The notes under the pieces were generated by a model, which was not told where the DNA came from, did not search any database, and saw only the letters and a program-made list of their open reading frames with translations. Position numbers and translations under genes: made by a program. Positions 1 to 64,000 of a stretch of 64,000 bases of DNA are shown piece by piece. This DNA comes from Posidonia oceanica (Eukaryota > Streptophyta > Magnoliopsida > Alismatales > Posidoniaceae), in contig JAZBRS010000020.1 in NCBI GenBank assembly GCA_037176725.1, positions 84,700,001-84,764,000 on the forward strand. The letters run 5' to 3'. Numbering within the stretch: position 1 is the first letter of the stretch; every line of letters begins with the position of its first letter.

Positions 1-114
1 AGAATACCACACTAATCGGAAAGGGGGCAGTGGAAACTATAGGTACAAAAATCATAAGATCATCACTGATGTTCAGTTATACCTGAGTAAAGAAAACTGC
101 AACGCCTTCTAAGC

Positions 115-3100
115 TTACACCTGAGCAGTGCCTTGGGTGAACCCAGGGTCCTCACATCGGTACTTCCCGTCAGGTCCAATCCCGAAACCTTTTGGATCAA
201 CGAATACATTCTCTAGCAGCTGGCTGCGAGAAGGAACAGGGCTTGCATCTGCAAATTCAACAGCTTCTTCAATTTCCTCGTCAATCCTTTTCACAATGGC
301 CTTCAGCTCAGCCTCACTTGCAAGATTGTGCTCCAGCATGTATTTCTTCAACACCACAATGGGATCTCTTGCAGCATAGTGAGCTTTCTCGTCTGGATAC
401 AAACAAGAAAGTTCAGAAGCCATGAATGTTTTGAAAAGCTTTTACTAGTTTAACAAGGAAGAGATCCTTCTGTCAGAAAACCACGAATGTAAGGATCTAT
501 TCATTTGGTAAGTATGTGGGATGAATCATAATTTATAAAGGTGTGAACTCTGATGATCATGAAAATCCAGGCATTTATTATAGACAATATTTGATACACC
601 ATAAGAAAATTCTAAATTCTAAACTAGTCTCAGAACAGAAACAACAATAATTATGTCTTAATCCCACTATGTCGGATCGGTCACATGAATCCTTTCCCTC
701 CATCATTAAGATACATGTTCATAAGTTGTCGCTATAAGTTGTATGTTAGCCGCTTATCTACCGCAAGGTCCGCAATCCTTCTCCTAACCCATGGTTGGGT
801 CTGACTGTGTAAGAAGTAACTTCATGCAGACAGAGTTCCCTCAAGAAGAGCAGAAATCATGAACTGAAAATGAGTTTAATATCAATCAAAAGGACCAAAA
901 GTTTTCATATAATGTGGCCTCTAGTACACTGTGAAATAAACATATAAAGATAAAAAATCGAATTGAATAAAAAAAATAAAAACACTTTAAATCACCATTA
1001 CCCTACCCATAAAGTGAAGGGATCACCATCTAAGTATCATAACATAGTCAAAATAGACAACCCTTTTCAACAGTTTGCACATGTTCATCCTGATGATTAA
1101 TCAATTTGTCAGAACAACAGTAGCATATCAGAGAGAGTATCGTAACATTTTTCTTTTGCTCGGACAGTATCATAATCTACAAAAAACAGACTCATCTATA
1201 AACTTGTAAGAATCCTAACAAAATCTAATAAACCATAATCCCAAATAGCAACTTCTAAAATGCTAATTCAAGCTTCTTATGCAGAAGCTTAAGTGTTGGA
1301 TATAAACTTATGGGTGCCAAATGCAATTTCATGAAAGAGTCGTATAACATTACATTGTTATTGTCATCAATGATGAAACTAAAGACCATCACTAGAGACA
1401 ATAAGGAGACTATTTTGCAGAGAATTTTGTTTAAAACAAAATACAACGAGAGTATTTGGAACTTTAGGTAAATGGAAGAGGAAGAGGAAGATGAACAGTT
1501 TCCATCCGAGCACATCCAGGTGTTAAGCGACCAGTCCAGCTCATTGAATGCTCTATACAATTTGAGTTCAGGTACTCGATAAATTATAAGGGAATAAAGC
1601 CCAATTAAGATGAGGATGGAAAGTGACAATTTGATCTCATGAATTATCATTCAACTGCGAATTGGAGTTTCATCTATTTATTAGATGGTGAAATGGTTCT
1701 TCGGTGGCACAAGATTAGAATGGCAATAAGGTTGTTGAACATTGGGATGACATCATGGCGTAGGCTTTTCTTGTTACATCTAGCATATATATTAACATGA
1801 ATGTAAGCAATTCTAAATAGGCTCTTTTACATTTTCTGTGGCTCGCGGTTTCTGACAAAAAAGCTCATGTAGTTGCAGGGAATCCAATTGGCCACTACTG
1901 TGCTGCTTTACAGGTTGTTGGAAAAAAAAAAACACTAACTACCAGACAGCTTGCAGGTTCATGTCTCAGAAGCTAAAATAACATAATAAGATAATTGCTC
2001 CAGACAGATTACCAACATCTAAAACTTTAACTAAGAAATTTGCAAAAACAGAGGCAATCAACTGACTAATCATAACCACCAATCTAGAAAAGTAGAGATC
2101 CCAAACGTCTTTAATTTTCAGCAACGTCTATTCTTTTTTATGTAGATGGTATTCAGATGAGTAACAGTAAGAGAAAGATTTACCTGGATTACGGAGCTCA
2201 TCAGGATCAGCTAGAGAGTGTCCACGGAACCGGTATGTCTCACACTCCACCAGTGTCGGCCCCTCTCCTCTTCTCGCCCTCATGATCACCTCCTTGGCCA
2301 CCTCCCTCACATTAAGCACATCCATCCCATCAACATGAACACCAGGCATCCCGAATGCCGGCCCCTTCTTCCATATTTCAGGGTCAGACGTCGCCCTTAG
2401 ATGCGACATCCCGATAGCCCACAAGTTATTCTCCACAACAAACACAATGGGCAACTTCCACAGCGCCGCCATGTTCAAACACTCAAAGAATTGTCCATTG
2501 TTGCAAGTACCATCACCGAAGAAGGCAAGTGTCACATGGTCGCAAGATTCCTCCTTCAGCACCTCCCTCCTGTACTTGGAGGTAAACGCCGCACCCGTTG
2601 CGACCGGAATCCCCTCACCAATAAAGGCGAACCCACCGAGAACATTGTGCTCACTGGAGAACATATGCATCGAGCCACCCTGGCCCCGGCAACACCCCGT
2701 GGTCTTACCGAAGAGCTCGGCCATCACAGCGCGAGCGGGAACCCCTTTGCTTAGAGCGTGGACGTGGTCACGATAGGTGGAAACCACGCAGTCCTCCTCC
2801 TTGAGAAGCTTGATGAAGCCAGTGGAAATAGCCTCCTGCCCATTGTAGAGGTGAACGAACCCAAACATCTTCCCGCGGTAATACATCTGGGCACACATGT
2901 CCTCGAAAGAACGGCCCAAAACCATGTCCTCGTAAAGCACAAGCCCCTCCTCCCGAGTAATCACCTGTAGCAAAAGAAACCCATGACAAAATATCCAAAA
3001 TTTAGCGGAACCACATCGTTGGAATTGCGAAATATAGAGGAAAAACCATGTGGGTAGGGAAGCAGTATTGGCAGTACTGGTTGGGAGGGGGAGGAATTGG

Positions 3101-3299
3101 ATCCGGCCTTTCTGAGGACGTCGGAGGAGACGGCCTGGATGGCGCCGGGAGAGAAGGAGGAAGTGGGTTTGGACTGGAATGGTCTGGTCTGGAGCCGGGA
3201 GTGGGAGGAGCCGAGGAGGAAAGAGTGGCGGTCGGAGGTGGTGGTCCTGGCGGTGATGGGATGGGATGGGAGGAACTTGAGGGCGGCCAGAGCTGCCAT
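115..3299 (-). CDS. PDH-E1 ALPHA: Plastid pyruvate dehydrogenase E1 component, alpha subunit (3 exons)
   Basis: Spliced gene: exon 1 3299-3078, exon 2 2964-2184, exon 3 392-115 (stop 117-115), giving 426 aa; the Arabidopsis plastid protein is about 428 aa. It is the thiamine-diphosphate decarboxylase of the plastid PDH complex, converting pyruvate towards acetyl-CoA for fatty-acid synthesis together with E1 beta, E2 and E3. Residues 1 to about 70 are Ser/Thr/Arg-rich like a chloroplast transit peptide and begin MAALAALKF. The ThDP motif is visible as GDG (224-226) and NN (253-254). The loop reads [11 protein letters not shown], not the mitochondrial YHGHSMSDPG form, which fits the plastid isoform. 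Intron 1 (3077-2965) is GTACTG...CTACAG, phase 0; intron 2 (2183-393) is GTAAAT...CCAG, phase 1. The frame stays open upstream to an ATG at 3515, but I chose 3299 because the transit peptide starts there. The exon 1 donor is inferred from phase. The gene looks intact. Confidence 0.95.
393..2183 (-). other. Intron 2 of PDH E1 alpha (1,791 bp)
   Basis: AT-rich intron between exons 2 and 3. It has a canonical GT donor (complement of 2183-2181) and an AG acceptor after a pyrimidine-rich stretch. A small open frame near 1255-1650 has no recognisable domain. I see no terminal repeats or TE coding sequence in it. Confidence 0.85.
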
Positions 3300-3420
3300 T
3301 TTTGCTTGCTTCCGTTCTGTAAGGAGAGAGAATGTGAGAGAGGGAGAGAGATGGGTTATAGAGAGAGATGGGGGGCGGGTGGCGGAGCGTACGAGGAAAA
3401 GCGTAGCGTGGAGTACTCCG
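3300..3420 (-). promoter_or_regulatory. Putative 5' UTR and core promoter of PDH E1 alpha
   Basis: Directly upstream of the ATG the minus strand is a CT-rich tract, common in plant 5' UTRs. A TATA-like CTATAAC lies at 3356-3362, about 60 nt above the start codon, which would leave a very short leader. The true transcription start could equally lie further upstream, because the reading frame is open to about 3515. No experimental signal is available. Confidence 0.3.
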
Positions 3421-3560
3421 CCGGCGTTGATGGCTGCGGGTGTGGTCGATGGCGACGAGGAAAATCGTAGACAGTAAAATACTGTGTTGTGATGGGCCAC
3501 GTAACTGTAGTACAATGAAGATATGGCTACACACGGGTACGCGGTTGAGTTGAGTCACAG

Positions 3561-4378
3561 GTTGCGTCTAAGGGTGTACATAGGTCCTCAAGGACGATCT
3601 AATTCAAATTGTTTGGATTAGATAATTTTACATCTATATTTAATTCAATTTCAGTCTAGATTTAATCCAATCGAACTCATAAATTTCAGATTTGGTTGGA
3701 TCTATTCTCAAATTTTATATGTACTTATTAAGAATTAAAGATTACATTTATGACATATTGTATAAAAATATATAACACAAATAATAAACATTAAATAGTG
3801 AACAATTTGATTATGTTGTAGACAAAGACATGATTTACTGGCATTCTTTGAATAATATAAATTGTCATTCTAAAATTTATAAATAATTCATGACAAAATG
3901 GTGAATAATCTGGCTCTTTTCTTTTTACCTAATGGGGTGAGGAGAGAATATAGGGTGAGGAGAAAAGATGTCAAGATGCAATTAAGAAAAAAAAAAAAAG
4001 GAGACAAGATCAAAAGATAGGAAAGGGAGAGATCACAAGATACCAAGATGAAGCAAATGGCAGATGGGTGGAGGAAGATTGCGTGAAGAGAATAAGAGAT
4101 AAAGTTTTAGAGAGAAGAGATTAGAGTTTTATAAATAAATAATTATATATATAATATGTATTTATAAATATAAATATAAATAATTAATTATATATATACC
4201 TTCCGATTTTGAGTCGGATTGGGTACCCCGTTTCTGGAACTCATACCCAACCTAAAAAGTTCAGGTTTGAGATTTTTTGATCCATATTCAACTCATGATA
4301 CAAAAAACCTGACTCTGTGGGTTAGATTGGTTCGATTTTCAAGGTCAACCCAACCCTATTTACACCCCTAGTTAGGTC
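3561..4378. mobile_element. Non-autonomous hAT-type MITE (element 3569-4370) with 8-bp TSDs
   Basis: The left end begins TAAGGGTGTACATAGG at 3569. The right end, read as complement from 4370, begins TAGGGGTGTAAATAGG, matching 14 of 16. TAGGGGTG-type ends are classic for plant hAT elements. The flanking 8-mers GTTGCGTC (3561-3568) and GTTAGGTC (4371-4378) match at 6 of 8 positions, the size expected of a hAT duplication that has since decayed. The 802-bp interior is AT-rich with no coding capacity. It sits about 270 bp upstream of the PDH E1 alpha start codon, so it probably borders or lies within the promoter. Confidence 0.75.
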
Positions 4379-5120
4379 CACGTGAATTGGGAAAGAGTAA
4401 ACTTCAGTTTGCCCCCCTCAAGTATTTGATTATGGCAATTTACCCCCTTAAACTTTAAAACCAATCGATTTCATCATTGAACTATGTCAATTTTGCATTC
4501 TACTAGATTACACTTAATGTCGCTACTTTATTATATGAAGAGATCATTTTGCCTTTTAAGAAAACCCCAAATCCATGCCCGCAAACTTTATATCGACCCA
4601 ACCCTTCCTCTGTCGTTGCCCCAATTGGCGGCTGCCTCCTCCCTCTCTCCAGTCCTCCATTAGTCGCCTCCTCCCTCCCTCTTGATCTATTGTCATCCCA
4701 ACTGATTTGATTCTCGACTGGTGCACTTATCTCTTTTTTTTTTCCAAATAATTTCCCAAATATGAGACGAATATTCTAATTTAAAACTTCACCTTCTTCT
4801 CCTTCTTCTCTCACAAGCCCATTCTCTCCTTTTGTCATTCCCTTTCAGCAACTTCCTCTCCCACCAAATCCCATCAATTCACCGAACATTGGATCTTCCA
4901 TCCTCCCAACCATGGCGGCGAACAAGCAGTAGATTTCCTCTGGATCCCATTGACAATAGGTAGATGCAGTAGAAGAAGAAGAACCTGAGTCTGTCGTTGA
5001 GCTCGTGCTCTTCCACGTCTCTGAGTGCTATGTCTATTTGGTACATAAGTAATTGCCAATGCCACCACACTTTCCTCCTTCCTTTCAATTTAGGGTTCTA
5101 GATCGTGTTATCGGTGGATG
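4379..5120. other. Intergenic sequence, probable decayed repeat
   Basis: No gene seen. It opens with a CAGTTTGCCCCCCTCAAG and TTTACCCCCTTAAACTTT pattern that I associate with the ends of plant MITEs. No matching inverted copy was found nearby. CT-rich sequence occurs at 4610-4860, with no splice-supported exon recognised. Confidence 0.4.
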
Positions 5121-5604
5121 ATTGAGTAAATTTTAATTAACTGCAAGTACACGGTGTACTATGTAGTACAAAGGCAAATACGGATTAATCCCACAGAGAA
5201 TAGAGTAATAGCACAGATTATTTGTCAGTTAATGATGTATGAGGAAGATGAAATAGAAATATTAGATTTAAGGGTTGATTGATTTTAAATACTTAAGAAA
5301 ACTTCAGAATAAAAGAGAACTAGGGTTTTCGAATCCATTTATGTAAATACAGATGCATGATTAAATCCACTCTCCGTCTCTCTTTCTGATCTAAATAGTT
5401 TAACTCAATGGTTTTTATCCTAACAAGCATAATTTATATGCAATGCATCATAGATTATCAAGTCCTAGATAAAAACACACAAATCACATTAAATTGAATG
5501 ATATACTTTAGATCTAAGATTATACACATGATCCCTAATTATTCTTCCCTAAGCATATATTAAAAAGATATAATCAATATTAATCTATCAAAGTTTATTG
5601 ATAT
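5121..5604. repeat. Repeat R, copy 1 (about 485 bp)
   Basis: Closely similar to 43946-44435. Both copies start with a TGATGAG-like stretch, ATTTTAATTAAC, a TGTACTATGTAGTAC-type palindrome and a 'cccatagagaa'-like block. They also share a block with ACAAGCATAA and ATGCAATGCATCATAG, and both run to AATCTATCAAAGTTTAT. After that point copy 1 meets the TGTGACGATG start of E1, while copy 2 runs on. It may be an LTR or other terminal piece of an unclassified element; no coding sequence. Confidence 0.7.
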
Positions 5605-5879
5605 TGTGACGATGCCAGCGACAGGGGTACGTAGGACCAAAGCTAACGTGTACGTCGATAAAGTCACGGTAGAGTGGTGAATCTGAGGAAAACTCGACTT
5701 GAAAACACCGAATGCGAAAAGCAAATATAGATAAGACAATGGAGTCGCTGTAGATATCCCGTTTTGGTACTCCCCCCAATGCTGAAAATCTCATTACACC
5801 ATAGTGTTCCCGGTTCACCTCTAGAAGACTTCTTTTCAACCCGAATTCTCTCCTTTGAGCTAATTGCAAATCCAGGGTA

Positions 5880-8800
5880 TTGAACGCACATATTTGGGCG
5901 TCCAACATTAGATGCTTGAAATCTAGCGTTCTACATTGAACGCTGGTTACCAAGCGTTCTATGTTGAATGCAATATCAAAACCGTTCTACAATCCAGAAT
6001 TGCTTTTGCCAGATCAGCCCGATTTAGGTCCATCATTATCTCTTAATTTCAGTAATTTGGGTCCCGATAATTTCTTGGCGAAATTTGGCAGGTTGACCGC
6101 CTAGGTTTGTTAAACGCTGGTTTCACAGCGTTCAATATAGAATGTTGAGTTCCTGGCGTTCTATAAAGCCCAGTGCTGACCACAACTGTTTTTATTTAGC
6201 CGAATTCGAAATCCAAATTATTTCTCTTTTTTGAGGCCAGGTGATCAAGTGGATGGCCAATCATGATTCAATCAATATTTACCCACCTTTAATTGCTGAT
6301 TGTCCCCTTAATTTGACAGCTGCACCTCGGTTAGTCGTTGAACGCTTGTATACCAGCGTTCAACGTAGAACGCTTATTTTCAGGCGTTCTACGACGACAA
6401 TTTGTTGGACCAACTTTCCTTCTTTGGACGAAATCCAGAGTTCGAAGTCTTGCCTCCTTTAGAGTTCCATTGCCCAATCAATCACATAATCTGGGAATAA
6501 TCATTGCTAATCAGTCATTAGTAGGGGAATATTTCTTTATTCTAGCAGCTATGCCTCGGGTGGTCGTTGAACGCTTGGATTCCAGCGTTCAACGTTGAAC
6601 GTTGTGGTTTCAAGTGTTCAATATTTCTGAATTGGAAACTTTTTGATACAGCTACCCAATCATGCCTAATTCAAACCAATCCACCATTGTTGTGTCCCCT
6701 CTGCTTCTATAAAAGCAGGGGCACTCCAACCTTGAAAGGGGACCAGAAAATTTTGGAGAAATAAGATTTTGAGCCAAGGAATTGGAAGGGAGGAAAATGG
6801 AGAGGAATTTCTCGAGTTTAGGAGACGGAGAGGTTGTGAAAAACAAGTGAGTGAAAAGAGAGTGTCAGAGAACTTTAGTCTTCTCCCATCTCAAACCACG
6901 CCATGACGACATATTGCATTTCTATAATATCAAAAGGGGGTTTTCTTTTAGTATTTTTTTTGCACCTTGTGTTTTTCATTTCTATTGCATGTCGTAGCTA
7001 GGCATATTCATACTTAGTTGCAACCGGGGAGATAAAACCCCTCGAGTGAGTATTTCTTTGTGTTTATTTTATGTCACTTTTTTTTATTTTCCATGAACCG
7101 TTTACTACACTGTATTAATCCGCGTTTTTAATACTATTTTGCAAGGAAAAGAAAAGGAGAAGAAGAAGCTCACTTTGCACAGGCACCCTTGAGCAACGTT
7201 GGTATTGTCTCAAGGTAGCTGAACCCACATCAACACATCTCCCCAAGGCGTCTTGAGGGCCGGCGAAAGCGAACCGAGAGTAGCAATCACACCGGTTTCA
7301 ACACACGTGGAGTGTTGGGATCGACGAACAAGCAAAAGGAACGTCGAGAAAGCAAAAGAACCGAAAGACGGTTTTTCTCCTCCAAAACCCCATATCCACA
7401 GTCTGACGATCACGGTGGGACGGCTAAAAGTGTCTCCGTGCTAAGGTGAGTTTCCCTACCTATTCTTCTTCTTTCTTTTCTTCCTTGCATCTTTTTTCTT
7501 TTATTTCCATGGGTTTTACGAGTGCGGTAAAATTCCTCATAGCGTTTTGAGGTACCGCAACTCTTGTTTTGTTTTTTTTTTACATTCAAAATACTTGAAA
7601 TCACCTTCCTTTTCTCTGTGATTCTCGGGAGTAGGGGTGGTTAATTAAAAATCACTATTTTTCTGAAAAATTCTCTGTCAGTACGTTAAACGCCTGATTC
7701 TGAGCATTCAACATTGAACGCCCCAGTCTCAGCGTTCAACATTGCTGAACAGAAACTCTTTCTGTTTTGCAAATTTCTTGTTTTCTTTGTTCATAACTGG
7801 CCTGATAGTCGAGGTGTGAGGTGATTGGCATTGCTGTAGGGATTAGAACTTTGATTCTCAGGTGCTTTTCAAAAACAAAAAAAAACAAAAAAAATCGAAC
7901 TTTTTTTTTGTATGACTTGTATGGCCCTTTTTGAGAACTAAATTGTTTGTATCTTTTCTTAGGCTATACAAGTAACTCCTTAGATTCTGAGCACCCCTGT
8001 TGCAAAGAATCTAAGTAAAGTGCTTGTATTGTCACATATTTTTCCAAGAGTCACATTTTTTCCCTTGACTCTTGTAAAAATAAGTTAGAACCCTAAGTTA
8101 AGAATTGCTTTCCCCCCCTTTTCGGTGGTTTGTTGTGGATTGTTTGTGTTTGATACGAAAGAGACTCCAATCAATCCTAAGTACGCTGGGCTCTACCTCT
8201 ACGGGGTAGGGATCTAAGTGTGCTTAGGCTCCCCCTAACATCCTTAGGAGTTGAGATAGGGGGCAGTACCAAGAAGAAACATTTTGCCCTATTGTGAAGA
8301 TCTCTAGACAAATCCCGGAGAAAAGCCATACCCAAGCTTAGGTACCTTGAGAGCCATAAAGGTTAAAACACTAATAATCAAGCATGAACCCAAAAATCCG
8401 ACTGCTAAACATTGTCTGAAAGTGTTATTGTGCAGCTGTCTGACACAGGAGTGTTGAACGTGCAGAAACCTACGTTCAACATTGAACGTTGAACGTCCCA
8501 GGTCACGCGTTCAACACTTTGCTTGATTTATATTTTTAGGTTTTATGGTGAATGACTGCATGTTACAGGACATTTAAACAGGGGTTGACATTCTAGTTTC
8601 CCATTTTTGTTTCATTTCCTAGAAACTTGTATTAGGTTGCCAAAATTTTCTTGTAAATTTTATTTCTTCCAAGTGTACTCTTTGTAATTTACCTCCATTT
8701 ATAGCAAAAAAAAAAAGACCAAAAAAAAGAAAAAGAAAAAAGAAAAAGAGAAATAAAAAGAAAGAAAGAGAGAGAGAAAAAGAAAAGAAAAGAAAAGAAA

Positions 8801-8931
8801 AAAGAGCAAGAAAAAAAAACAAAGGGAAAAGAGGGGGAATATAAAACTGAAATAGTGCTGCTGAGGCCATTGAATGCCTTTGTATCTGCATTCAACATTG
8901 AACGGCTGATCCTCAGCGTTCTACACTTCTG
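5880..8931 (+). repeat. Seven or so paired-hairpin modules of the GTTGAACGC type in E1
   Basis: Modules lie near 5880-5990, 6109-6166, 6337-6393, 6566-6622, 7685-7745, 8452-8517 and 8869-8931. Each is two adjacent inverted repeats of about 28 bp, with arms like GTTGAACGC and GCGTTCAAC around an 8-12 nt loop. The two halves abut as a palindrome such as GCGTTCAACGTTGAACGC. At 6337 and 6566 the first hairpin has the same 10-bp arms GTTGAACGCT/AGCGTTCAAC but loops TGTATACC and TGGATTCC. The last module is repeated in the E1 second copy at 35174-35232. Confidence 0.85.
8705..8850 (+). repeat. A/G-rich low-complexity tract in E1 leader, copy 1
   Basis: About 140 bp of purines (AAAGAAAAAG, AGAGAG and similar) just before gag. 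It is present in slightly altered length at 34999-35145 in the second copy, as expected of slippage. It is not a retrogene poly(A) tail, since gag of the same element follows. Confidence 0.85.
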
Positions 8932-8960
8932 AGGCAGATATCCTCCTTCAAGCTGCTACA

Positions 8961-11315
8961 ATGATGAACCAAATTTCTAAAGCCAACCAGACAAGGCCAG
9001 ATAGAGAAAGCTCAGAGACGGCTAGTGTATCAGGAGAGGAACCTACCCTGATCATTTACCACCCTACCACTGGGGAAGTCCTGGATCCTGACTCAATCCA
9101 GTACAGAGCCATGTATGAGTTCTTAAACAATGATGCACCTACCCCAATGGGGACGTGCCAACATCCAAACACAACCTCCAAGAGCCACCCCCCCTTAGTG
9201 AAAGGTAACGAAGGCTCGCTGCGGACCATATCCCTGACGAACTACACCAAGGACAATTTGGCAACCCACCGTCGGACACGAATCACCAAGGACAAGGTAC
9301 AATGCTCAATGGAGTATACAAAACAAGGGCAAACCCCGTGTTCCAGGAACAACCTCAGTTTCCACATGGCGAGTACTGGGAAAGAGTCAATCCGCTCTAC
9401 GAGCACCAGGAGCCTCTTCTCCAAGCACCGATAGTCGGCAACCAGCCCCTATCGGATTATCATCCCCACCAAGGACCTCTCCCACAACACAAGCCAGTTG
9501 CACCTCGACATTTTGGCAACGACTATCATCAGTAACTCAATTGTCAAGCATCCAACTCACACATCCCAACCCCGGCGGTTGGGATGGCAAATCTAGACGA
9601 GTTGAGGAAATTGCTCAGCGCACTAGGGGTACACACCTAGGCTCTAGCAAACTTTGACATGAGCCGGTTTCCCTCTTTTATACTTCCCCCCGGTTTCAAA
9701 TACCTGAAGAATCCCAAGTTCGATGGAACCACGAACCCACACAGTCATCTTGTGCGGTTCCAGATGAAGTCAGCCCCTTACTTCTATGACTTGGGGCTAG
9801 TTATACATTTATTTTTCTATTCATTAGAGGGCGAACCCATGGACTGGTTCCTCACCCTCTCCAAGGAAGATCTCAGCAGCTTTGACAAAATCCAAGAAAG
9901 CTTCCTTACTAAATACCAGCACAAGATAGATCCTAAGCCAACCTTCCATGACCTAAGAAAAGAGGTTATGAGACAAGGCAAAAGCTGGGTAACCTTCACC
10001 AACGAATGGTGTGAAATGGCGGCCAGATTAGGCCTGACCATTCCAGAAAGAAAAGTGGTCCAGACCCTTATTGCAAATACTACTGGACCGATGAAGAAGG
10101 GACTTATAAATGCTTACTGTCCCAATGTAGCAGCTCTTTATGAAGTGGTCACCTCTATCAAAGAGAATCTGCCTGAATTCATAGAGGAGGCCAAGAAGAG
10201 TAGAAAAACACAAATGGTGGAAGGCGTAATTGGAGCCGTAAACAGAATCAATGCCATGCCTAAGCCACAAGAACAAAGAGCTGTAGTGACTCATGAGCCA
10301 CCACGAAGCCATCCTCCCCAACAGACATGGGCCCATCCTCCCCAGCAAACATGGAGTGCAAACATGGAGCCGTCCTCCTCAGCAACAAACATGGAGCCAT
10401 CCTCCCCAACAATAGTCCTGGAATCATCCCCAGCAGCAGCAAATTCGCCCCCAATTGCAGTAATGGAATGTTCCCAGGCCACAATGGAAAAGGGGCAATC
10501 AGGACAACAATGGTAGATTTTGCAACAACAATGGGAATAGGGGCAATTATCACAATGTTCCTCCCCCACAGCTACTACAACCCAGAGGGTCGAAGTGGGA
10601 TCATTACCCTCTCTACCGGTCACTTTGGCAGACATGTTCATAGAACTAGAGGGTGCAAAGGCAATTGAACTCTCGCCAATCAAGCCAAAAGCTCCAAATA
10701 GTGACTAGAACAAATACTGCCCTTTCCACAGAAGACACGGTCACAACATAGACGACTGCTGGACCTTCAGAGATATAGTCTACGATATGGTGGAGGCAGA
10801 CTTATTTGAATGGGATGTCCTGGTTGAAAGAGCCAAGCAGCGGGGGCAAACAGGGGCACACCAACAAATTTACAATAATCCCCTCCCTAATCATAAAATA
10901 ATGGCATTCAAGGATGATGAAGTCCCCATGGCTCAGGACCTACCCGTAGAAGAGCCTCAACAACCTGGAGAGGAATGGGGGACCATCTCGGACGATGACT
11001 GGGATAGCCAAGCAGAGGGCGAGGAAGTAATCTCAGATGATGATTGGAACAGTGAGGAAGAGGAAGAGCAAATAATTGAAGAGCTTGGCCTCCTCAACCT
11101 CGTTACGATGGACAAGCTGCAGGATGGCACAAAAAAGGAATGCTCTTTTACCTTAGCTCAAAAAGCCACCAAGCAGTTCGAACAAGAAAATATCGTCTTC
11201 CAAGAATCCGAGCTTCTGCCACCGTCTGACCAAGAACTACCACTCATCATCACAGTAGGCATTAATGATTGTGTATTGCAAGGAGTGCTAGTTGACACTG
11301 GAGCAAGCCGATGCC
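8961..11315 (+). pseudogene. E1 gag-protease 1, decayed, copy 1
   Basis: Degenerate gag of a Tat-type element. It opens MMNQISKANQ at 8961; the frame shifts around 9200, after which gag continues in another frame. 9659-10516 is the capsid-like core (DGTTNPHSHLVRF, ending near NLPEFIEEAKKSRK). A zinc knuckle of form C-x2-H-x4-H-x4-C lies at about 10717-10755. An acidic stretch (SDDDWDSQAEGEE, SDDDWNSEEEEE) follows. The aspartic protease triplet context DTGAS is at 11294-11308, cut seven bases later by the E2 LTR. Internal stops are mostly TAG. Encapsidation and polyprotein processing were its roles; it is not functional now. Confidence 0.85.
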
Positions 11316-11493
11316 TGTAGACACCCCATTTTGACTGCTTGGAAGATGGTGGATGCTCCTACAAGCTCGCTCGACCTCTGGGATGGCTCTCTCTCTAAAA
11401 CCCACCTAAACCCATCCTAAAACATCACCAAACCTCTACTCAAACCTTAACCCAAACCAAAATACCAAAAAACAGCCTTTAACCAACCCTGGG

Positions 11494-13782
11494 ATGTTAG
11501 ACGCTGGCTGTGCCAACGTAGCGTCCAACGTTGGACATAATGCATGCTGATGTCCAATGTGTTGGCCGTAGCAGCCCTTTGGCTCACCCTCCGCCGTGCC
11601 CAGAGCCGCCCTCTGCCAGCTCTGCTGCTCCCCTCGGACCGCCTAGCCACTTAGCTCGCTCCCGGAGTCGGTGCCTCACCCGGGTGCCGCCCGTACAGCG
11701 CCACCTGCCCCACTTTCCCGCCGCACGTTCGTTTGGACGTTTCCGGCCGGCCTCTGCCAACTTGCTTCGCGCCGCGCACGCCACCTCTTCACCTACCATG
11801 GCAGTCTCCCAGAGCCTGCTCCTGTGCACCCCACCTCTGGCCACCAACCCCGCCGCATGCTCCTGCCAACCCTGCCAGCCTCTGCAACTCCACTACCGTT
11901 GCCAACCGAACCCAACAAAACATAGCACCTCACCAATTCCCATAGTGCACCACACCTATCGTCTTGAGAATCCAGAGCTTCGAGAGCCTTGAGTGAACTC
12001 CCACGAACATTCCTGAGCCCTCAGCCAAGTTCCTCGGCCTCCCCTTCGCGTCCAGGAGCTTGCCGGAGTCAGCCTGCCACCTCCTTCCGCGTCGACCGGC
12101 CAAGTGCAGACACGCCATCTGCGCCGCAACCAGGTAGGCCTTTCATCACCCCACGCTAGCACATGCATGTGGTAGTGTAGCTAGGTAGTTTTCACGTTGT
12201 CTAGCACAGCACACATGCCCCCTCGCCTTGGCTTTCCAGCCGCGAGGAGGGGGAGGTGGGTGGAGCAATCCACCCACTTATTTTTGGCATCGAGCACATG
12301 GACATGCTCGTTGTCACTCACTCTTGCTTCCTAGCAAGTTAGTTAGGGATTTTTGGCCACTAATCTTGATCGGGAAACTTCCCGACCTATTGGACGCACA
12401 TGCTGGTGCGTCCAACGTTGGACATGCCCTGAGGCAGCATCCAACAACTCTACAGATCTTTATTTTGTTTTGCTTACTTTTGTTTCCAAGTTGTTATGCT
12501 TTGGTTGCATCTTTGTAAGATTACTCTACAAGCTTCCCTTAATACTTACAGATGTTATGGCATATTTTACATTAAGCTTTGATCCTAGTTTGGATCCATA
12601 TTTCATGCTTCAGTTCGGAATGCTGTTTGCCTGTGTTGGACACTGGAACACACTACGTCCAACGTTGGACGCCGGTGTGTCCAGTGTCCTACTTATCTGT
12701 GTGTTTGCACTTACTGCCATGCATGAATACTGCTTCCTTTTGAGTTATATACTTGCTCCATGTTTGTGTAGTGGTGTTTGGCCTCCTTGGCAACTATGTT
12801 TAAGTTTGCAAGCTCCCTTTCAAGTTGCATGTTGGTTTACATGGGTTCTTGTTCCCTTTTTCCCCTTATGCATGCTTCTTAAGATGTTCTACATGGAATG
12901 CTTGCTTAATCTACGTTGCATGCTTTGGTTTAGTCTGCTTTCTATAGCTTGCATGCATGTTTAAGTGGTTTCTAAGTTCAGTTCCTCCTTGCAGATTATT
13001 TTGCATCTTTTATGTGTTGGACGCAGAGTGTACTTGCGTCCTATGTTGGACGTAGATGTAGTCTGCGTCCTACGTTTCTGCTTAACTGCTCTTGCCATGA
13101 TGCTTGCATGATGTTATTATCCTTTGAGTTCACTTGCTCCATGCTTGCATGTTTGTGCTTTGCCTTTTTAGCAACTGTTCCCAACTTTGTTTGGCCTTTT
13201 ATCAGGGATTTATGCAGGTTCCATCAGGTTTGTGCCTTCCTTTGTGTTGGACGCAAGTAGTGCTGGCATCCTACATAGGACGCAGGTGATGCCTGTGTCC
13301 TACACACTGGTTGTGTTTTCTTTGTGCATGCTTTGTAGATGCCTTCCCTTTTGGATTTTTTTACTTGATCTATGTATGCATGCTTAGCCTATACCTGTTT
13401 ACAGCAGCTTAAATGCATGCCTCTATGATTTTTCTATCAGTTTGTATGCCTTTTTGCTATGCATCTGTTTGCAGAGTGTTGGACGCAGAGTGCTCCAGCG
13501 TCTTATGTTGGACGTTGTGTACTCTAGCATCCAACACCCTGCAGTGTTTAAACCCTGTTCCATGCTTGCCTTGCCATTAAATATTTCCTCTGGCTATTTA
13601 CCTTGATTGGTTTGCCTGATATGCATGCCATCCACTGCCTTGCTGCATTTGCATCGCATCCAGACATCTAGAATGCACGGTTTTCTAGATTGCATGTTTT
13701 CTGCTGTCTTCCTCCTGTCTGTGTTGGACGCTATCTACTCCTGCGTCCAACATTGGACGCAGGTCATAGCTGCGTCCAACAC
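11494..13782 (+). repeat. Seven paired-hairpin modules of the GTTGGACGC type in LTR A (E2)
   Basis: Modules at about 11494-11569, 12389-12446, 12634-12692, 13016-13075, 13245-13304, 13478-13536 and 13722-13782. Each is two consecutive hairpins with arms GTTGGACGC and GCGTCCAAC and 9-12 nt loops of changing sequence, joined at a palindromic centre (GCGTCCAACGTTGGACGC in the best cases). Starts are spaced 245, 382, 229, 233 and 244 bp apart for the last six. Corresponding modules occur in both solo LTRs. Confidence 0.9.
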
Positions 13783-14514
13783 TTACAGTTGGCTGAATCC
13801 AGTTTTTAAGTGCCGATTTTGTTTTGGCCGCCGTTTTCCACATTTTATCGCTTCGGACACATGCTTTGACACGCGTGCATGCTGCCAGACCCCTATTTTG
13901 GTTTTGCGCCTTGCATCGCCCGTTCCCATGGTTTTTCACATCGGTTTCCTCTCTCCTTTGCTTGTTTTACGCTTGCATCGTGTAGTTTTATTTGGCTTTT
14001 CCGCCCTTGTTTGCTTGCCCCTTTGCATGTCGATTTGCATTGTGTGGTTTTATCGGTATTTTATTTTATCACCTGCATTTGCATTAGGGCAGTGATGCTT
14101 ACTGTTTGGAGTTCTCACGAACCAGGGTTTGTCGATTCAGAACACAGGCAACGCTGCTGAGCACATAGGCTGCACGTTTAATTTTCCATACATGGCATTC
14201 AGGCATTTAGGCATTAAAGCATACATAGCATGGCATAGCATTCATCGCCCCTTGGTCGTACAGCTAAAGGCAATCATTGCTGAAATTCCTGCAAATGCGA
14301 GCGATTAGCCAAGAAAGACCGATTCCTCAGGCGTGTCGGGGGTGCGTAATACCTTTCCCGCACGTAATAGGAGTCCTTACCCTTTCTCTAGCCCGTAGTG
14401 ACCATTTTGCCCTCGTCCTTGGCACGAGTCAATCATTTTGCTTAGCATTGCATTCATTTGCGTGTTCTCTTACATTCCCTCGATTTTCCTCGTCTTTCGA
14501 TTTAATAGACTAGG

Positions 14515-14525
14515 TGGCGACTCTG
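14515..14525 (+). other. PBS-like core embedded inside LTR A
   Basis: TGGCGACTCTG here is identical to the first 11 nt of the true PBS at 14694. It lies 162 bp inside the LTR end. The same 11-mer is at 40384-40394 (solo LTR) and 31850-31860 (LTR B). A diverged version lies near 48396-48406 on the minus strand. Confidence 0.8.
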
Positions 14526-14693
14526 TTTTGTTTTATCTCCTTGTTTTCTTCGCGTTTTCCTGGTGTTTTCAAGTCGAGTTTTCTCCTTGGATTCATTGCT
14601 GGCCGCGGCTTCCCCCCTCTCACGGCACGATCGCATGCGAGCTATGGCAGTGCGCGAGACCCGCCGTGGCCGAGCGGGACGGTCATAGGAAAG

Positions 14694-14711
14694 TGGCGAC
14701 TCTGCTGGGGA
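14694..14711 (+). other. E2 primer binding site (tRNA-Arg type)
   Basis: TGGCGACTCTGCTGGGGA, six bases after the LTR end. Starting with TGG and complementary to a CCA-ended tRNA 3' end, it fits the tRNA-Arg PBS reported for Ogre/Tat elements. I assign the tRNA from memory of that family. Confidence 0.75.
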
Positions 14712-15856
14712 TTTCAAACTCTGACTTCCATTTTGGCTTTTCGCTTACATGATTTTTTCGCTTGCACTTGCCTTATGCTTGCTACTTTGCTTTATTGCCT
14801 GCCTTATGCATGTTTATTTGCTTCATTGTTTACATTATTCTTGTTTGCTTTGTTTATGCTTTATACATGCCTTTTGAATGGTAAATGCTTTGTTCTACAC
14901 AGTTGCTATGCCACCCCACATGCACATGCCATGTATACCTGCCTTTTGATATGATAAGTGTTTTCTTTTTCACTGTCATGTCGACATACACATGCACATA
15001 CCATGCCCATGCTTTTTGCACTGATTGTATGATTTATTGCTTCCCCTTTTTGCATTAGGCCTAAGGACAACTAGAAACTAGTTGCTTCCCCCTTGGCAAT
15101 TAAAAACAGCAAGTAAAAGTCGAATCTAGGAGCAACTAGAGACGCCAACACGCTTTCACCCTCCTTTTGGGTTAATAAAACATGCAAGATAAAAAACGTT
15201 AATCATTTTGCATGAATCATCATATAGGGCATGCATCTTCTCATCTGACTCCACCTATCAGTCTGAGAAGGACAGTCCCGGTCTCTCGTTCAGCTGCTTT
15301 GGCACAGGGTGAGTTGGTCGGTCTGTCCCCCCTTGTTAGGGGCCGTGTTGGTGCTACTAGAGGGTACAACCCATGTTTCGACAGGGTCAAGGCCACCACC
15401 GCACCACTCGTTATACCTGAGCTCTGGCCAGGGTCTAGACGGGAGCCTTACTTTCTAACCGAGTCGGTGACCCGTACATTTGTGGGAGTCCAAAGTAGAC
15501 AACCTACTAGGACACACTAGGTTGGTGAGAGAGAGCATGCTAGAAAGCATACCATTTGCATGAATGCATCCATACCACCAATTAAACATTTGCATTTTCC
15601 TTCAGGTTCTAACACCTGTTTGCTTTGTTTGTAACAGAGATCAGTGAGCGAGTTCCCTAGTCGGAGCTTGAGTACTTTTCTTCACTGATGCCTTTGTTGT
15701 GACACTTGTTTCTAACCCTCCTCTTCTGAGCTACTCGCCTTTGCGACTATAGCTCCCTGTAGGTGTCGTCCTCCCCCTTTTCATCGTAGCCTTGTTCTTA
15801 CTCGCTCACGGTCAACCAAGGCCCAGCACACCGTTGAGCTCCTACTTACTCTTGTC
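14712..15856 (+). other. E2 untranslated leader
   Basis: Pyrimidine-rich between the PBS and gag, with repeated GCATGC- and TTTGC-type words. No convincing coding sequence; one short open frame near 15212-15520 has no recognisable domain. Confidence 0.6.
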
Positions 15857-17878
15857 ATGGAGGGAGTTTCCGCTTCGACCCCTCCGGCGATCTCTTTGAC
15901 TTCCGCTATACCCGTGCCTCTGCCTCAAGTACAGCCACCTCCCCTTTATCCTGTGGGGCAGTGGCAGCCTCTGGACCCGATCACCGAGTCTATCTTGGTG
16001 ACCGCCACCTGTGTCCCGGAAGCACCACTATCTCCACTCTCTTAGGGCCATGTCCCTTTTGGCACCCTTGCTGCTGCGGCGACCCCCGCCATAGGATCCT
16101 TGCCTCTTGGACAGTCTGTGTCCTCTCCTCTTAGATCTGGTCCCCTGTCGGTATTGCACTTCAGCATCCCTATTAACGGGGCCCCTAAAGCATAGTACCA
16201 GTGCTTGATGGAGCTTGCCCAGATATTCCAAGGCATGGCTCTGCCTGCTCGCCCCTCTTTAGCTCCCTCTGCACCTGAGGTTCCCCTGCACCCTGCTCCT
16301 GCTCTCCAGGCTTTCCCTGTTGCACTACCGCCCCAGCCATCACCACAGCTGCTCTTTGCTCCGGTGATAGGGGTGCAGCCTCCGCCCTCTACATACACAC
16401 CATTCACTGCACTACATGCACCTCCACCACCTGGTGGCCAGCCCCTCGGGTTGGTTCGAGCACAGCACTTCTCTGGCCTGTTGCTTGGTACAGTGCCACT
16501 GCAGCAGCTACTGCTCCCATAATCTCCACAACTCACTGCACAGCATCCTGCATACTCTTATCCTATGCATCAGCAGTTTCCTTCCCCTGTATACATTGCA
16601 CCACCCACTGCACCTTTGCATGGATACGTCGGCCATCATGTTGCGCCACCAGGCGATGCGATGGTGGATCCGGAGGAGCACCTCGGTGTGACCCAATCGG
16701 CATATGTGGTCCTTGCCCCCGCTGCTCTAGAGTCCAACGACAACAGGTTCGCCGTTCTGGAAAAAGCACTTCGTAAAGTGCAGGGCACGAACTCCACTCC
16801 TACCAATTCCGGGACCTCTATTGCTTTCCAGAGGCGGTACTCCCACCAAAGTTCAAAATCCCAGACTTTGAAAAATACAATGGTAGGAGCTGCCCCATTG
16901 CCTATATGAAGGCGTATTACGGAGACCTTGCTCAGCTTCAAGCTGATGATAGGTTGTTGATCCGCCTGTTTCAGAAAAGTCTTACTGGCCTGGCCCTCAA
17001 GTGGTTTACATCACTTGATCACCATCAAGACTTGGAACGACCTTGGCAGGGTGTTCTTGGAATAATACTCCTTCAACCTCAACTTGGTCCCTAAGCGCGA
17101 GGACCTTGTCGCCCTTAAGTAGAGAAACAACGAGCCGTTCGGGGAGTACGTCAGCCGTTGGCGCGCCCTTGCCGCACAAGTTCACGATAGACCCTCTGAC
17201 GAGGAATCTATCGAGATTGTGATTCGAGACGCGCAACCATCTACTGGGGCTCTGCTTGCCATCTAGGCTGTCACTAGCTTTGCATCACTGATTCGGGTTG
17301 GCACTCACGTGGAAAGCTCCCTTCAGAGCGGCAACTTCCTGGCCCTCTCCGTCTTCACCAAGCAAGCCGCCTCCTCCAGTAGTAGCGGCGGCACCAACAA
17401 CAACAACGGTGGCGGCAACAACAACAACCCCAGGAGGAGGGATCCTCCACGGACTGCCGTGGCATACGCCGACACTCCTACCGCTCCCGTTCACATGGTA
17501 GCTCTGCCTGGCCAGAATCAGTTAGTTTATGCACCCACGCCTAGTGCACCACACACACCATAGATCACCACCACTGCTTGACCGATCTACTCAGCCACAC
17601 TAGTCCGGCAAGGACAGCACCAAGGGCAGAGACAGCCTCACCACCAGTGTCGCTTCACTCAGCTAGTGGACCTGCTGAGTGCCGTCCTCCCTAAGGTTGC
17701 GTTGCTCCTTACGCTCCCCGAGGTCCGCCCACCACTGAACCCTCTTCCGAGGTGGTATAGGACGGATCAATTCTGCGACTTTCATCGAGTTGTCAGACAC
17801 TTGACGAATAGTTGCATCACTCTGCGGGATGTAGTGCAAAACCTGACTGACCGAAAGGTCATCAATATCAACACATAG
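15857..17878 (+). pseudogene. E2 gag, decayed
   Basis: Starts at ATG 15857 (MEGVSASTPP), followed by a Pro-rich N-terminal region. The capsid-like core is at about 16830-17280 (FEKYNGRSCPIAYMKAYYGD, ALKWFTSLD, FGEYVSRWRALAAQ), spread over several frames by small indels. An Asn/Gly/Ser-rich linker lies at 17370-17440. A zinc-knuckle-like FCDFHRVVRHLTNSCITLRD (C-x2-H-x4-H-x4-C) is at about 17770-17830. Tat-lineage gag is the best fit. Multiple stops and frameshifts make it non-functional. Confidence 0.75.
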
Positions 17879-18149
17879 GAGGCAGCATCAACATCCACCC
17901 CTCCATTAGCATCTTCCCCTGCATTAGGGACAGCTCCCCCCAATCCAAGCATTGTCCACCAGCCTTTGCTGGAGCATTCTGGCCTGGGAGGTGCGGGGAC
18001 CTCAGGTGTGCATTCTATCTTCCCCTCTGGGTCCGCTACGTTTGTGGTGGACCCCTCTGATCTTTTCCAAGATATTTCTGTGCCTATTTCTCCTTCCCTC
18101 TATCTTGCGGTACTTGCCGGTTCTGAGTCAGGGATTCACATGATCTGAC

Positions 18150-19625
18150 TGGATGCCAAGCCGGAACATGCTGCCGCGAGGCCCACCATACGACCAGAGG
18201 CTCAACCCTCCATTTGCCTGCAAGCCAGGCCCCAACCAGAGCCATTACAGCCTCTCCAACAACACCCTTTATCCACCCACCAACCAGCAAATACCCCGGT
18301 GGCCCCTCTCGAGCTCGCAGCTTGTGTTCCCCTGGTAGTCACTCTAACCAGGGACACCCACCGTGTTCTATACGACTACGCCACAGAAATGTGTGCAGAC
18401 GTCACGTGGTCAGGGAGGGTCTACAGACCTGCAGTCCCAGTAGCCAGGCCTACCCCCCCGGAACCTACTCCACCAACAGGCCAACCACCACCACCAGGCC
18501 AACTTGTGCCACCAAGCCAACCACCAGTAGGCCAATCCCTTGATCCCGCCTCTGCAGAACCCTCTACCAGAGCCACTACCTCTACCTCCAAAAAAGACCA
18601 GCCTTCAGCTGACATTACGGCCCAGCTGAAAAAGGTCAAGGCTGACATCTCCATTTGGGACCTAATACATTCATCTCGCGAACATCGTGAGGCTTTCCTC
18701 CACGTGTTCCAGGACGCACATGTGTCCCAAACCATCGAGCCTGCAACCCTGGAGAATATGGTAGGTATGATCGCAGAGCCGTAGGTCATCTCTTTCTCGA
18801 GCGATGAACTGCCTCCAGCGGGGACTAACCACAATCAACCCTTATTTATCACGGTGTAGTTCAAAAGTTTCTGCATTCCCCTCTCACTGGTTGACAATGG
18901 GTCAGGCCTTAATGTCTGTCCCTTGCATACAGCATTGAAGCTCAGATTCAAAGCCGAGGATATCACGTCGGCCGTGAAGGAAATGACCTCTTTTGACAAT
19001 ACGCACCATGATTCCTTGGGGATCCTGGTTATTCCTCTTTCTCTTGGCCCGGTCGTATTCGATGTAGAATTCTACATCATCGACTTAAAGCCTTCTTTTA
19101 ATCTCCTGCTCGCCCTTGGCTCCACAAGCATCAAGTGATCCCTTTGACCCTCCACCGCATGGTCAAGTTCCGCTAGGGCGACGACGTTGTCGTTGTCATG
19201 GTGGAGAATTTTGATAAGGAGCGGGTCAAGGCGATCTCTTTTGTCTCCCAGCAAACTATCCAATTTGACCCTAAGCCCTCAGACGTCATGTTCCGGGTTA
19301 ACCTGTTTGAGCCGGTCAACTTTAACCCTATTCTTGAACGTGACAGCTCTCTAGCCGTTCATTGCAACCCTTCCCGGATGGTCGAGAACATTTGCCACAG
19401 GTGGAGCTATGCGAAGGGAACGCCACTTGGGCGACACGGCCAAGGGATCATCGAGCCAGTTGCTGCTGAGGAGAGAAGAGATTTTGAAGGTCTGGCGTAC
19501 AAATGACAACCCCGCGATGGTGAGCACCTGCGTTTGAAGAATCGGAAGCTCGTGATTCCTCGGGACCTCACTAACTTTGTCAGTGCAGGTGTTCTTGACC
19601 CGAACACGAGCCCAACCTCAGCCTA
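18150..19625 (+). pseudogene. E2 protease and G-patch region, decayed
   Basis: A helical pre-protease block (ADISIWDLIHSSREHREAFL, about 18630-18690) is followed by an SSDELPP motif. The protease active-site context is DNGS (18893-18904), a variant seen in plant Tat proteases in place of DTGA/DSGA. A fold-closing LLLALGSTSIK stretch ends near 19135. After a frame change, a G-patch remnant is visible (YAKGTPLGRHGQGIIEP, 19408-19458). This order (PR, then G-patch, then RT) is also seen in E1. Stops interrupt all parts. Confidence 0.7.
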
Positions 19626-21170
19626 GCCAGTACCGTGCCAGAGCCCCCCACTGCCGATAGAGGAGTGGGTCTGCATAGAGGACTACTATTTAGATGAAGA
19701 GCAGTCCGGCACGGTTGTCCCAACTCAGTCCAACGAGAAAGCCCAGATCGGCCCTGCAACCTCCCGGTCAGTTTGTCTAGCCTTCCCTTCTACTGATGCA
19801 GTGGCAGATTCAGCAAATTCTGTATCAGGGATGACAGTTTTTCCCCCTTCTGCAGCTTCATTAGTGCCTATGATAGCCGCATCAACAGCTCTAGAGTTCG
19901 GAGCACATCTTCAGGCACTAGCCACCTGTCCACTCGCAGCCGCAACCACACCAGTACAGAGGTTACTATCTCCGGCGGTGCAGTCAGTCGGTTCAGGCGA
20001 CAACGGGACTCGGCCCGCCTCATCAACAACACCACAAGCAAAGCAGGCGGCGCCATAAGCCATACAGCCGTCAGCTTTAGCAGATCGAACTTCTGGTGGG
20101 CCCTCGCGGTCGGTACAGTGAGACAACCACCATCACTCACGGGTGCCGGTGCTTTGTCCCCTAGCTCAACTGTCTAACAGTGGGACCTCCAGAAGAACGC
20201 CTCTGCCTCCCTTCTAGCCATAACACTGACCTTGTCGGCACAACAGCGAGTCGCAGCACTAGCCGGCCTATTTGCATCTCTGATCTCCACAACTCCACGA
20301 TCGACTGCGCCTGGAGGTCAGCCAGCCAACCAGCCAGCAGCAGAGCAGATGCCCTCGGCAGTGATGTGTCTGGCAGCCAGAGTAGATCCCGTAGGGGAAG
20401 GAATCGCCGGACAAGACTCTGAAGAGGCCGTCTGTGCCTAATACGTCGACACACCCTCAGATGACGAGGAGAGTGCGACTGTAGAAGCCCTGGTGGATGA
20501 TATGCTCGGAGACTTGGAACTGCTTTTCGAAGAACAACTCACGGCGTTGGCTGCAGACGCCGCTGAGTAGCAGGCGCTGAGGAAAGGGAAAGCCGTGGTC
20601 ACGGATCCCTCCCCACCGCAATACCATTCCTCAATTATGGTCTTGGAAGAAGAACCAGAGGCAGCATCCACTAGACCAGACGAGTTGATTACTCTGCAGC
20701 TAGAGAGCGGGTCTAGATGGTTCGTGCAGCACATGCCTCGCACAGGTAGCGTATATGGCGACAGTACACAGATTAGTCGCCCAGAGGACAGTCGTCCGCC
20801 CCCAACACCTCCCGCGAGTACATCTGAGAACGCAGAGGAGGGGACAGTGTAGACAACAGAACAGACAGCAGCAGTCTCGATAGTCCTGGTAGCCCCAGTA
20901 GTGACAGCGGTGCCAGAGCAACTAGAGCAGCCGGATCAGCCAGCAGGGCCAGGGGCCACCCAAGCAGATGTCACTCACCAAGCTCACAGACATACTCAAG
21001 TGAGCGTGACCATCCTGAGGTGTCATCAGGATCAAGAGGCAGAACAAGTTCACTCCTTTGACAGCACAGACCCCACATTTGAGGAGGAGATCCTCTTGGA
21101 ACTCATTGCATATGAGGAAGAGGATGATACAGGCGTAGATGAGAATGATGAGCCACCGCCTGAGTTCTAG
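19626..21170 (+). pseudogene. E2 Pro/Thr/Ala-rich linker between protease and RT
   Basis: Long low-complexity coding-like stretch with Pro, Thr, Ala, Gln and Glu-rich translation and several TAG stops. It ends in an acidic segment (EEDDTGVDENDEPPPEF, about 21115-21170) just before the RT. No domain recognised; a disordered polyprotein linker is the likely interpretation. Confidence 0.55.
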
Positions 21171-21173
21171 CCT

Positions 21174-22720
21174 TACGATGACGACCCAGAAGGGCGTAAC
21201 CTCCATGTCGAAGAAGAGACAGAGGTAGTCAACATTGGCACAACCGAAGATATAAAGGAGGTCTGCATCAGCGCCCAACTGACGCCCCAGGCTAGAGCGG
21301 AATTCATTGCATTCCTCATGGAATATGCAGATGTCTTCGCTTGGAGCTATGAAGACATGGTCGGCCTTGATGTCGAGATTGTGGTGCACAACCTATCTCT
21401 GGATCTAGATGCGAGGTCGATAAAGCAGAAGCTCTGGAAGTGGCGACCACAGTGGCTGTTCAAAATTAAAGAGGAAATCATGAAGTAGAACAGCATTGGT
21501 TTTCTCAAGGTCGTTCTCTATCCAGAATGGCTCGCGAATGTCGTGCCGGTGCCCAAGAAGGATGGTCGGGTCTGCATGTGCATCGATTATAGGGATCTGA
21601 ACAAAGCCAATGCTAAGGACGACTTCCCTCTACCGCACATCGACGTCCTGGTGGACAACACTGCAGGGCACAAGATGCTCTCCTTCATGGACGGCTTCTC
21701 TGACTACAAACAGATTAGAATGGCAGAAGAAGACATGGAAAAGACTTCGTTTATCACTCCCTGGGGAGTCTTCTGCTATTAGGTCATGCCGTTTGGGCTT
21801 AAGAACGCTGGAGCAACATATCAGAGGGCGATGACAGCTTTGTTCCACGACCTCATACACCAAGAAGTTGAGGTCTACGTGGACGACATTATTGCCAAGT
21901 CTAGAGAGCCTGAGGATCGCCTCATGTGCCTCAAGAAGTTCTTTGATCGCCTGAGGAAGTACAAGCTTCGCCTCAACCCCAGCAAATGTGTATTCGGGGT
22001 GTCATCTGACAAGTTGCTGGGCTACATTGTCAGCTAGAGGGGAATTGAAGTGGACTCAAGCAAGGCTAAAGCCATCGTGGACATGCCACCCCCCAAGACT
22101 GAGAAAGAAGTCAGAGGCCTGCTGGGGCGTTTGCAATATATCAGCCGGTTCATTACGCAGCTCACGCCTATTTGCGAACCGATCTTCAAGCTCCTGAGGA
22201 AGAATGCATAGACCAGCTGGAGCGAGGAGTGCCAAGCTGCATTTGACAAGATCAAGCAGCTCCTGATCAAGCCTCTTATCTTGGTCTCTCCCGTGCCAGG
22301 GAGACCCCTGATTCTCTATCTTTCTACCACGCAGCATTCCATGGGCGCCGTCTTGGGCCAACATGATGAAACCGGTAGAAAGGATCATGCCATCTATTAC
22401 CTGAGCAAGAAATTCACTGATTGCAAAGCCAGGTATAGCACCATAGAGAAAACCTGCCTATCTCTTGTCTGAGCCGCACAGAAGCTAAGGCATTACATGA
22501 TGGTGCACCCAGTCCAGCTCCTATGTCGGCACGACTCCATCAAGTTCCTCTTTCAGAAGCCAGCCATGGTAGGTCAATGCATCAAGTGGCAGGTGTTATT
22601 GTTTCAGTATGACATCACCTTCGTCACACAGAAATCCGTGAAGGGGCAGGCATGGCAGATCATCTGGCTGACTTTCTACTGCCTGAATACCAGCCTCTAT
22701 AGACGCAGTTCCCTGATGAG
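21174..22720 (+). pseudogene. E2 reverse transcriptase and RNase H, decayed
   Basis: RT from DVFAWSYEDMVGLD (about 21330) through RVCMCIDYRDLN, DDFPLPHIDVLVDN, SFMDGFSDY, VMPFGLKNAGATYQR to the catalytic YVDD (21876-21887). The connection domain and RNase H follow (LILYLSTTQHSMGAVLGQHD, IYYLSKKFTDCKARYS, YSTIEKTCLSL). The RNase H first Asp is replaced in YLSTTQ, a Tat-lineage habit. In-frame stops occur, for example before VMPFGL, after YIVS and after SLV. Nearly all sit where related elements have CAG or TGG codons. It copied genomic RNA into cDNA; now dead. Confidence 0.85.
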
Positions 22721-22740
22721 GACATTCTATTCGCCATGGA

Positions 22741-24500
22741 GGATCCAGAGTAGAAGGATCCTGAAGACGAACTGCAGTGGCATCTGTACTTCGATGGCAC
22801 AGTTAATAGAAGGGGCAGAGGCATTGGCGCTATTTTAGCAATGCCGTAGGGAGAGTTGATCCCATTTGCAAGGAAGATGACATTCCCTTGCACCAATAAT
22901 GAGGTGGAGTATGAAGCCTGCATTCTTGGATTGCAAGTCGCACTCGAGCATGTTGTGCACAAGCTGCATGTGCACGGAGATGCGATGCTGGTCATCTCCC
23001 AGGTCAATGGCGACTGGAAGACCAAGGATCCCAAGCTGGTACCTTACCATGAATGCCTGCTGAAGCTGATAGAAGAATTTGAAGAAATCCGCTTCACTTA
23101 CATGAACAGAGCCAAGAACGCCTATGCAGATGCTCTGGCAACCTTAGCATCTTGGCTCACTATACCTGAAGGCCGTGCAGTGGACGTGTCAGTCTCTCGT
23201 GTGGAACAGCCCGCACACTATGAGCATCGAGGAAGCAGATCCAGCAGAGGAACTTCCCTGGTACCATGACATCAAGGTCTTCTTGGAATCTGGCAGCCTC
23301 CCACCTTACACCTCAGCAGCAGACAAAAAGACTTTGGCGCATCTGGCGTCGAAGTACGTAATAGGGGTAGGACATCTGTACAGAAGATCCTACAACCAGA
23401 TGCTCCTATGCTGCGTAGACAAGAAGGAGGCCGACACGCTGATGCTCCAAGTCCATGCAGGGACCTGTGGCCCTCACATGAACGGTGTGTTGCTAGCCAA
23501 GAAGATTATACTCCAAGGCTACTTTTGGTCAACCATGGAGGCAGACTGCTGCCAGTTTGTGCGTAGATGCCACAGCTGCCAAATCCATGGGAACTTCATA
23601 CACGCCCCCTCACAGGAATTGCATAGCATGTCTTCGCCATGGCCTTTCTCTACCTGGGGGATCGATGTCATCGGCGCCATACATCCAGCAGCCTCCAACG
23701 GTCATCGCTACATTCTGGTAGCGATCGACTACTTTACCAAGTGAGTGGAAGCAGCCTCCTACAAGACAGTCACTGCAGTGGCTACAGAGAAGTTTATCAG
23801 AAACAACATCGTAGCCCGGTATGGGGTCCCACACGCGCTCATCTCTGATAATGGCTCAAACTTCATAGCCAAGAGGATCGAAAACTATCTGCAGAGCTTC
23901 AACATCAAACATCACCGATCCTCACCTTATCGGCCACAGATGAATGGCGCAGTAGAGTCTGCCAACAAGAACCTTGTCAAGATCTTGAAAAAGATGGCAG
24001 AGACTCACAAAGATTGGCATGACAAGCTTCCGTACGCACTCTGGGCGTACAGGACATCAGTCCAGACCTCGACAGGGGCAACCTCGTACTCGCTGGTGTA
24101 CGGCATGGAGGTGGTACTGCCTGTTGAAGTAGACATCCCCTCACTGGGGATCCTATGGGAAGCTGAGTTGGAAGAGGCAGAATGGGTCGAAGACCGCTGC
24201 ATCCAGCTAAACCTGATCGATGAGCATAGGTTGCAGGCCATGCATCATGCTCAGTGTTATCAGAAGCGTTCGGCCAGAGCATACCTGAAGAAGGTTAGGC
24301 CCAGAAGCTTCCATGTAGGGGATAAGGTCCACTGAGCTATCCATCTCCTAGATGGCCGAGGCAAATTCCGGCCCAACTAGCATGACCTTTTTCTAATCAA
24401 GCGGGTCTTCTTCGACGGCGCAGCAGTCCTTGGGGACATGGATCAAGTTGAACAATTAGAGCCGGTCAACGCATGCTACCTCAAGAAGTACTACCAATAG
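22741..24500 (+). pseudogene. E2 second (archaeal-type) RNase H and integrase, decayed
   Basis: A second RNase H follows the first: FDGTVN..GRGIGAIL, TNNEVEYEACILGLQVALE, HGDAMLVISQVNGDW and NRAKNAYADALATLAS, giving the D-E-D-D pattern. This extra domain is diagnostic of the Tat/Ogre lineage. The integrase comes next: a zinc-binding H..C-x2-C part (HAGTCGPHMNGVLL, RRCHSCQIHG), then catalytic D (WGIDVIG), D (LISDNGSNF) and E (NGAVESANKN), all still present. Stops follow DYFTK (about 23743) and DKVH (24333-24335). It ends near the YYQ stop around 24500. Confidence 0.85.
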
Positions 24501-26006
24501 CTTGCCACCGCTACTTTATAGAGCCCCCTTCCTTGCATTCCATGCATTTACATTCACATGCATTTTAGTCATGTTTATTTTATTTGAAAAAAAACAAAAA
24601 AGAGAGATGTAAATATACCATATGCATTACAATCATAGCCCGATGACGAAAATCGGAGATGTATGCCTGCTCTGGAAAGAGTATCCTCTACCTCACCTGA
24701 CACTACTTAGATGTCCTGACCAGTGAGGGAGCTACCATTCAGTGAGGCAGACGAAATGTCCAAACCCCTCTAGGACTTACACCTCCAGAGGGAGAAAAAA
24801 TCCTAGGGTATAAGAGAGTGTGAGCAAAACATACACGTCTAAGCCTGGGTACAAAAGAAAAAGGAATAGAAGGCCAAGACAGAAGTCAACCCTAGAGATA
24901 GAGGTGTGCAGCACAACCTTATCCCTCCAAATTGCTTTGGAGAGGATCCAAACTTCGCACTTAGGAGTCTGCAAGCCTTGCAAGGCCTAGCCCCCCACCT
25001 CAAAACCAGGTGCCTATTACCTCTAAGTTAGGGATAGCGGAAGCCTGCAAGCCCAAAAAAAAAAAAGGAAAAAAAAGAAGAAGAAAAGAAAAAACAAAAG
25101 GCAAAGCAAGAAGGGCAAAGACAAAAGTCGGCCCTAGAAACAAAGGCAAGCAACGTAATCCCGCCCCCTTTTGCCTATCTTAGGGAAGAACCAAAGTTTA
25201 CGCTTGGGAAATACACAAATTCCATAGGGCCTAGCCATCCTTCTCCAACAAGCAGCTCCCCAGCTCCAAACCAGGTGCCCATTACATCCAAGCTAGGGGT
25301 AGGGGAAATCTGCACACCTATGTGGGAGCAAAAGAAACAAGAAGAATGAAAAGAGTAGGTGTAGGTCCTTGAGAGTTTGGCATGGAGCCTGTCCTCACTA
25401 CACCACCATCCAAGCACCACCAATACCCCTTTTCGGAGTGCCACCAACAGTTAGGAATCCGAGTAGAGTCTGGTGAATCAGAGACCGCTCCTTTCCTTTG
25501 CAGCAGGCATCAAGCACTCCATATGCTGAGGGCAATAGGTTTAGTATAGATCATGCATGCATCTATCCACTATCAAATCACTTCTTTTGCCCTTTTCCTC
25601 CCACTCTACAAGGCTCAGTCCGGCGCTGGGACAGTACTTCTGCCAAGGCAGGTTGACCACCTCCAAGCCTCAGAGCAACCTATCACTGTTAGTGCAGTAG
25701 CTCAGGGAGTGTATCACTAATCAGAGACAGGGCAATCACTTCAGAGGCAGCAGGACAACCTCGGCACCTTGGGGCTCCCCCTAGGGTCGTCGGGCCTACG
25801 CAGTCAGGCACCGCTCCTATTCTCTGTGTGACTTCACTCCAGGTGGACGAGGTCTCTTTTCGCTTGCCCCCTTGCTCTGTGCAGGGCAAGGACAGGCGTA
25901 TCCTTTTGTGACTTCGCTTCGGACCGATGAAGCCCCCTTTCCTTGTTCCCTCGCTCCGCACGGACGAGGACAAGAGTGCCCTTTGTGCGACTTCGCCCTG
26001 TGCAGG
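24501..26006 (+). other. E2 3' non-coding region with internal duplications
   Basis: No coding sequence recognised. An imperfect tandem duplication of roughly 250 bp covers about 24860-25320. Its two units share a 'gaagtcaaccctaga'-like start and a CCAGGTGCCtATTAC-like end, and an A/G-rich stretch (25056-25110) lies between. A second imperfect repeat of about 80 bp, with TGTGACTTC and GGACGAGG words, occupies 25825-26006. No clear polypurine tract precedes 26007. Confidence 0.55.
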
Positions 26007-29000
26007 TGTAGACACCCCATTTTGACAAGTTGAATCAGTGGAATCCTTCTGGTGGCTTCTAAACCTTAACCTAAATCCAAAATCACACCCTTCTTTTCAA
26101 ACCAAAACTCTAAATCAAACCCAAAACCAAACCCAGAACTACATCCATTTTCTAACCCAAAAAACCACCCAAAAACAATAGGAAAATCCATCCTTTCCAA
26201 CCTAGAAAACCCTCCAAAAAAACCCTTAAATCTCCCACCAGAACCACTCCCAGAAACCCTAGAAAACCTAGGTAAAACTACCCTTTTTCTACACCCAAAA
26301 TCCTTCCAAAAACCTTCCAAAATCCCACTTCAAACCCTAGGTTAAACACTAGAAACCCTAGGTCACACACTCACCCAATCCCACTTCAATTCCAAGCCTT
26401 TATCCTCCCCATCTCTCCAAACTATCTTTTTCTCTCTTCAAAATTATCCTTTTCTCTCTCCTCTCTATTCTCTCTCTTATTCTCCTTCTTTTCCTCTCCT
26501 TCTTCCTTCTATTCTTGCTTTCCAGTGGGCCCACCTTGTGCTTCTCTCCTCCCTTTATTTTATCTGTATTTTTATCTTATTTTTATTTTATCTCTTGATT
26601 TTCTAATATTTAATTTCTTTCCTCCCCTCTCTTTCTTTCTTTCTTTCTCCATTTCTTTCTTTTCTTCTTCCTCTCCTTTTCCTCTCTTCCACACTAAACC
26701 TTTAAAACTCTAATTAGAAAAAAAAAGGGAAAGCAAAAGAGAAACAAATCAAAGCCTTAAGAAATAATTAAAAAACTTGAACAAACAATTAAAAGAAAAA
26801 TCCAACTAAAAGCAACTAAAAACTAAGAATGCAATCGAACAAATATAAAACAAACAAGAGGAAAATACTATTAAAAACAAACAAAAGAAAAATATAACCA
26901 AAACAAACAAAAAGAAAGAACCCTATTAAAAATAACAACAAATCAAAAGCAAATCCTAAGAAAGAAGAAACAATTAAAAAACCCTAGGATAAGTAATTAA
27001 AAATCAATTAACAAATCTAAAGAAACAATTAAAACTTAAAACAATTTAAAAGACCTAATTAAAAAGAAAAGAGAGGAAAAAACTTAACAAGAAAAACTTA
27101 ACTTAAAAATAATTAAAAAACTTAACAAACATTTAAAACAAACTTAAAAAACAATTTAAAGAAAAACTTAAGAAAAAATCATAAAAACTTAAAACAAAAC
27201 TAAAACCCCTCCTCACCCTAATTAATTAATTAAAAAACAATCCTTTAAAACCTATTTAAAAATCTCAACCTAAAAACAATTACTCTAAATATTTCCAAAT
27301 TCTTTTTTTTATTTTATTCCAATCTTTTTCCTTTTTCTTCTTTCTTTCTCCTTTCTTTCTCTTTCTTCTTTTTCTTTTTTCTTTTCTTACCTCTTTATCT
27401 GGCCCGGCCCACTGCCTTCTCCCCTCCTTTCTTTCCTTTCTTTTTTTCTTTCTTTTTCCCGCAGCTTCAGCCCAGCCCACCTGACCCGGTCCTCCTCCTT
27501 CCCTTCCTTCTTCTTCTTCCTTCTGTTTTTTTTCTTTCTCCTGCGAACTCCACCTGCAATAGCTTCCCCCTTCCGGTTTTCAAATTCAATTCTCCCCCTC
27601 CATCGCATCCGCCAACAGCACCCTCTGCTCTCACACCCTCTCTCAGCTTTCCCATCCTCCTCTTTGGCGACATTAATCGTGCGTCGCCTCGCCGGTCTCC
27701 CCTCAGCTCCAGTTCCCCCCGCGCCTGTGGAATTTGAAATCCACTGCTCGTGCTTGTCCCCAGCCAGCCTCTGATAAAACCAGCACCCTCAGCATTCCTC
27801 CACCACCTTTTTTGCCAGCTGAGAGAGAATCAGAGAGAGCGTGAGAGCCCAGAATTTCCCTTCCTCCTCCTCTGAAAAATCCCAGCATCTTCCTTCCCCT
27901 GAACCAGACCCCCTCAAGCCTCCAAACTTCAGCAAATCCTTCCCCAACCACACCCGAAATCCCAGCATCCACCTCCACTCTTCCACGCCCAGCTTCAACC
28001 CAAACTCCACCCAAAACACCTGAACCTCCTCCACAGAACCCAACTCCCTTCCACCCAGAATTTCCCGCACCACAGACCCCAGAACCAACCCAAACTTCTC
28101 CCCAGAACTCACCTGAACTCCACCTTTCCAGACCTCCCAAGCTTCAATCCACTCACTCACCACAACCCGAACGCCCCACCACAAACACCTACTCCAGTTT
28201 TTGCCCGAAATCCACCTAGCCAGCAAACTCCCTCCACAGCCTTCCTCCGTGCAATTCAAACCCCTCCTCACCTTCACTGGACCTCCAACAACCTGCCAGA
28301 AGCCTCCACTCAGCCTGGGGAGCCATAGTTCGCCTCCCCCACCTCCGGCAGAACCTGCAACACCCAAAAAATCGCATCCCCTTCCTCCGGCCCGCAAGCT
28401 TGCACCTATGCATCCAGGAAGCTCTAGAGCATCGCCAAGAGTGGAACCAAACCCTCGTGAGCCACCGAGAATGCCTTCAGCAGCTGGACCGTCATCACCG
28501 ACCTCTGCTCAGACCACTGACGTCAGGGGAGCGCACCGGCCACTGAAAAAGGTACCTGTCTTCACCCGTAGTCTAGTTTTCTTTTCCTCTTGCTCCTTAG
28601 CCCATTAGAATAGGGTTTCGGGGTCTGTCGCGCGAAGTCGTTGCTGCCGAGGACCCTTCTTCTTCGGCGAGCCTTCTGCACGTAGACTTCGCTCCGGGCG
28701 TCCGCATGCCTCGCTGTCGATCCTCCGAGCTTCGTGGAGGTTCCAAGAGTCCGTTTCTGCCCTCCATTTCCGCCTGGGATGCCTCCAACCTCCGGTCTGC
28801 TCCCAGAACCTTTGTAGAGCTCCGCCGCCTCCTCCGGTCTGCTCCAAGCTCCGTCACACCTAGCCGACCTGCCTCCGACCTCCAGGGACCTCCGGCGCAG
28901 CTCGCTAGCCCTCCAGCGCCGTCCGACCGCGTCATCTTCTCTGGCCAGAAGCCTGCAACCATTTTGCTACAATGTTTTTATTATTATAATGCCGTACGTT

Positions 29001-29199
29001 TGCTTTGCGTTTTATTTTTCTTTAACTTATGAATTTTACCATGATATTGCATTTCTGCCTTGTAGTTTATTTTATTTGCTTTCCAGTCCAGCCACGGTTT
29101 AAGTTTCATTTAATCCTGAATAAAAATCATATAAAATTGCATAAAAAATATGTAGTTTCCTTTATGTGCATGTTAGTCTTACTGTAATTCAAAGCTTTA

Positions 29200-30125
29200 T
29201 ATTTTCTTTTAGTTTTAGTCCTGTTAGTTATTTTTATTGCAACTTGGTCCTCTGCAGTTCACAGCATTTTATTTTTATTTAGTTTCAGCCCAGATATTTA
29301 TTTTTATTGCATGTTGATCCTGCTGTAGTTTAAATTACTTTTCTGTTTCTTAATTTCTAGCCCAGTAGCTTATTTATTTTGCATCTAGGTCCTTCAGTTG
29401 ATAAATGTCATTTAAAAGTCTGTTTTTACTTTATTACATTGCTCTTTAATCCCTCTGTTTATTTTATTTGCAGATCAGTCCTCTGTTTAGTTGTTAAATT
29501 CATTTAATTTCTTATTTTACCATATTGCATTGCACTTTTATCCTGTTTTATTTTATTTTTGCTATTTAGTTCTCTACATGCATGCACAGCATCATTTAAT
29601 TGCATTTTTCCATACTAAATTACATTTTAGCCCCTGCATGTTTTCAAATTACATTTTAGTCCTCTGCATGCATGCACAGCATCATTTAATTGCATTTTTT
29701 CCATATTAAATTGTATTTTAGCCCCTGCATGTTTTAAAATTGCACTTTAGTCCACTGTTTGCATGCACAACATTCATTTATTTGCATTTTTCCATATTGC
29801 ATTGCATTTCAGACTTTGCATTTCTTTGCATTTGCATTTAGGTCTTTAATTCATTCAGATTTCATTTAATCCATCTTAAAACCTTATTGCATTATCAAAA
29901 AATCCAGAAACTTGTTTTATTTGCATCTAGACCCTCAGGTTTTCAAAAATATTGCATTTAGGTCCCTAGGCTTTCAAAAACTTTGCATTTAGGTCCCTTA
30001 TTTTGCATTTGTTTGCATCCAGGTCCCTAACTTTTTAAAATCATTACATATAGGTCCCTCAGGTTTTCAAAAACATTGCATTTAGGTCCCTAACTTTTCA
30101 AAATCATCACACTTAGGTCCTTTTT
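29200..30125 (+). repeat. Decaying array of a GCATTTAGGTCCCT-type word
   Basis: Words of the type TTGCATTTAGGTCCCT recur about every 35-60 bp. They are clear at 29930-30125 (with CTTTTCAAAATCAT-like spacers) and increasingly degenerate upstream (CATTTTAGTCCTCTGCATG, twice near 29630 and 29660). Such a gradient suggests repeated local duplication within the LTR body. Confidence 0.65.
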
Positions 30126-30559
30126 TGCATTTTTGCATGCATTGCACCCATGCATCACTGCACTTAGCATTTTTGCACACTTTTAAGCACTTTTAGCTCC
30201 CATGTATGTGGGAGGATCTATTCTGCACACCCCTAGGACCTCTTTTACACTTAGATCCCTTCTCTTCCCTTGGCCCTTGGGCCTTCTACCTTGAAGCCTG
30301 GATATCTTCTGATCGGATCGTCGGATCTTCGCAACCAAGTTACCTGGATCACCCCGGTAGAGCAGACTTAATGCTGACCAAGTTTGTTTCTGATCAGGCC
30401 TCAGATCTCCAAAGTAAGTCCTTCTGAACTCCTGCATAGCACCTTAGCTGCATATCATTTGCATTGCATGCATTGTTTTTGCGCTGCATTTTTCCATGCA
30501 TGTAGATTAGGACTTCCTCTTCTTGCCTATCCATTCTACTCCCTCCTTTCGTGTACTCT

Positions 30560-30712
30560 TAGTGTTTTTGAGTTGAGTTCTCCTTGGATTCACTATTAAT
30601 TGCGACCTTCTTTCCCATTTTCCACGATCCGATTGCATCGCGAGCTTTTGGCAGTGTGCAAGACACATCGTAGGACGGTTTAGTGGGAAACAGTCACAGA
30701 ATAGTGGTGATC
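30560..30712 (+). repeat. Extra LTR-terminus-like block inside LTR B
   Basis: TTGAGTTGAGTTCTCCTTGG, then GCATCGCGAGC, TTTGGCAGTGTGCAAGAC and GACGGTTTAGTGGGAAA, in the same order as the last 130 bp of LTR A plus its PBS region. It is followed by TAGTGGTGATCC where a PBS would sit. The full-length terminal part occurs again 1.3 kb later. Confidence 0.65.
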
Positions 30713-30884
30713 CCTCCACTTGCTTTCTTTCCCCCTTGTAGGTCTTTACACCTACGTTGCGTGGTCCTTAAGTGGTGTTTGTTCTCACACTTATACCGCT
30801 TGCCTCTCCTTACTTCTCTTACTCTTTCCCTTTGCATGTTTTTACATCTGTATTGCATGGCTTTTACGATATTTTGTTTCGCTT

Positions 30885-31320
30885 GTTTCTTGCACCATTT
30901 TGCGTGCCCGCTTTGTTTCTTGCACCGTTTTGCATGTCCGCTTTGTTTCTTGCACCGTTTTGTGTGCCCGCTTTGTTTCTTGCACCGTTTTACGTGCCCA
31001 CTTTGTTTCTTGCACCGTTTTACGTGCCCACTTTGTTTCTTGCACCGTTTTGCGTGCCCACTTTGTTTCTTGCACCGTTTTGCGTGCCAGCATCTGTTTT
31101 CGCATTATTTTGCACGCCCGTATCTGTTTTTGCTCATTTTCGTGCTGATTTGCGTGTCCGCATTTGTCTTCACTTGTTTTCGCACCATTTTGAGTGCCTG
31201 CTTTGTTTCTTGCACTGTTTTGCGTGCCTGCTTCGTTTCTTGCATCGTTTTGCGTGCCTGCTTTGTTTCTTGCATCGTTTTGCACGCCTGCTTTTGTTCC
31301 TTGCACCGTTTTGCGTGTTT
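30885..31320 (+). repeat. 30-bp tandem repeat array in LTR B
   Basis: Unit contains CTTTGTTTCTTGCACCG and TTTTGCGTGCCCG. About seven regular copies lie at 30885-31090, then diverged copies, then four more near 31197-31310. A 10-residue protein periodicity in translation is a by-product of the 30-bp unit. Confidence 0.9.
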
Positions 31321-32233
31321 GACGTTGTTTTCCCTTGCATGTTGCTTGCATTGCCTGGTTTTACCGCTATTTTGTTTTATCGCCTGCATTTGCATTTAGG
31401 GCAGTGATGCTTACTGCCTGGAGTTCTCACGGACCAGGGTTCGCCCGGTTCGGAACACAGACAACGTTGCTGAGCACTTAGATAGCACGTTTAATTCCTT
31501 GCACGCATTCCATCACTTAGAGCACACCTTTGGGCATCTAATTAGGCATTCATGGCACTTAGGCATTCAAAGTATGCATTTCCCTATGTATGCGAGCGTA
31601 AGCCTAGAAAGACCGATTCTTGGGCATGTCGGGGGTGCCTAACACCTTCCCCGCACATAACAAGAGTCCTTGCCCTTTCTCTTGGCCCACAAGGACCATA
31701 TTGCCCTTATCCTAGGCATGAGTCACATCATTTGCACCATTTGCATCCCATTTCTTTTGCATTGCATTGCATTGCATCTTTTGCTTGGTTTTGCGTGTTT
31801 ATTCACGCATTTCCCCGATTTTCCTTGTCTCCCAACTTAATAGACACGGTGGCGACTCTGAATTGTCTTATCTTCTTCTTTTCTTTCCTTTTTTCCCTTT
31901 TTTAAGTGTTTCCGAGTTAAGTCTTCCTTCTCAGACACAGCCGCTAATAGTGAACTTGATTTCGATCGGTGCACGCGAGCTTTGGCAGTGTGCATGGACG
32001 ATTTGAACACCAAGATTACTACAGCAGGCGAAGCCCCCCTTACATAGCCGAATGTGCTTAGATTTTGTGATCTAACTGTTAGCTGTAACCTATGAACTGC
32101 TTTATCAGCTTTTACATGCACATCTATTTCTCTGACAACCAGTATTATGTACCTGTATATGTTCTGGATTGATGAACAGCTTTGACTACAGGTACTCGAA
32201 GAGTCTCCACCAGCTGCTCACATTCTCCCTGCA

Positions 32234-33440
32234 ATGGGTTTCCCTACCTTGATGACTCCTACACATTGCTCCGGGACTCTTCGAGAGTGGATTGCCATGC
32301 TCACTGAGGCTAACCATGAGAAGCTGAGCTTGTGGGGCATCCCACGTAGACTTTTGAAGGCTGCCGATGTTGAAGTAAGCCGCCATCTTCTGTGCGCTGC
32401 TGCAAGATTCTGGAAGCCAGTGCACCATGTCTTTCACTTCGGTAGGACGGAATTAACGCCTACACTGGAAGAAGTACGCTGGATCTGGGGCTTCTCCATG
32501 CTTATGGGGCTAGCTGTGTTCATAAGGCGTACTGGTTATGTCGCTATCTTGAAATAGTTAACGAGACTCTCTGCGGAAAGCTGCGAGAAGAGACTAATCT
32601 GCATTGACGGGCCTGTACCCACGCTCCGTCTGAACTACTTTGAGGAAGTCTCCAAAAAGCGCGCTGCACTGGGAGATGAACTATGGCTCCGCGGCTTCAT
32701 CACCTGCTTCATAGGCGAGCTAATCTTCAGCTATGGCCGAATGATGGTCGCTATTGAAGTTGCGGAGATCGCCCTTACTGTGGTGACCCGGCAAATCGAC
32801 CTGGCACTTGTCGTCCTAGCTGAGACCTACTGCGAGCTGGACTACATTTCACACTAGTGCCACCACTTTCACGGCTATGGAGCTCTGGTACAGGTATGGC
32901 TGGCCGGACATCTGGAAATAGACATTCTGCACCCCTAGAGGCAAGCGTTTGAGACATACTACAGCAGCGGCCACGCTAAGACCATCAAGAGTGTCTGCGA
33001 ATAATATGAGAAGCTGTCACAGTTAACAGATGATACAGTGACTTGGCGTATCATCCCATCTACAGCGAAGCCCTTCACTGTCTTCTTCGGCACCCGCGAC
33101 ATGCGACTGGTTGTTCTGCTGGAATTCACCGAAGGCGTGGAATATCACCTTATCCGGGTCATGCGGCAATTCGGTCTCCAGCAGAGGGCTTTTGTCGACA
33201 GCATGGCGCTGAGGCTTCTCCAGCCCTATCCTTTTAGTACAACTGCCGCCACAACAGAGCTAACCGACCTCATGCGCCATGGGGTACGGTCCACAGACAT
33301 TGCAGCTGTAAAGGGCTGAGGATGTACTCCTGAGTATCTGACTGAAGTACAGGGGCTCTAGCCCATTAATGAGATCCCACATGGTGCATCTTTGTTCCTT
33401 GACACCAGGAGATCGAAGAAGGCCTGGACCAGTTAGGGCA
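32234..33440 (+). pseudogene. ORF1 of an Ogre/Tat-like long element, decayed
   Basis: One frame reads from ATG 32234 (MGFPTLMTPTHCSG) to about 33440, broken by several TAG/TAA/TGA stops (32555, about 32857, 32937, 33002, 33317). Visible motifs are a HHVFHFGRTELTPTLEEVRW block (about 32426-32485), GELIFSYGRMM and EFTEGVEYHLIRVMRQFGLQ. 'F.FG..(E/D)L.PT.EE' is typical of the plant DUF7745/plant-mobile-domain-like proteins carried by very long Tat/Ogre elements; the family call is from memory. Function is unknown. It lies just after the type-B LTR and may belong to the same truncated element. Confidence 0.6.
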
Positions 33441-33886
33441 TTTGTGCATCTACATAACCCATTTTGAGTCTTGCTGGACATTGTTCAGCCTGCCACAGGC
33501 GTGTAACCAAGACTTTATTAATGCAAGGATGTTTTGTGCCACTTGCTTATGTATTTGGTTTGCTTTCCATAACATAATGCATGCAAGGTCTCTCACAACC
33601 ACATCTTCAGCATATTGCTTCAGCTTCGCAGATCTAACTCCTCAGGGCCGTGAGGAGGGCACTATCAGATCCTGACAGCTTGCAAGCTCAGAAGCAACTA
33701 CCAACATTCTCAGCGTCGAGGGAAGCTACAAGAAGACCTTGCATTCCACTTGGATGCCAGAATCTCTGCAGACCAACGCCGTCAAGTTGAGCAAAGCCAC
33801 CGAGCGCTCCTTGCCAGGTCATCACGCCGGGCTGATAGCCCAAACTACTCGTTTGATAAGCGCGTCAGCTTTGTCTATGTTCGTCA

Positions 33887-34822
33887 CTTTTCGATGCCAA
33901 GGGTGCTTCGGCTGTCCCCTAGTATCACCCTTGATACTAAAGGCATCTCTTTTGCCGTCCTATGGTATCATTCTCTTCCTGTTGATTTGTGTATCTGCTT
34001 GCTTCCTTGATTTGAGGGCAAGTCTTCCGTTTTGCGTGCCCTTTCGAGGTCATGTCTGCTTGTTTCCCCAGTCGGTTTGAGGATGAGCCCTTTGCATGCC
34101 CTTTCGAGGTCATGTCTACTTGTTTCCCTTGTTGATTTGAGGACGAGCCCTTTGCATGCCCTTTCGAGGTCATGTTTGCTTGTTTCCTCAGTCGGTTTGA
34201 GGACGAGCCCTTTGCATGTCCTTTCGCGGTCATGTCAGCTTGTTTCCTCAGTCGGTTTGAGGACAAGTCTCCCCTTTGCATGCCCTTTCGAGGTCATGTC
34301 TGCTTGCTTCCTTACTTTGAGGAACGAGTGCCTTTGCTTGCCCTTTCGAGGTCATGTTTGCTTGCTTCCTTACTTTGAGGAACGAGCACCTTTGCATGCC
34401 CTTTCGAGGTCATGTCTGCATGCTTCCTTACTTTGAGGAACGAGCGCCTTCGCATGCCCTTTCGAGGTCATGTCTGCTTGCTTCCTTACTTTGAGGAATG
34501 TGTGCCTTTGCATGCCCTTTCGAGGTCATGTCTGCTTGCTTCCTTACTTTGAGGAACGAGCACCTTTGCATGCCCTTTCGAGGTCATGTCTGCTTCCTTC
34601 CTTACTTTGACGAATAAGCACCTTTGCATGCCCTTTCGAGGTCATGTCTGCTTGCTTCCTTACTTTGAGGAATGAGTGCCTTTGCTTGCCCTTTTGAGGT
34701 CATGTCTGCATGCTTTTTTCCAGACTGGCAGCCCTAATTGCTCGGTTGACACTCGTCATAACTGTCCAACTCCTCTTTCGATGCCAAGGGCGCTCAGGCT
34801 ATCTCCTGGTATCATCCCTGAT
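33887..34822 (+). repeat. 58-60 bp tandem array bounded by direct repeats
   Basis: About eleven to twelve units between 33990 and 34720, each with TTTGCATGCCCTTTCGAGG, TCATGTCTGCTTG and a TTTGAGGA-CGAGC linker. Early units are 60 bp (TCAGTCGGTTTGAGGACGAG) and later ones about 58 bp (CTTCCTTACTTTGAGGAACG). The array is bracketed by copies of a roughly 45-bp sequence starting TTTCGATGCCAAGGG, at about 33887 and about 34777. The right copy ends where the second E1 segment begins. Confidence 0.85.
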
Positions 34823-37152
34823 ATTTTTCTGTTTTATGGTGAATGACTGCTTGTTACAGGACATTTAAACAAGGGTTGACATTCTAGTTTCCCATTTTTG
34901 TTTCATGTCCAAGAAACTTGTATTAGGTTGCCAAAATTTTCTTGTAAATTTTATTTCTTTCCAAGTGTACTCCTTGTAATTTACTTCCATTTATAGCAAA
35001 AAAAAAGCAAAAAAAAGAAAAAGAAAAAAGAAAAAAGAAAAAAGAAAAAGAGAAATAAAAAAAAAAGAAAGAAAGAAAGAAAGAGAGAAAAAGAAAAGAA
35101 AAGAAAAAATAGCAAGAAAAAAAAACAAAGGGAAAAGAGGGGGAATATAAAACTGAAATAGTGCTGTTGAGGCCATTGAATGCCTTTGTATCTGCGTTCA
35201 ACATTGAACGGCTGATCCTCAACATTCTACACTTCTGAGGCAGATATCCTCCTTCAAGTAGCTACAATGATGAACCAAATTTCTAAAGCCAACCAGACAA
35301 AGCCAGATAGAGAAAGGTCAGAGACGGCTAGTGTATCAGGAGAGGAACCTACCCTGATCATCTACCACCCTACCACTAGGGAAGCCCTGGATCCTGACTC
35401 AATCCAGTACAGAGCCATGTACGAGTTCTTAAACAATGATGCACCTGCCCCAATGGAGACGTGCCAACATCCAAACACAACCTCCAAGAGCCACCACCCT
35501 TAGTGAAAGGAACGAAGGCTCGTTGCGGACCATAACCCTGATGAACTACACCAGGGACAATTTGGCAACCCACCGTCAGACACGAATCACCAAGGGCAAG
35601 GTACAATGCTCAATGGAGTATACAAAACAAGGGCAAACCCTTTGTTCCAGTAACAACCTCAGTTTCCACAAGGCGAGTACCGAGAAAGAGTCAATCCGCT
35701 CTACGAGCACTAGGAGCCTCTTCTCCAAGCACTGATAGTCGGCAACCAGCCCCTACTGGATTATCATCCCCACCAAGGACCTCTCCCACAACACGAGCCA
35801 ATTGCACCTCGACATTTCGGCAACGACTATCATCAGCAACTCAATCGTCAAGCATCCAACTCACACATCCCAACCTCGGCGGTTGGGATGGCAAATCTAG
35901 ACGAGATGAGGAAATTGCTCAGCACACTAAGGGTACACACCTAGGCTCCAGCAAACTTTGACATGAGCCGGTTCCCTCTTTTATACTTCCCCTGGGTTTC
36001 AAATACCTACATGAATTCATAGAGGAGCCCAAGAAGAGCAGAAAAACACAAATGGTGGAAGGTGTAACTGGAGCCGTAAACAGAATCAATGCTGCGCCTA
36101 AGCCACAAGAACAAAGTGCTGTAGTGACTCATGAGCCACCACGAAGCCATCCTCCCCAACAGACATAGGCCCATCCTCCCTAGCAAACATGGAGTGCAAA
36201 CATGGAGCCGTCTTCCTTAGCAACAAACGTGGAGCCATCCTCCCCAACAACAGTCCTGGAATCATCCCCAACAGCAGCAAATCTGCCCCCAATTGCAGTA
36301 GTGGAATGTTCCCAAGCCACAATGGAATAGGGGCAATCAGGACAACAATGGTAGATTTCGCAATAACAATGGGAACATGGGCAATTATCACAATGTTCCT
36401 CCCCAAAGCTACTACCACCTAGAGGGTCGAAGCGGGATCATTACCCTCTCTACTCGTCACTTTGACAGACATGTTCATAGAACTGGAGGGTGCAAAGGCA
36501 ATTGAACTCCCGCCAATCAAGCCAGAACCTCCAAATAGTGACCAGAACAAATACTGCCCTTTCCACAGAAGACATGGTTACAACATAGACAACTGCTGGA
36601 CCTTCAGAGATATAGTCTACGATATGGTGGAGGCAGACTTATTTGAATGGGATGTCTAGGTTGAAAGAGCCAAGCAGCAGGGGCAAACAGGGGCACACCA
36701 ACAAATTTACAATAACCCCCTCCCTAATCATAAAATAATGGCATTCAAGGATGATGAAGTCCCCATGGCTCAGGACCTACCCGTAGAAGAGCCTCAACAA
36801 CCTGGAGAGGAATGGGGGACCATCTTGGACGATGACTAGGATAGCCAAGCAGAGGGAGAGGAAGTAATCTCAGATGATGACTGGGACAACGAGGCAGAGG
36901 AAGAACAAATAATCGAAGAGCTTGGCCTCCTCAACTTCGTCACGATGGACAAGCTGCAAGATGGCATAGAAAAGGAAAGCTCTTTTACCTTAGTACAAAA
37001 AGCCACCAAGTAGTTCAAACAAGAAAATATCGTCTTCTAAGAATCCGAGCTTCCACCGCCGTTTGACCAAGAACTACCACTCATCACCACAGTAGGCATT
37101 AATGATTGTGTATTGCAAGGAGTGCTAGTTGACACTGGAGCAAGCCGAAGCC
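34823..37152 (+). pseudogene. E1 gag-protease 1, second copy with internal deletion
   Basis: Parallels 8526-11315: the same leader, A/G-rich tract (34999-35145), paired hairpin (35174-35232), MMNQISKANQ start at 35267 and acidic region. The zinc knuckle is at about 36553-36600 (CPFHRRHGYNIDNC) and DTGAS at 37131-37145. About 468 bp of capsid sequence (equivalent to 9706-10173) is missing; the join reads TACCT-ACA-TGAATTC near 36003. Extra TAG stops, for example 36657 and 36837, are absent from copy 1. The two copies differ by several percent by eye. Confidence 0.85.
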
Positions 37153-40100
37153 TGTAGACACCCAATTTTGACTGCCTGGAAGATGGTGGACCCTCCTGCA
37201 AGCTCGCTCGGACTCTGGGATGGCTCTCTCTCTAAAACCCACCTAAATCCATCCTAAAACATCACCAAACCCCTACCCAAAAACCAAAATACCAAAAAAC
37301 AGCCTTTAACCAAACCTGGGATGTTAGATGCTGGCTGTGCCAGCATCCAACGTTGGACGCTACATGTGCTAGCGTCCAACGTTGGACGTAATGCATGCTG
37401 ATGTCCAATGCGTTGGCCACAGCAGCCCTTTGGCTCGCCCTCCGCCAACTCTGCCGCTCCCCTCGGACCGCCCAGCCACTTGGCTCGCTCCCGGAGTCGA
37501 TGCCTCACCTGGGTGCCACCCGTACAGTGCCACCTGCCCCATTTTCCAGCCACACGTTCGTTTAGACGTTTCTGGCCAGCCTCTGCCAACCTGCTCCGTG
37601 TCGTGCACGCCACCTCTTCACCTACCATGGCAGTCTCCCAGAGTCCACTCCCATGCATGCCACCTCTGGCCACCAACCCCGCGGTGTGCTCCTGCCAGCC
37701 CTGCCACCCTCAGCAACTCCACTGCTGTTGCCAACCGAACCCAACAAAACACAACACTTCACCAATTTCCACAGTGCACCACACCTATCATCTTGAGAAT
37801 CCAGAGCTTCGAGAGCCTCGAGTGAACTCCCACGAACCTTCCCGAGCCCTTAGCCAAGTTCCCCGGCCTCCCCTTCGCGTCCAGGAGCTCGCCGGATTCA
37901 GCCCGCCGCCTCCTTCCCCGTCGACCGACCAAGTGCAGACACACCATCTGAGCTACAACTAGGTAGGCCTTTTGTCACCCCAAGCTAGCACATGCATGTG
38001 GTAGTGTAGTTAGGTAGTTTTCATGTGGTCTAGTACAGCACACACGCCCCCTCACCTTGGCTTTCCAGCAGTGAGGAGGAGGAGGTGGGTGGAGCAATCC
38101 ACCCACCTATTTTTGGCACCGAGCACATGGACATGCTCGTTGTCACTCACTCTTGCTTCTTAGCAAGTTAGTTTGGGATTTTTGGCCACTTTGGCCACTG
38201 ATCTTGGCCAGAAAACTACCCGACCTGTTGGACGCATATGCTAGTGCGTCCAACATTGGACGTGCCCTGAGGCAGCGTCCAACAACTCTGCAGGTCTTTA
38301 TTTTGTTTTGCTTACTTTTGTTTCCAAGTTGTTATGCTTTGGTTGCATCTTTGTAAGATTACTCTACATGCTTCCCTTAATATTTACAGATGTTATGGCA
38401 TATTTTACATTAAGCTTTGATCCTAGTTTCGATCCATATTTCATACTTCAGTTCGGAATGCTGTTTGCCTGTGTTGGACGCTGGAACACACTGCGTCCAA
38501 CGTTGGACGTTGGTGTGTCCAGCGTCCTACTTATCTGTGTGTTTGCACTTACTGCCATGCATGAATACTACTTCCTTTTGAGTTATATACTTGCTCCATG
38601 TTTGTGTAGTGGTGTTTGGCCTCCTTGGCAGCTATGTTTAAGTTTGCAAGCTCTCTTTCAAGTTGCATGTTGGTTTACATGGGTTCTTGTTCCCTTTTTC
38701 CCCTTATGCATGCTTCTTAAGATGTTCTACATGGAATGCTTGCTTAATCTACGTTGCATGCTTTGGTTTAGTCTGCTTTCTATAGCTTGCATGCATGTTT
38801 AAGTGGTTTCTAAGTTCAGTTCCTCCTTGCAGATTATTTTGCATCTTTTATGTGTTGGACGCAGAGTGTACCTGCGTCCTATGTTGGACGTAGATGTAGT
38901 CTGCGTCCTACGTTTCTGCTTAACTGCTCTTGCCATGATGCTTGCATGATGTTATTATCCTTTGAGTTCACTTGCTCCATGCTTGCATGTTTGTGCTTTG
39001 CCTTTTTAGCAACTGTTCCCAAGTTTGTTTGGCCTTTTATTAGGGATTTATGCAGGTTCCTTCAGGTTTGTGCCTTCCTTTGTGTTGGATGCAAGTAGTG
39101 CTGGCGTCCTACATAGGATGTAGGTGATGCTTGCGTCCTACACACTGGTTGTGTTTTCTTTGTGCATGCTTTGTAGATGCCTTCCCTTTTGGATTTTTTT
39201 ACTTGATCTATGTATGCATGCTTAGCCTATACCTGTTTACAGTAGCTTAAATGCATGCCTCTATGATTTTTCTATCAGTTTGTATGCCTTTTTGATATGC
39301 GTCTGTTTGCAGAGTGTTGGACGCAGAGTGCTCTAGCATCCTATGTTGGACGCTGTGTACTCTAGCATCCTATGTTGGACGCTGTGTACTCTAGCGTCCA
39401 ACACCCTACAGTGTTTAAACCTAGTTCCATGCTTGCCTTGCCATTAAATATTTCCTCTAGCTATTTACCTTGATTGGTTTGCCTGATATGCATGCCATCC
39501 ACTGCCTTGCTGCATTTGCATCGCATCCATACATCTAGAATGTAAGGTTTTCCAGATTGCATATTTTCTGCTGTCTTCCTCCTGTCTGTGTTGGACGCTG
39601 TCTACTCCTACGTCCAACATTGGACGCAGGTCATAGCTGCGTCCAACACTTACAGTTGGCTGAATCTAGTTTTTAAACGCTGATTTTGTTTTGGCCGTCG
39701 TTTCCACATTTTATCGCTTACGACACATGCTTTGACACCCGTGCATGCTGCCAGACCCCTATTTTGGTTTTGCACCTTGCATCGCCTGTTTTCCCGTGGT
39801 TTTCCACGTCGGTTTCCTCTCCCCTTTGCTTGTTTTACGCTTGCATCGTGTAGTTTTACTTGGCTTTTCTGCCCTTGTTTGCTTTCCTCTTTGCATGTCG
39901 ACTTGCATTGCGTGGTTTTATCGGTGTTTTGTTTTATCGCCTGCATTTGCATTAGGGCAGTGATGCTTACTGTCTGGAGTTCTCACGAACTAGGGTTCAC
40001 CCGGTTCGGAACACAGGCAGTGCTGCTGAGCACATAGGCTGCATGTTTAATTTTCCATGCATGGCATTCAGGCATTTAGGCATTAAAGCATACATAGCAT

Positions 40101-40559
40101 GGCATAGCATTCATCGCCCCCTGGGCGTACAGCTAAAGGCAATCATTGCCGAAATTCCTGCAAATGCGAGCAATTAGCTAAGAAAGACCGATTCCTCGGG
40201 CATGTCGGGGGTGCTTAACACCTTTCCTGCATGTAATAGGAGTCCTTACTCTTTCTATGGCCCGCAGTGACCATTTTGCCCTCGTCCTTGGCACGAGTCA
40301 ATCATTTTGCATAGCATTGCATTCATTTGTGTGTTCTCTTGCATTCCCCCAGTTTTCCTCGTCTTTCGATTTAATAGACTAGGTGGCGACTCTGTTTTGT
40401 CTTATCTCCTTTATTTTCTTCACGTTTTCTCGGTGTTTTCGAGTCGAGTTTTCTCCATGGATTCACTGCTGACTGAGGCTTCCCCCCTCTTTCATGGCAT
40501 GATCGCACGCAAGCTATGGCAACGCACGAGACCCGCCATGGCCGAGCGGGACGGTCACA
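37153..40559 (+). mobile_element. Solo LTR, type A, plus orientation (3,407 bp), TSD AAGCC
   Basis: TGTAGACACCC...GGACGGTCACA flanked by AAGCC at 37148-37152 and 40560-40564. The E1 protease frame runs on directly after removal of the LTR and one TSD, so this is a clean insertion reduced to one LTR. It is colinear with 11316-14687 and has the same seven paired hairpins (37322, 38227, 38472, 38853, 39082, 39316, 39588). The sixth carries one extra half-unit. Confidence 0.92.
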
Positions 40560-42831
40560 AAGCCTTAGTTCTTTATCTACACTCCAGAACTTGGGGATCA
40601 ATGAGGATGAACTAGACAAGACCCCATTCATTCGCACCGGGTTTGATTAGAGCGAAAAGCTAGCCTTGGGGACAGAGCAAATGGAAATTACGATAAGCCC
40701 TTTGACCTGTATCACCAGAGTAATCATAATGGAAGAGGAAGTCCTAGAACCGCTTATCCTCGGGAGGTCTTGGCTAGCAGAAGTCGGAGCTTTGGCATCC
40801 CTTGTCCCCCAACTGTTAAAGTTCAAGCATGAGGGAGTGGTCGTCAGCATTCCTGCTAATCGTCCGGGAATACTTTGCAAGTTCGAGCTACTCGAACCCC
40901 AAATAGCCACCCTTCCTGACAAGGGAAAAGAGGACTTACAACCCCTGCCATGGAGGAAATCACCACTATGGGGCCCCAAGCCGCAATCACCTCCGGTCTC
41001 CCCAATATTTAGAACAACCAGGCCACCATCAGGCCAGCTGCCAATCTTCAAAGCACCAAGCTCACAAAGCACTTCGGTATTTCGGACTGCTACTGCTCCA
41101 CCATCTTCAATCTTCCGAATACCAACAAGACAGTCAGCTGGATCCACCGGTCCATCAGAGCTTGGGAGGCCTACACAGAAGAAGCCCGTCTTCACCTTGC
41201 CGCATACCATGATCAAGAAAATTGAAGAATCGGGCAGCCCAAGTAGAGCAGGAGAGGCAGCGGCACCTATCACCAGAGGGGGAAGGTTATCAAACCGGAT
41301 CATGCCACCAGCAGAACAGGTAGAGTCGTCTGGGCCATAGGAAAGGCTGGTGCCAACGGAGTATGACATCCTGGAACAGCTAAAGAAAACACAAGCCAGA
41401 ATCTCTATCTTTGATCTCATAAACAGCTCGGTCTTACATAGACAAGCTCTACAAGAAGTGCTAGAGAGGGCGCAAGTTGCCATTGATATACCTATGGAGG
41501 ATCTTCATGTAATAGCTATGGCAGCTTTTGTAGAGCTTGTAATAACATTTTCTGATAGTGAGTTGGCACCGCTAGAAAGAAGGAGGGCACCACTAAATGT
41601 AACCATTTCTGTAACTAATCATTTAGTGTCTGGTGTGCTAATAGACACCGGGGCGTCAATGAACATTTGCTCCTTGTCTACCATAAGAACTATGGGCGTA
41701 AATGAGGCTTCACTAACCCCCATAGACATAACTATTGCCGAATATGATGACAACAAGAGAAAAGCTCATAGCAAATGGACCACAAAGATTGGGGTAGGAC
41801 CAGCTCAGGTCTTAACCCAATTAATCGTCATAGACATGAACGTCCCGTACCAGATTATCCTGGGGAGGCAATGACTTGATAGCTTGAAAGGAGTCTCATC
41901 CCCCCAGCACCAGTGTTTGAAATTCCCTCACAACGAGAAGATTATAAAAATAGTAGGGGACATACCGGCCAAGGAAGTCGAAGCCAATGTAATATACTTG
42001 CCGCACAAAGTCAGTGTGCGAGAAAAGGCAACCAGAGCTGAGAAAGGCAAGAGCATAATATCCATGGTTGAGCTGAGGGAGAAATGGGCCAAGCCCAAGC
42101 TGAATTACAAAGTGAAAGCATCCCCAAAGACTAAAACACCCTTCATGAGTGTAGGGTGGGAAATAATGAGAAAAATTGGCTACAAGGAAGGCCAGGGCTT
42201 GGGCCTAGAAGGAAAAGGAATAAAGGAGCTGGTACGAGCTTACGATGGAGAAGGAAAAGTAGGACTTGGCTTCAACCAATTCCCTAATGAGTGGCCGCTA
42301 CAGTGGAGTTTACAAAATCACTTCACCAGCATAGGGATCTTCAACCTGAATACCTCCCCACTGGGAAACATCACATTGGTGAAACCAACAAACTTCATCC
42401 TCTAAAGTGAGGAGGACACGGTCGATGAATACATTTTTGGCCTATTTTAGACACTCAACTTGCAAGCAGAGCCTCCAAAAGGCCAGACTGCAGAAGACAT
42501 TCCTCCACCTGCTGAGGAATCACCACCGCCACCACTGTCAAGCATGCCGGCTCCCGTACCTCCAGACAAGCCACCTCTTCTTCCCTCTCCTTCTAGCACC
42601 GCTGCTTCTAAGCCTCCTCCTCCCGCAGCTCCAAACCCTCATTCTTCTTTGGAGCAACTCACTGAGAGAAGTCTGTGCAGGTCACAACGACTAGTAGATA
42701 GGGTTCGCCGCATCGCCGCGAACATCTCCGAAAGTGCGCAGCCCCACGGGCTCGAACGTGATCTAGACCCGGGAGCAGATCATGAGCTTTTCGAAGATGG
42801 TGGAAACGTTAGCAATGACGAGCCCACCTAG
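40560..42831 (+). pseudogene. E1 protease 1 end, protease 2 and G-patch, decayed
   Basis: A single frame with scattered stops (40648, 41338, 41872, 42403). 40560-40900 completes protease 1 (ILGRSWLAEVGA). A Pro/Ser-rich linker and a helical block (YDILEQLKKTQARISIFDLI, from 41359) follow. Then a second aspartic protease: DTGAS at 41644-41658, closing with QIILGRQ (about 41855-41871). A G-patch occupies 42154-42237 (GWEIMRKIGYKEGQGLGLEG). A Pro-rich tail ends at 42831. Both proteases have the DTGAS triad, which is unusual since one suffices in known Ty3/gypsy elements. The stop at 41872 is TGA where related proteases have TGG. Confidence 0.8.
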
Positions 42832-43937
42832 AAAGGCTCCAACCTCTACTGATGGAGGTAACTCTAGGGGCATCCCCCTAGATTTTGAAAATAAAAAACT
42901 TTTCAATTATGCATTGTTTTCTTTTCCTAATAGTAGTTCCGATTTACTTTCTGTTTTCAATAAGGGAGAAAAGGATCACCATGTTGGTTGTAGCAGCTCG
43001 CGGTCAATCTTGACCACTGCTTCAAAAACTATTCGTGTGTGTCAATAGACGGAGGCAATGCCTCAGGAGCTAGCTACTGCTAACATGGTCTTCCTGGTAG
43101 AGGAATTTGATCAATCTGGGAAGTGCACAGGTGTCGAGGCGTATGAGCTAATCAATTGCACAAGTGACGAAGAGGATCAAGAAGCCGACTCGGATCTGCT
43201 TAAGCACCTTATGGACAAATATGATGAGCAAACTAAGGCAGCTGAGGAAGAAACCATAAAGGTCAACCTGGGGACCATGGAAGTGCCAAAGCCAATACTC
43301 ATAAGTGCCAACTTAAGCCCGAAGGAACAAGCAGAAATGGTTCAAATCCTAAAGGAGTTTGTGGATGTGTTGGCCTTCAAATACAAAGACATGCCCGGTC
43401 TACAGTTTGCCCTAGTGGAACATCTACTACCACTAAACCCCGATGCCAAGCCTGTCAAGCAAAAACTGAGGCGATTGAGGCCGGAGCTGACGCTTAAAGT
43501 AAAGGAGGAGATCGACAAGCTCCACAAGGTAAAATTCATCAGGGTGGTAGTATACCCCAGTTGGGTCTCCAACATAGTGCCAGTGGCCAAGAAAGACGAA
43601 AGAGTTAGAGTTTGCATTGACTACCGCAACCTCAACGCTGCTTGTCCCAAAGATGACTTCCCTCTGCCACACATCGACTTGCTGGTAGACAATACGACGG
43701 GATTCAAAATGCTGTCATTCATGGATGGCTTCTCCGACTACAATCAGATCAAGCTAGCAAAAGAAGACCAAGAAAAGACGTCATTCATTACACCATAGGA
43801 GACATACTGCTATGTGGTCATGCCGTTTGGTCTCAAGAACGCCGGTGCAACATACCAAAGGGCGATAATGGCCATCTTCCACGACATGATGCACGACTGC
43901 ATGGAAGTATATGTTGACGACATCTTACTCAAATAAA
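42782..43937 (+). pseudogene. E1 reverse transcriptase, truncated
   Basis: In the +1 frame relative to the protease/G-patch part, overlapping it by 50 bp. RT motifs are in order: DVLAFKYKDMPGL, RVCIDYRNLNAACPKDDFPL, SFMDGFSDYNQIKLA, VMPFGLKNAGATYQR and YVDD (43910-43921). A TAG at 43796-43798 breaks the conserved TSFITP segment. The sequence stops 16 bases after YVDD, where unrelated sequence and then repeat R begin. RNase H and integrase are therefore lost. Confidence 0.85.
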
Positions 43938-43945
43938 AAATAAGG

Positions 43946-44709
43946 TGATGAGAATTTTAATTAACCACAAGTGCATGGCGTACTATGTAGTACGTATGCA
44001 AGTACGGGTCTATCCCATAGAGAAAAGGGTTTGAAAACAAAATCTTATTATCAACTATTGAAGAGATGAGAGACGGATTTGATGTTATCAAGAGAATTAA
44101 ATAGATGGCTACTCAAACTTTGGAGAGAAATCAGATTAATTAAAACCTAGGGTATTGAATCCATTCACATGAAGTTGAGAATGCACGGTCATATTTACTC
44201 TCTTCCTCTCTATTGATCTAAATAACTTGATTCAATGATTTTTATCCTAACAAGCATAAACTATATGCAATGCATCATAGAATATCAAGTGATGGAATAA
44301 AAACACACAAACCAAATTAAAACAAATGATATACGATGGAACTGCGATTATACACATAACCCCCAAATAAATCTTCCCTAAGCATAGACTAAAATGATGA
44401 TATCAATGTTAATCTATCAAAGTTTATCGATTTTATGAGTGATTTATGCAATATACATCTAGTCCACATAATCATGGCATTAACACAAAGAGAAAGAGAG
44501 ATATAATCACACATTCCAATTCATATAAACTTCATCTCTACTCTAGAACTAAATATTCAGGCAAACATGATAACAAAAAACATCACAATAAAAGATGAAG
44601 AGAAAGAAGTGTAAGACATAATAGAGAGAAAAATGAACTTGTATTACTAAAAAAATAAGATTATACTAGAGGAACTTGAAAAACTTTAAAACAAAAGAGG
44701 AAGAGAGTC
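43946..44709. repeat. Repeat R, copy 2, and its extension
   Basis: The first 490 bp align with 5121-5604. The copy continues past the point where copy 1 is cut by E1, through AT-rich non-coding sequence to 44709, where the chromovirus LTR starts. No TIRs or coding sequence were recognised. Confidence 0.65.
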
Positions 44710-47428
44710 AGTAACACCCGAGAGTTCATTTTCCTTGTTTTCTGGCATTTTTTTAATGAATCCCTTGGCTGTAGATGGGTGTTACTGGCCATGTGGGCCC
44801 CACTTGTATTTTGTTGTGGGCCCCATTTGTGGTTTTGTGTGGGTCTCCACATTTGAGTTGCTGTGGGCCCCACTTGTGGTGGTTGGTGGGACAGATTGTG
44901 GTCTGGTCCCTGGTTTTCCCTCTCTCTTTTTCTCTCTCTCTTTCTCTCCCTTTCTCTCTCTCTCTCCCTCTCTCTCTCTTCCCCCTCTCTCTCCCTCTCC
45001 CTCCCCCTCTTTTCCCCTCATGCGTGCCTCCCCCTCCCCACTCGTTCTTCCCCTCCACCCTCATTCCCCTTGTGCTCGTGCCCTAGCTAGCCGGCGTAGT
45101 GCTCCTCCTCCCCCTCTCCCCACCTCCATCTCCTCCTCCCTCCACTCTTTCCTCCTCCATCTCCCCCTTCCCTTCCCTTCCTCCTCTTCTTCTTCCTCTT
45201 CTCTGTGGTGGTTGTTGGTGGTGGCCGGCACGTGGTGGTGGTCGGTGGTGGTGCAGCGAGCTCCGGTTGTCGTCTCGATGGAGCGGCGAGCCTGAGAATG
45301 CCTGAGAGTGGCGCGTGGAGCTCGGAGTTGCGTGTGGATCGCCGGATGACGGAGGTCGTCCCTCTGTCCCAAGGTACACGCCTCGCTGTAGTAGCTCAAA
45401 TGTTTAGAAAAAGATATACATGTGTCCCTTGCCATGTTTTGAATGCTATGGTAGTGGTTTGGTAATTCCTGGGATTTTATGTGGTTTTTGGCCAGATTTA
45501 TGGCCCGAGCGGCTTAAATGCCTATATTGTGGTTTTGAGTGATTTTCGATGTTTTGTGCCTTGGATTGAGGTGAAGTTGGTGTGGTTGTGTTGCTTGAGC
45601 GGATACGCTCATTTTCATATATTGCATGCCTGGTTTGGCGTAGATTTTCTAGTGTTTGAGATTTTAGGGCGAAAATGACTTGAATGTGGGTTTTTTGGTG
45701 TTTTCATGAATTGTATGCCTCGGAATGCCATAATGCATGTATGGTTGCATTCCTTATTGAATTTCGGAGATTTTGGTATATGGCATGCTAGATTTAGAGT
45801 TTTGTACAGGTGTTTTGGGATTTTAAGTGGGTTTTATGAGTTTTCAGTCATTGTCAGGTTCGGTACATCGTTTTTGAACGGTATACTGGTTTCTTTAGGA
45901 AATTGGTACACCGGTCCATATTGGTGTCCCATGTTGCTGTCAGATTTAGACCAGAAACCAGAAATGGTCGATCGGACCTTTTCGGTCTTTCGAATCATGG
46001 ATTTTCGGTCGACCGAAGGAATTTCGATCTGTCGATTTCTGGGCCTGACCGATTGATTGGTGGTTTTTGGTCTTTTGAATCAGGGATTTTCGGTCGACCG
46101 ATTGATATCGGTCCATCGATTTTGGTCTGGGTTGTTTTCCCGAGCTTGTTTTCTGAGGATGTTTTTATTGTTGGTTTTGGGGCATATTGTGCTTTAGCCC
46201 ATGAGGTTAATTAAATGTTTTCAAAGAGATTTTTGAGGAAAAACATGGATGGTTTGCAAATGATTTTGCCGAGGTTTTTCGTAGCCGAAAATGTTGTGTT
46301 GGCTGGACCTGGGGATGCAACGTCATTCTTGGTGTGTCGCACACCTCGCCTGGGTTGAGGTTTTGGGGGTTGGGGTGCTGGCTGTACCTAGCGGTATCGT
46401 AGCAGCTGACTCGGGAGGTATGATACTCCTGCGTAGCTGAGCGTGATACCCTAGTCGTTACGGGCATCGGGACTCGCCAGGTTTTGGGTGCTGGCTGAGC
46501 CTAGGGGTGAGGAGCCTCTAGTGGTTTGGAGCACTGAGCTGAGTTCGTCGTATTTTGGCGTGCCCTGTGGTTTGTCCTGATTGTGGACAGCTCGCCCAGT
46601 TGGAGTGAGTAGCTTTCCCAGGTGGGGATCGCTTTGGAGGCGTCTCTAGTGACGAGATGCTGGGACGGACACGCTCCTCCACATGGCGGGTGTTCGTGGC
46701 AGTCCAGTGAGCTGCAGGGGTGAGTCCTTGGCTACTGCTTGAGGCCGGGTTGGTTGCTTGGCGTCAGGCAACACGGCTAGTCGTTTTGTGCCCACGGGGC
46801 TGTGTTTGGTTGTTGCTGGCCGCATTAGGCCTAGAGCTTTCCCTGATTTTAGGCTTCGTGAGGTTTTGCTGTGTTTTGAGCCAAATTGGGCCTAATGCTT
46901 TCCGGCTATTTACAGCGTGTGGTTTTGGTTTGTGTTTTGGACCGATGGGCCATTATATTGATTGGGGTTTTGTTTAGGAGGTATTTCCGCCTTGTTTTGG
47001 GTCGGTAGGCCGTGGCTTGTGAAAATGATTTGTAAACACCTATCTTTCCCGATTTTAGCATATTGGCTTTGGGAAAGGAGTTTTAATTGATTATAATGCT
47101 TATTGTGGACCTGGAATTGGGGTTTTGATCGGTTGTGCCGTATTCTGGATTTTATGCAGGTTTCTCGCGTGGTTTTTGCCAGGTGTGTGCTGGGTGACGA
47201 TTTCGGGTCACTCACGTGTGCTTTGTATGGTTTTCAGTTGCAGGTGCAGATGGTTAGCTGGTTCGGAGTTCTAGTGCATATAGTGGGAGTCACTTAGCTG
47301 TCCATTGCAGGTTCCTGGCATTGATATTTGTTGTTTGGCCCAGTAGTTAACTGTTGATGTAATAGTTAATTATATTTTAAATTTTTGTTGGGCTTGGTTT
47401 TTGTACTGTTGCGATTGGGGTCGTGACA
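44710..47428 (+). mobile_element. Chromovirus LTR 1 (2,719 bp)
   Basis: Starts AGTAACACCC (first base decayed from the TGTAACAC seen in LTRs 2 and 3) and ends GGGGTCGTGACA, immediately before the PBS. It contains a CT microsatellite (44925-45035), G/C-rich sequence to 45400, and a cluster of GGTCGACC palindromes (46010-46120). The left flanking 5-mer is GAGTC; the right end of the array lies outside the window, so the TSD cannot be tested. Confidence 0.9.
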
Positions 47429-47432
47429 GAAC

Positions 47433-47444
47433 TGGTATCAGAGC
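47433..47444 (+). other. Primer binding site, initiator tRNA-Met type
   Basis: TGGTATCAGAGC, four bases after LTR 1: the standard 12-nt PBS complementary to plant initiator tRNA-Met. The second unit has TAGTATCGGAGC at 58521-58532, with two mismatches. Confidence 0.92.
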
Positions 47445-47603
47445 CTAGGTTTACTAGGTTGCACTAGCCTAGGAGTGGTCAGTCTAGTGATTACATAGGA
47501 AATTGCATATCATGATTAGGTCTGCACCTGTCGCTTTGGCATATATTATTGTTTGTCTTAATAATTGTGGTGCTGGTTAATGTTGTTTCTCTCCTGTTTC
47601 AGC

Positions 47604-48226
47604 ATGTCTCACTGTAGCCGTCGGAAGGACAAGGCCCCTGTTAAGAAACTTAGCTCTCGAGAGGAGAGTGGTTGGTAAGGCATGCAGACGGAGTTGCGAG
47701 GCTAGACGCGTGGGATCTTTCATGCTTTTGGCAAGAGTGGCTCTGGTAGAGCGTCTGAGGGAGATCCGTGGCTACGCCAATTGAGCAAGCTCCACCTGCC
47801 AACATTCAAGGGTACTGGTACTCCTGAGGAGAGCGAGGCATGGCTGCGAAGGATTGAGAAGTTGTTGGATAGTTTGGCGTGTCCGGCGGAGCACTGGGTG
47901 TGGTTAGCTGCCTTTCAGCTCGAAGGTGATGCCGATGAGTGGTGGAGAGCCACAAGGCGGCTGAAGTTCCCAGATTCTATAACGGCGACATCAAGTGGAA
48001 GGACTTCGAGGCTGCATTTCATGAGAAGTACTTCCCGAGCCATGTGAGGAGCCGGTTCGACCAAGAGTTCCGGAGTCTGCAATAGGGCAGGATGACTGTG
48101 GCTGAGTATGAAGCTTCATTTGCCCAGTTGGAGAGATCCGCGCAGGCCTTTTATACTGAGGAGAGGCAGGCGGAGAGATTTCTGGAAGGCCTTCAACCTA
48201 GTTTGAGGGTGAAGGTGATGGGCTGC
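47604..48226 (+). pseudogene. Chromovirus unit A gag, first part
   Basis: Begins at ATG 47604 and carries the gag core wording KLHLPTFKGTGTPEESEAWL, FQLEGDADEWW and MTVAEYEASFAQLER. Stops occur at about 47676 and 47703. A 1-bp deletion relative to unit B (near 47983) shifts the frame after LKFPDSIT. The gene is interrupted after MGC by the reverse solo LTR and resumes at 51701. Confidence 0.88.
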
Positions 48227-51200
48227 TGTAGCGATCCTGTGAGTTTCGCGATCGTCCGTGGACACTGCCAGAGCTTGCGTGCATTGATCGGAAATCAGGT
48301 TCACTATTAGCGGGTGGTCTGAGGAGGAAACTCGACTCAAAACACCGAAAACAGAGGCGAAAAGCCAAAGGGAAAAAGAAAGAAAAGGGAAAAGGGAGTT
48401 GCCACCTAATCTATTATTGGGAAGATGAGGAAAACCAAGGAAAAGCATAGAAAACATGCAAATAGATGCAATGCTATGCAAAAATGGATGACTTGTGCCA
48501 AAGACGAGGGCAAAATGGTCACTGCAGGCCAGAGAAAGGGTAAGGACTCCTGTTACGTGCGGGGAAGGTGTTAGGCACCCCTGACACGCCCGAGAAGTCG
48601 GTCTTTCTAGGCTAACTCGCTCGCATATGCCAGATATCGGCAATCGCTTGCCTTTGCTATACGCCCGTAGGCGATAGGTGCAATGCATGCCTAATGCTTT
48701 AAATGCCTAAGTGCTTAAATGCCATGTATGGAAATTAAACGTGCTGTGTATGTGCTCAGCAGTGCTGCCAGTGTTCCAAACCGGGCGAACCCTGGTTTGT
48801 AAGAACTCCAGGCAGTAAGCATCACTGCCCTAATGCAAATGCAGGCAATAAAGCAAAACTGCAAGGAAAACCATGCAATGCAAGCGACATGCAAGGGATA
48901 AAGCAAAAGTGGGTGCGGAAAACGGTGCAAGCATGGAAAATGATGCAAAAGCGCGGAGAACGATGCAAGCGAGTGATATGCAAAAGAGAAAGTGAAAGCG
49001 GGTCTGAGGCGAAAACCATGGGAAAGCGTGCAATGCAAGGTGCAAAACCAAAACAGGGTCCCGACAGCATGCATGGGTGTCGTAGGCATGTATCGGGACC
49101 AACGAAATGCAAGGGGCGGCGATCAAAACGGATTCGGTGCTTAAAACGGAGGCGCAGCTTACTACAAGCATTGGACGCAGCTACCAGCAGCGTCCAATGT
49201 TGGACGCTGGGATAGCTGGCATCCTACACAGGCAGAAGCCAAAATGCAGAAAAATGCAATGCAAACTTGGAAATATGGATTTAATGCAATGTAAAAACCC
49301 AAGAGCAGATTGAGCATGCTGGGAAACCAAAACACAGGGCGTAGAAACCAGAAGCAAGATCAAATCGATTTTAAAACGGGCAGAGGATGTTGGACGCTCA
49401 GAATGATAGCGTCCAATGTTGGACGCTGAGATCTGGGGCGTCGAACAACCAAGCCATGCTTTTGAAAGAAATGCATGCATGCAGACTATGTAGATGCGAT
49501 GCAAATGCTGCATGAGAGTGCATGACATGTATAACATGCAAGGCAGTCAAGATAAATAACCAGAATAAGATTTGATGGCAAGATGCAAGCATGAATGAGG
49601 TTTAAGCTACTGCAGGGTGTTGGACGCTAGAACAGACAGCGTCCAACATAGGATGCTGCAGTATCCAGCGTCCAACACTCTAGAAATAGATAGATGGCAA
49701 GATAGCATGCAAACTAGCAAGGAAACATCATAGCATGCATTCAGGTTGTTGTAAACAAACATAGGCAGGGCATGCAGGCATGGATCAAATGAACATAAGA
49801 GATCATAGCATCATGCAAGCATTTAAATGGAAGTTACTAAACAAAAATGTAGGACGCTGGTAACATCAGCGTCCAACGTAGGATGCTAAATGTTCCAGCG
49901 TCCAACACATGAAGGATGCAAACCCACCTGCAAAGGGGGAGCTGAGCTCAAAACCCCACTTAATCATGCATGCAAACAACTGAGAATATGCCAGATCATG
50001 ACAAATCACACAAGCCAAGCATGTAATCCATAAGAAGCAAGTAAGAAAGAGGTGCAAAGAGATAAAGGGATAAAAATCCCACATATAAAAACATGTGGTT
50101 AAAGAGGAGACTAGCAAGCTTGAACATCGGTGCCATAGAGGCTAGGCATCACTAAGCATGCATGGATCAAGGATATAATTCAAAAATAAGCAATATGCAA
50201 GCATGGCAGCAGATGTAAGCAAACAGGGAAGTAGGACGCTGGATGAACCAGCGTCCAACGTTGGACATGACTCACTCTAGCGTCCAACACAGGCAAGCAG
50301 CACAATGATCTAAAGCATGAAGTACTGATCCAAGCAAGGATCAAAACAAGATATTAAGCATACAAAGGCATCAAGGAACATGTCAAGAAGCATATACCAC
50401 AAGCTCATGAAGATGTAAACATAGCATGGCAAGCTTGAAAGTAGAAACAGAGCAAATGAAATCAGTGACAGCTGGGTGTTGGACGCTGCACCATGGTGCA
50501 TCCAACGTTGGACGCACCAGGCTGTGTGTCCAACAAGTCGAGAACTTCCCGGCCAAAATCGATGTTCAGATCGGTGCAAAAAGCGAAGCTAAGAATCTAG
50601 GAAGCATGAGCATGCAAAGAGGAACATGAGCATATATACAAAGCTTGAAATGGGCAGGTGGTTAGCTCCACCCACCTCCTCCTCCTTGCGGCCGGCGGCA
50701 GGAGCTATTTCGGCCAGCCAAGGAGGTGTGCGTGCTAACTAGCTATCCTAGCATGCTTGTGTGTGCATGGGCTAGCTACAGGTATCGAGTGCCTACCTTG
50801 GTGCGGTTTGAAACGGCGTATCTGCTCTCAACCAGTCGGCGTGGAAGGTTGCGGCAGGCCAACTCCGGCGAGCTTGCTCAGCGTGTAGGGGGCACGGGAG
50901 AGGGAGCTGGAGGTCTGAGGGTGATCGTGGGAGTTCGCTCTTGGTCGCTCAAGCTCTCAATTCTCTCTGGAATGGGTGTGGTGTGTTCTGGAAGGGGGAG
51001 AAGTGGCTGGTTTTGGTGTTGGGTGCATGGGTTCTGGCACATGGCAGTGGCGTTGCAGGGGCTTTGGACTGATTTTTGCAGGCAATTGCAGGCGTGGCAG
51101 GGGCTGCTGTGAGTGGGGAATCCACGAGGGATGTCAAGTGAAGGCGTGGGGCTTGTCAGAAGGGTGAGAAAGTCTTGGTGGTGGCAGGAGGAGGCGGTCG

Positions 51201-51695
51201 AAGTCTGTGACCACGGAGGTGAGCGGAGGTCACGCTGGGGAGGAGATGATGGCTTGGCAGGGTAGTTACTCGCGCTTGGAGGCTAGTGGGTGGCTGTAGT
51301 GGGTTGAGGGGATGGCGAGTAAGTGTGTACGAGCGGTGGAGGGGATGGGAGGTGAGCCAGAGGTGGCGGAGCAGTCGCTGCAATTCCAAGGCCGTTGGAC
51401 GCTGGTGTAGAGCGCGTCCAACGTTAGACGCTACCTGTGCCAGCGTCCAGCACGCCCAGGAGGCCAAAGGCTAAAATGGGCTTGGGCCTTGGCTTAAAAT
51501 GGTTTGAAAAAGGTGTAAAAGGCTTGGGTGATGGTTTTGGGGTTTTAGGTGGGGTTTTAGGGTTGGTTTAGGAATGAGATTTGGTTTTTAGGTCAAAATG
51601 GGTTAATTTTAAATAAAAGAGAGCCATCCCAGAGTCCAAGCAAGCTTTCCAGAGAGGTCGACCATCTTCCAGGCAGTCAAAATGGGGTGTCAACA
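48227..51695 (-). mobile_element. Solo LTR, type A, minus orientation (3,469 bp), TSD GCTGC
   Basis: Complement of LTR A: the left end TGTAGCGATCC is the LTR 3' terminus and the right end ..ATGGGGTGTCAACA is the 5' terminus. It is flanked by GCTGC at 48222-48226 and 51696-51700. Unit B keeps the uninterrupted gag here (59305-59330). Paired hairpins occur at about 49170, 49386, 49618, 49851, 50231, 50476 and 51394. The embedded PBS-like core has decayed (48396-48406). It is younger than chromovirus unit A, into which it is inserted. Confidence 0.92.
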
Positions 51696-51700
51696 GCTGC

Positions 51701-52260
51701 TGATGCATGACAGAAGCTGAGATGGTTCAGATGGCTTTCCACTTTAAAGAGGAGTACAACTAGTATGTGAGTGGTCACTCCAAGGGGAAGGCTAAGATGC
51801 TCTCCACTTCTCGGTTCTCTGTCTCTAGTCCACCAAGTTCCAGTGGCACGAGTAGCCCAGGGAAGAGAAAGAAGGATGGATTTGGCGGTGGTTCTGGTGC
51901 CCAACGAAGTTTTGTTAGAGGTGGTGGTGCTAGCCCTGCCTCCAGCGCTCGGCACAACTTTGCAGGAGTTGGTAGCACCGGTCTGAGTCTGGCTGCTTCG
52001 AGTGGACAGGGTAGGCCTAGTGTTTCTAGTGTGGCCAGACGGGTCACTTTGCAGTGCACTACCCTTGAGCACAGCAGGCCACGAATTGGAGCGGAGTGGT
52101 GTGCTACAACTGTGGGAGACCGGGACATGTGCAGAGGTTGTGTCTGGATCCTCCCATGAGAGCAGGGAATGCACCACAGCAGCGGACTCAGGGGTGTGTG
52201 TTCACCATTTCAGCTCTCGATTGTAGGCCCTCTGGTGATTTTATAGAGGGTAAGTCCCTG
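51701..52260 (+). pseudogene. Chromovirus unit A gag, second part with zinc knuckle
   Basis: Resumes with AEMVQMAFHFKEEYN, then a TAG (51761-51763) shared with unit B, a Ser/Gly-rich linker, and a CCHC knuckle (CYNCGRPGHVQRLC, about 52089-52130). The knuckle is intact here, whereas unit B has its second Cys changed to Tyr. The gag-protease junction near 52240 has no clear open frame. Confidence 0.8.
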
Positions 52261-52364
52261 TAGTTTTCCTTGGGTGGTGTGACCCATTGTAGGTTGTTGT
52301 TGTTGTTTCTTTCCCCCTGTAATAAGAACCTTGTTGTTTAATTGGGGATGCTGTTGGTTGTGCT

Positions 52365-55300
52365 TTGGCCTTAGGTACTTATCTTGTGGTGGGCCGAATG
52401 GCCAAAGTTCTGTTTGACTCAGGGAGTACATTCTCTTTCGTCTCCGAGTCATTTGTGATGGAGCTGGATGATGTACCAGCCAAGTTAGCTTTCCACTTGG
52501 ACGTGGTAAAACCGCTGGGTGAGTACAATTTGGCGTGGAGATATCTGCCTTCTGTTGATCTGGAGCTGAATGGCCAAGAGTTCGATGCCACTATCATCCG
52601 CATGGTCATGAATGAGTATGATGTCATCTTGGGCATGGACTAGCTGAGCCAACACTCTACTTTGATCGACTGTGCTCGTAGGAGGATTTTCATTGAAGCT
52701 GCTGATGCTGGTTCCTTCTTTGTGCAAGGTGTACGCCAGGGTGAGCCTAAGCTTGTGATTTCTACTATGAAGGCTTACAAGTCTTTGACTTAGGGATGTG
52801 TGGGGTACCTTGTTAGTGAGGTCACCTCTACTTCTCCAGAGTTGGGTGTTCACAACATATCTGTTGTGTGCAAATATCTCGATGTTTTTCCTGATGATCT
52901 GCCTGGCATGCCACCTTACAGGGAAGTAGAGTTCTTTATTGAGCTAACCCCAGGTAGTGGTGCTGTTGCGAAGAATCCTTATCGGATGGCACCGGCTGAA
53001 TTACGGGATCTCAAGGCCCAGCTACAGGAGTTGCTGGACAAGGTGTTCATCAGGCCAAGTGTGTCTCCATGGGGAGCGCCTGTCTTGTTCGTTCGTAAGA
53101 AGGATGGGTCACTCCGATTGTGTATAGACTATCGGATGTTGAACCAGATTACAGTGAAGAACAAGTATCCCTTGCCCCGCATTGAAGACCTGTTTGACCA
53201 GTTGCAGTCTGCTTCCGTCTTCTCGAAGATTGATCTGAGATCAGGATATCACCAGTTGAGGATCCATGATTCAGACATTCAAAAGACTGCTTTCCGGACG
53301 CGGTATGGCCATCATGAGTTTATGGTTATGCCCTTCGGCTTAACCAACGCCCCTGCTGCATTCAAGGAATTGATGAACTGGATCTTGATGCCTTACTTGG
53401 ACCGGTTTGTGGTGGTCTTTGTAGACGACATCTTGGTCTACTCTCCAGATGAGGAAGCTCATGCCCAACATCTGAGGGCGGTGCTGGATGTTCTGAGGCA
53501 GCGCCAGTTGTACACCAAGTTCTCCAAGTGCGAGTTCTGGTTGAGTGAGGTTATGTTCCTCGGCCACCTCATCTCCGGAGACGGCGTCAGAGTTGATCTT
53601 GCCAAGGTTGAGGCAGTTAGCAATTGGCAGAGACCCAGGAATGTGACAGATATTAGAAGTTTCCTGAGATTGGCAGGTTACTACAGGAGATTTATCAGGG
53701 ACTTCTCTTCTATTGCTTCATCCCTGACAGCTCTCACCAAGCAAGGGGTTCCATTTATTTGGGACCAAGATTGTGAGTCGAATTTCAATGAGTTGAAGGC
53801 TCGTCTGACTTCTGCTCCTGTTCTGACCTTGCCTTCTAGTAGTGGTGGCTTCATTGTTTATAGTGATGCTAGTGGTGTTGGTTTGGGTAGTGTTCTAATG
53901 CAGCATGGCAATGTTGTGGCTTATGCCTCCCGTCAGCTGAAGGACCACGAGAAGAACTACCCCAGCCATGATCTAGAGATGGCTGCCGTGGTGATCGCGC
54001 TGAAGCTTTGGTGACACTACCTGTATGGGGAGAAGTTTGAGGTCTACATTGATCACAAGAGTTTGAAGTATATATTTACTCAGAACGACCTCAACATGCG
54101 GCAGCGAAGGTGGGTGGAATACCTCAAGGACTATGGCTTCAGTTTGTCCTACCACCTTGGGAAGGCCAACGTGGTCGCCGGTGCTCTGAGCCGGCGTACG
54201 CCCGTCGTGGCAAGCCTGATGGTCAAGGAATGGACCATGCTGGAGGATTTGGCTGACTGTGGACTCAAGAGACTACATCGGGGAGCAGGCGGCGCCTACA
54301 TGGCGAGCTTGTCTATTTGTCCCAAGCTAGTGGAGTTCATTATTACCTGTCAGCAGATGGACCCCTTCTTTCAGGCGACTGCTGAGAAGATGCACACTGG
54401 GGAAGTGTCGAAATTTTCTCTCGGCGTACATGGGGAATTGAGGTTTGAATAGCGCCTGTTTGTGCCCCAGTATGAGGAAGCCAGGCCGAGGCTACTAGAC
54501 GAAGCCCAACGGTCAAAGTACATCGTCCATCCTGGATCCACAAAGATGTACCGAGATCTGAAGTGGAATTTTTGGTGGCCTGGCATGAAGAGAGAAGTTG
54601 CTGACTACGTGGCAAGGTGTGCAACCTGCCAGCTAGTCAAGGCGGAGCATTAGAGACCTGGTGGAACTCTACAGCCGTTAAGCATACCAGAATGGAAATG
54701 GGAACACATCTCTATGGATTTTGTGACTGGGTTGCCGCGTACCATGAGGAAGAACGACACCGTGTGGGTGATCGTTGATCGGCTAACCAAATCTGCTCAT
54801 TTTCTTGCTATCCGGGTGAATCTTCCCTTACGACGGTTGGCAGAATTGTACGTATCAGAGATCGTTCGACTGCATGGTGTTCCTGTATCCATAGTGTCTG
54901 ATAGAGACACACGGTTTACCTCGAGGTTCTGGATGACATTGCAGGAAACTTTTGACACAGTACTCAATTTCTGTACAGCATTCCACCCTCAGACGGATGG
55001 TCAGACAAAGAGGACTATCCAGACTCTGTAGGATATGTTGAGAGCTTGTACCCTAGATTTGCAAGGAAGTTGGGAGGACCACCTACCATTGGTTGAGTTT
55101 GCATACAACAATAGCTACCACTCTAGCATCGGGATGGCACCATACGAGGCTCTGTATGGTAGGCCCTGCAGATCCCCAGTTTGCTGGAGCAAGGTAGGAG
55201 AGCGGCAGCTTCTTGGTCTGGAGATTGTGCAGCAGTATGCGGACAAGGTGGACTTGATTCGCAGAAGGCTTCTGACTGCATAGAGTCGGTAGAAGAGTTA

Positions 55301-55760
55301 TGCTGACCAGAGGTAGAGGTCGCTGGAGTTCTAGGTGGGAGACTTTGTGTTCTTGAAGGTTTCACCGACCAAAGGCGTGAAGAGATTTGGCAAGCGTGGG
55401 AAGTTGAGTCTCCACTATATTGGCCCGTACTAGATCACGCAGAGGGTTGGTGAAGTAGCCTATAGATTGGCCCTACCACCAGAGCTGTCGGTAGTGTACA
55501 GTGTGTTCCATGTCTCCATGCTGAGGAAGTGTTTGGCTAATGTTTCACAGGTGATCCCTGTTCAGCCAGAAGTGCTCTAGGAAGATCTCTCCTATGTTGA
55601 GAAGGCTGTCCAGATTGTTGGTTGCAGAGAACAGGTGTTGTGGAATAAGATGATTCCGCTGGTTCTTGTGAGATGGCTACATCATGGAGTAGAAGAGGCC
55701 ACTTGGGAGCACGAGGATGACATCCTCACTCGGTACCCGCACCCTCTCGCCTACCATTGA
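52365..55760 (+). pseudogene. Chromovirus unit A pol (PR-RT-RH-INT-chromodomain), decayed
   Basis: Protease DSGST (about 52416); [35 protein letters not shown] and catalytic FVDD (53418-53429); RNase [16 protein letters not shown] and IDHKSL. The last RNase H Asp context reads VVAGALSR (Asp to Gly). The integrase has the zinc-binding H..C-x2-C part (RCATCQ), D in SMDFVTGL, D in VSDRDTRF, and Lys at the catalytic Glu position (QTKRT, codon 55008-55010). The C-terminal VRWLHHGVEEATWEHEDDIL is chromodomain-like, as in Tekay/Del chromoviruses. Stops at 52641, 52791, 54012, 54651 and 55029 are all shared with unit B. The terminal TGA is at 55758-55760. Confidence 0.92.
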
Positions 55761-55794
55761 TTTCGGAGGCAAAATCCTTTTTAGGTGTTTATGA

Positions 55795-58516
55795 TGTAAC
55801 ACTTGGGAATTCATTTCCCTTGTTTTCTGGCATTTTTTTAATGAATCCCTTGACTGTAGACGGTTGTTACTGGCCTTACGGGCCCCACTTGTATTTTTTT
55901 TGGGCCCCATCTGTGGTTTTGTGTGGGTCTCCACATTTGAGTTGTTGTGGGCCCCACTAGTGGTGGTCGATGGGACACATTGTGGTCTGGTCTCTGGTTT
56001 TCCCTCTCTTTTTCTCTCTCTCTTTCTCTCCCTTTCTCTCTCTCTCCCCCTCTCTCTCTCTCTTTCCCCCTCTCTCTCCCTCTCCCTCCCCCTCTTTTCC
56101 CCTCACGCGTGCCTCCCCCTCCCCACCCGTTCTTCCCTTCCTCCCTCTTTCCCCTCGCGCCCATGCCCTAGTTGGTTGGCACAGCGCTCCTCCTCCCCCT
56201 CTCCCCACCTCCATCTCCTCCTCCCTACACCCTCTCCTCCTCCATCTCCCCCTTCCCTTCCCTTCATCCTCTTCTTCTTCCTCTTCTTTGTGGCGGCTAT
56301 CGGTGGTGGCTGGCGTGTTGTGGCGGCCAGTGGTGGTGCGGCGAGCTTCGGTCATCGTTTCGGTGGAGCACCAAGCCCGAGAGCGGCGTGTGGAGCTTGG
56401 AGTTGTGTGTAGATCGCTGGAGGGCGGAGGTCGTCCCTCTGTCCCAAGGTACACGCCTCACCATAGTAGCTCAAATGTTTAGAAAAAGATATGCATGTGT
56501 CCCTTGCCATGTTTTGAATGCTATGGTAGTGGTTTGGTAATTGTTGGGATTTTATGTGGTTTTTGGTCGGATTTATGGCCCGAGCGGTTTAAATGCTTAT
56601 ATTGTGGTTTCCGGCGATTTTCGATGTTTTGTGCCTCAGATTGAGGTGAAGTTGGTGTGGTTGTGTTGCTTGAGTGGATACGCTCATTTTCATATATTGC
56701 ATGCTTGGTTTGGCATGGATTTTCTAGTGTTTGAGATTTTTGGGCGAAAATGACTTGAATGTGGGTTTTTCGGTGTTTTCGCTAATTTTATGCCTCAGAA
56801 TGGCATAATGCGTGTATGGTTGCATTCCTTATTGAATTCCGGAGATTTGGGTATATGGCATGCTAGATTTAGAATTTTGTGTAGGTGTTTTGGGATTTTA
56901 AGTGGGTTTTATGAGTTTTCAGTCCTTGTCTGGTTCGGTACACCATTTTTGAATGGTATGCTGATTTCTATTGGAAATCGGTACACCGGTCCATATCGGT
57001 GTCCCGTTTTGCTGTCAGATTTAGACCAGAAACCAGAAATGGTCGATCGGACCTTTTTGGTCTTCCGAATAAGGGTTTCTTGGTCGACCGATGGAATTTC
57101 AGTCTGTCGATTTCTGGGCCTGACTAGTTGACCGGCGGTTTTTGGTCTTCCGAATTAGGGATTTTCGGTCGACCGATTGATATCGGTCCATCGATTTTGG
57201 TCTGGGTTGTTTTCCCGGGCTTGTTTTCTGAGGATGTTTTTATTGTTGGTTTTGGGGCATATTGTGCTTTAGCCCATGAGGTTAGTTAAATGTTTTCAAA
57301 GAGATTTTTGAGGAAAAACATGGATGGTTTGCAAATGATTTTTCCGAGGTTGTTCGTGGCCGAAAACCTGGGAGTTGTGTTGGTTGGACTTGGGGATGCG
57401 ACGACATTCTTGGTGTGTCACACACCTCACCTGGGTTGAGGTTTTGGGGGTCGGGGTGCCGGCCGTACCTAGTGGTATTGTAGCAGCGGACTCGGGAGGT
57501 ATGATACTCCTGCGTAGCTGAGCGTGATACCCTAGTCGTTACGGGCACCGGAACTCGCCTGGTTTTGGGTGCTGGCTGAGCCTAGGGGTGAGGAGCCTCT
57601 AGTGGTTTGGAGCATTGAGCTGAGGTCGCCGTATTTTGGCGTGCCCTCCTGTGGTTTGTCGTGATTGTGGACAGCTCGCCCAGTTGGAGTGAGTAGCTTT
57701 CCCAGGTGGGGATCGCTTTTGAGGCGTCTCTAGTGACGAGATGCTGGGATGGACACGCTCCTCCACATGGCGGGTGTTCGTGGCAGTCCAGTGAGCTGCA
57801 GGGGTGAGTCCTTGGCTACTGCTTGAGGCCGGGTTGGTTGCTTGGTGTCAGGCAACACGGCTAGTTGTGGTTTTGTGCTCGCGGGGCTGTGTTTGGTTGT
57901 TACTGGCAGCATTAGCCCTAGAGCTTTGCCTAATTTTGGGCTTCGTGAGGTTTTGCTGTGTTTTGGGCCATAATGGGCCTAATGCTTTCCGCCTATTTAC
58001 GGTGTGTGGTTTTGGTTTGAGTTTTGGGCTGGTGGGCCATTATATTGATTAAGGTTTTGTTTAGGAGGTATTTCTGCCTTGTTTTGGGTCAGTGGGCCGT
58101 GGTATGTGAAAATGATTTGTAAACACCTACCTATCTTTCCTAGTTTTAGCATATTGGCTTTGGGAAAGGTGTTTTAATTGATTATAATGCTTATTATGGA
58201 CCCGGATTTGGGGTTTTGACTGGTTGTACCGTATTCTGGTTTTTATGCCAGTTTCTCGCGTGGTTTTTGTGAGGTGTGTGCTGGGTGACGATTTCGGGTC
58301 ACTCACATGTGCTTTGTGTGGTTTCCAGTTGTAGGTGCAGATGGTTAGCTAGTTCAAAGTTCTAGTGCATATAGTGGGAGTCACGCTGTCCACTGCAGGT
58401 TCCTAGCATAGATATTTGTTGTTTAGCCCAGTAGTTAACTGTTGATGTAATAGTTATTTATGTTTTAAATTCTTACTGGGCTTGGTTTTTGTACTGTTGC
58501 GATTAGGGTCGTGGCT
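55795..58516 (+). mobile_element. Chromovirus LTR 2 (2,722 bp), shared by units A and B
   Basis: TGTAACACTTGGG...GGGTCGTGGCT; the terminal CA has become CT. It is colinear with LTR 1, with small indels and several percent difference, and its first 600 bp resemble LTR 3 more than LTR 1. The polypurine tract before it is poor (AGGTGTTTATGA). It serves both as the 3' LTR of unit A and the 5' LTR of unit B. Confidence 0.92.
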
Positions 58517-58691
58517 GAACTAGTATCGGAGCCCAGATTCACTAGGTTGCAGTAGCCTAGGAGTGGTCAGTCTAGTGACTCCCTAGGAAATTGTATATCA
58601 TGATCAGGTCTGCACCTGTCGCTTTCGCATATATTGTTGTTTGTCTTATTGACTGTGGTGCAAGTTATTGTTGTTTCTCTCCTGTTTCAGC

Positions 58692-59835
58692 ATGTCTCGC
58701 CGTGGCCGTCGGAAGGACAAGGCCCCTATTAAAGAACCTAGCTCTTGAGAGGAGAGTGGTTGGTAGGGCGTGCGGATGGAGTTGCGAGGCTGGATGCGTG
58801 GGTTCTCTCATGCTTTTGGCAAGAGTGGCTTTGGTAGAGCATATGAGGGAGATCCGTGACTACGCCAATTGAGCAAGCTCCACCTGCCGACATTCAAGGG
58901 TACTGGTACTCCTGAGGAGAGCGAGGCATGGCTGCGAAGGATTGAGAAGTTGTTGGATAGTTTGGCATGTCCGGCGGAGCACTGGGTGCGGTTAGCTGCC
59001 TTTCAACTCGAAGGCGATGCCGATGAGTGGTGGAGAGCCACAAGGTGGCTGAAGTTCCTAGATTTTATAACGATCGACATCAAGTGGAAGGACTTCGAGG
59101 CTGCATTTCATGAGAAGTACTTCCCGAGCCATGTGAGGAGCCGATTCGACCGAGAGTTCCGGAGTCTGCAAAAGGACAGGATGACTGTGGCTGAGTACGA
59201 AGCTTCATTTGCTCGGTTGGAGAGGTTCGCCCAAGCCTTTGATACTGAGGAGAGGCGGGCGGAGAGATTTTCGGAAGGCCTTCAACCAAGTTTGAGGGTG
59301 AAGGTGATGGGCTGCCGATGCACGATGGTGGCTGAGATGGTTCAGATGGCTTCCTGCTTTGAAGAGGAGTACAACTAGTATGTGAGTGGTCACTCCAAGG
59401 GGAAGGCCAAGACGCCCTTCACTTCTTGGTTCTCTGTCTCTAGTCCACCGAGTTCCAGTGGCACAAGTAGCCTTGGGAAGAGAAAGAAGGATGGATCTGG
59501 TGGTGGTTCTGGTGCCTGACGAAGTTTTGCTAGAGGTGGTGGTGCAAGCCCTACTTCCAGCGCCCGGCATAGCTTTGCAAGAGTTGGTAGCACCGGTTTG
59601 AGTGAGGCTGCTTTCGAGTGGACAGGGTAGTGCCTAGTGTTGCGCACTGCCCTCGAACATAGCAGGCGGCGAATCAGAGCAGAGTGGTGTGCTACAACTA
59701 TGGGAGATGTGGACATGTGCAGAGGTTGTGTCCGGATCCTCCCAAGAGAGTTGGGAATGCACCACAGTAGCCGACCCGCGGGCGTGTGTTCACCATTTCA
59801 GCTCTCGACTGTGGGCCCTTTGGTGATGTTATAGA
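58692..59835 (+). pseudogene. Chromovirus unit B gag
   Basis: ATG at 58692 (MSRRGRRKDKAP), with stops at about 58746, 58764 and 58857. The gag core runs uninterrupted from 58869 to the TAG at 59376. The knuckle near 59690-59735 reads CYNYGRCGHVQRLC, with the second Cys lost. It shows the pre-insertion form of the site where unit A carries the solo LTR. Confidence 0.85.
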
Positions 59836-59952
59836 GGGTAAGTCCCCGTAGTTTTCCTTGGGTGGTGTGACTCATTGTATGTTGTTGTTGTTGTTTCTTC
59901 CACCCTGTAATATGAACTTTGTTGTTTAATTGGGGATGCTGTTGGTTGTGCT

Positions 59953-62900
59953 TTGGCCTTAGGTTCTTATCTTGTGGTGGGCCAAACGGCCAAAGTTCTG
60001 TTTGACTCAGGGAGTACGTTCTCTTTTGTCTCCGAGTCATTTACGGTGGAGCTGGATGATGTACCAGCCAAGTTAGCTTTCCACTTGGACGTGGTAAAAC
60101 CGCTGGGTGAGTACAATTTGGCATGGAGATATCTGCCTTCTGTTGATCTAGAGCTGAATGGCCAAGAGTTCGATGCCACTATCATCTGCATGGTCATGAA
60201 TGAGTATGATGTCATCTTGGGCATGGACTAGCTGAGCCAACACTCTACTTTGATCGACTGTGCTCGTAGGAGGATTTTCTTTGGAGTTGCTGATGCTGGT
60301 TCCTTCTTTGTGCAAGGTGTGCGCTAGGGTGAGCCTAAGCTTGTGATTTCTGCTATGAAGGCTTACAAGTCTTTGACTTAGGGATGTGTGGGGTACCTTG
60401 CTAGTGCGGTTACCTCTACTTCTCGGGAGTTGGGTGTTCACAACATATCTGTCGTGTGTGAATATCCCGACGTTTTTCCTGATGATCTGCCTGGCATGCC
60501 ACCTCACAGGGAAGTAGAGTTCTTTATTGAGCTAACCCCAGCTAGTGGTGCTGTTGCGAAGAATCCTTATCAGATGGCGCCAGCTGAATTACGGGAGCTC
60601 AAGGCCCAGCAGCAGGAGTTGCTGGACAAGGGGTTCATCAGGCCAAGTGTGTCTCTGTGGGGAGCGCTTGTCTTGTTCTTTCGTAAGAAGGATGCGTCAC
60701 TCCGATTGTGTATAGACTATCGGATGTTGAACCAGATTACAGTGAAGAACAAGTATCCCTTGCCCCACATTGAAGACCTGTTTAACCAGTTGCAGTTTGC
60801 TTCCGTCTTCTCGAAGATTGATCTGAGATCAGGATATCACCAGTTGAGGATCCATGATTTAGACATTCAAAAGACTACTTTCCGGACACGGTATGGCCAT
60901 CATGAGTTTACGGTTATGCCCTTCGGCTTAACCAACGCCCCTGCCGCATTCATGGAATTGATGAACTAGATCTTGACGCCTTACTTGGACCAGTTTGTGG
61001 TGGTCTTTGTAGACGACATCTTGGTCTACTCTCCAGATGAGGAAGCTCATGCCCAACATCTGAGGGCGGTGCTGGATGTTCTGAGGCAGCGCCAGTTGTA
61101 CACCAAGTTCTCCAAGTGCGAGTTCTGGTTGAGTGAGGTTATGTTCCTCGGCCACCTCATCTCCGGAGACGGCATCAGAGTTGATCTTGCCAAGGTTGAG
61201 GCAGTTAGCAATTGGCAGAGACCCAGGAATGTGACAGATATTAGAAGTTTCCTGAGATTGGCAGGTTACTACAGGAGATTTATCAGGGACTTCTCTTCTA
61301 TTGCTTCATCCCTGACAGCTCTCACCAAGCAAGGGGTTCCATTTATTTGGGACCAAGATTGTGAGTCGAATTTCAATGAGTTGAAGGCTCGTCTGACTTC
61401 TGCTCCTGTTCTGACCTTGCCTTCTAGTAGTGGTGGCTTCATTGTTTATAGTGATGCTAGTGGTGTTGGTTTGGGTAGTGTTCTGATGCAGCATGGCAAT
61501 GTTGTGGCTTATGCCTCCCGTCAGCTGAAGGACCACGAGAAGAACTACCCCAGCCATGATCTAGAGATGGCTGTCGTGGTGATCGCGCTGAAGCTTTGGT
61601 GACACTACCTGTATGGGGAGAAGTTTGAGGTCTACATTGATCACAAGAGTTTGAAGTATATATTTACTTAGAACGACCTCAACATGCGGCAACGAAGGTG
61701 GGTGGAAGACCTCAAGGACTATGACTTCAGTTTGTCCTACCACCTTGGGAAGGCCAACGTGGTCACCAATGCTCTGAGCCGGCGTACGCACATCGTGGCT
61801 AGCCTAATGGTCAAGGAATGGACCATGCTGGAGGATCTGGCTGACTGTGGAGTCGAGAGACTACATCGGGGAGCAGGCGGTGCCTACATGGCGAGCTTGT
61901 CTATTCGTCCCAAGATAGTGGAGTTCATTATTACCTGTCAGCAGATGGACCGCTTCTTTTAGGCGACTACTGAGAATATGCGCGCTGGGGAAGCGTCAAA
62001 ATTTTCTCTCGGCGTACATGGGGAATTGAGGTTTGAACAGCGCCTGTTTGTGCCCTAGTACGAGGGAGCCAGGCCGAGGCTACTAGACGAAGCCCATTGA
62101 TCCAAGTACATTGTCCATTCAGGATCCACGAAGATGTACCGGGATCTGAAGCGGAATTTTTGGTGGCCTGGCATGAAGAGAGAAGTTGCTGACTATGTGG
62201 CAAGGTGTGCAACCTGCCAGCTAGTCAAGGCGGAGCATTAGAGACCTGGTGGAACTCTACAGCCGTTAAGCATACCAGAATGGAAATGGGAACACATCTC
62301 TATGGATTTTGTGACTGGGTTGCCACGTACCATGAGGAAGAACGACATCGTGTGGGTGATCGTTGATCGGCTAACCAAATCTGCTCATTTTCTTGCTATC
62401 TAGGTGAATCTTCCCTTACGACGGTTGGCAGAACTGTACGTATCAGAGATCGTTCGGCTGCATGGTGTTCCTATATCCATAGTGTCTGATAGAGACACGC
62501 GGTTTACCTCGAGGTTCTGGAGGACATTGCAGGAAGCTTTTGGCACAGTACTCAATTTCTGTACAGCATTCCACCCTCAGACGGATGGTCAGACAAAGAG
62601 GACTATCCAGACTCTGTAGGATATGTTGAGAGCTTGGGCCCTGGATTTGCAAGGATGTTGGGAGGACCACCTGCCATTTGTTGAGTTTGCATACAACAAT
62701 AGCTACCACTCTAGCATCGGGATGGCACCATACGAGGCTCTGTATGGTAGGCCCTGCAGATCCCCGATTTGCTGGAGCGACGTAGGAGAGTGGCAGCTTC
62801 TTAGTCTTGAGATTGTGCAGTAGTATGCAGACAAGGTGGACTTGATTTGTAGAGGGGTTCTGACTGCACAGAGTCGGTAGAAGAGTTATACTGACCAGAG

Positions 62901-63348
62901 GCGGAGACCGCTGGAGTTCCTGGTGGGAGACTTTGTGTTTTTGAAGGTTTCACCGACAAAAGGCGTGAAGTGGTTTGGCAAGTGTGGGAAGTTGAGTCCC
63001 CACTATATTGGCCCGTACCAGATCACACAGAGGGTTGGTGAAGTAGCCTATAGATTGGCCCTACCACCAGAGCTGTCGACAGTGCATAGCGTGTTCCATG
63101 TCTCCATGTTGAGGAAGTGTTTGGCTGATGTCTCACAGGTGATCCCTGTTCAGCCAGAGATGCTCCAGGAAGATCTCTCCTATGTTGAGGAGGCTGTCTA
63201 GATTGTTGATTGCAGAGAATAGGTGTTGCAGAATCAGGTGATTCCGTTGGTTCTTGTGAGATGGCAGCATCATGGAGTAGAAGAGGCCACTTGGGAGCAT
63301 GAGGATGACATCCTCGCTCGGTACGCGCACCTTCTCGCCTACCATTGA
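59953..63348 (+). pseudogene. Chromovirus unit B pol (PR-RT-RH-INT-chromodomain), decayed
   Basis: Same domain order as unit A at a fixed offset of 7,588 bp: DSGST, RT with FVDD (61006-61017), RNase H (final Asp to Asn in VVTNALSR), integrase with Lys at the catalytic Glu position (62596-62598), chromodomain-like end, TGA at 63346-63348. Shared stops are at 60229, 60379, 61600, 62239 and 62617. Private stops include 60967, 61669, 61960, about 62055 and 62401. Confidence 0.92.
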
Positions 63349-63382
63349 TTTCGGCGGTGAAATCCTTTTTAGGTGTTTATGA

Positions 63383-64000
63383 TGTAACACCCTGGAATTC
63401 ATTTCCCTTATTTTCTAGCATTTTTTTAATGAATCCCTTGACTGTAGACGGGTGTTACTGGCCTTGCGGGCCCCACTTGTCTTTTGTTGTGGTCGCCATC
63501 TATGGTTTTGTGTGGGTCTCCACATTTGAGTTGCTGTGGGCCCCACTTGTGGTAGTTGGTGGGACAAATTGTGGTCTGTTCCTTGGTTTTCCCTCTCTTT
63601 TTCTCTCTCTTTCTCTCCCTTTCTCTCTCTTTCCCTCTCTCTCTCTCTTTCCCCCTCTCTCTCCCTCTCCCTCCCCCTCTTTTCCCCTCACGCGTACCTC
63701 CCCCACCCTACTCGTTCTTCCCCTCCTCCCTCTTTCCCCTCGTGCCGGTGCCCTAGCTGGCTGGCACAGCGCTCCTCCTCCCCCTCTCCCCACCTCCATC
63801 TCCTCCTCCCTCCACCCTCTCCTCCTCCATCTCCCCCTTCCCTTCCCTTCCTCCTCATCTTCATCCTCTTCTCTATGGCGGCTGTCGGCGGTGGCTGGCG
63901 CGTGGTGGCGGCCGGCGGTGGTGTGGCGAGCTCCGGTCATTGTCCCGGTGGAGCGGCGAGCCTGAGAGCGGCGTGTGGAGCTCGGAGTTGCATGTGAATC
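63383..64000 (+). mobile_element. Chromovirus LTR 3, cut by window end
   Basis: TGTAACACCCTGG..., colinear with the first 618 bp of LTR 2, including the CT-rich microsatellite (63590-63690). The remaining 2.1 kb or so lies outside the window. Confidence 0.92.

Follow-up and report, generated by a model that had tools for sequence, protein, structure and literature searches.

What are the short paired palindromes that recur in two retrotransposons at this Posidonia oceanica locus, and what has kept them alike? The window, that is, the whole 64,000-bp stretch analysed, carries them in an element, E1, and in three copies of a long terminal repeat, LTR A. An earlier, sequence-only reading described modules of two adjacent hairpins and suggested four roles for them: RNA structure, a source of hairpin small RNAs, a protein-binding array, or a parasite of LTRs that spreads by local copying. 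Of these four, the protein-binding array has the best support, through base-specific constraint, near-constant spacing, conservation between old copies and decay in a young pair. We hold, with moderate confidence, that in two plant retrotransposon families the modules serve a sequence-specific DNA-binding protein as arrayed inverted half-sites.

Arrays of inverted half-sites in E1 and LTR A

The arrays are built from units of 28 or 29 bp with alternating arm orientation, the arms being GTTGAACGC in E1 and GTTGGACGC in LTR A. The features of E1 are as follows.

5879..5990, + strand: module of four 28-bp units starting at 5879, 5907, 5935 and 5963 (unit and arm count)
6109..6164, + strand: module of two units (unit count, profile match)
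6337..6392, + strand: module of two units, 9-bp arms matching perfectly (unit count, profile match)
6566..6622, + strand: module of two units, the second 29 bp (unit count, profile match)
6708..6714, + strand: TATA-box-like sequence (pattern match only)
7446..7453, + strand: 5' splice-site-like AAG/GTGAGT in the leader (pattern match only)
7685..7740, + strand: leader module of two units (profile match)
8453..8515, + strand: leader module of two units with 7 extra bp in between (profile match)
8869..8924, + strand: leader module of two units (profile match)
9641..10513, + strand: gag-like ORF (PF03732, E 0.00055, below the curated cut-off)
35175..35230, + strand: duplicate of the module at 8869-8924 (profile match)

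E1 has four modules before the TATA-like pattern match and three after the splice-site-like sequence, and the stretch from the TATA-like to the first splice-site-like sequence holds none. A further TATA-like match occurs at 8840, and two weaker 5' splice-site-like matches at 7552 and 8342. Five relatives of the E1 gag were found, on short contigs; an integrase was not seen for E1. A host PDH E1-alpha gene occupies 2128-3564, and the matches listed for it are mostly from flowering plants, with a few from other seed plants.

LTR A is present three times, and a different repeat, LTR B, lies between the first two copies.

11316..14687, + strand: LTR A copy 1 (A1), inserted in the E1 coding sequence downstream of gag
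11496..11558, + strand: A1 module M1, partly deleted
12389..12445, + strand: A1 M2 (profile match)
12635..12692, + strand: A1 M3 (profile match)
13016..13073, + strand: A1 M4 (profile match)
13246..13303, + strand: A1 M5 (profile match)
13478..13535, + strand: A1 M6 (profile match)
13723..13780, + strand: A1 M7 (profile match)
26007..32023, + strand: LTR B, solo LTR with target duplication GCAGG
37153..40559, + strand: LTR A copy 2 (A2), solo LTR with 5-bp target duplication AAGCC
37323 (three units), 38227, 38473, 38854, 39084, 39316 (three units) and 39590, + strand: A2 modules
48227..51695, - strand: LTR A copy 3 (A3), solo LTR with 5-bp target duplication GCAGC
51451, 50534, 50288, 49906, 49676, 49446 and 49227, - strand: starts of the A3 two-unit modules

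The A1 end at 14687 was judged by aligning A1 with A2 and A3, and a site just after it, at 14693, we take to be PBS-like. Behind A1, reverse transcriptase and RNase H matches (21489-22835) are followed by integrase (23148-24332), which is the gypsy order. The region behind the pol of element A is interrupted by LTR B. In LTR A, M1 precedes and the remaining modules follow a conserved AG/GTAGG; a TATA-like pattern search found none in A1 or A2, and the TATA-like sequence of A3 sits after the splice-site-like sequence. LTR B is identical to LTR A in its first 20 bp and shares about 400 bp with it close to the 3' end; it carries other tandem repeats (30, 31/63, 70 and 91 bp), and the profile scan of the window found no module there.

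In total 61 units were counted in E1 and the three LTR A copies, with 13 in A1 (including the unit at 11530 and excluding that at 11496), 16 in A2 and 14 in A3. The half-site consensus is [G/A]T[T/A]G-R-ACGC, where R is A in E1 and G in LTR A. This one-base difference between the arm types, which the sequence-only reading had pointed out, is nearly clean, arm position 5 being A in 30/32 E1 arms and G in 86/86 LTR A arms, although the latter are not mutually independent, A1 and A2 being near copies. Half-sites stand 10-11 bp apart in tandem units, modules are frequently about 230 bp apart, and the exceptions to the unit spacing are a 29-bp length in 1/16 E1 units, the 7 extra bp in 8453-8515 and the lost part of A1 M1. 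Arms, spacing and module positions are as first described. Pairs of units are the rule but not a fixed one, as shown by the four units at 5879-5990, the three at A2 37323 and 39316 and the partial deletion at A1 11496. The mixture of both arm types reported at 5880-5990 comes down to a single A-type arm (5898-5906) and a degenerate one (5907) whose position 5 is G.

These palindromes are more numerous than in shuffled sequence. The window holds 218 inverted repeats of 9-bp arms with one mismatch at most and a loop of 6-14, whereas 20 shuffles that approximately kept dinucleotides averaged 74 (range 52-98). Starts with a second inverted repeat 27-31 bp on numbered 24, of which 5 fall in an unrelated stretch at 4129-4146, compared with 0-3 in the shuffles. 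The excess over shuffled sequence, the control that the sequence-only reading had proposed, is real. Half-sites with at most two mismatches numbered 334, whereas shuffles had 249 (sd 14). When both strands of the window were scanned with a sequence-only profile drawn from 19 modules, all 64 matches at E<=1 fell within the E1, A1, A2 and A3 arrays; those 19 modules match by construction. The arms are CpG-rich, with 25 CpG sites at 26 arms versus 6 in 1045 bp of spacer. An Rfam scan of the window gave 0 matches at the gathering score, and a tRNA scan gave no matches.

Homology of E1 and LTR A over their whole length, which the sequence-only reading had denied, was not seen. BLAST of E1 against LTR A matched mainly modules, with weak similarity extending past them or lying outside them (109 nt at 64%, and two matches of 35 nt at E 0.09-0.10). 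At E<=1000, a profile made from LTR A spacers picked up none of the E1 spacers; its positive control, A2 (2.6e-22), nearly duplicates one of the training rows and is not independent. We rejected the idea that the two arrays are one homologous region, since spacer similarity was not seen.

Arm conservation in older and younger copies

Arms and spacers were compared between older copies over ten orthologous units from five modules (M2, M3, M4, M6 and M7), which excludes M1, M5 and the A3 module at 49446. Arm identity was 161/180 for A1/A3 and 166/180 for A2/A3 (89-92%), whereas 703/985 spacer positions (71%) were identical over six A1/A3 stretches; the difference has p 6e-8 for A1/A3 and 1e-10 for A2/A3. 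Loops, compared ungapped where spacers were compared gapped, were identical at 60/109 and 56/109 positions. Positions 2, 5 and 6 were identical in 20/20 arms each, for both A1/A3 and A2/A3. The ten units showed 0 length changes, compared with about 10 events predicted from the spacer gap rate.

The pattern is reversed in A1 and A2, presumably a dead pair and the more recently duplicated one. Over 13 unit pairs and seven spacer stretches, arms were identical at 215/234 positions (91.9%) versus 1393/1447 (96.3%) in spacers (p 0.005). All 19 of the 19 arm differences were transitions, and 16 fell at positions 7-9; CpG decay was similar in arms (11/25) and spacers (3/6). The ratio of old to young differences was 14:19 in arms and 282:54 in spacers (p 4e-7), or 19:19 in arms when A1 replaces A2 (p 7e-6), in a test that has three LTR copies, uses spacer stretches that differ between old and young, and sets CpG-rich arms against CpG-poor spacers.

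Arms that are conserved between older copies and decay faster than spacers in A1/A2 suggest selection on them in the active element. In-place conversion would keep arms alike in dead copies too, and A1/A2 arms are less alike than their spacers; with loops not homogenised and A1/A2 arms decaying, we rejected it. What preserved the arms was probably selection during the active life of the element, and not in-place copying. The comparison of younger with older copies offers a simple selection test for such arrays.

Rival readings: RNA structure, small RNAs and local copying

Selection might have acted on RNA, the modules being stems in genomic or leader RNA for packaging, dimerisation or translation control, and structure at this level is weakly supported. 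The consensus fold of 19 aligned modules (RNAalifold) is a double hairpin, in agreement with the two adjacent hairpins first proposed, and the 10 modules folded exceed shuffles in stability (z -3.4 to -8.6). Across the 19 modules, 89.2% of cells agree with double-hairpin pairing, compared with 85.8% in shuffles (0/500 as high); nested pairing fits 82.7%, a figure lowered by one pair of the tested structure, columns 9/39, that is out of register. However, single-module folds disagree: the minimum-energy RNA folds of 30 two-unit stretches gave one nested hairpin in 20 and two adjacent hairpins in 10.

Base changes in the stems are mostly contrary to this role. On the sense strand, 25 changes keep wobble pairing and 21 break it (E1, A2 and A3), a bare excess, and LTR A positions 1-9 do not covary, as they pair in 245/270 cases versus 243.9 with right arms re-dealt. 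The same comparison was borderline for E1 positions 1-9 (p 0.03-0.05), and LTR A positions 10-11 lean toward pairing (42/60 versus 33.5 re-dealt, p 0.006, one of several ranges tested), as do the older departures common to A1 and A2 (7 wobble-keeping, 3 breaking), compared with 8 and 11 for departures in one copy. Both partners of a pair have changed at position 5 between families and, in 3/19 modules, at columns 32/56, but 12/19 double-change cells come from the single family-wide switch at position 5. The loops, moreover, are poorly conserved, and four E1 modules sit upstream of the TATA-like site. On this mixed and mostly contrary evidence, we rejected selection for RNA stems as the principal explanation and consider such a role unlikely.

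The nested folds, of 16-25 base pairs in 20/30 stretches, would also suit modules that are source and target of hairpin small RNAs feeding host silencing, as in maize Sirevirus palindrome clusters, for which PMC10760457, citing Bousios et al. 2016, reports a small-RNA excess. The A1/A2 arm differences, all transitions and mostly at CGC, are as expected of methylated DNA. Silencing would, however, cost the element, and by itself it leaves arm conservation between older copies unexplained; we think this origin quite improbable.

Local copying does occur. Arrays have grown in tandem, both by 29-bp units and by larger blocks of about 230 bp, as seen in the three-unit A2 M1 and M6 (two units of M6 have an identical 11-bp loop) and in weak tandem similarity at about 230 bp. 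Such gains would be expected of a selfish hairpin element or a neutral tandem repeat, spread or homogenised by local copying and free of function. Against this, the LTR A copies differ by whole units or larger blocks, no clean single-module insertion being seen among the few copies compared; loops are not homogenised, their similarity being 0.33-0.39 within an LTR versus 0.52 between orthologous loops; the A1/A2 arms are unprotected; and the ten compared units keep their length. We judge function-free spread to be a poor candidate. Of the parasite proposed by the sequence-only reading, tandem copying is seen, with no sign of independent mobility among these few copies. Module partners were more alike directly in A2 (0.54 versus 0.39, p 0.008) and in E1 (0.43 versus 0.34, p 0.03), and more alike inverted in A1 and A3 together (0.41 versus 0.33, p 0.02); given this mixed pattern, plain direct and plain inverted copying of partners were both rejected.

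Putative binding arrays and known systems

Binding by a protein, the reading we favour, would place the constraint on DNA bases. The candidate protein, from the host or encoded by the element, would probably be a dimer, and the modules would lie in non-coding DNA, upstream of the promoter and in an intron-like leader. The putative binding may keep the LTR active through transcriptional activation or through opposition to silencing. The arrays would gain and lose length through tandem duplication, in steps of a single unit (29 bp seen) or of blocks of about 230 bp. A Pfam search for a DNA-binding domain in the elements gave no convincing match in 40 ORF pieces, one of them the host gene; the weak matches were LIM (E 0.08) and, at 32186-32554, a plant mobile domain and DUF7745, all below curated cut-offs.

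Paired inverted palindromes are the layout of bacterial BIMEs. The sequence-only reading drew that likeness, and the double-hairpin elements of mitochondrial DNA have a similar layout; the likeness holds for the layout and stops there, as the modules differ from both in that mobility evidence was not seen here, single-module folds vary and the genome is of a different kind. A literature text search for an arm sequence matched 94 papers; judged by title, none among the 20 listed concerned such arrays. Among viral contigs, two protein searches gave no confirmed relative, the LTR start gave 0 matches and the paired pattern with an 11-bp loop, in A-type geometry only, gave 0 matches; the single-unit pattern occurred in at least 18 viral and at least 118 prokaryote stretches, of which 80 were listed, with one site in each listed match.

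The nearest known systems are the LTR palindromes of Sireviruses and the VANC target arrays. Palindromic repeated motifs (RM) of Sirevirus (Ty1/copia) LTRs have been called Sirevirus-specific, with a CGG-CCG core signature and one exception, Tnd-1 (PMC2829016); PMC10760457 places the maize palindrome also in Helitrons and describes cis-regulatory regions of elements as often arrays of repeats, sometimes palindromic. Similarly to the RM, the modules form many short-palindrome copies in non-coding LTR DNA, are family-specific in sequence and CpG-rich, and, in E1, may cluster upstream of a promoter; A1, A2 and A3, with 13, 16 and 14 copies, all exceed the minimum of 8 palindromic copies in an LTR set for RM. 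Usier GTCGGACGTCCGAC and OPIE-2 CACCGGACTGTCCGGTG have GGAC/GTCC in common with the LTR A arm. The Sirevirus-type CpG island upstream of the promoter may have a counterpart in the CpG-rich arms and the four E1 modules before the TATA-like site, the LTR A promoter not having been located by pattern match. In contrast to the RM, the CGG-CCG core is absent from both arm types, half-sites lie 10-11 bp apart in tandem units within modules often about 230 bp apart, E1 modules also occur in the leader, and element A has the gypsy order. An arrangement described as Sirevirus-specific (PMC2829016) is now found, in similar form, in two more families, of which one or both have the gypsy order; new here are another core, a near-constant 28/29-bp geometry and a clean one-base difference between families.

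Retand (PMC11963269) likewise comprises gypsy elements with family-specific tandem repeats, accompanied by antisense TRP28 ORFs, and has an ORF predicted to bind DNA. Its arrays, however, lie between pol and the 3' LTR, and its LTRs are 315-1,194 bp compared with about 3.4 kb here. TRP28/PF04195 gave no match in a scan of 40 pieces, 12 of which are antisense pieces of the elements, that covered part of the ORFs.

VANDAL transposons are not LTR retrotransposons. Their VANC targets form an anti-silencing system (PMC5735166) in which, as here, a nine-base motif forms arrays in non-coding DNA, introns and upstream regions among it, arrays grow as tandem repeats, and subfamily motif types (C-type and T-type there) are one base apart. 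The motifs of VANC21 share one orientation, whereas the arms alternate here, and Pfam scans of the ORF pieces revealed no VANC-like protein. It is conceivable, although we regard it as unlikely, that a protein encoded by the gypsy element reads its own dense inverted half-sites and keeps the family active, with position 5 as the specificity switch between E1 and A, in an independent parallel to VANC and its targets. Whichever protein reads the arrays, the one-base switch at position 5 would reduce the search for it to a simple binding experiment.

Nested elements around the modules

The window is plant DNA: of the 120 protein matches listed for its pyruvate dehydrogenase E1-alpha gene, most come from flowering plants. 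Much of it outside this gene consists of nested LTR retrotransposons.

Features of the window
2128-3564, minus strand: pyruvate dehydrogenase E1-alpha gene
9641-10513: gag-like ORF of E1, a retrotransposon with a module-bearing leader upstream; domain match below the curated cut-off
11316-14687: LTR A copy A1, within the E1 coding sequence; a putative PBS-like site follows it
26007-32023: LTR B, a 6.0-kb solo LTR of type B; target duplication GCAGG
37153-40559: LTR A copy A2, solo LTR inside a second E1 copy; target duplication AAGCC
48227-51695, minus strand: LTR A copy A3, solo LTR; target duplication GCAGC

No limits of E1's own LTRs were found in the window. The elements are presumably Tat, a label that comes from the sequence-only reading. 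Behind A1, matches to RT, RNase H and then integrase follow in the gypsy order. Two matches to the G-patch domain, each preceding RT, were found at 19177-19503 (behind A1) and at 41875-42402 (second E1 copy).

The nested composite, LTR A inside the E1 gag region, is present at both 8530-14685 and 34821-40557, and 8530-9705 and 10174-14685 duplicate parts of the latter with 92-94% identity. The similarity does not extend into the leaders that precede 8530 and 34821, and the composite match begins 15 bp past an E1 module. Upstream of the second E1 gag are a 58-bp tandem repeat of 11.6 copies (34031-34715) and ORF pieces (32186-33316), the first of which weakly matches DUF7745 and a plant mobile domain, below curated cut-offs; the pieces are a candidate for an accessory protein. 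A further element occurs in large near-tandem copies spanning 44711-63990 (44711-48226 resembles 55796-59315, and 51696-56405 resembles 59311-63990), and A3 is inserted in one of them. LTR B matches LTR A over the initial 20 bp and over about 400 bp close to the 3' end; it contains a 30-bp minisatellite at 30883-31317 and other tandem repeats, and a profile scan found no module in it (26007-32023).

Module anatomy, spacing and context

A module usually comprises two adjacent units. The E1 unit is 28 bp long (arm GTTGAACGC, 10-bp loop, arm GCGTTCAAC) in 15 of 16 cases, the remaining one being 29 bp. The LTR A unit is 29 bp long, with arm GTTGGACGC and an 11-bp loop, and the first unit of the second LTR A module (M2) is 28 bp in A1, A2 and A3 alike. 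E1 contributes 16 of the 61 units counted and its duplicate another 2; A1 has 13, A2 has 16 and A3 has 14, a partly deleted A1 unit at 11496 being excluded. The sequence-only reading had proposed paired-palindrome modules in two Tat-family elements and named a shuffled-sequence control as a possible refutation; against that control both the inverted repeats and their pairing were above chance, and the modules are confirmed. A module profile scan of the window at E<=1 gave no match beyond the arrays.

Start-to-start distances between successive modules (bp)
E1: 230, 228, 229, 1119, 768, 416
A1: 893, 246, 381, 230, 232, 245
A2: 904, 246, 381, 230, 232, 274
A3: 917, 246, 382, 230, 230, 219

Weak tandem similarity at an offset of 228-230 inside E1 and inside LTR A shows that blocks of that length were duplicated within each family. 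The spacing of about 230 bp is common to E1 (5879-6622) and LTR A (13016-13780, 49170-49906), and the spacers do not align between families.

Pattern matches place a TATA-like sequence at 6708 and a splice-site-like AAG/GTGAGT at 7446 in E1; four modules precede the former, three follow the latter and none lies between. Further such matches in E1 are TATA-like (8840) or splice-site-like (7552, 8342). An AG/GTAGG match is kept in A1, A2 and A3, with M1 before it and the remaining LTR A modules after it, and the T-rich DNA that follows looks like a plant intron.

Arm conservation in older and younger copies

In the older comparisons (A1/A3 and A2/A3), arms of 10 orthologous units from five modules were 89-92% identical, loops 51-55% and A1/A3 spacers 71%; loops were compared ungapped and spacers gapped, so loop identity is biased low and the arm contrast is conservative. 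All 10 units kept their length, although about 10 events would be expected from the spacer gap rate. CpG retention between A2 and A3 was higher in modules (21/29) than outside them (32/71; p 0.016).

In the younger pair, A1/A2, arm identity (215/234) was below spacer identity (1393/1447). All 19 arm differences were transitions, 16 of them at positions 7-9; positions 1-6 taken alone differed at 3 of 156 sites, a rate that does not exceed that of spacers and is not significantly below it (p 0.36), and CpG decay was similar in arms (11/25) and spacers (3/6). The ratio of old to young differences was 14:19 in arms versus 282:54 in spacers (p 4e-7), and with A1 replacing A2 the arm ratio was 19:19 (p 7e-6). 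The A1/A2 pair, split by a later duplication, presumably represents dead copies. Because arms lack special protection in dead copies, yet are kept between older ones, the comparison of the three LTR copies points to selection on the arms while the element was active.

Proposed protein binding, RNA pairing and known relatives

Such selection might act on RNA hairpins, in which case wobble-keeping changes should outnumber wobble-breaking ones. The counts were 25 and 21 across E1, A2 and A3, whereas departures common to A1 and A2 were 7 keeping versus 3 breaking. When LTR A right arms were re-dealt among units, pairing at positions 1-9 was unaffected (245/270 vs 243.9, p 0.37), but positions 10-11 paired above the control (42/60 vs 33.5, p 0.006); re-dealt E1 right arms gave a borderline result (128/144 vs 124.2, p 0.03). 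Covariation across both families exceeded every shuffle, with the position-5 switch making up 12 of the 19 double-change cells, and RNAalifold returned a double hairpin. Folded singly, 20 of 30 modules were nested and 10 double. The 7:3 departures, the excess at positions 10-11, the covariation and the RNAalifold result speak against protein binding as the preferred reading. Arm positions 2, 5 and 6 are nearly invariant, and position 5 tells the families apart, being A in 30/32 E1 arms and G in 86/86 LTR A arms. We infer a dimeric DNA-binding protein, which, by reading the arms, would explain at once their dyad symmetry, their spacing and why particular bases are constrained.

No report of such arrays in gypsy elements was found among the titles and abstract openings of the open-licence papers listed. 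The closest known relatives of the modules are the Sirevirus LTR motifs, which PMC2829016 describes as palindromic, numerous, CpG-rich and family-specific; they reside in copia elements and, unlike the E1 and LTR A modules, have a CGG-CCG core in 12/13 elements. According to PMC10760457, the maize palindrome is CACCGGACNNNGTCCGGTG and is present in Helitrons too, small RNAs are in excess at it (citing Bousios et al. 2016; likewise supported by PMC5311732), and the cis-regulatory regions of elements are often repeat arrays, palindromic in some cases. Retand elements encode a predicted DNA-binding protein (PMC11963269), and the ORF pieces scanned here gave no match to the Retand-type TRP28; plant mobile domain proteins act in silencing (PMC7156037). 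In evolutionary behaviour, the targets of VANC, as portrayed in PMC5735166 and PMC10398659, are nearest to the modules.
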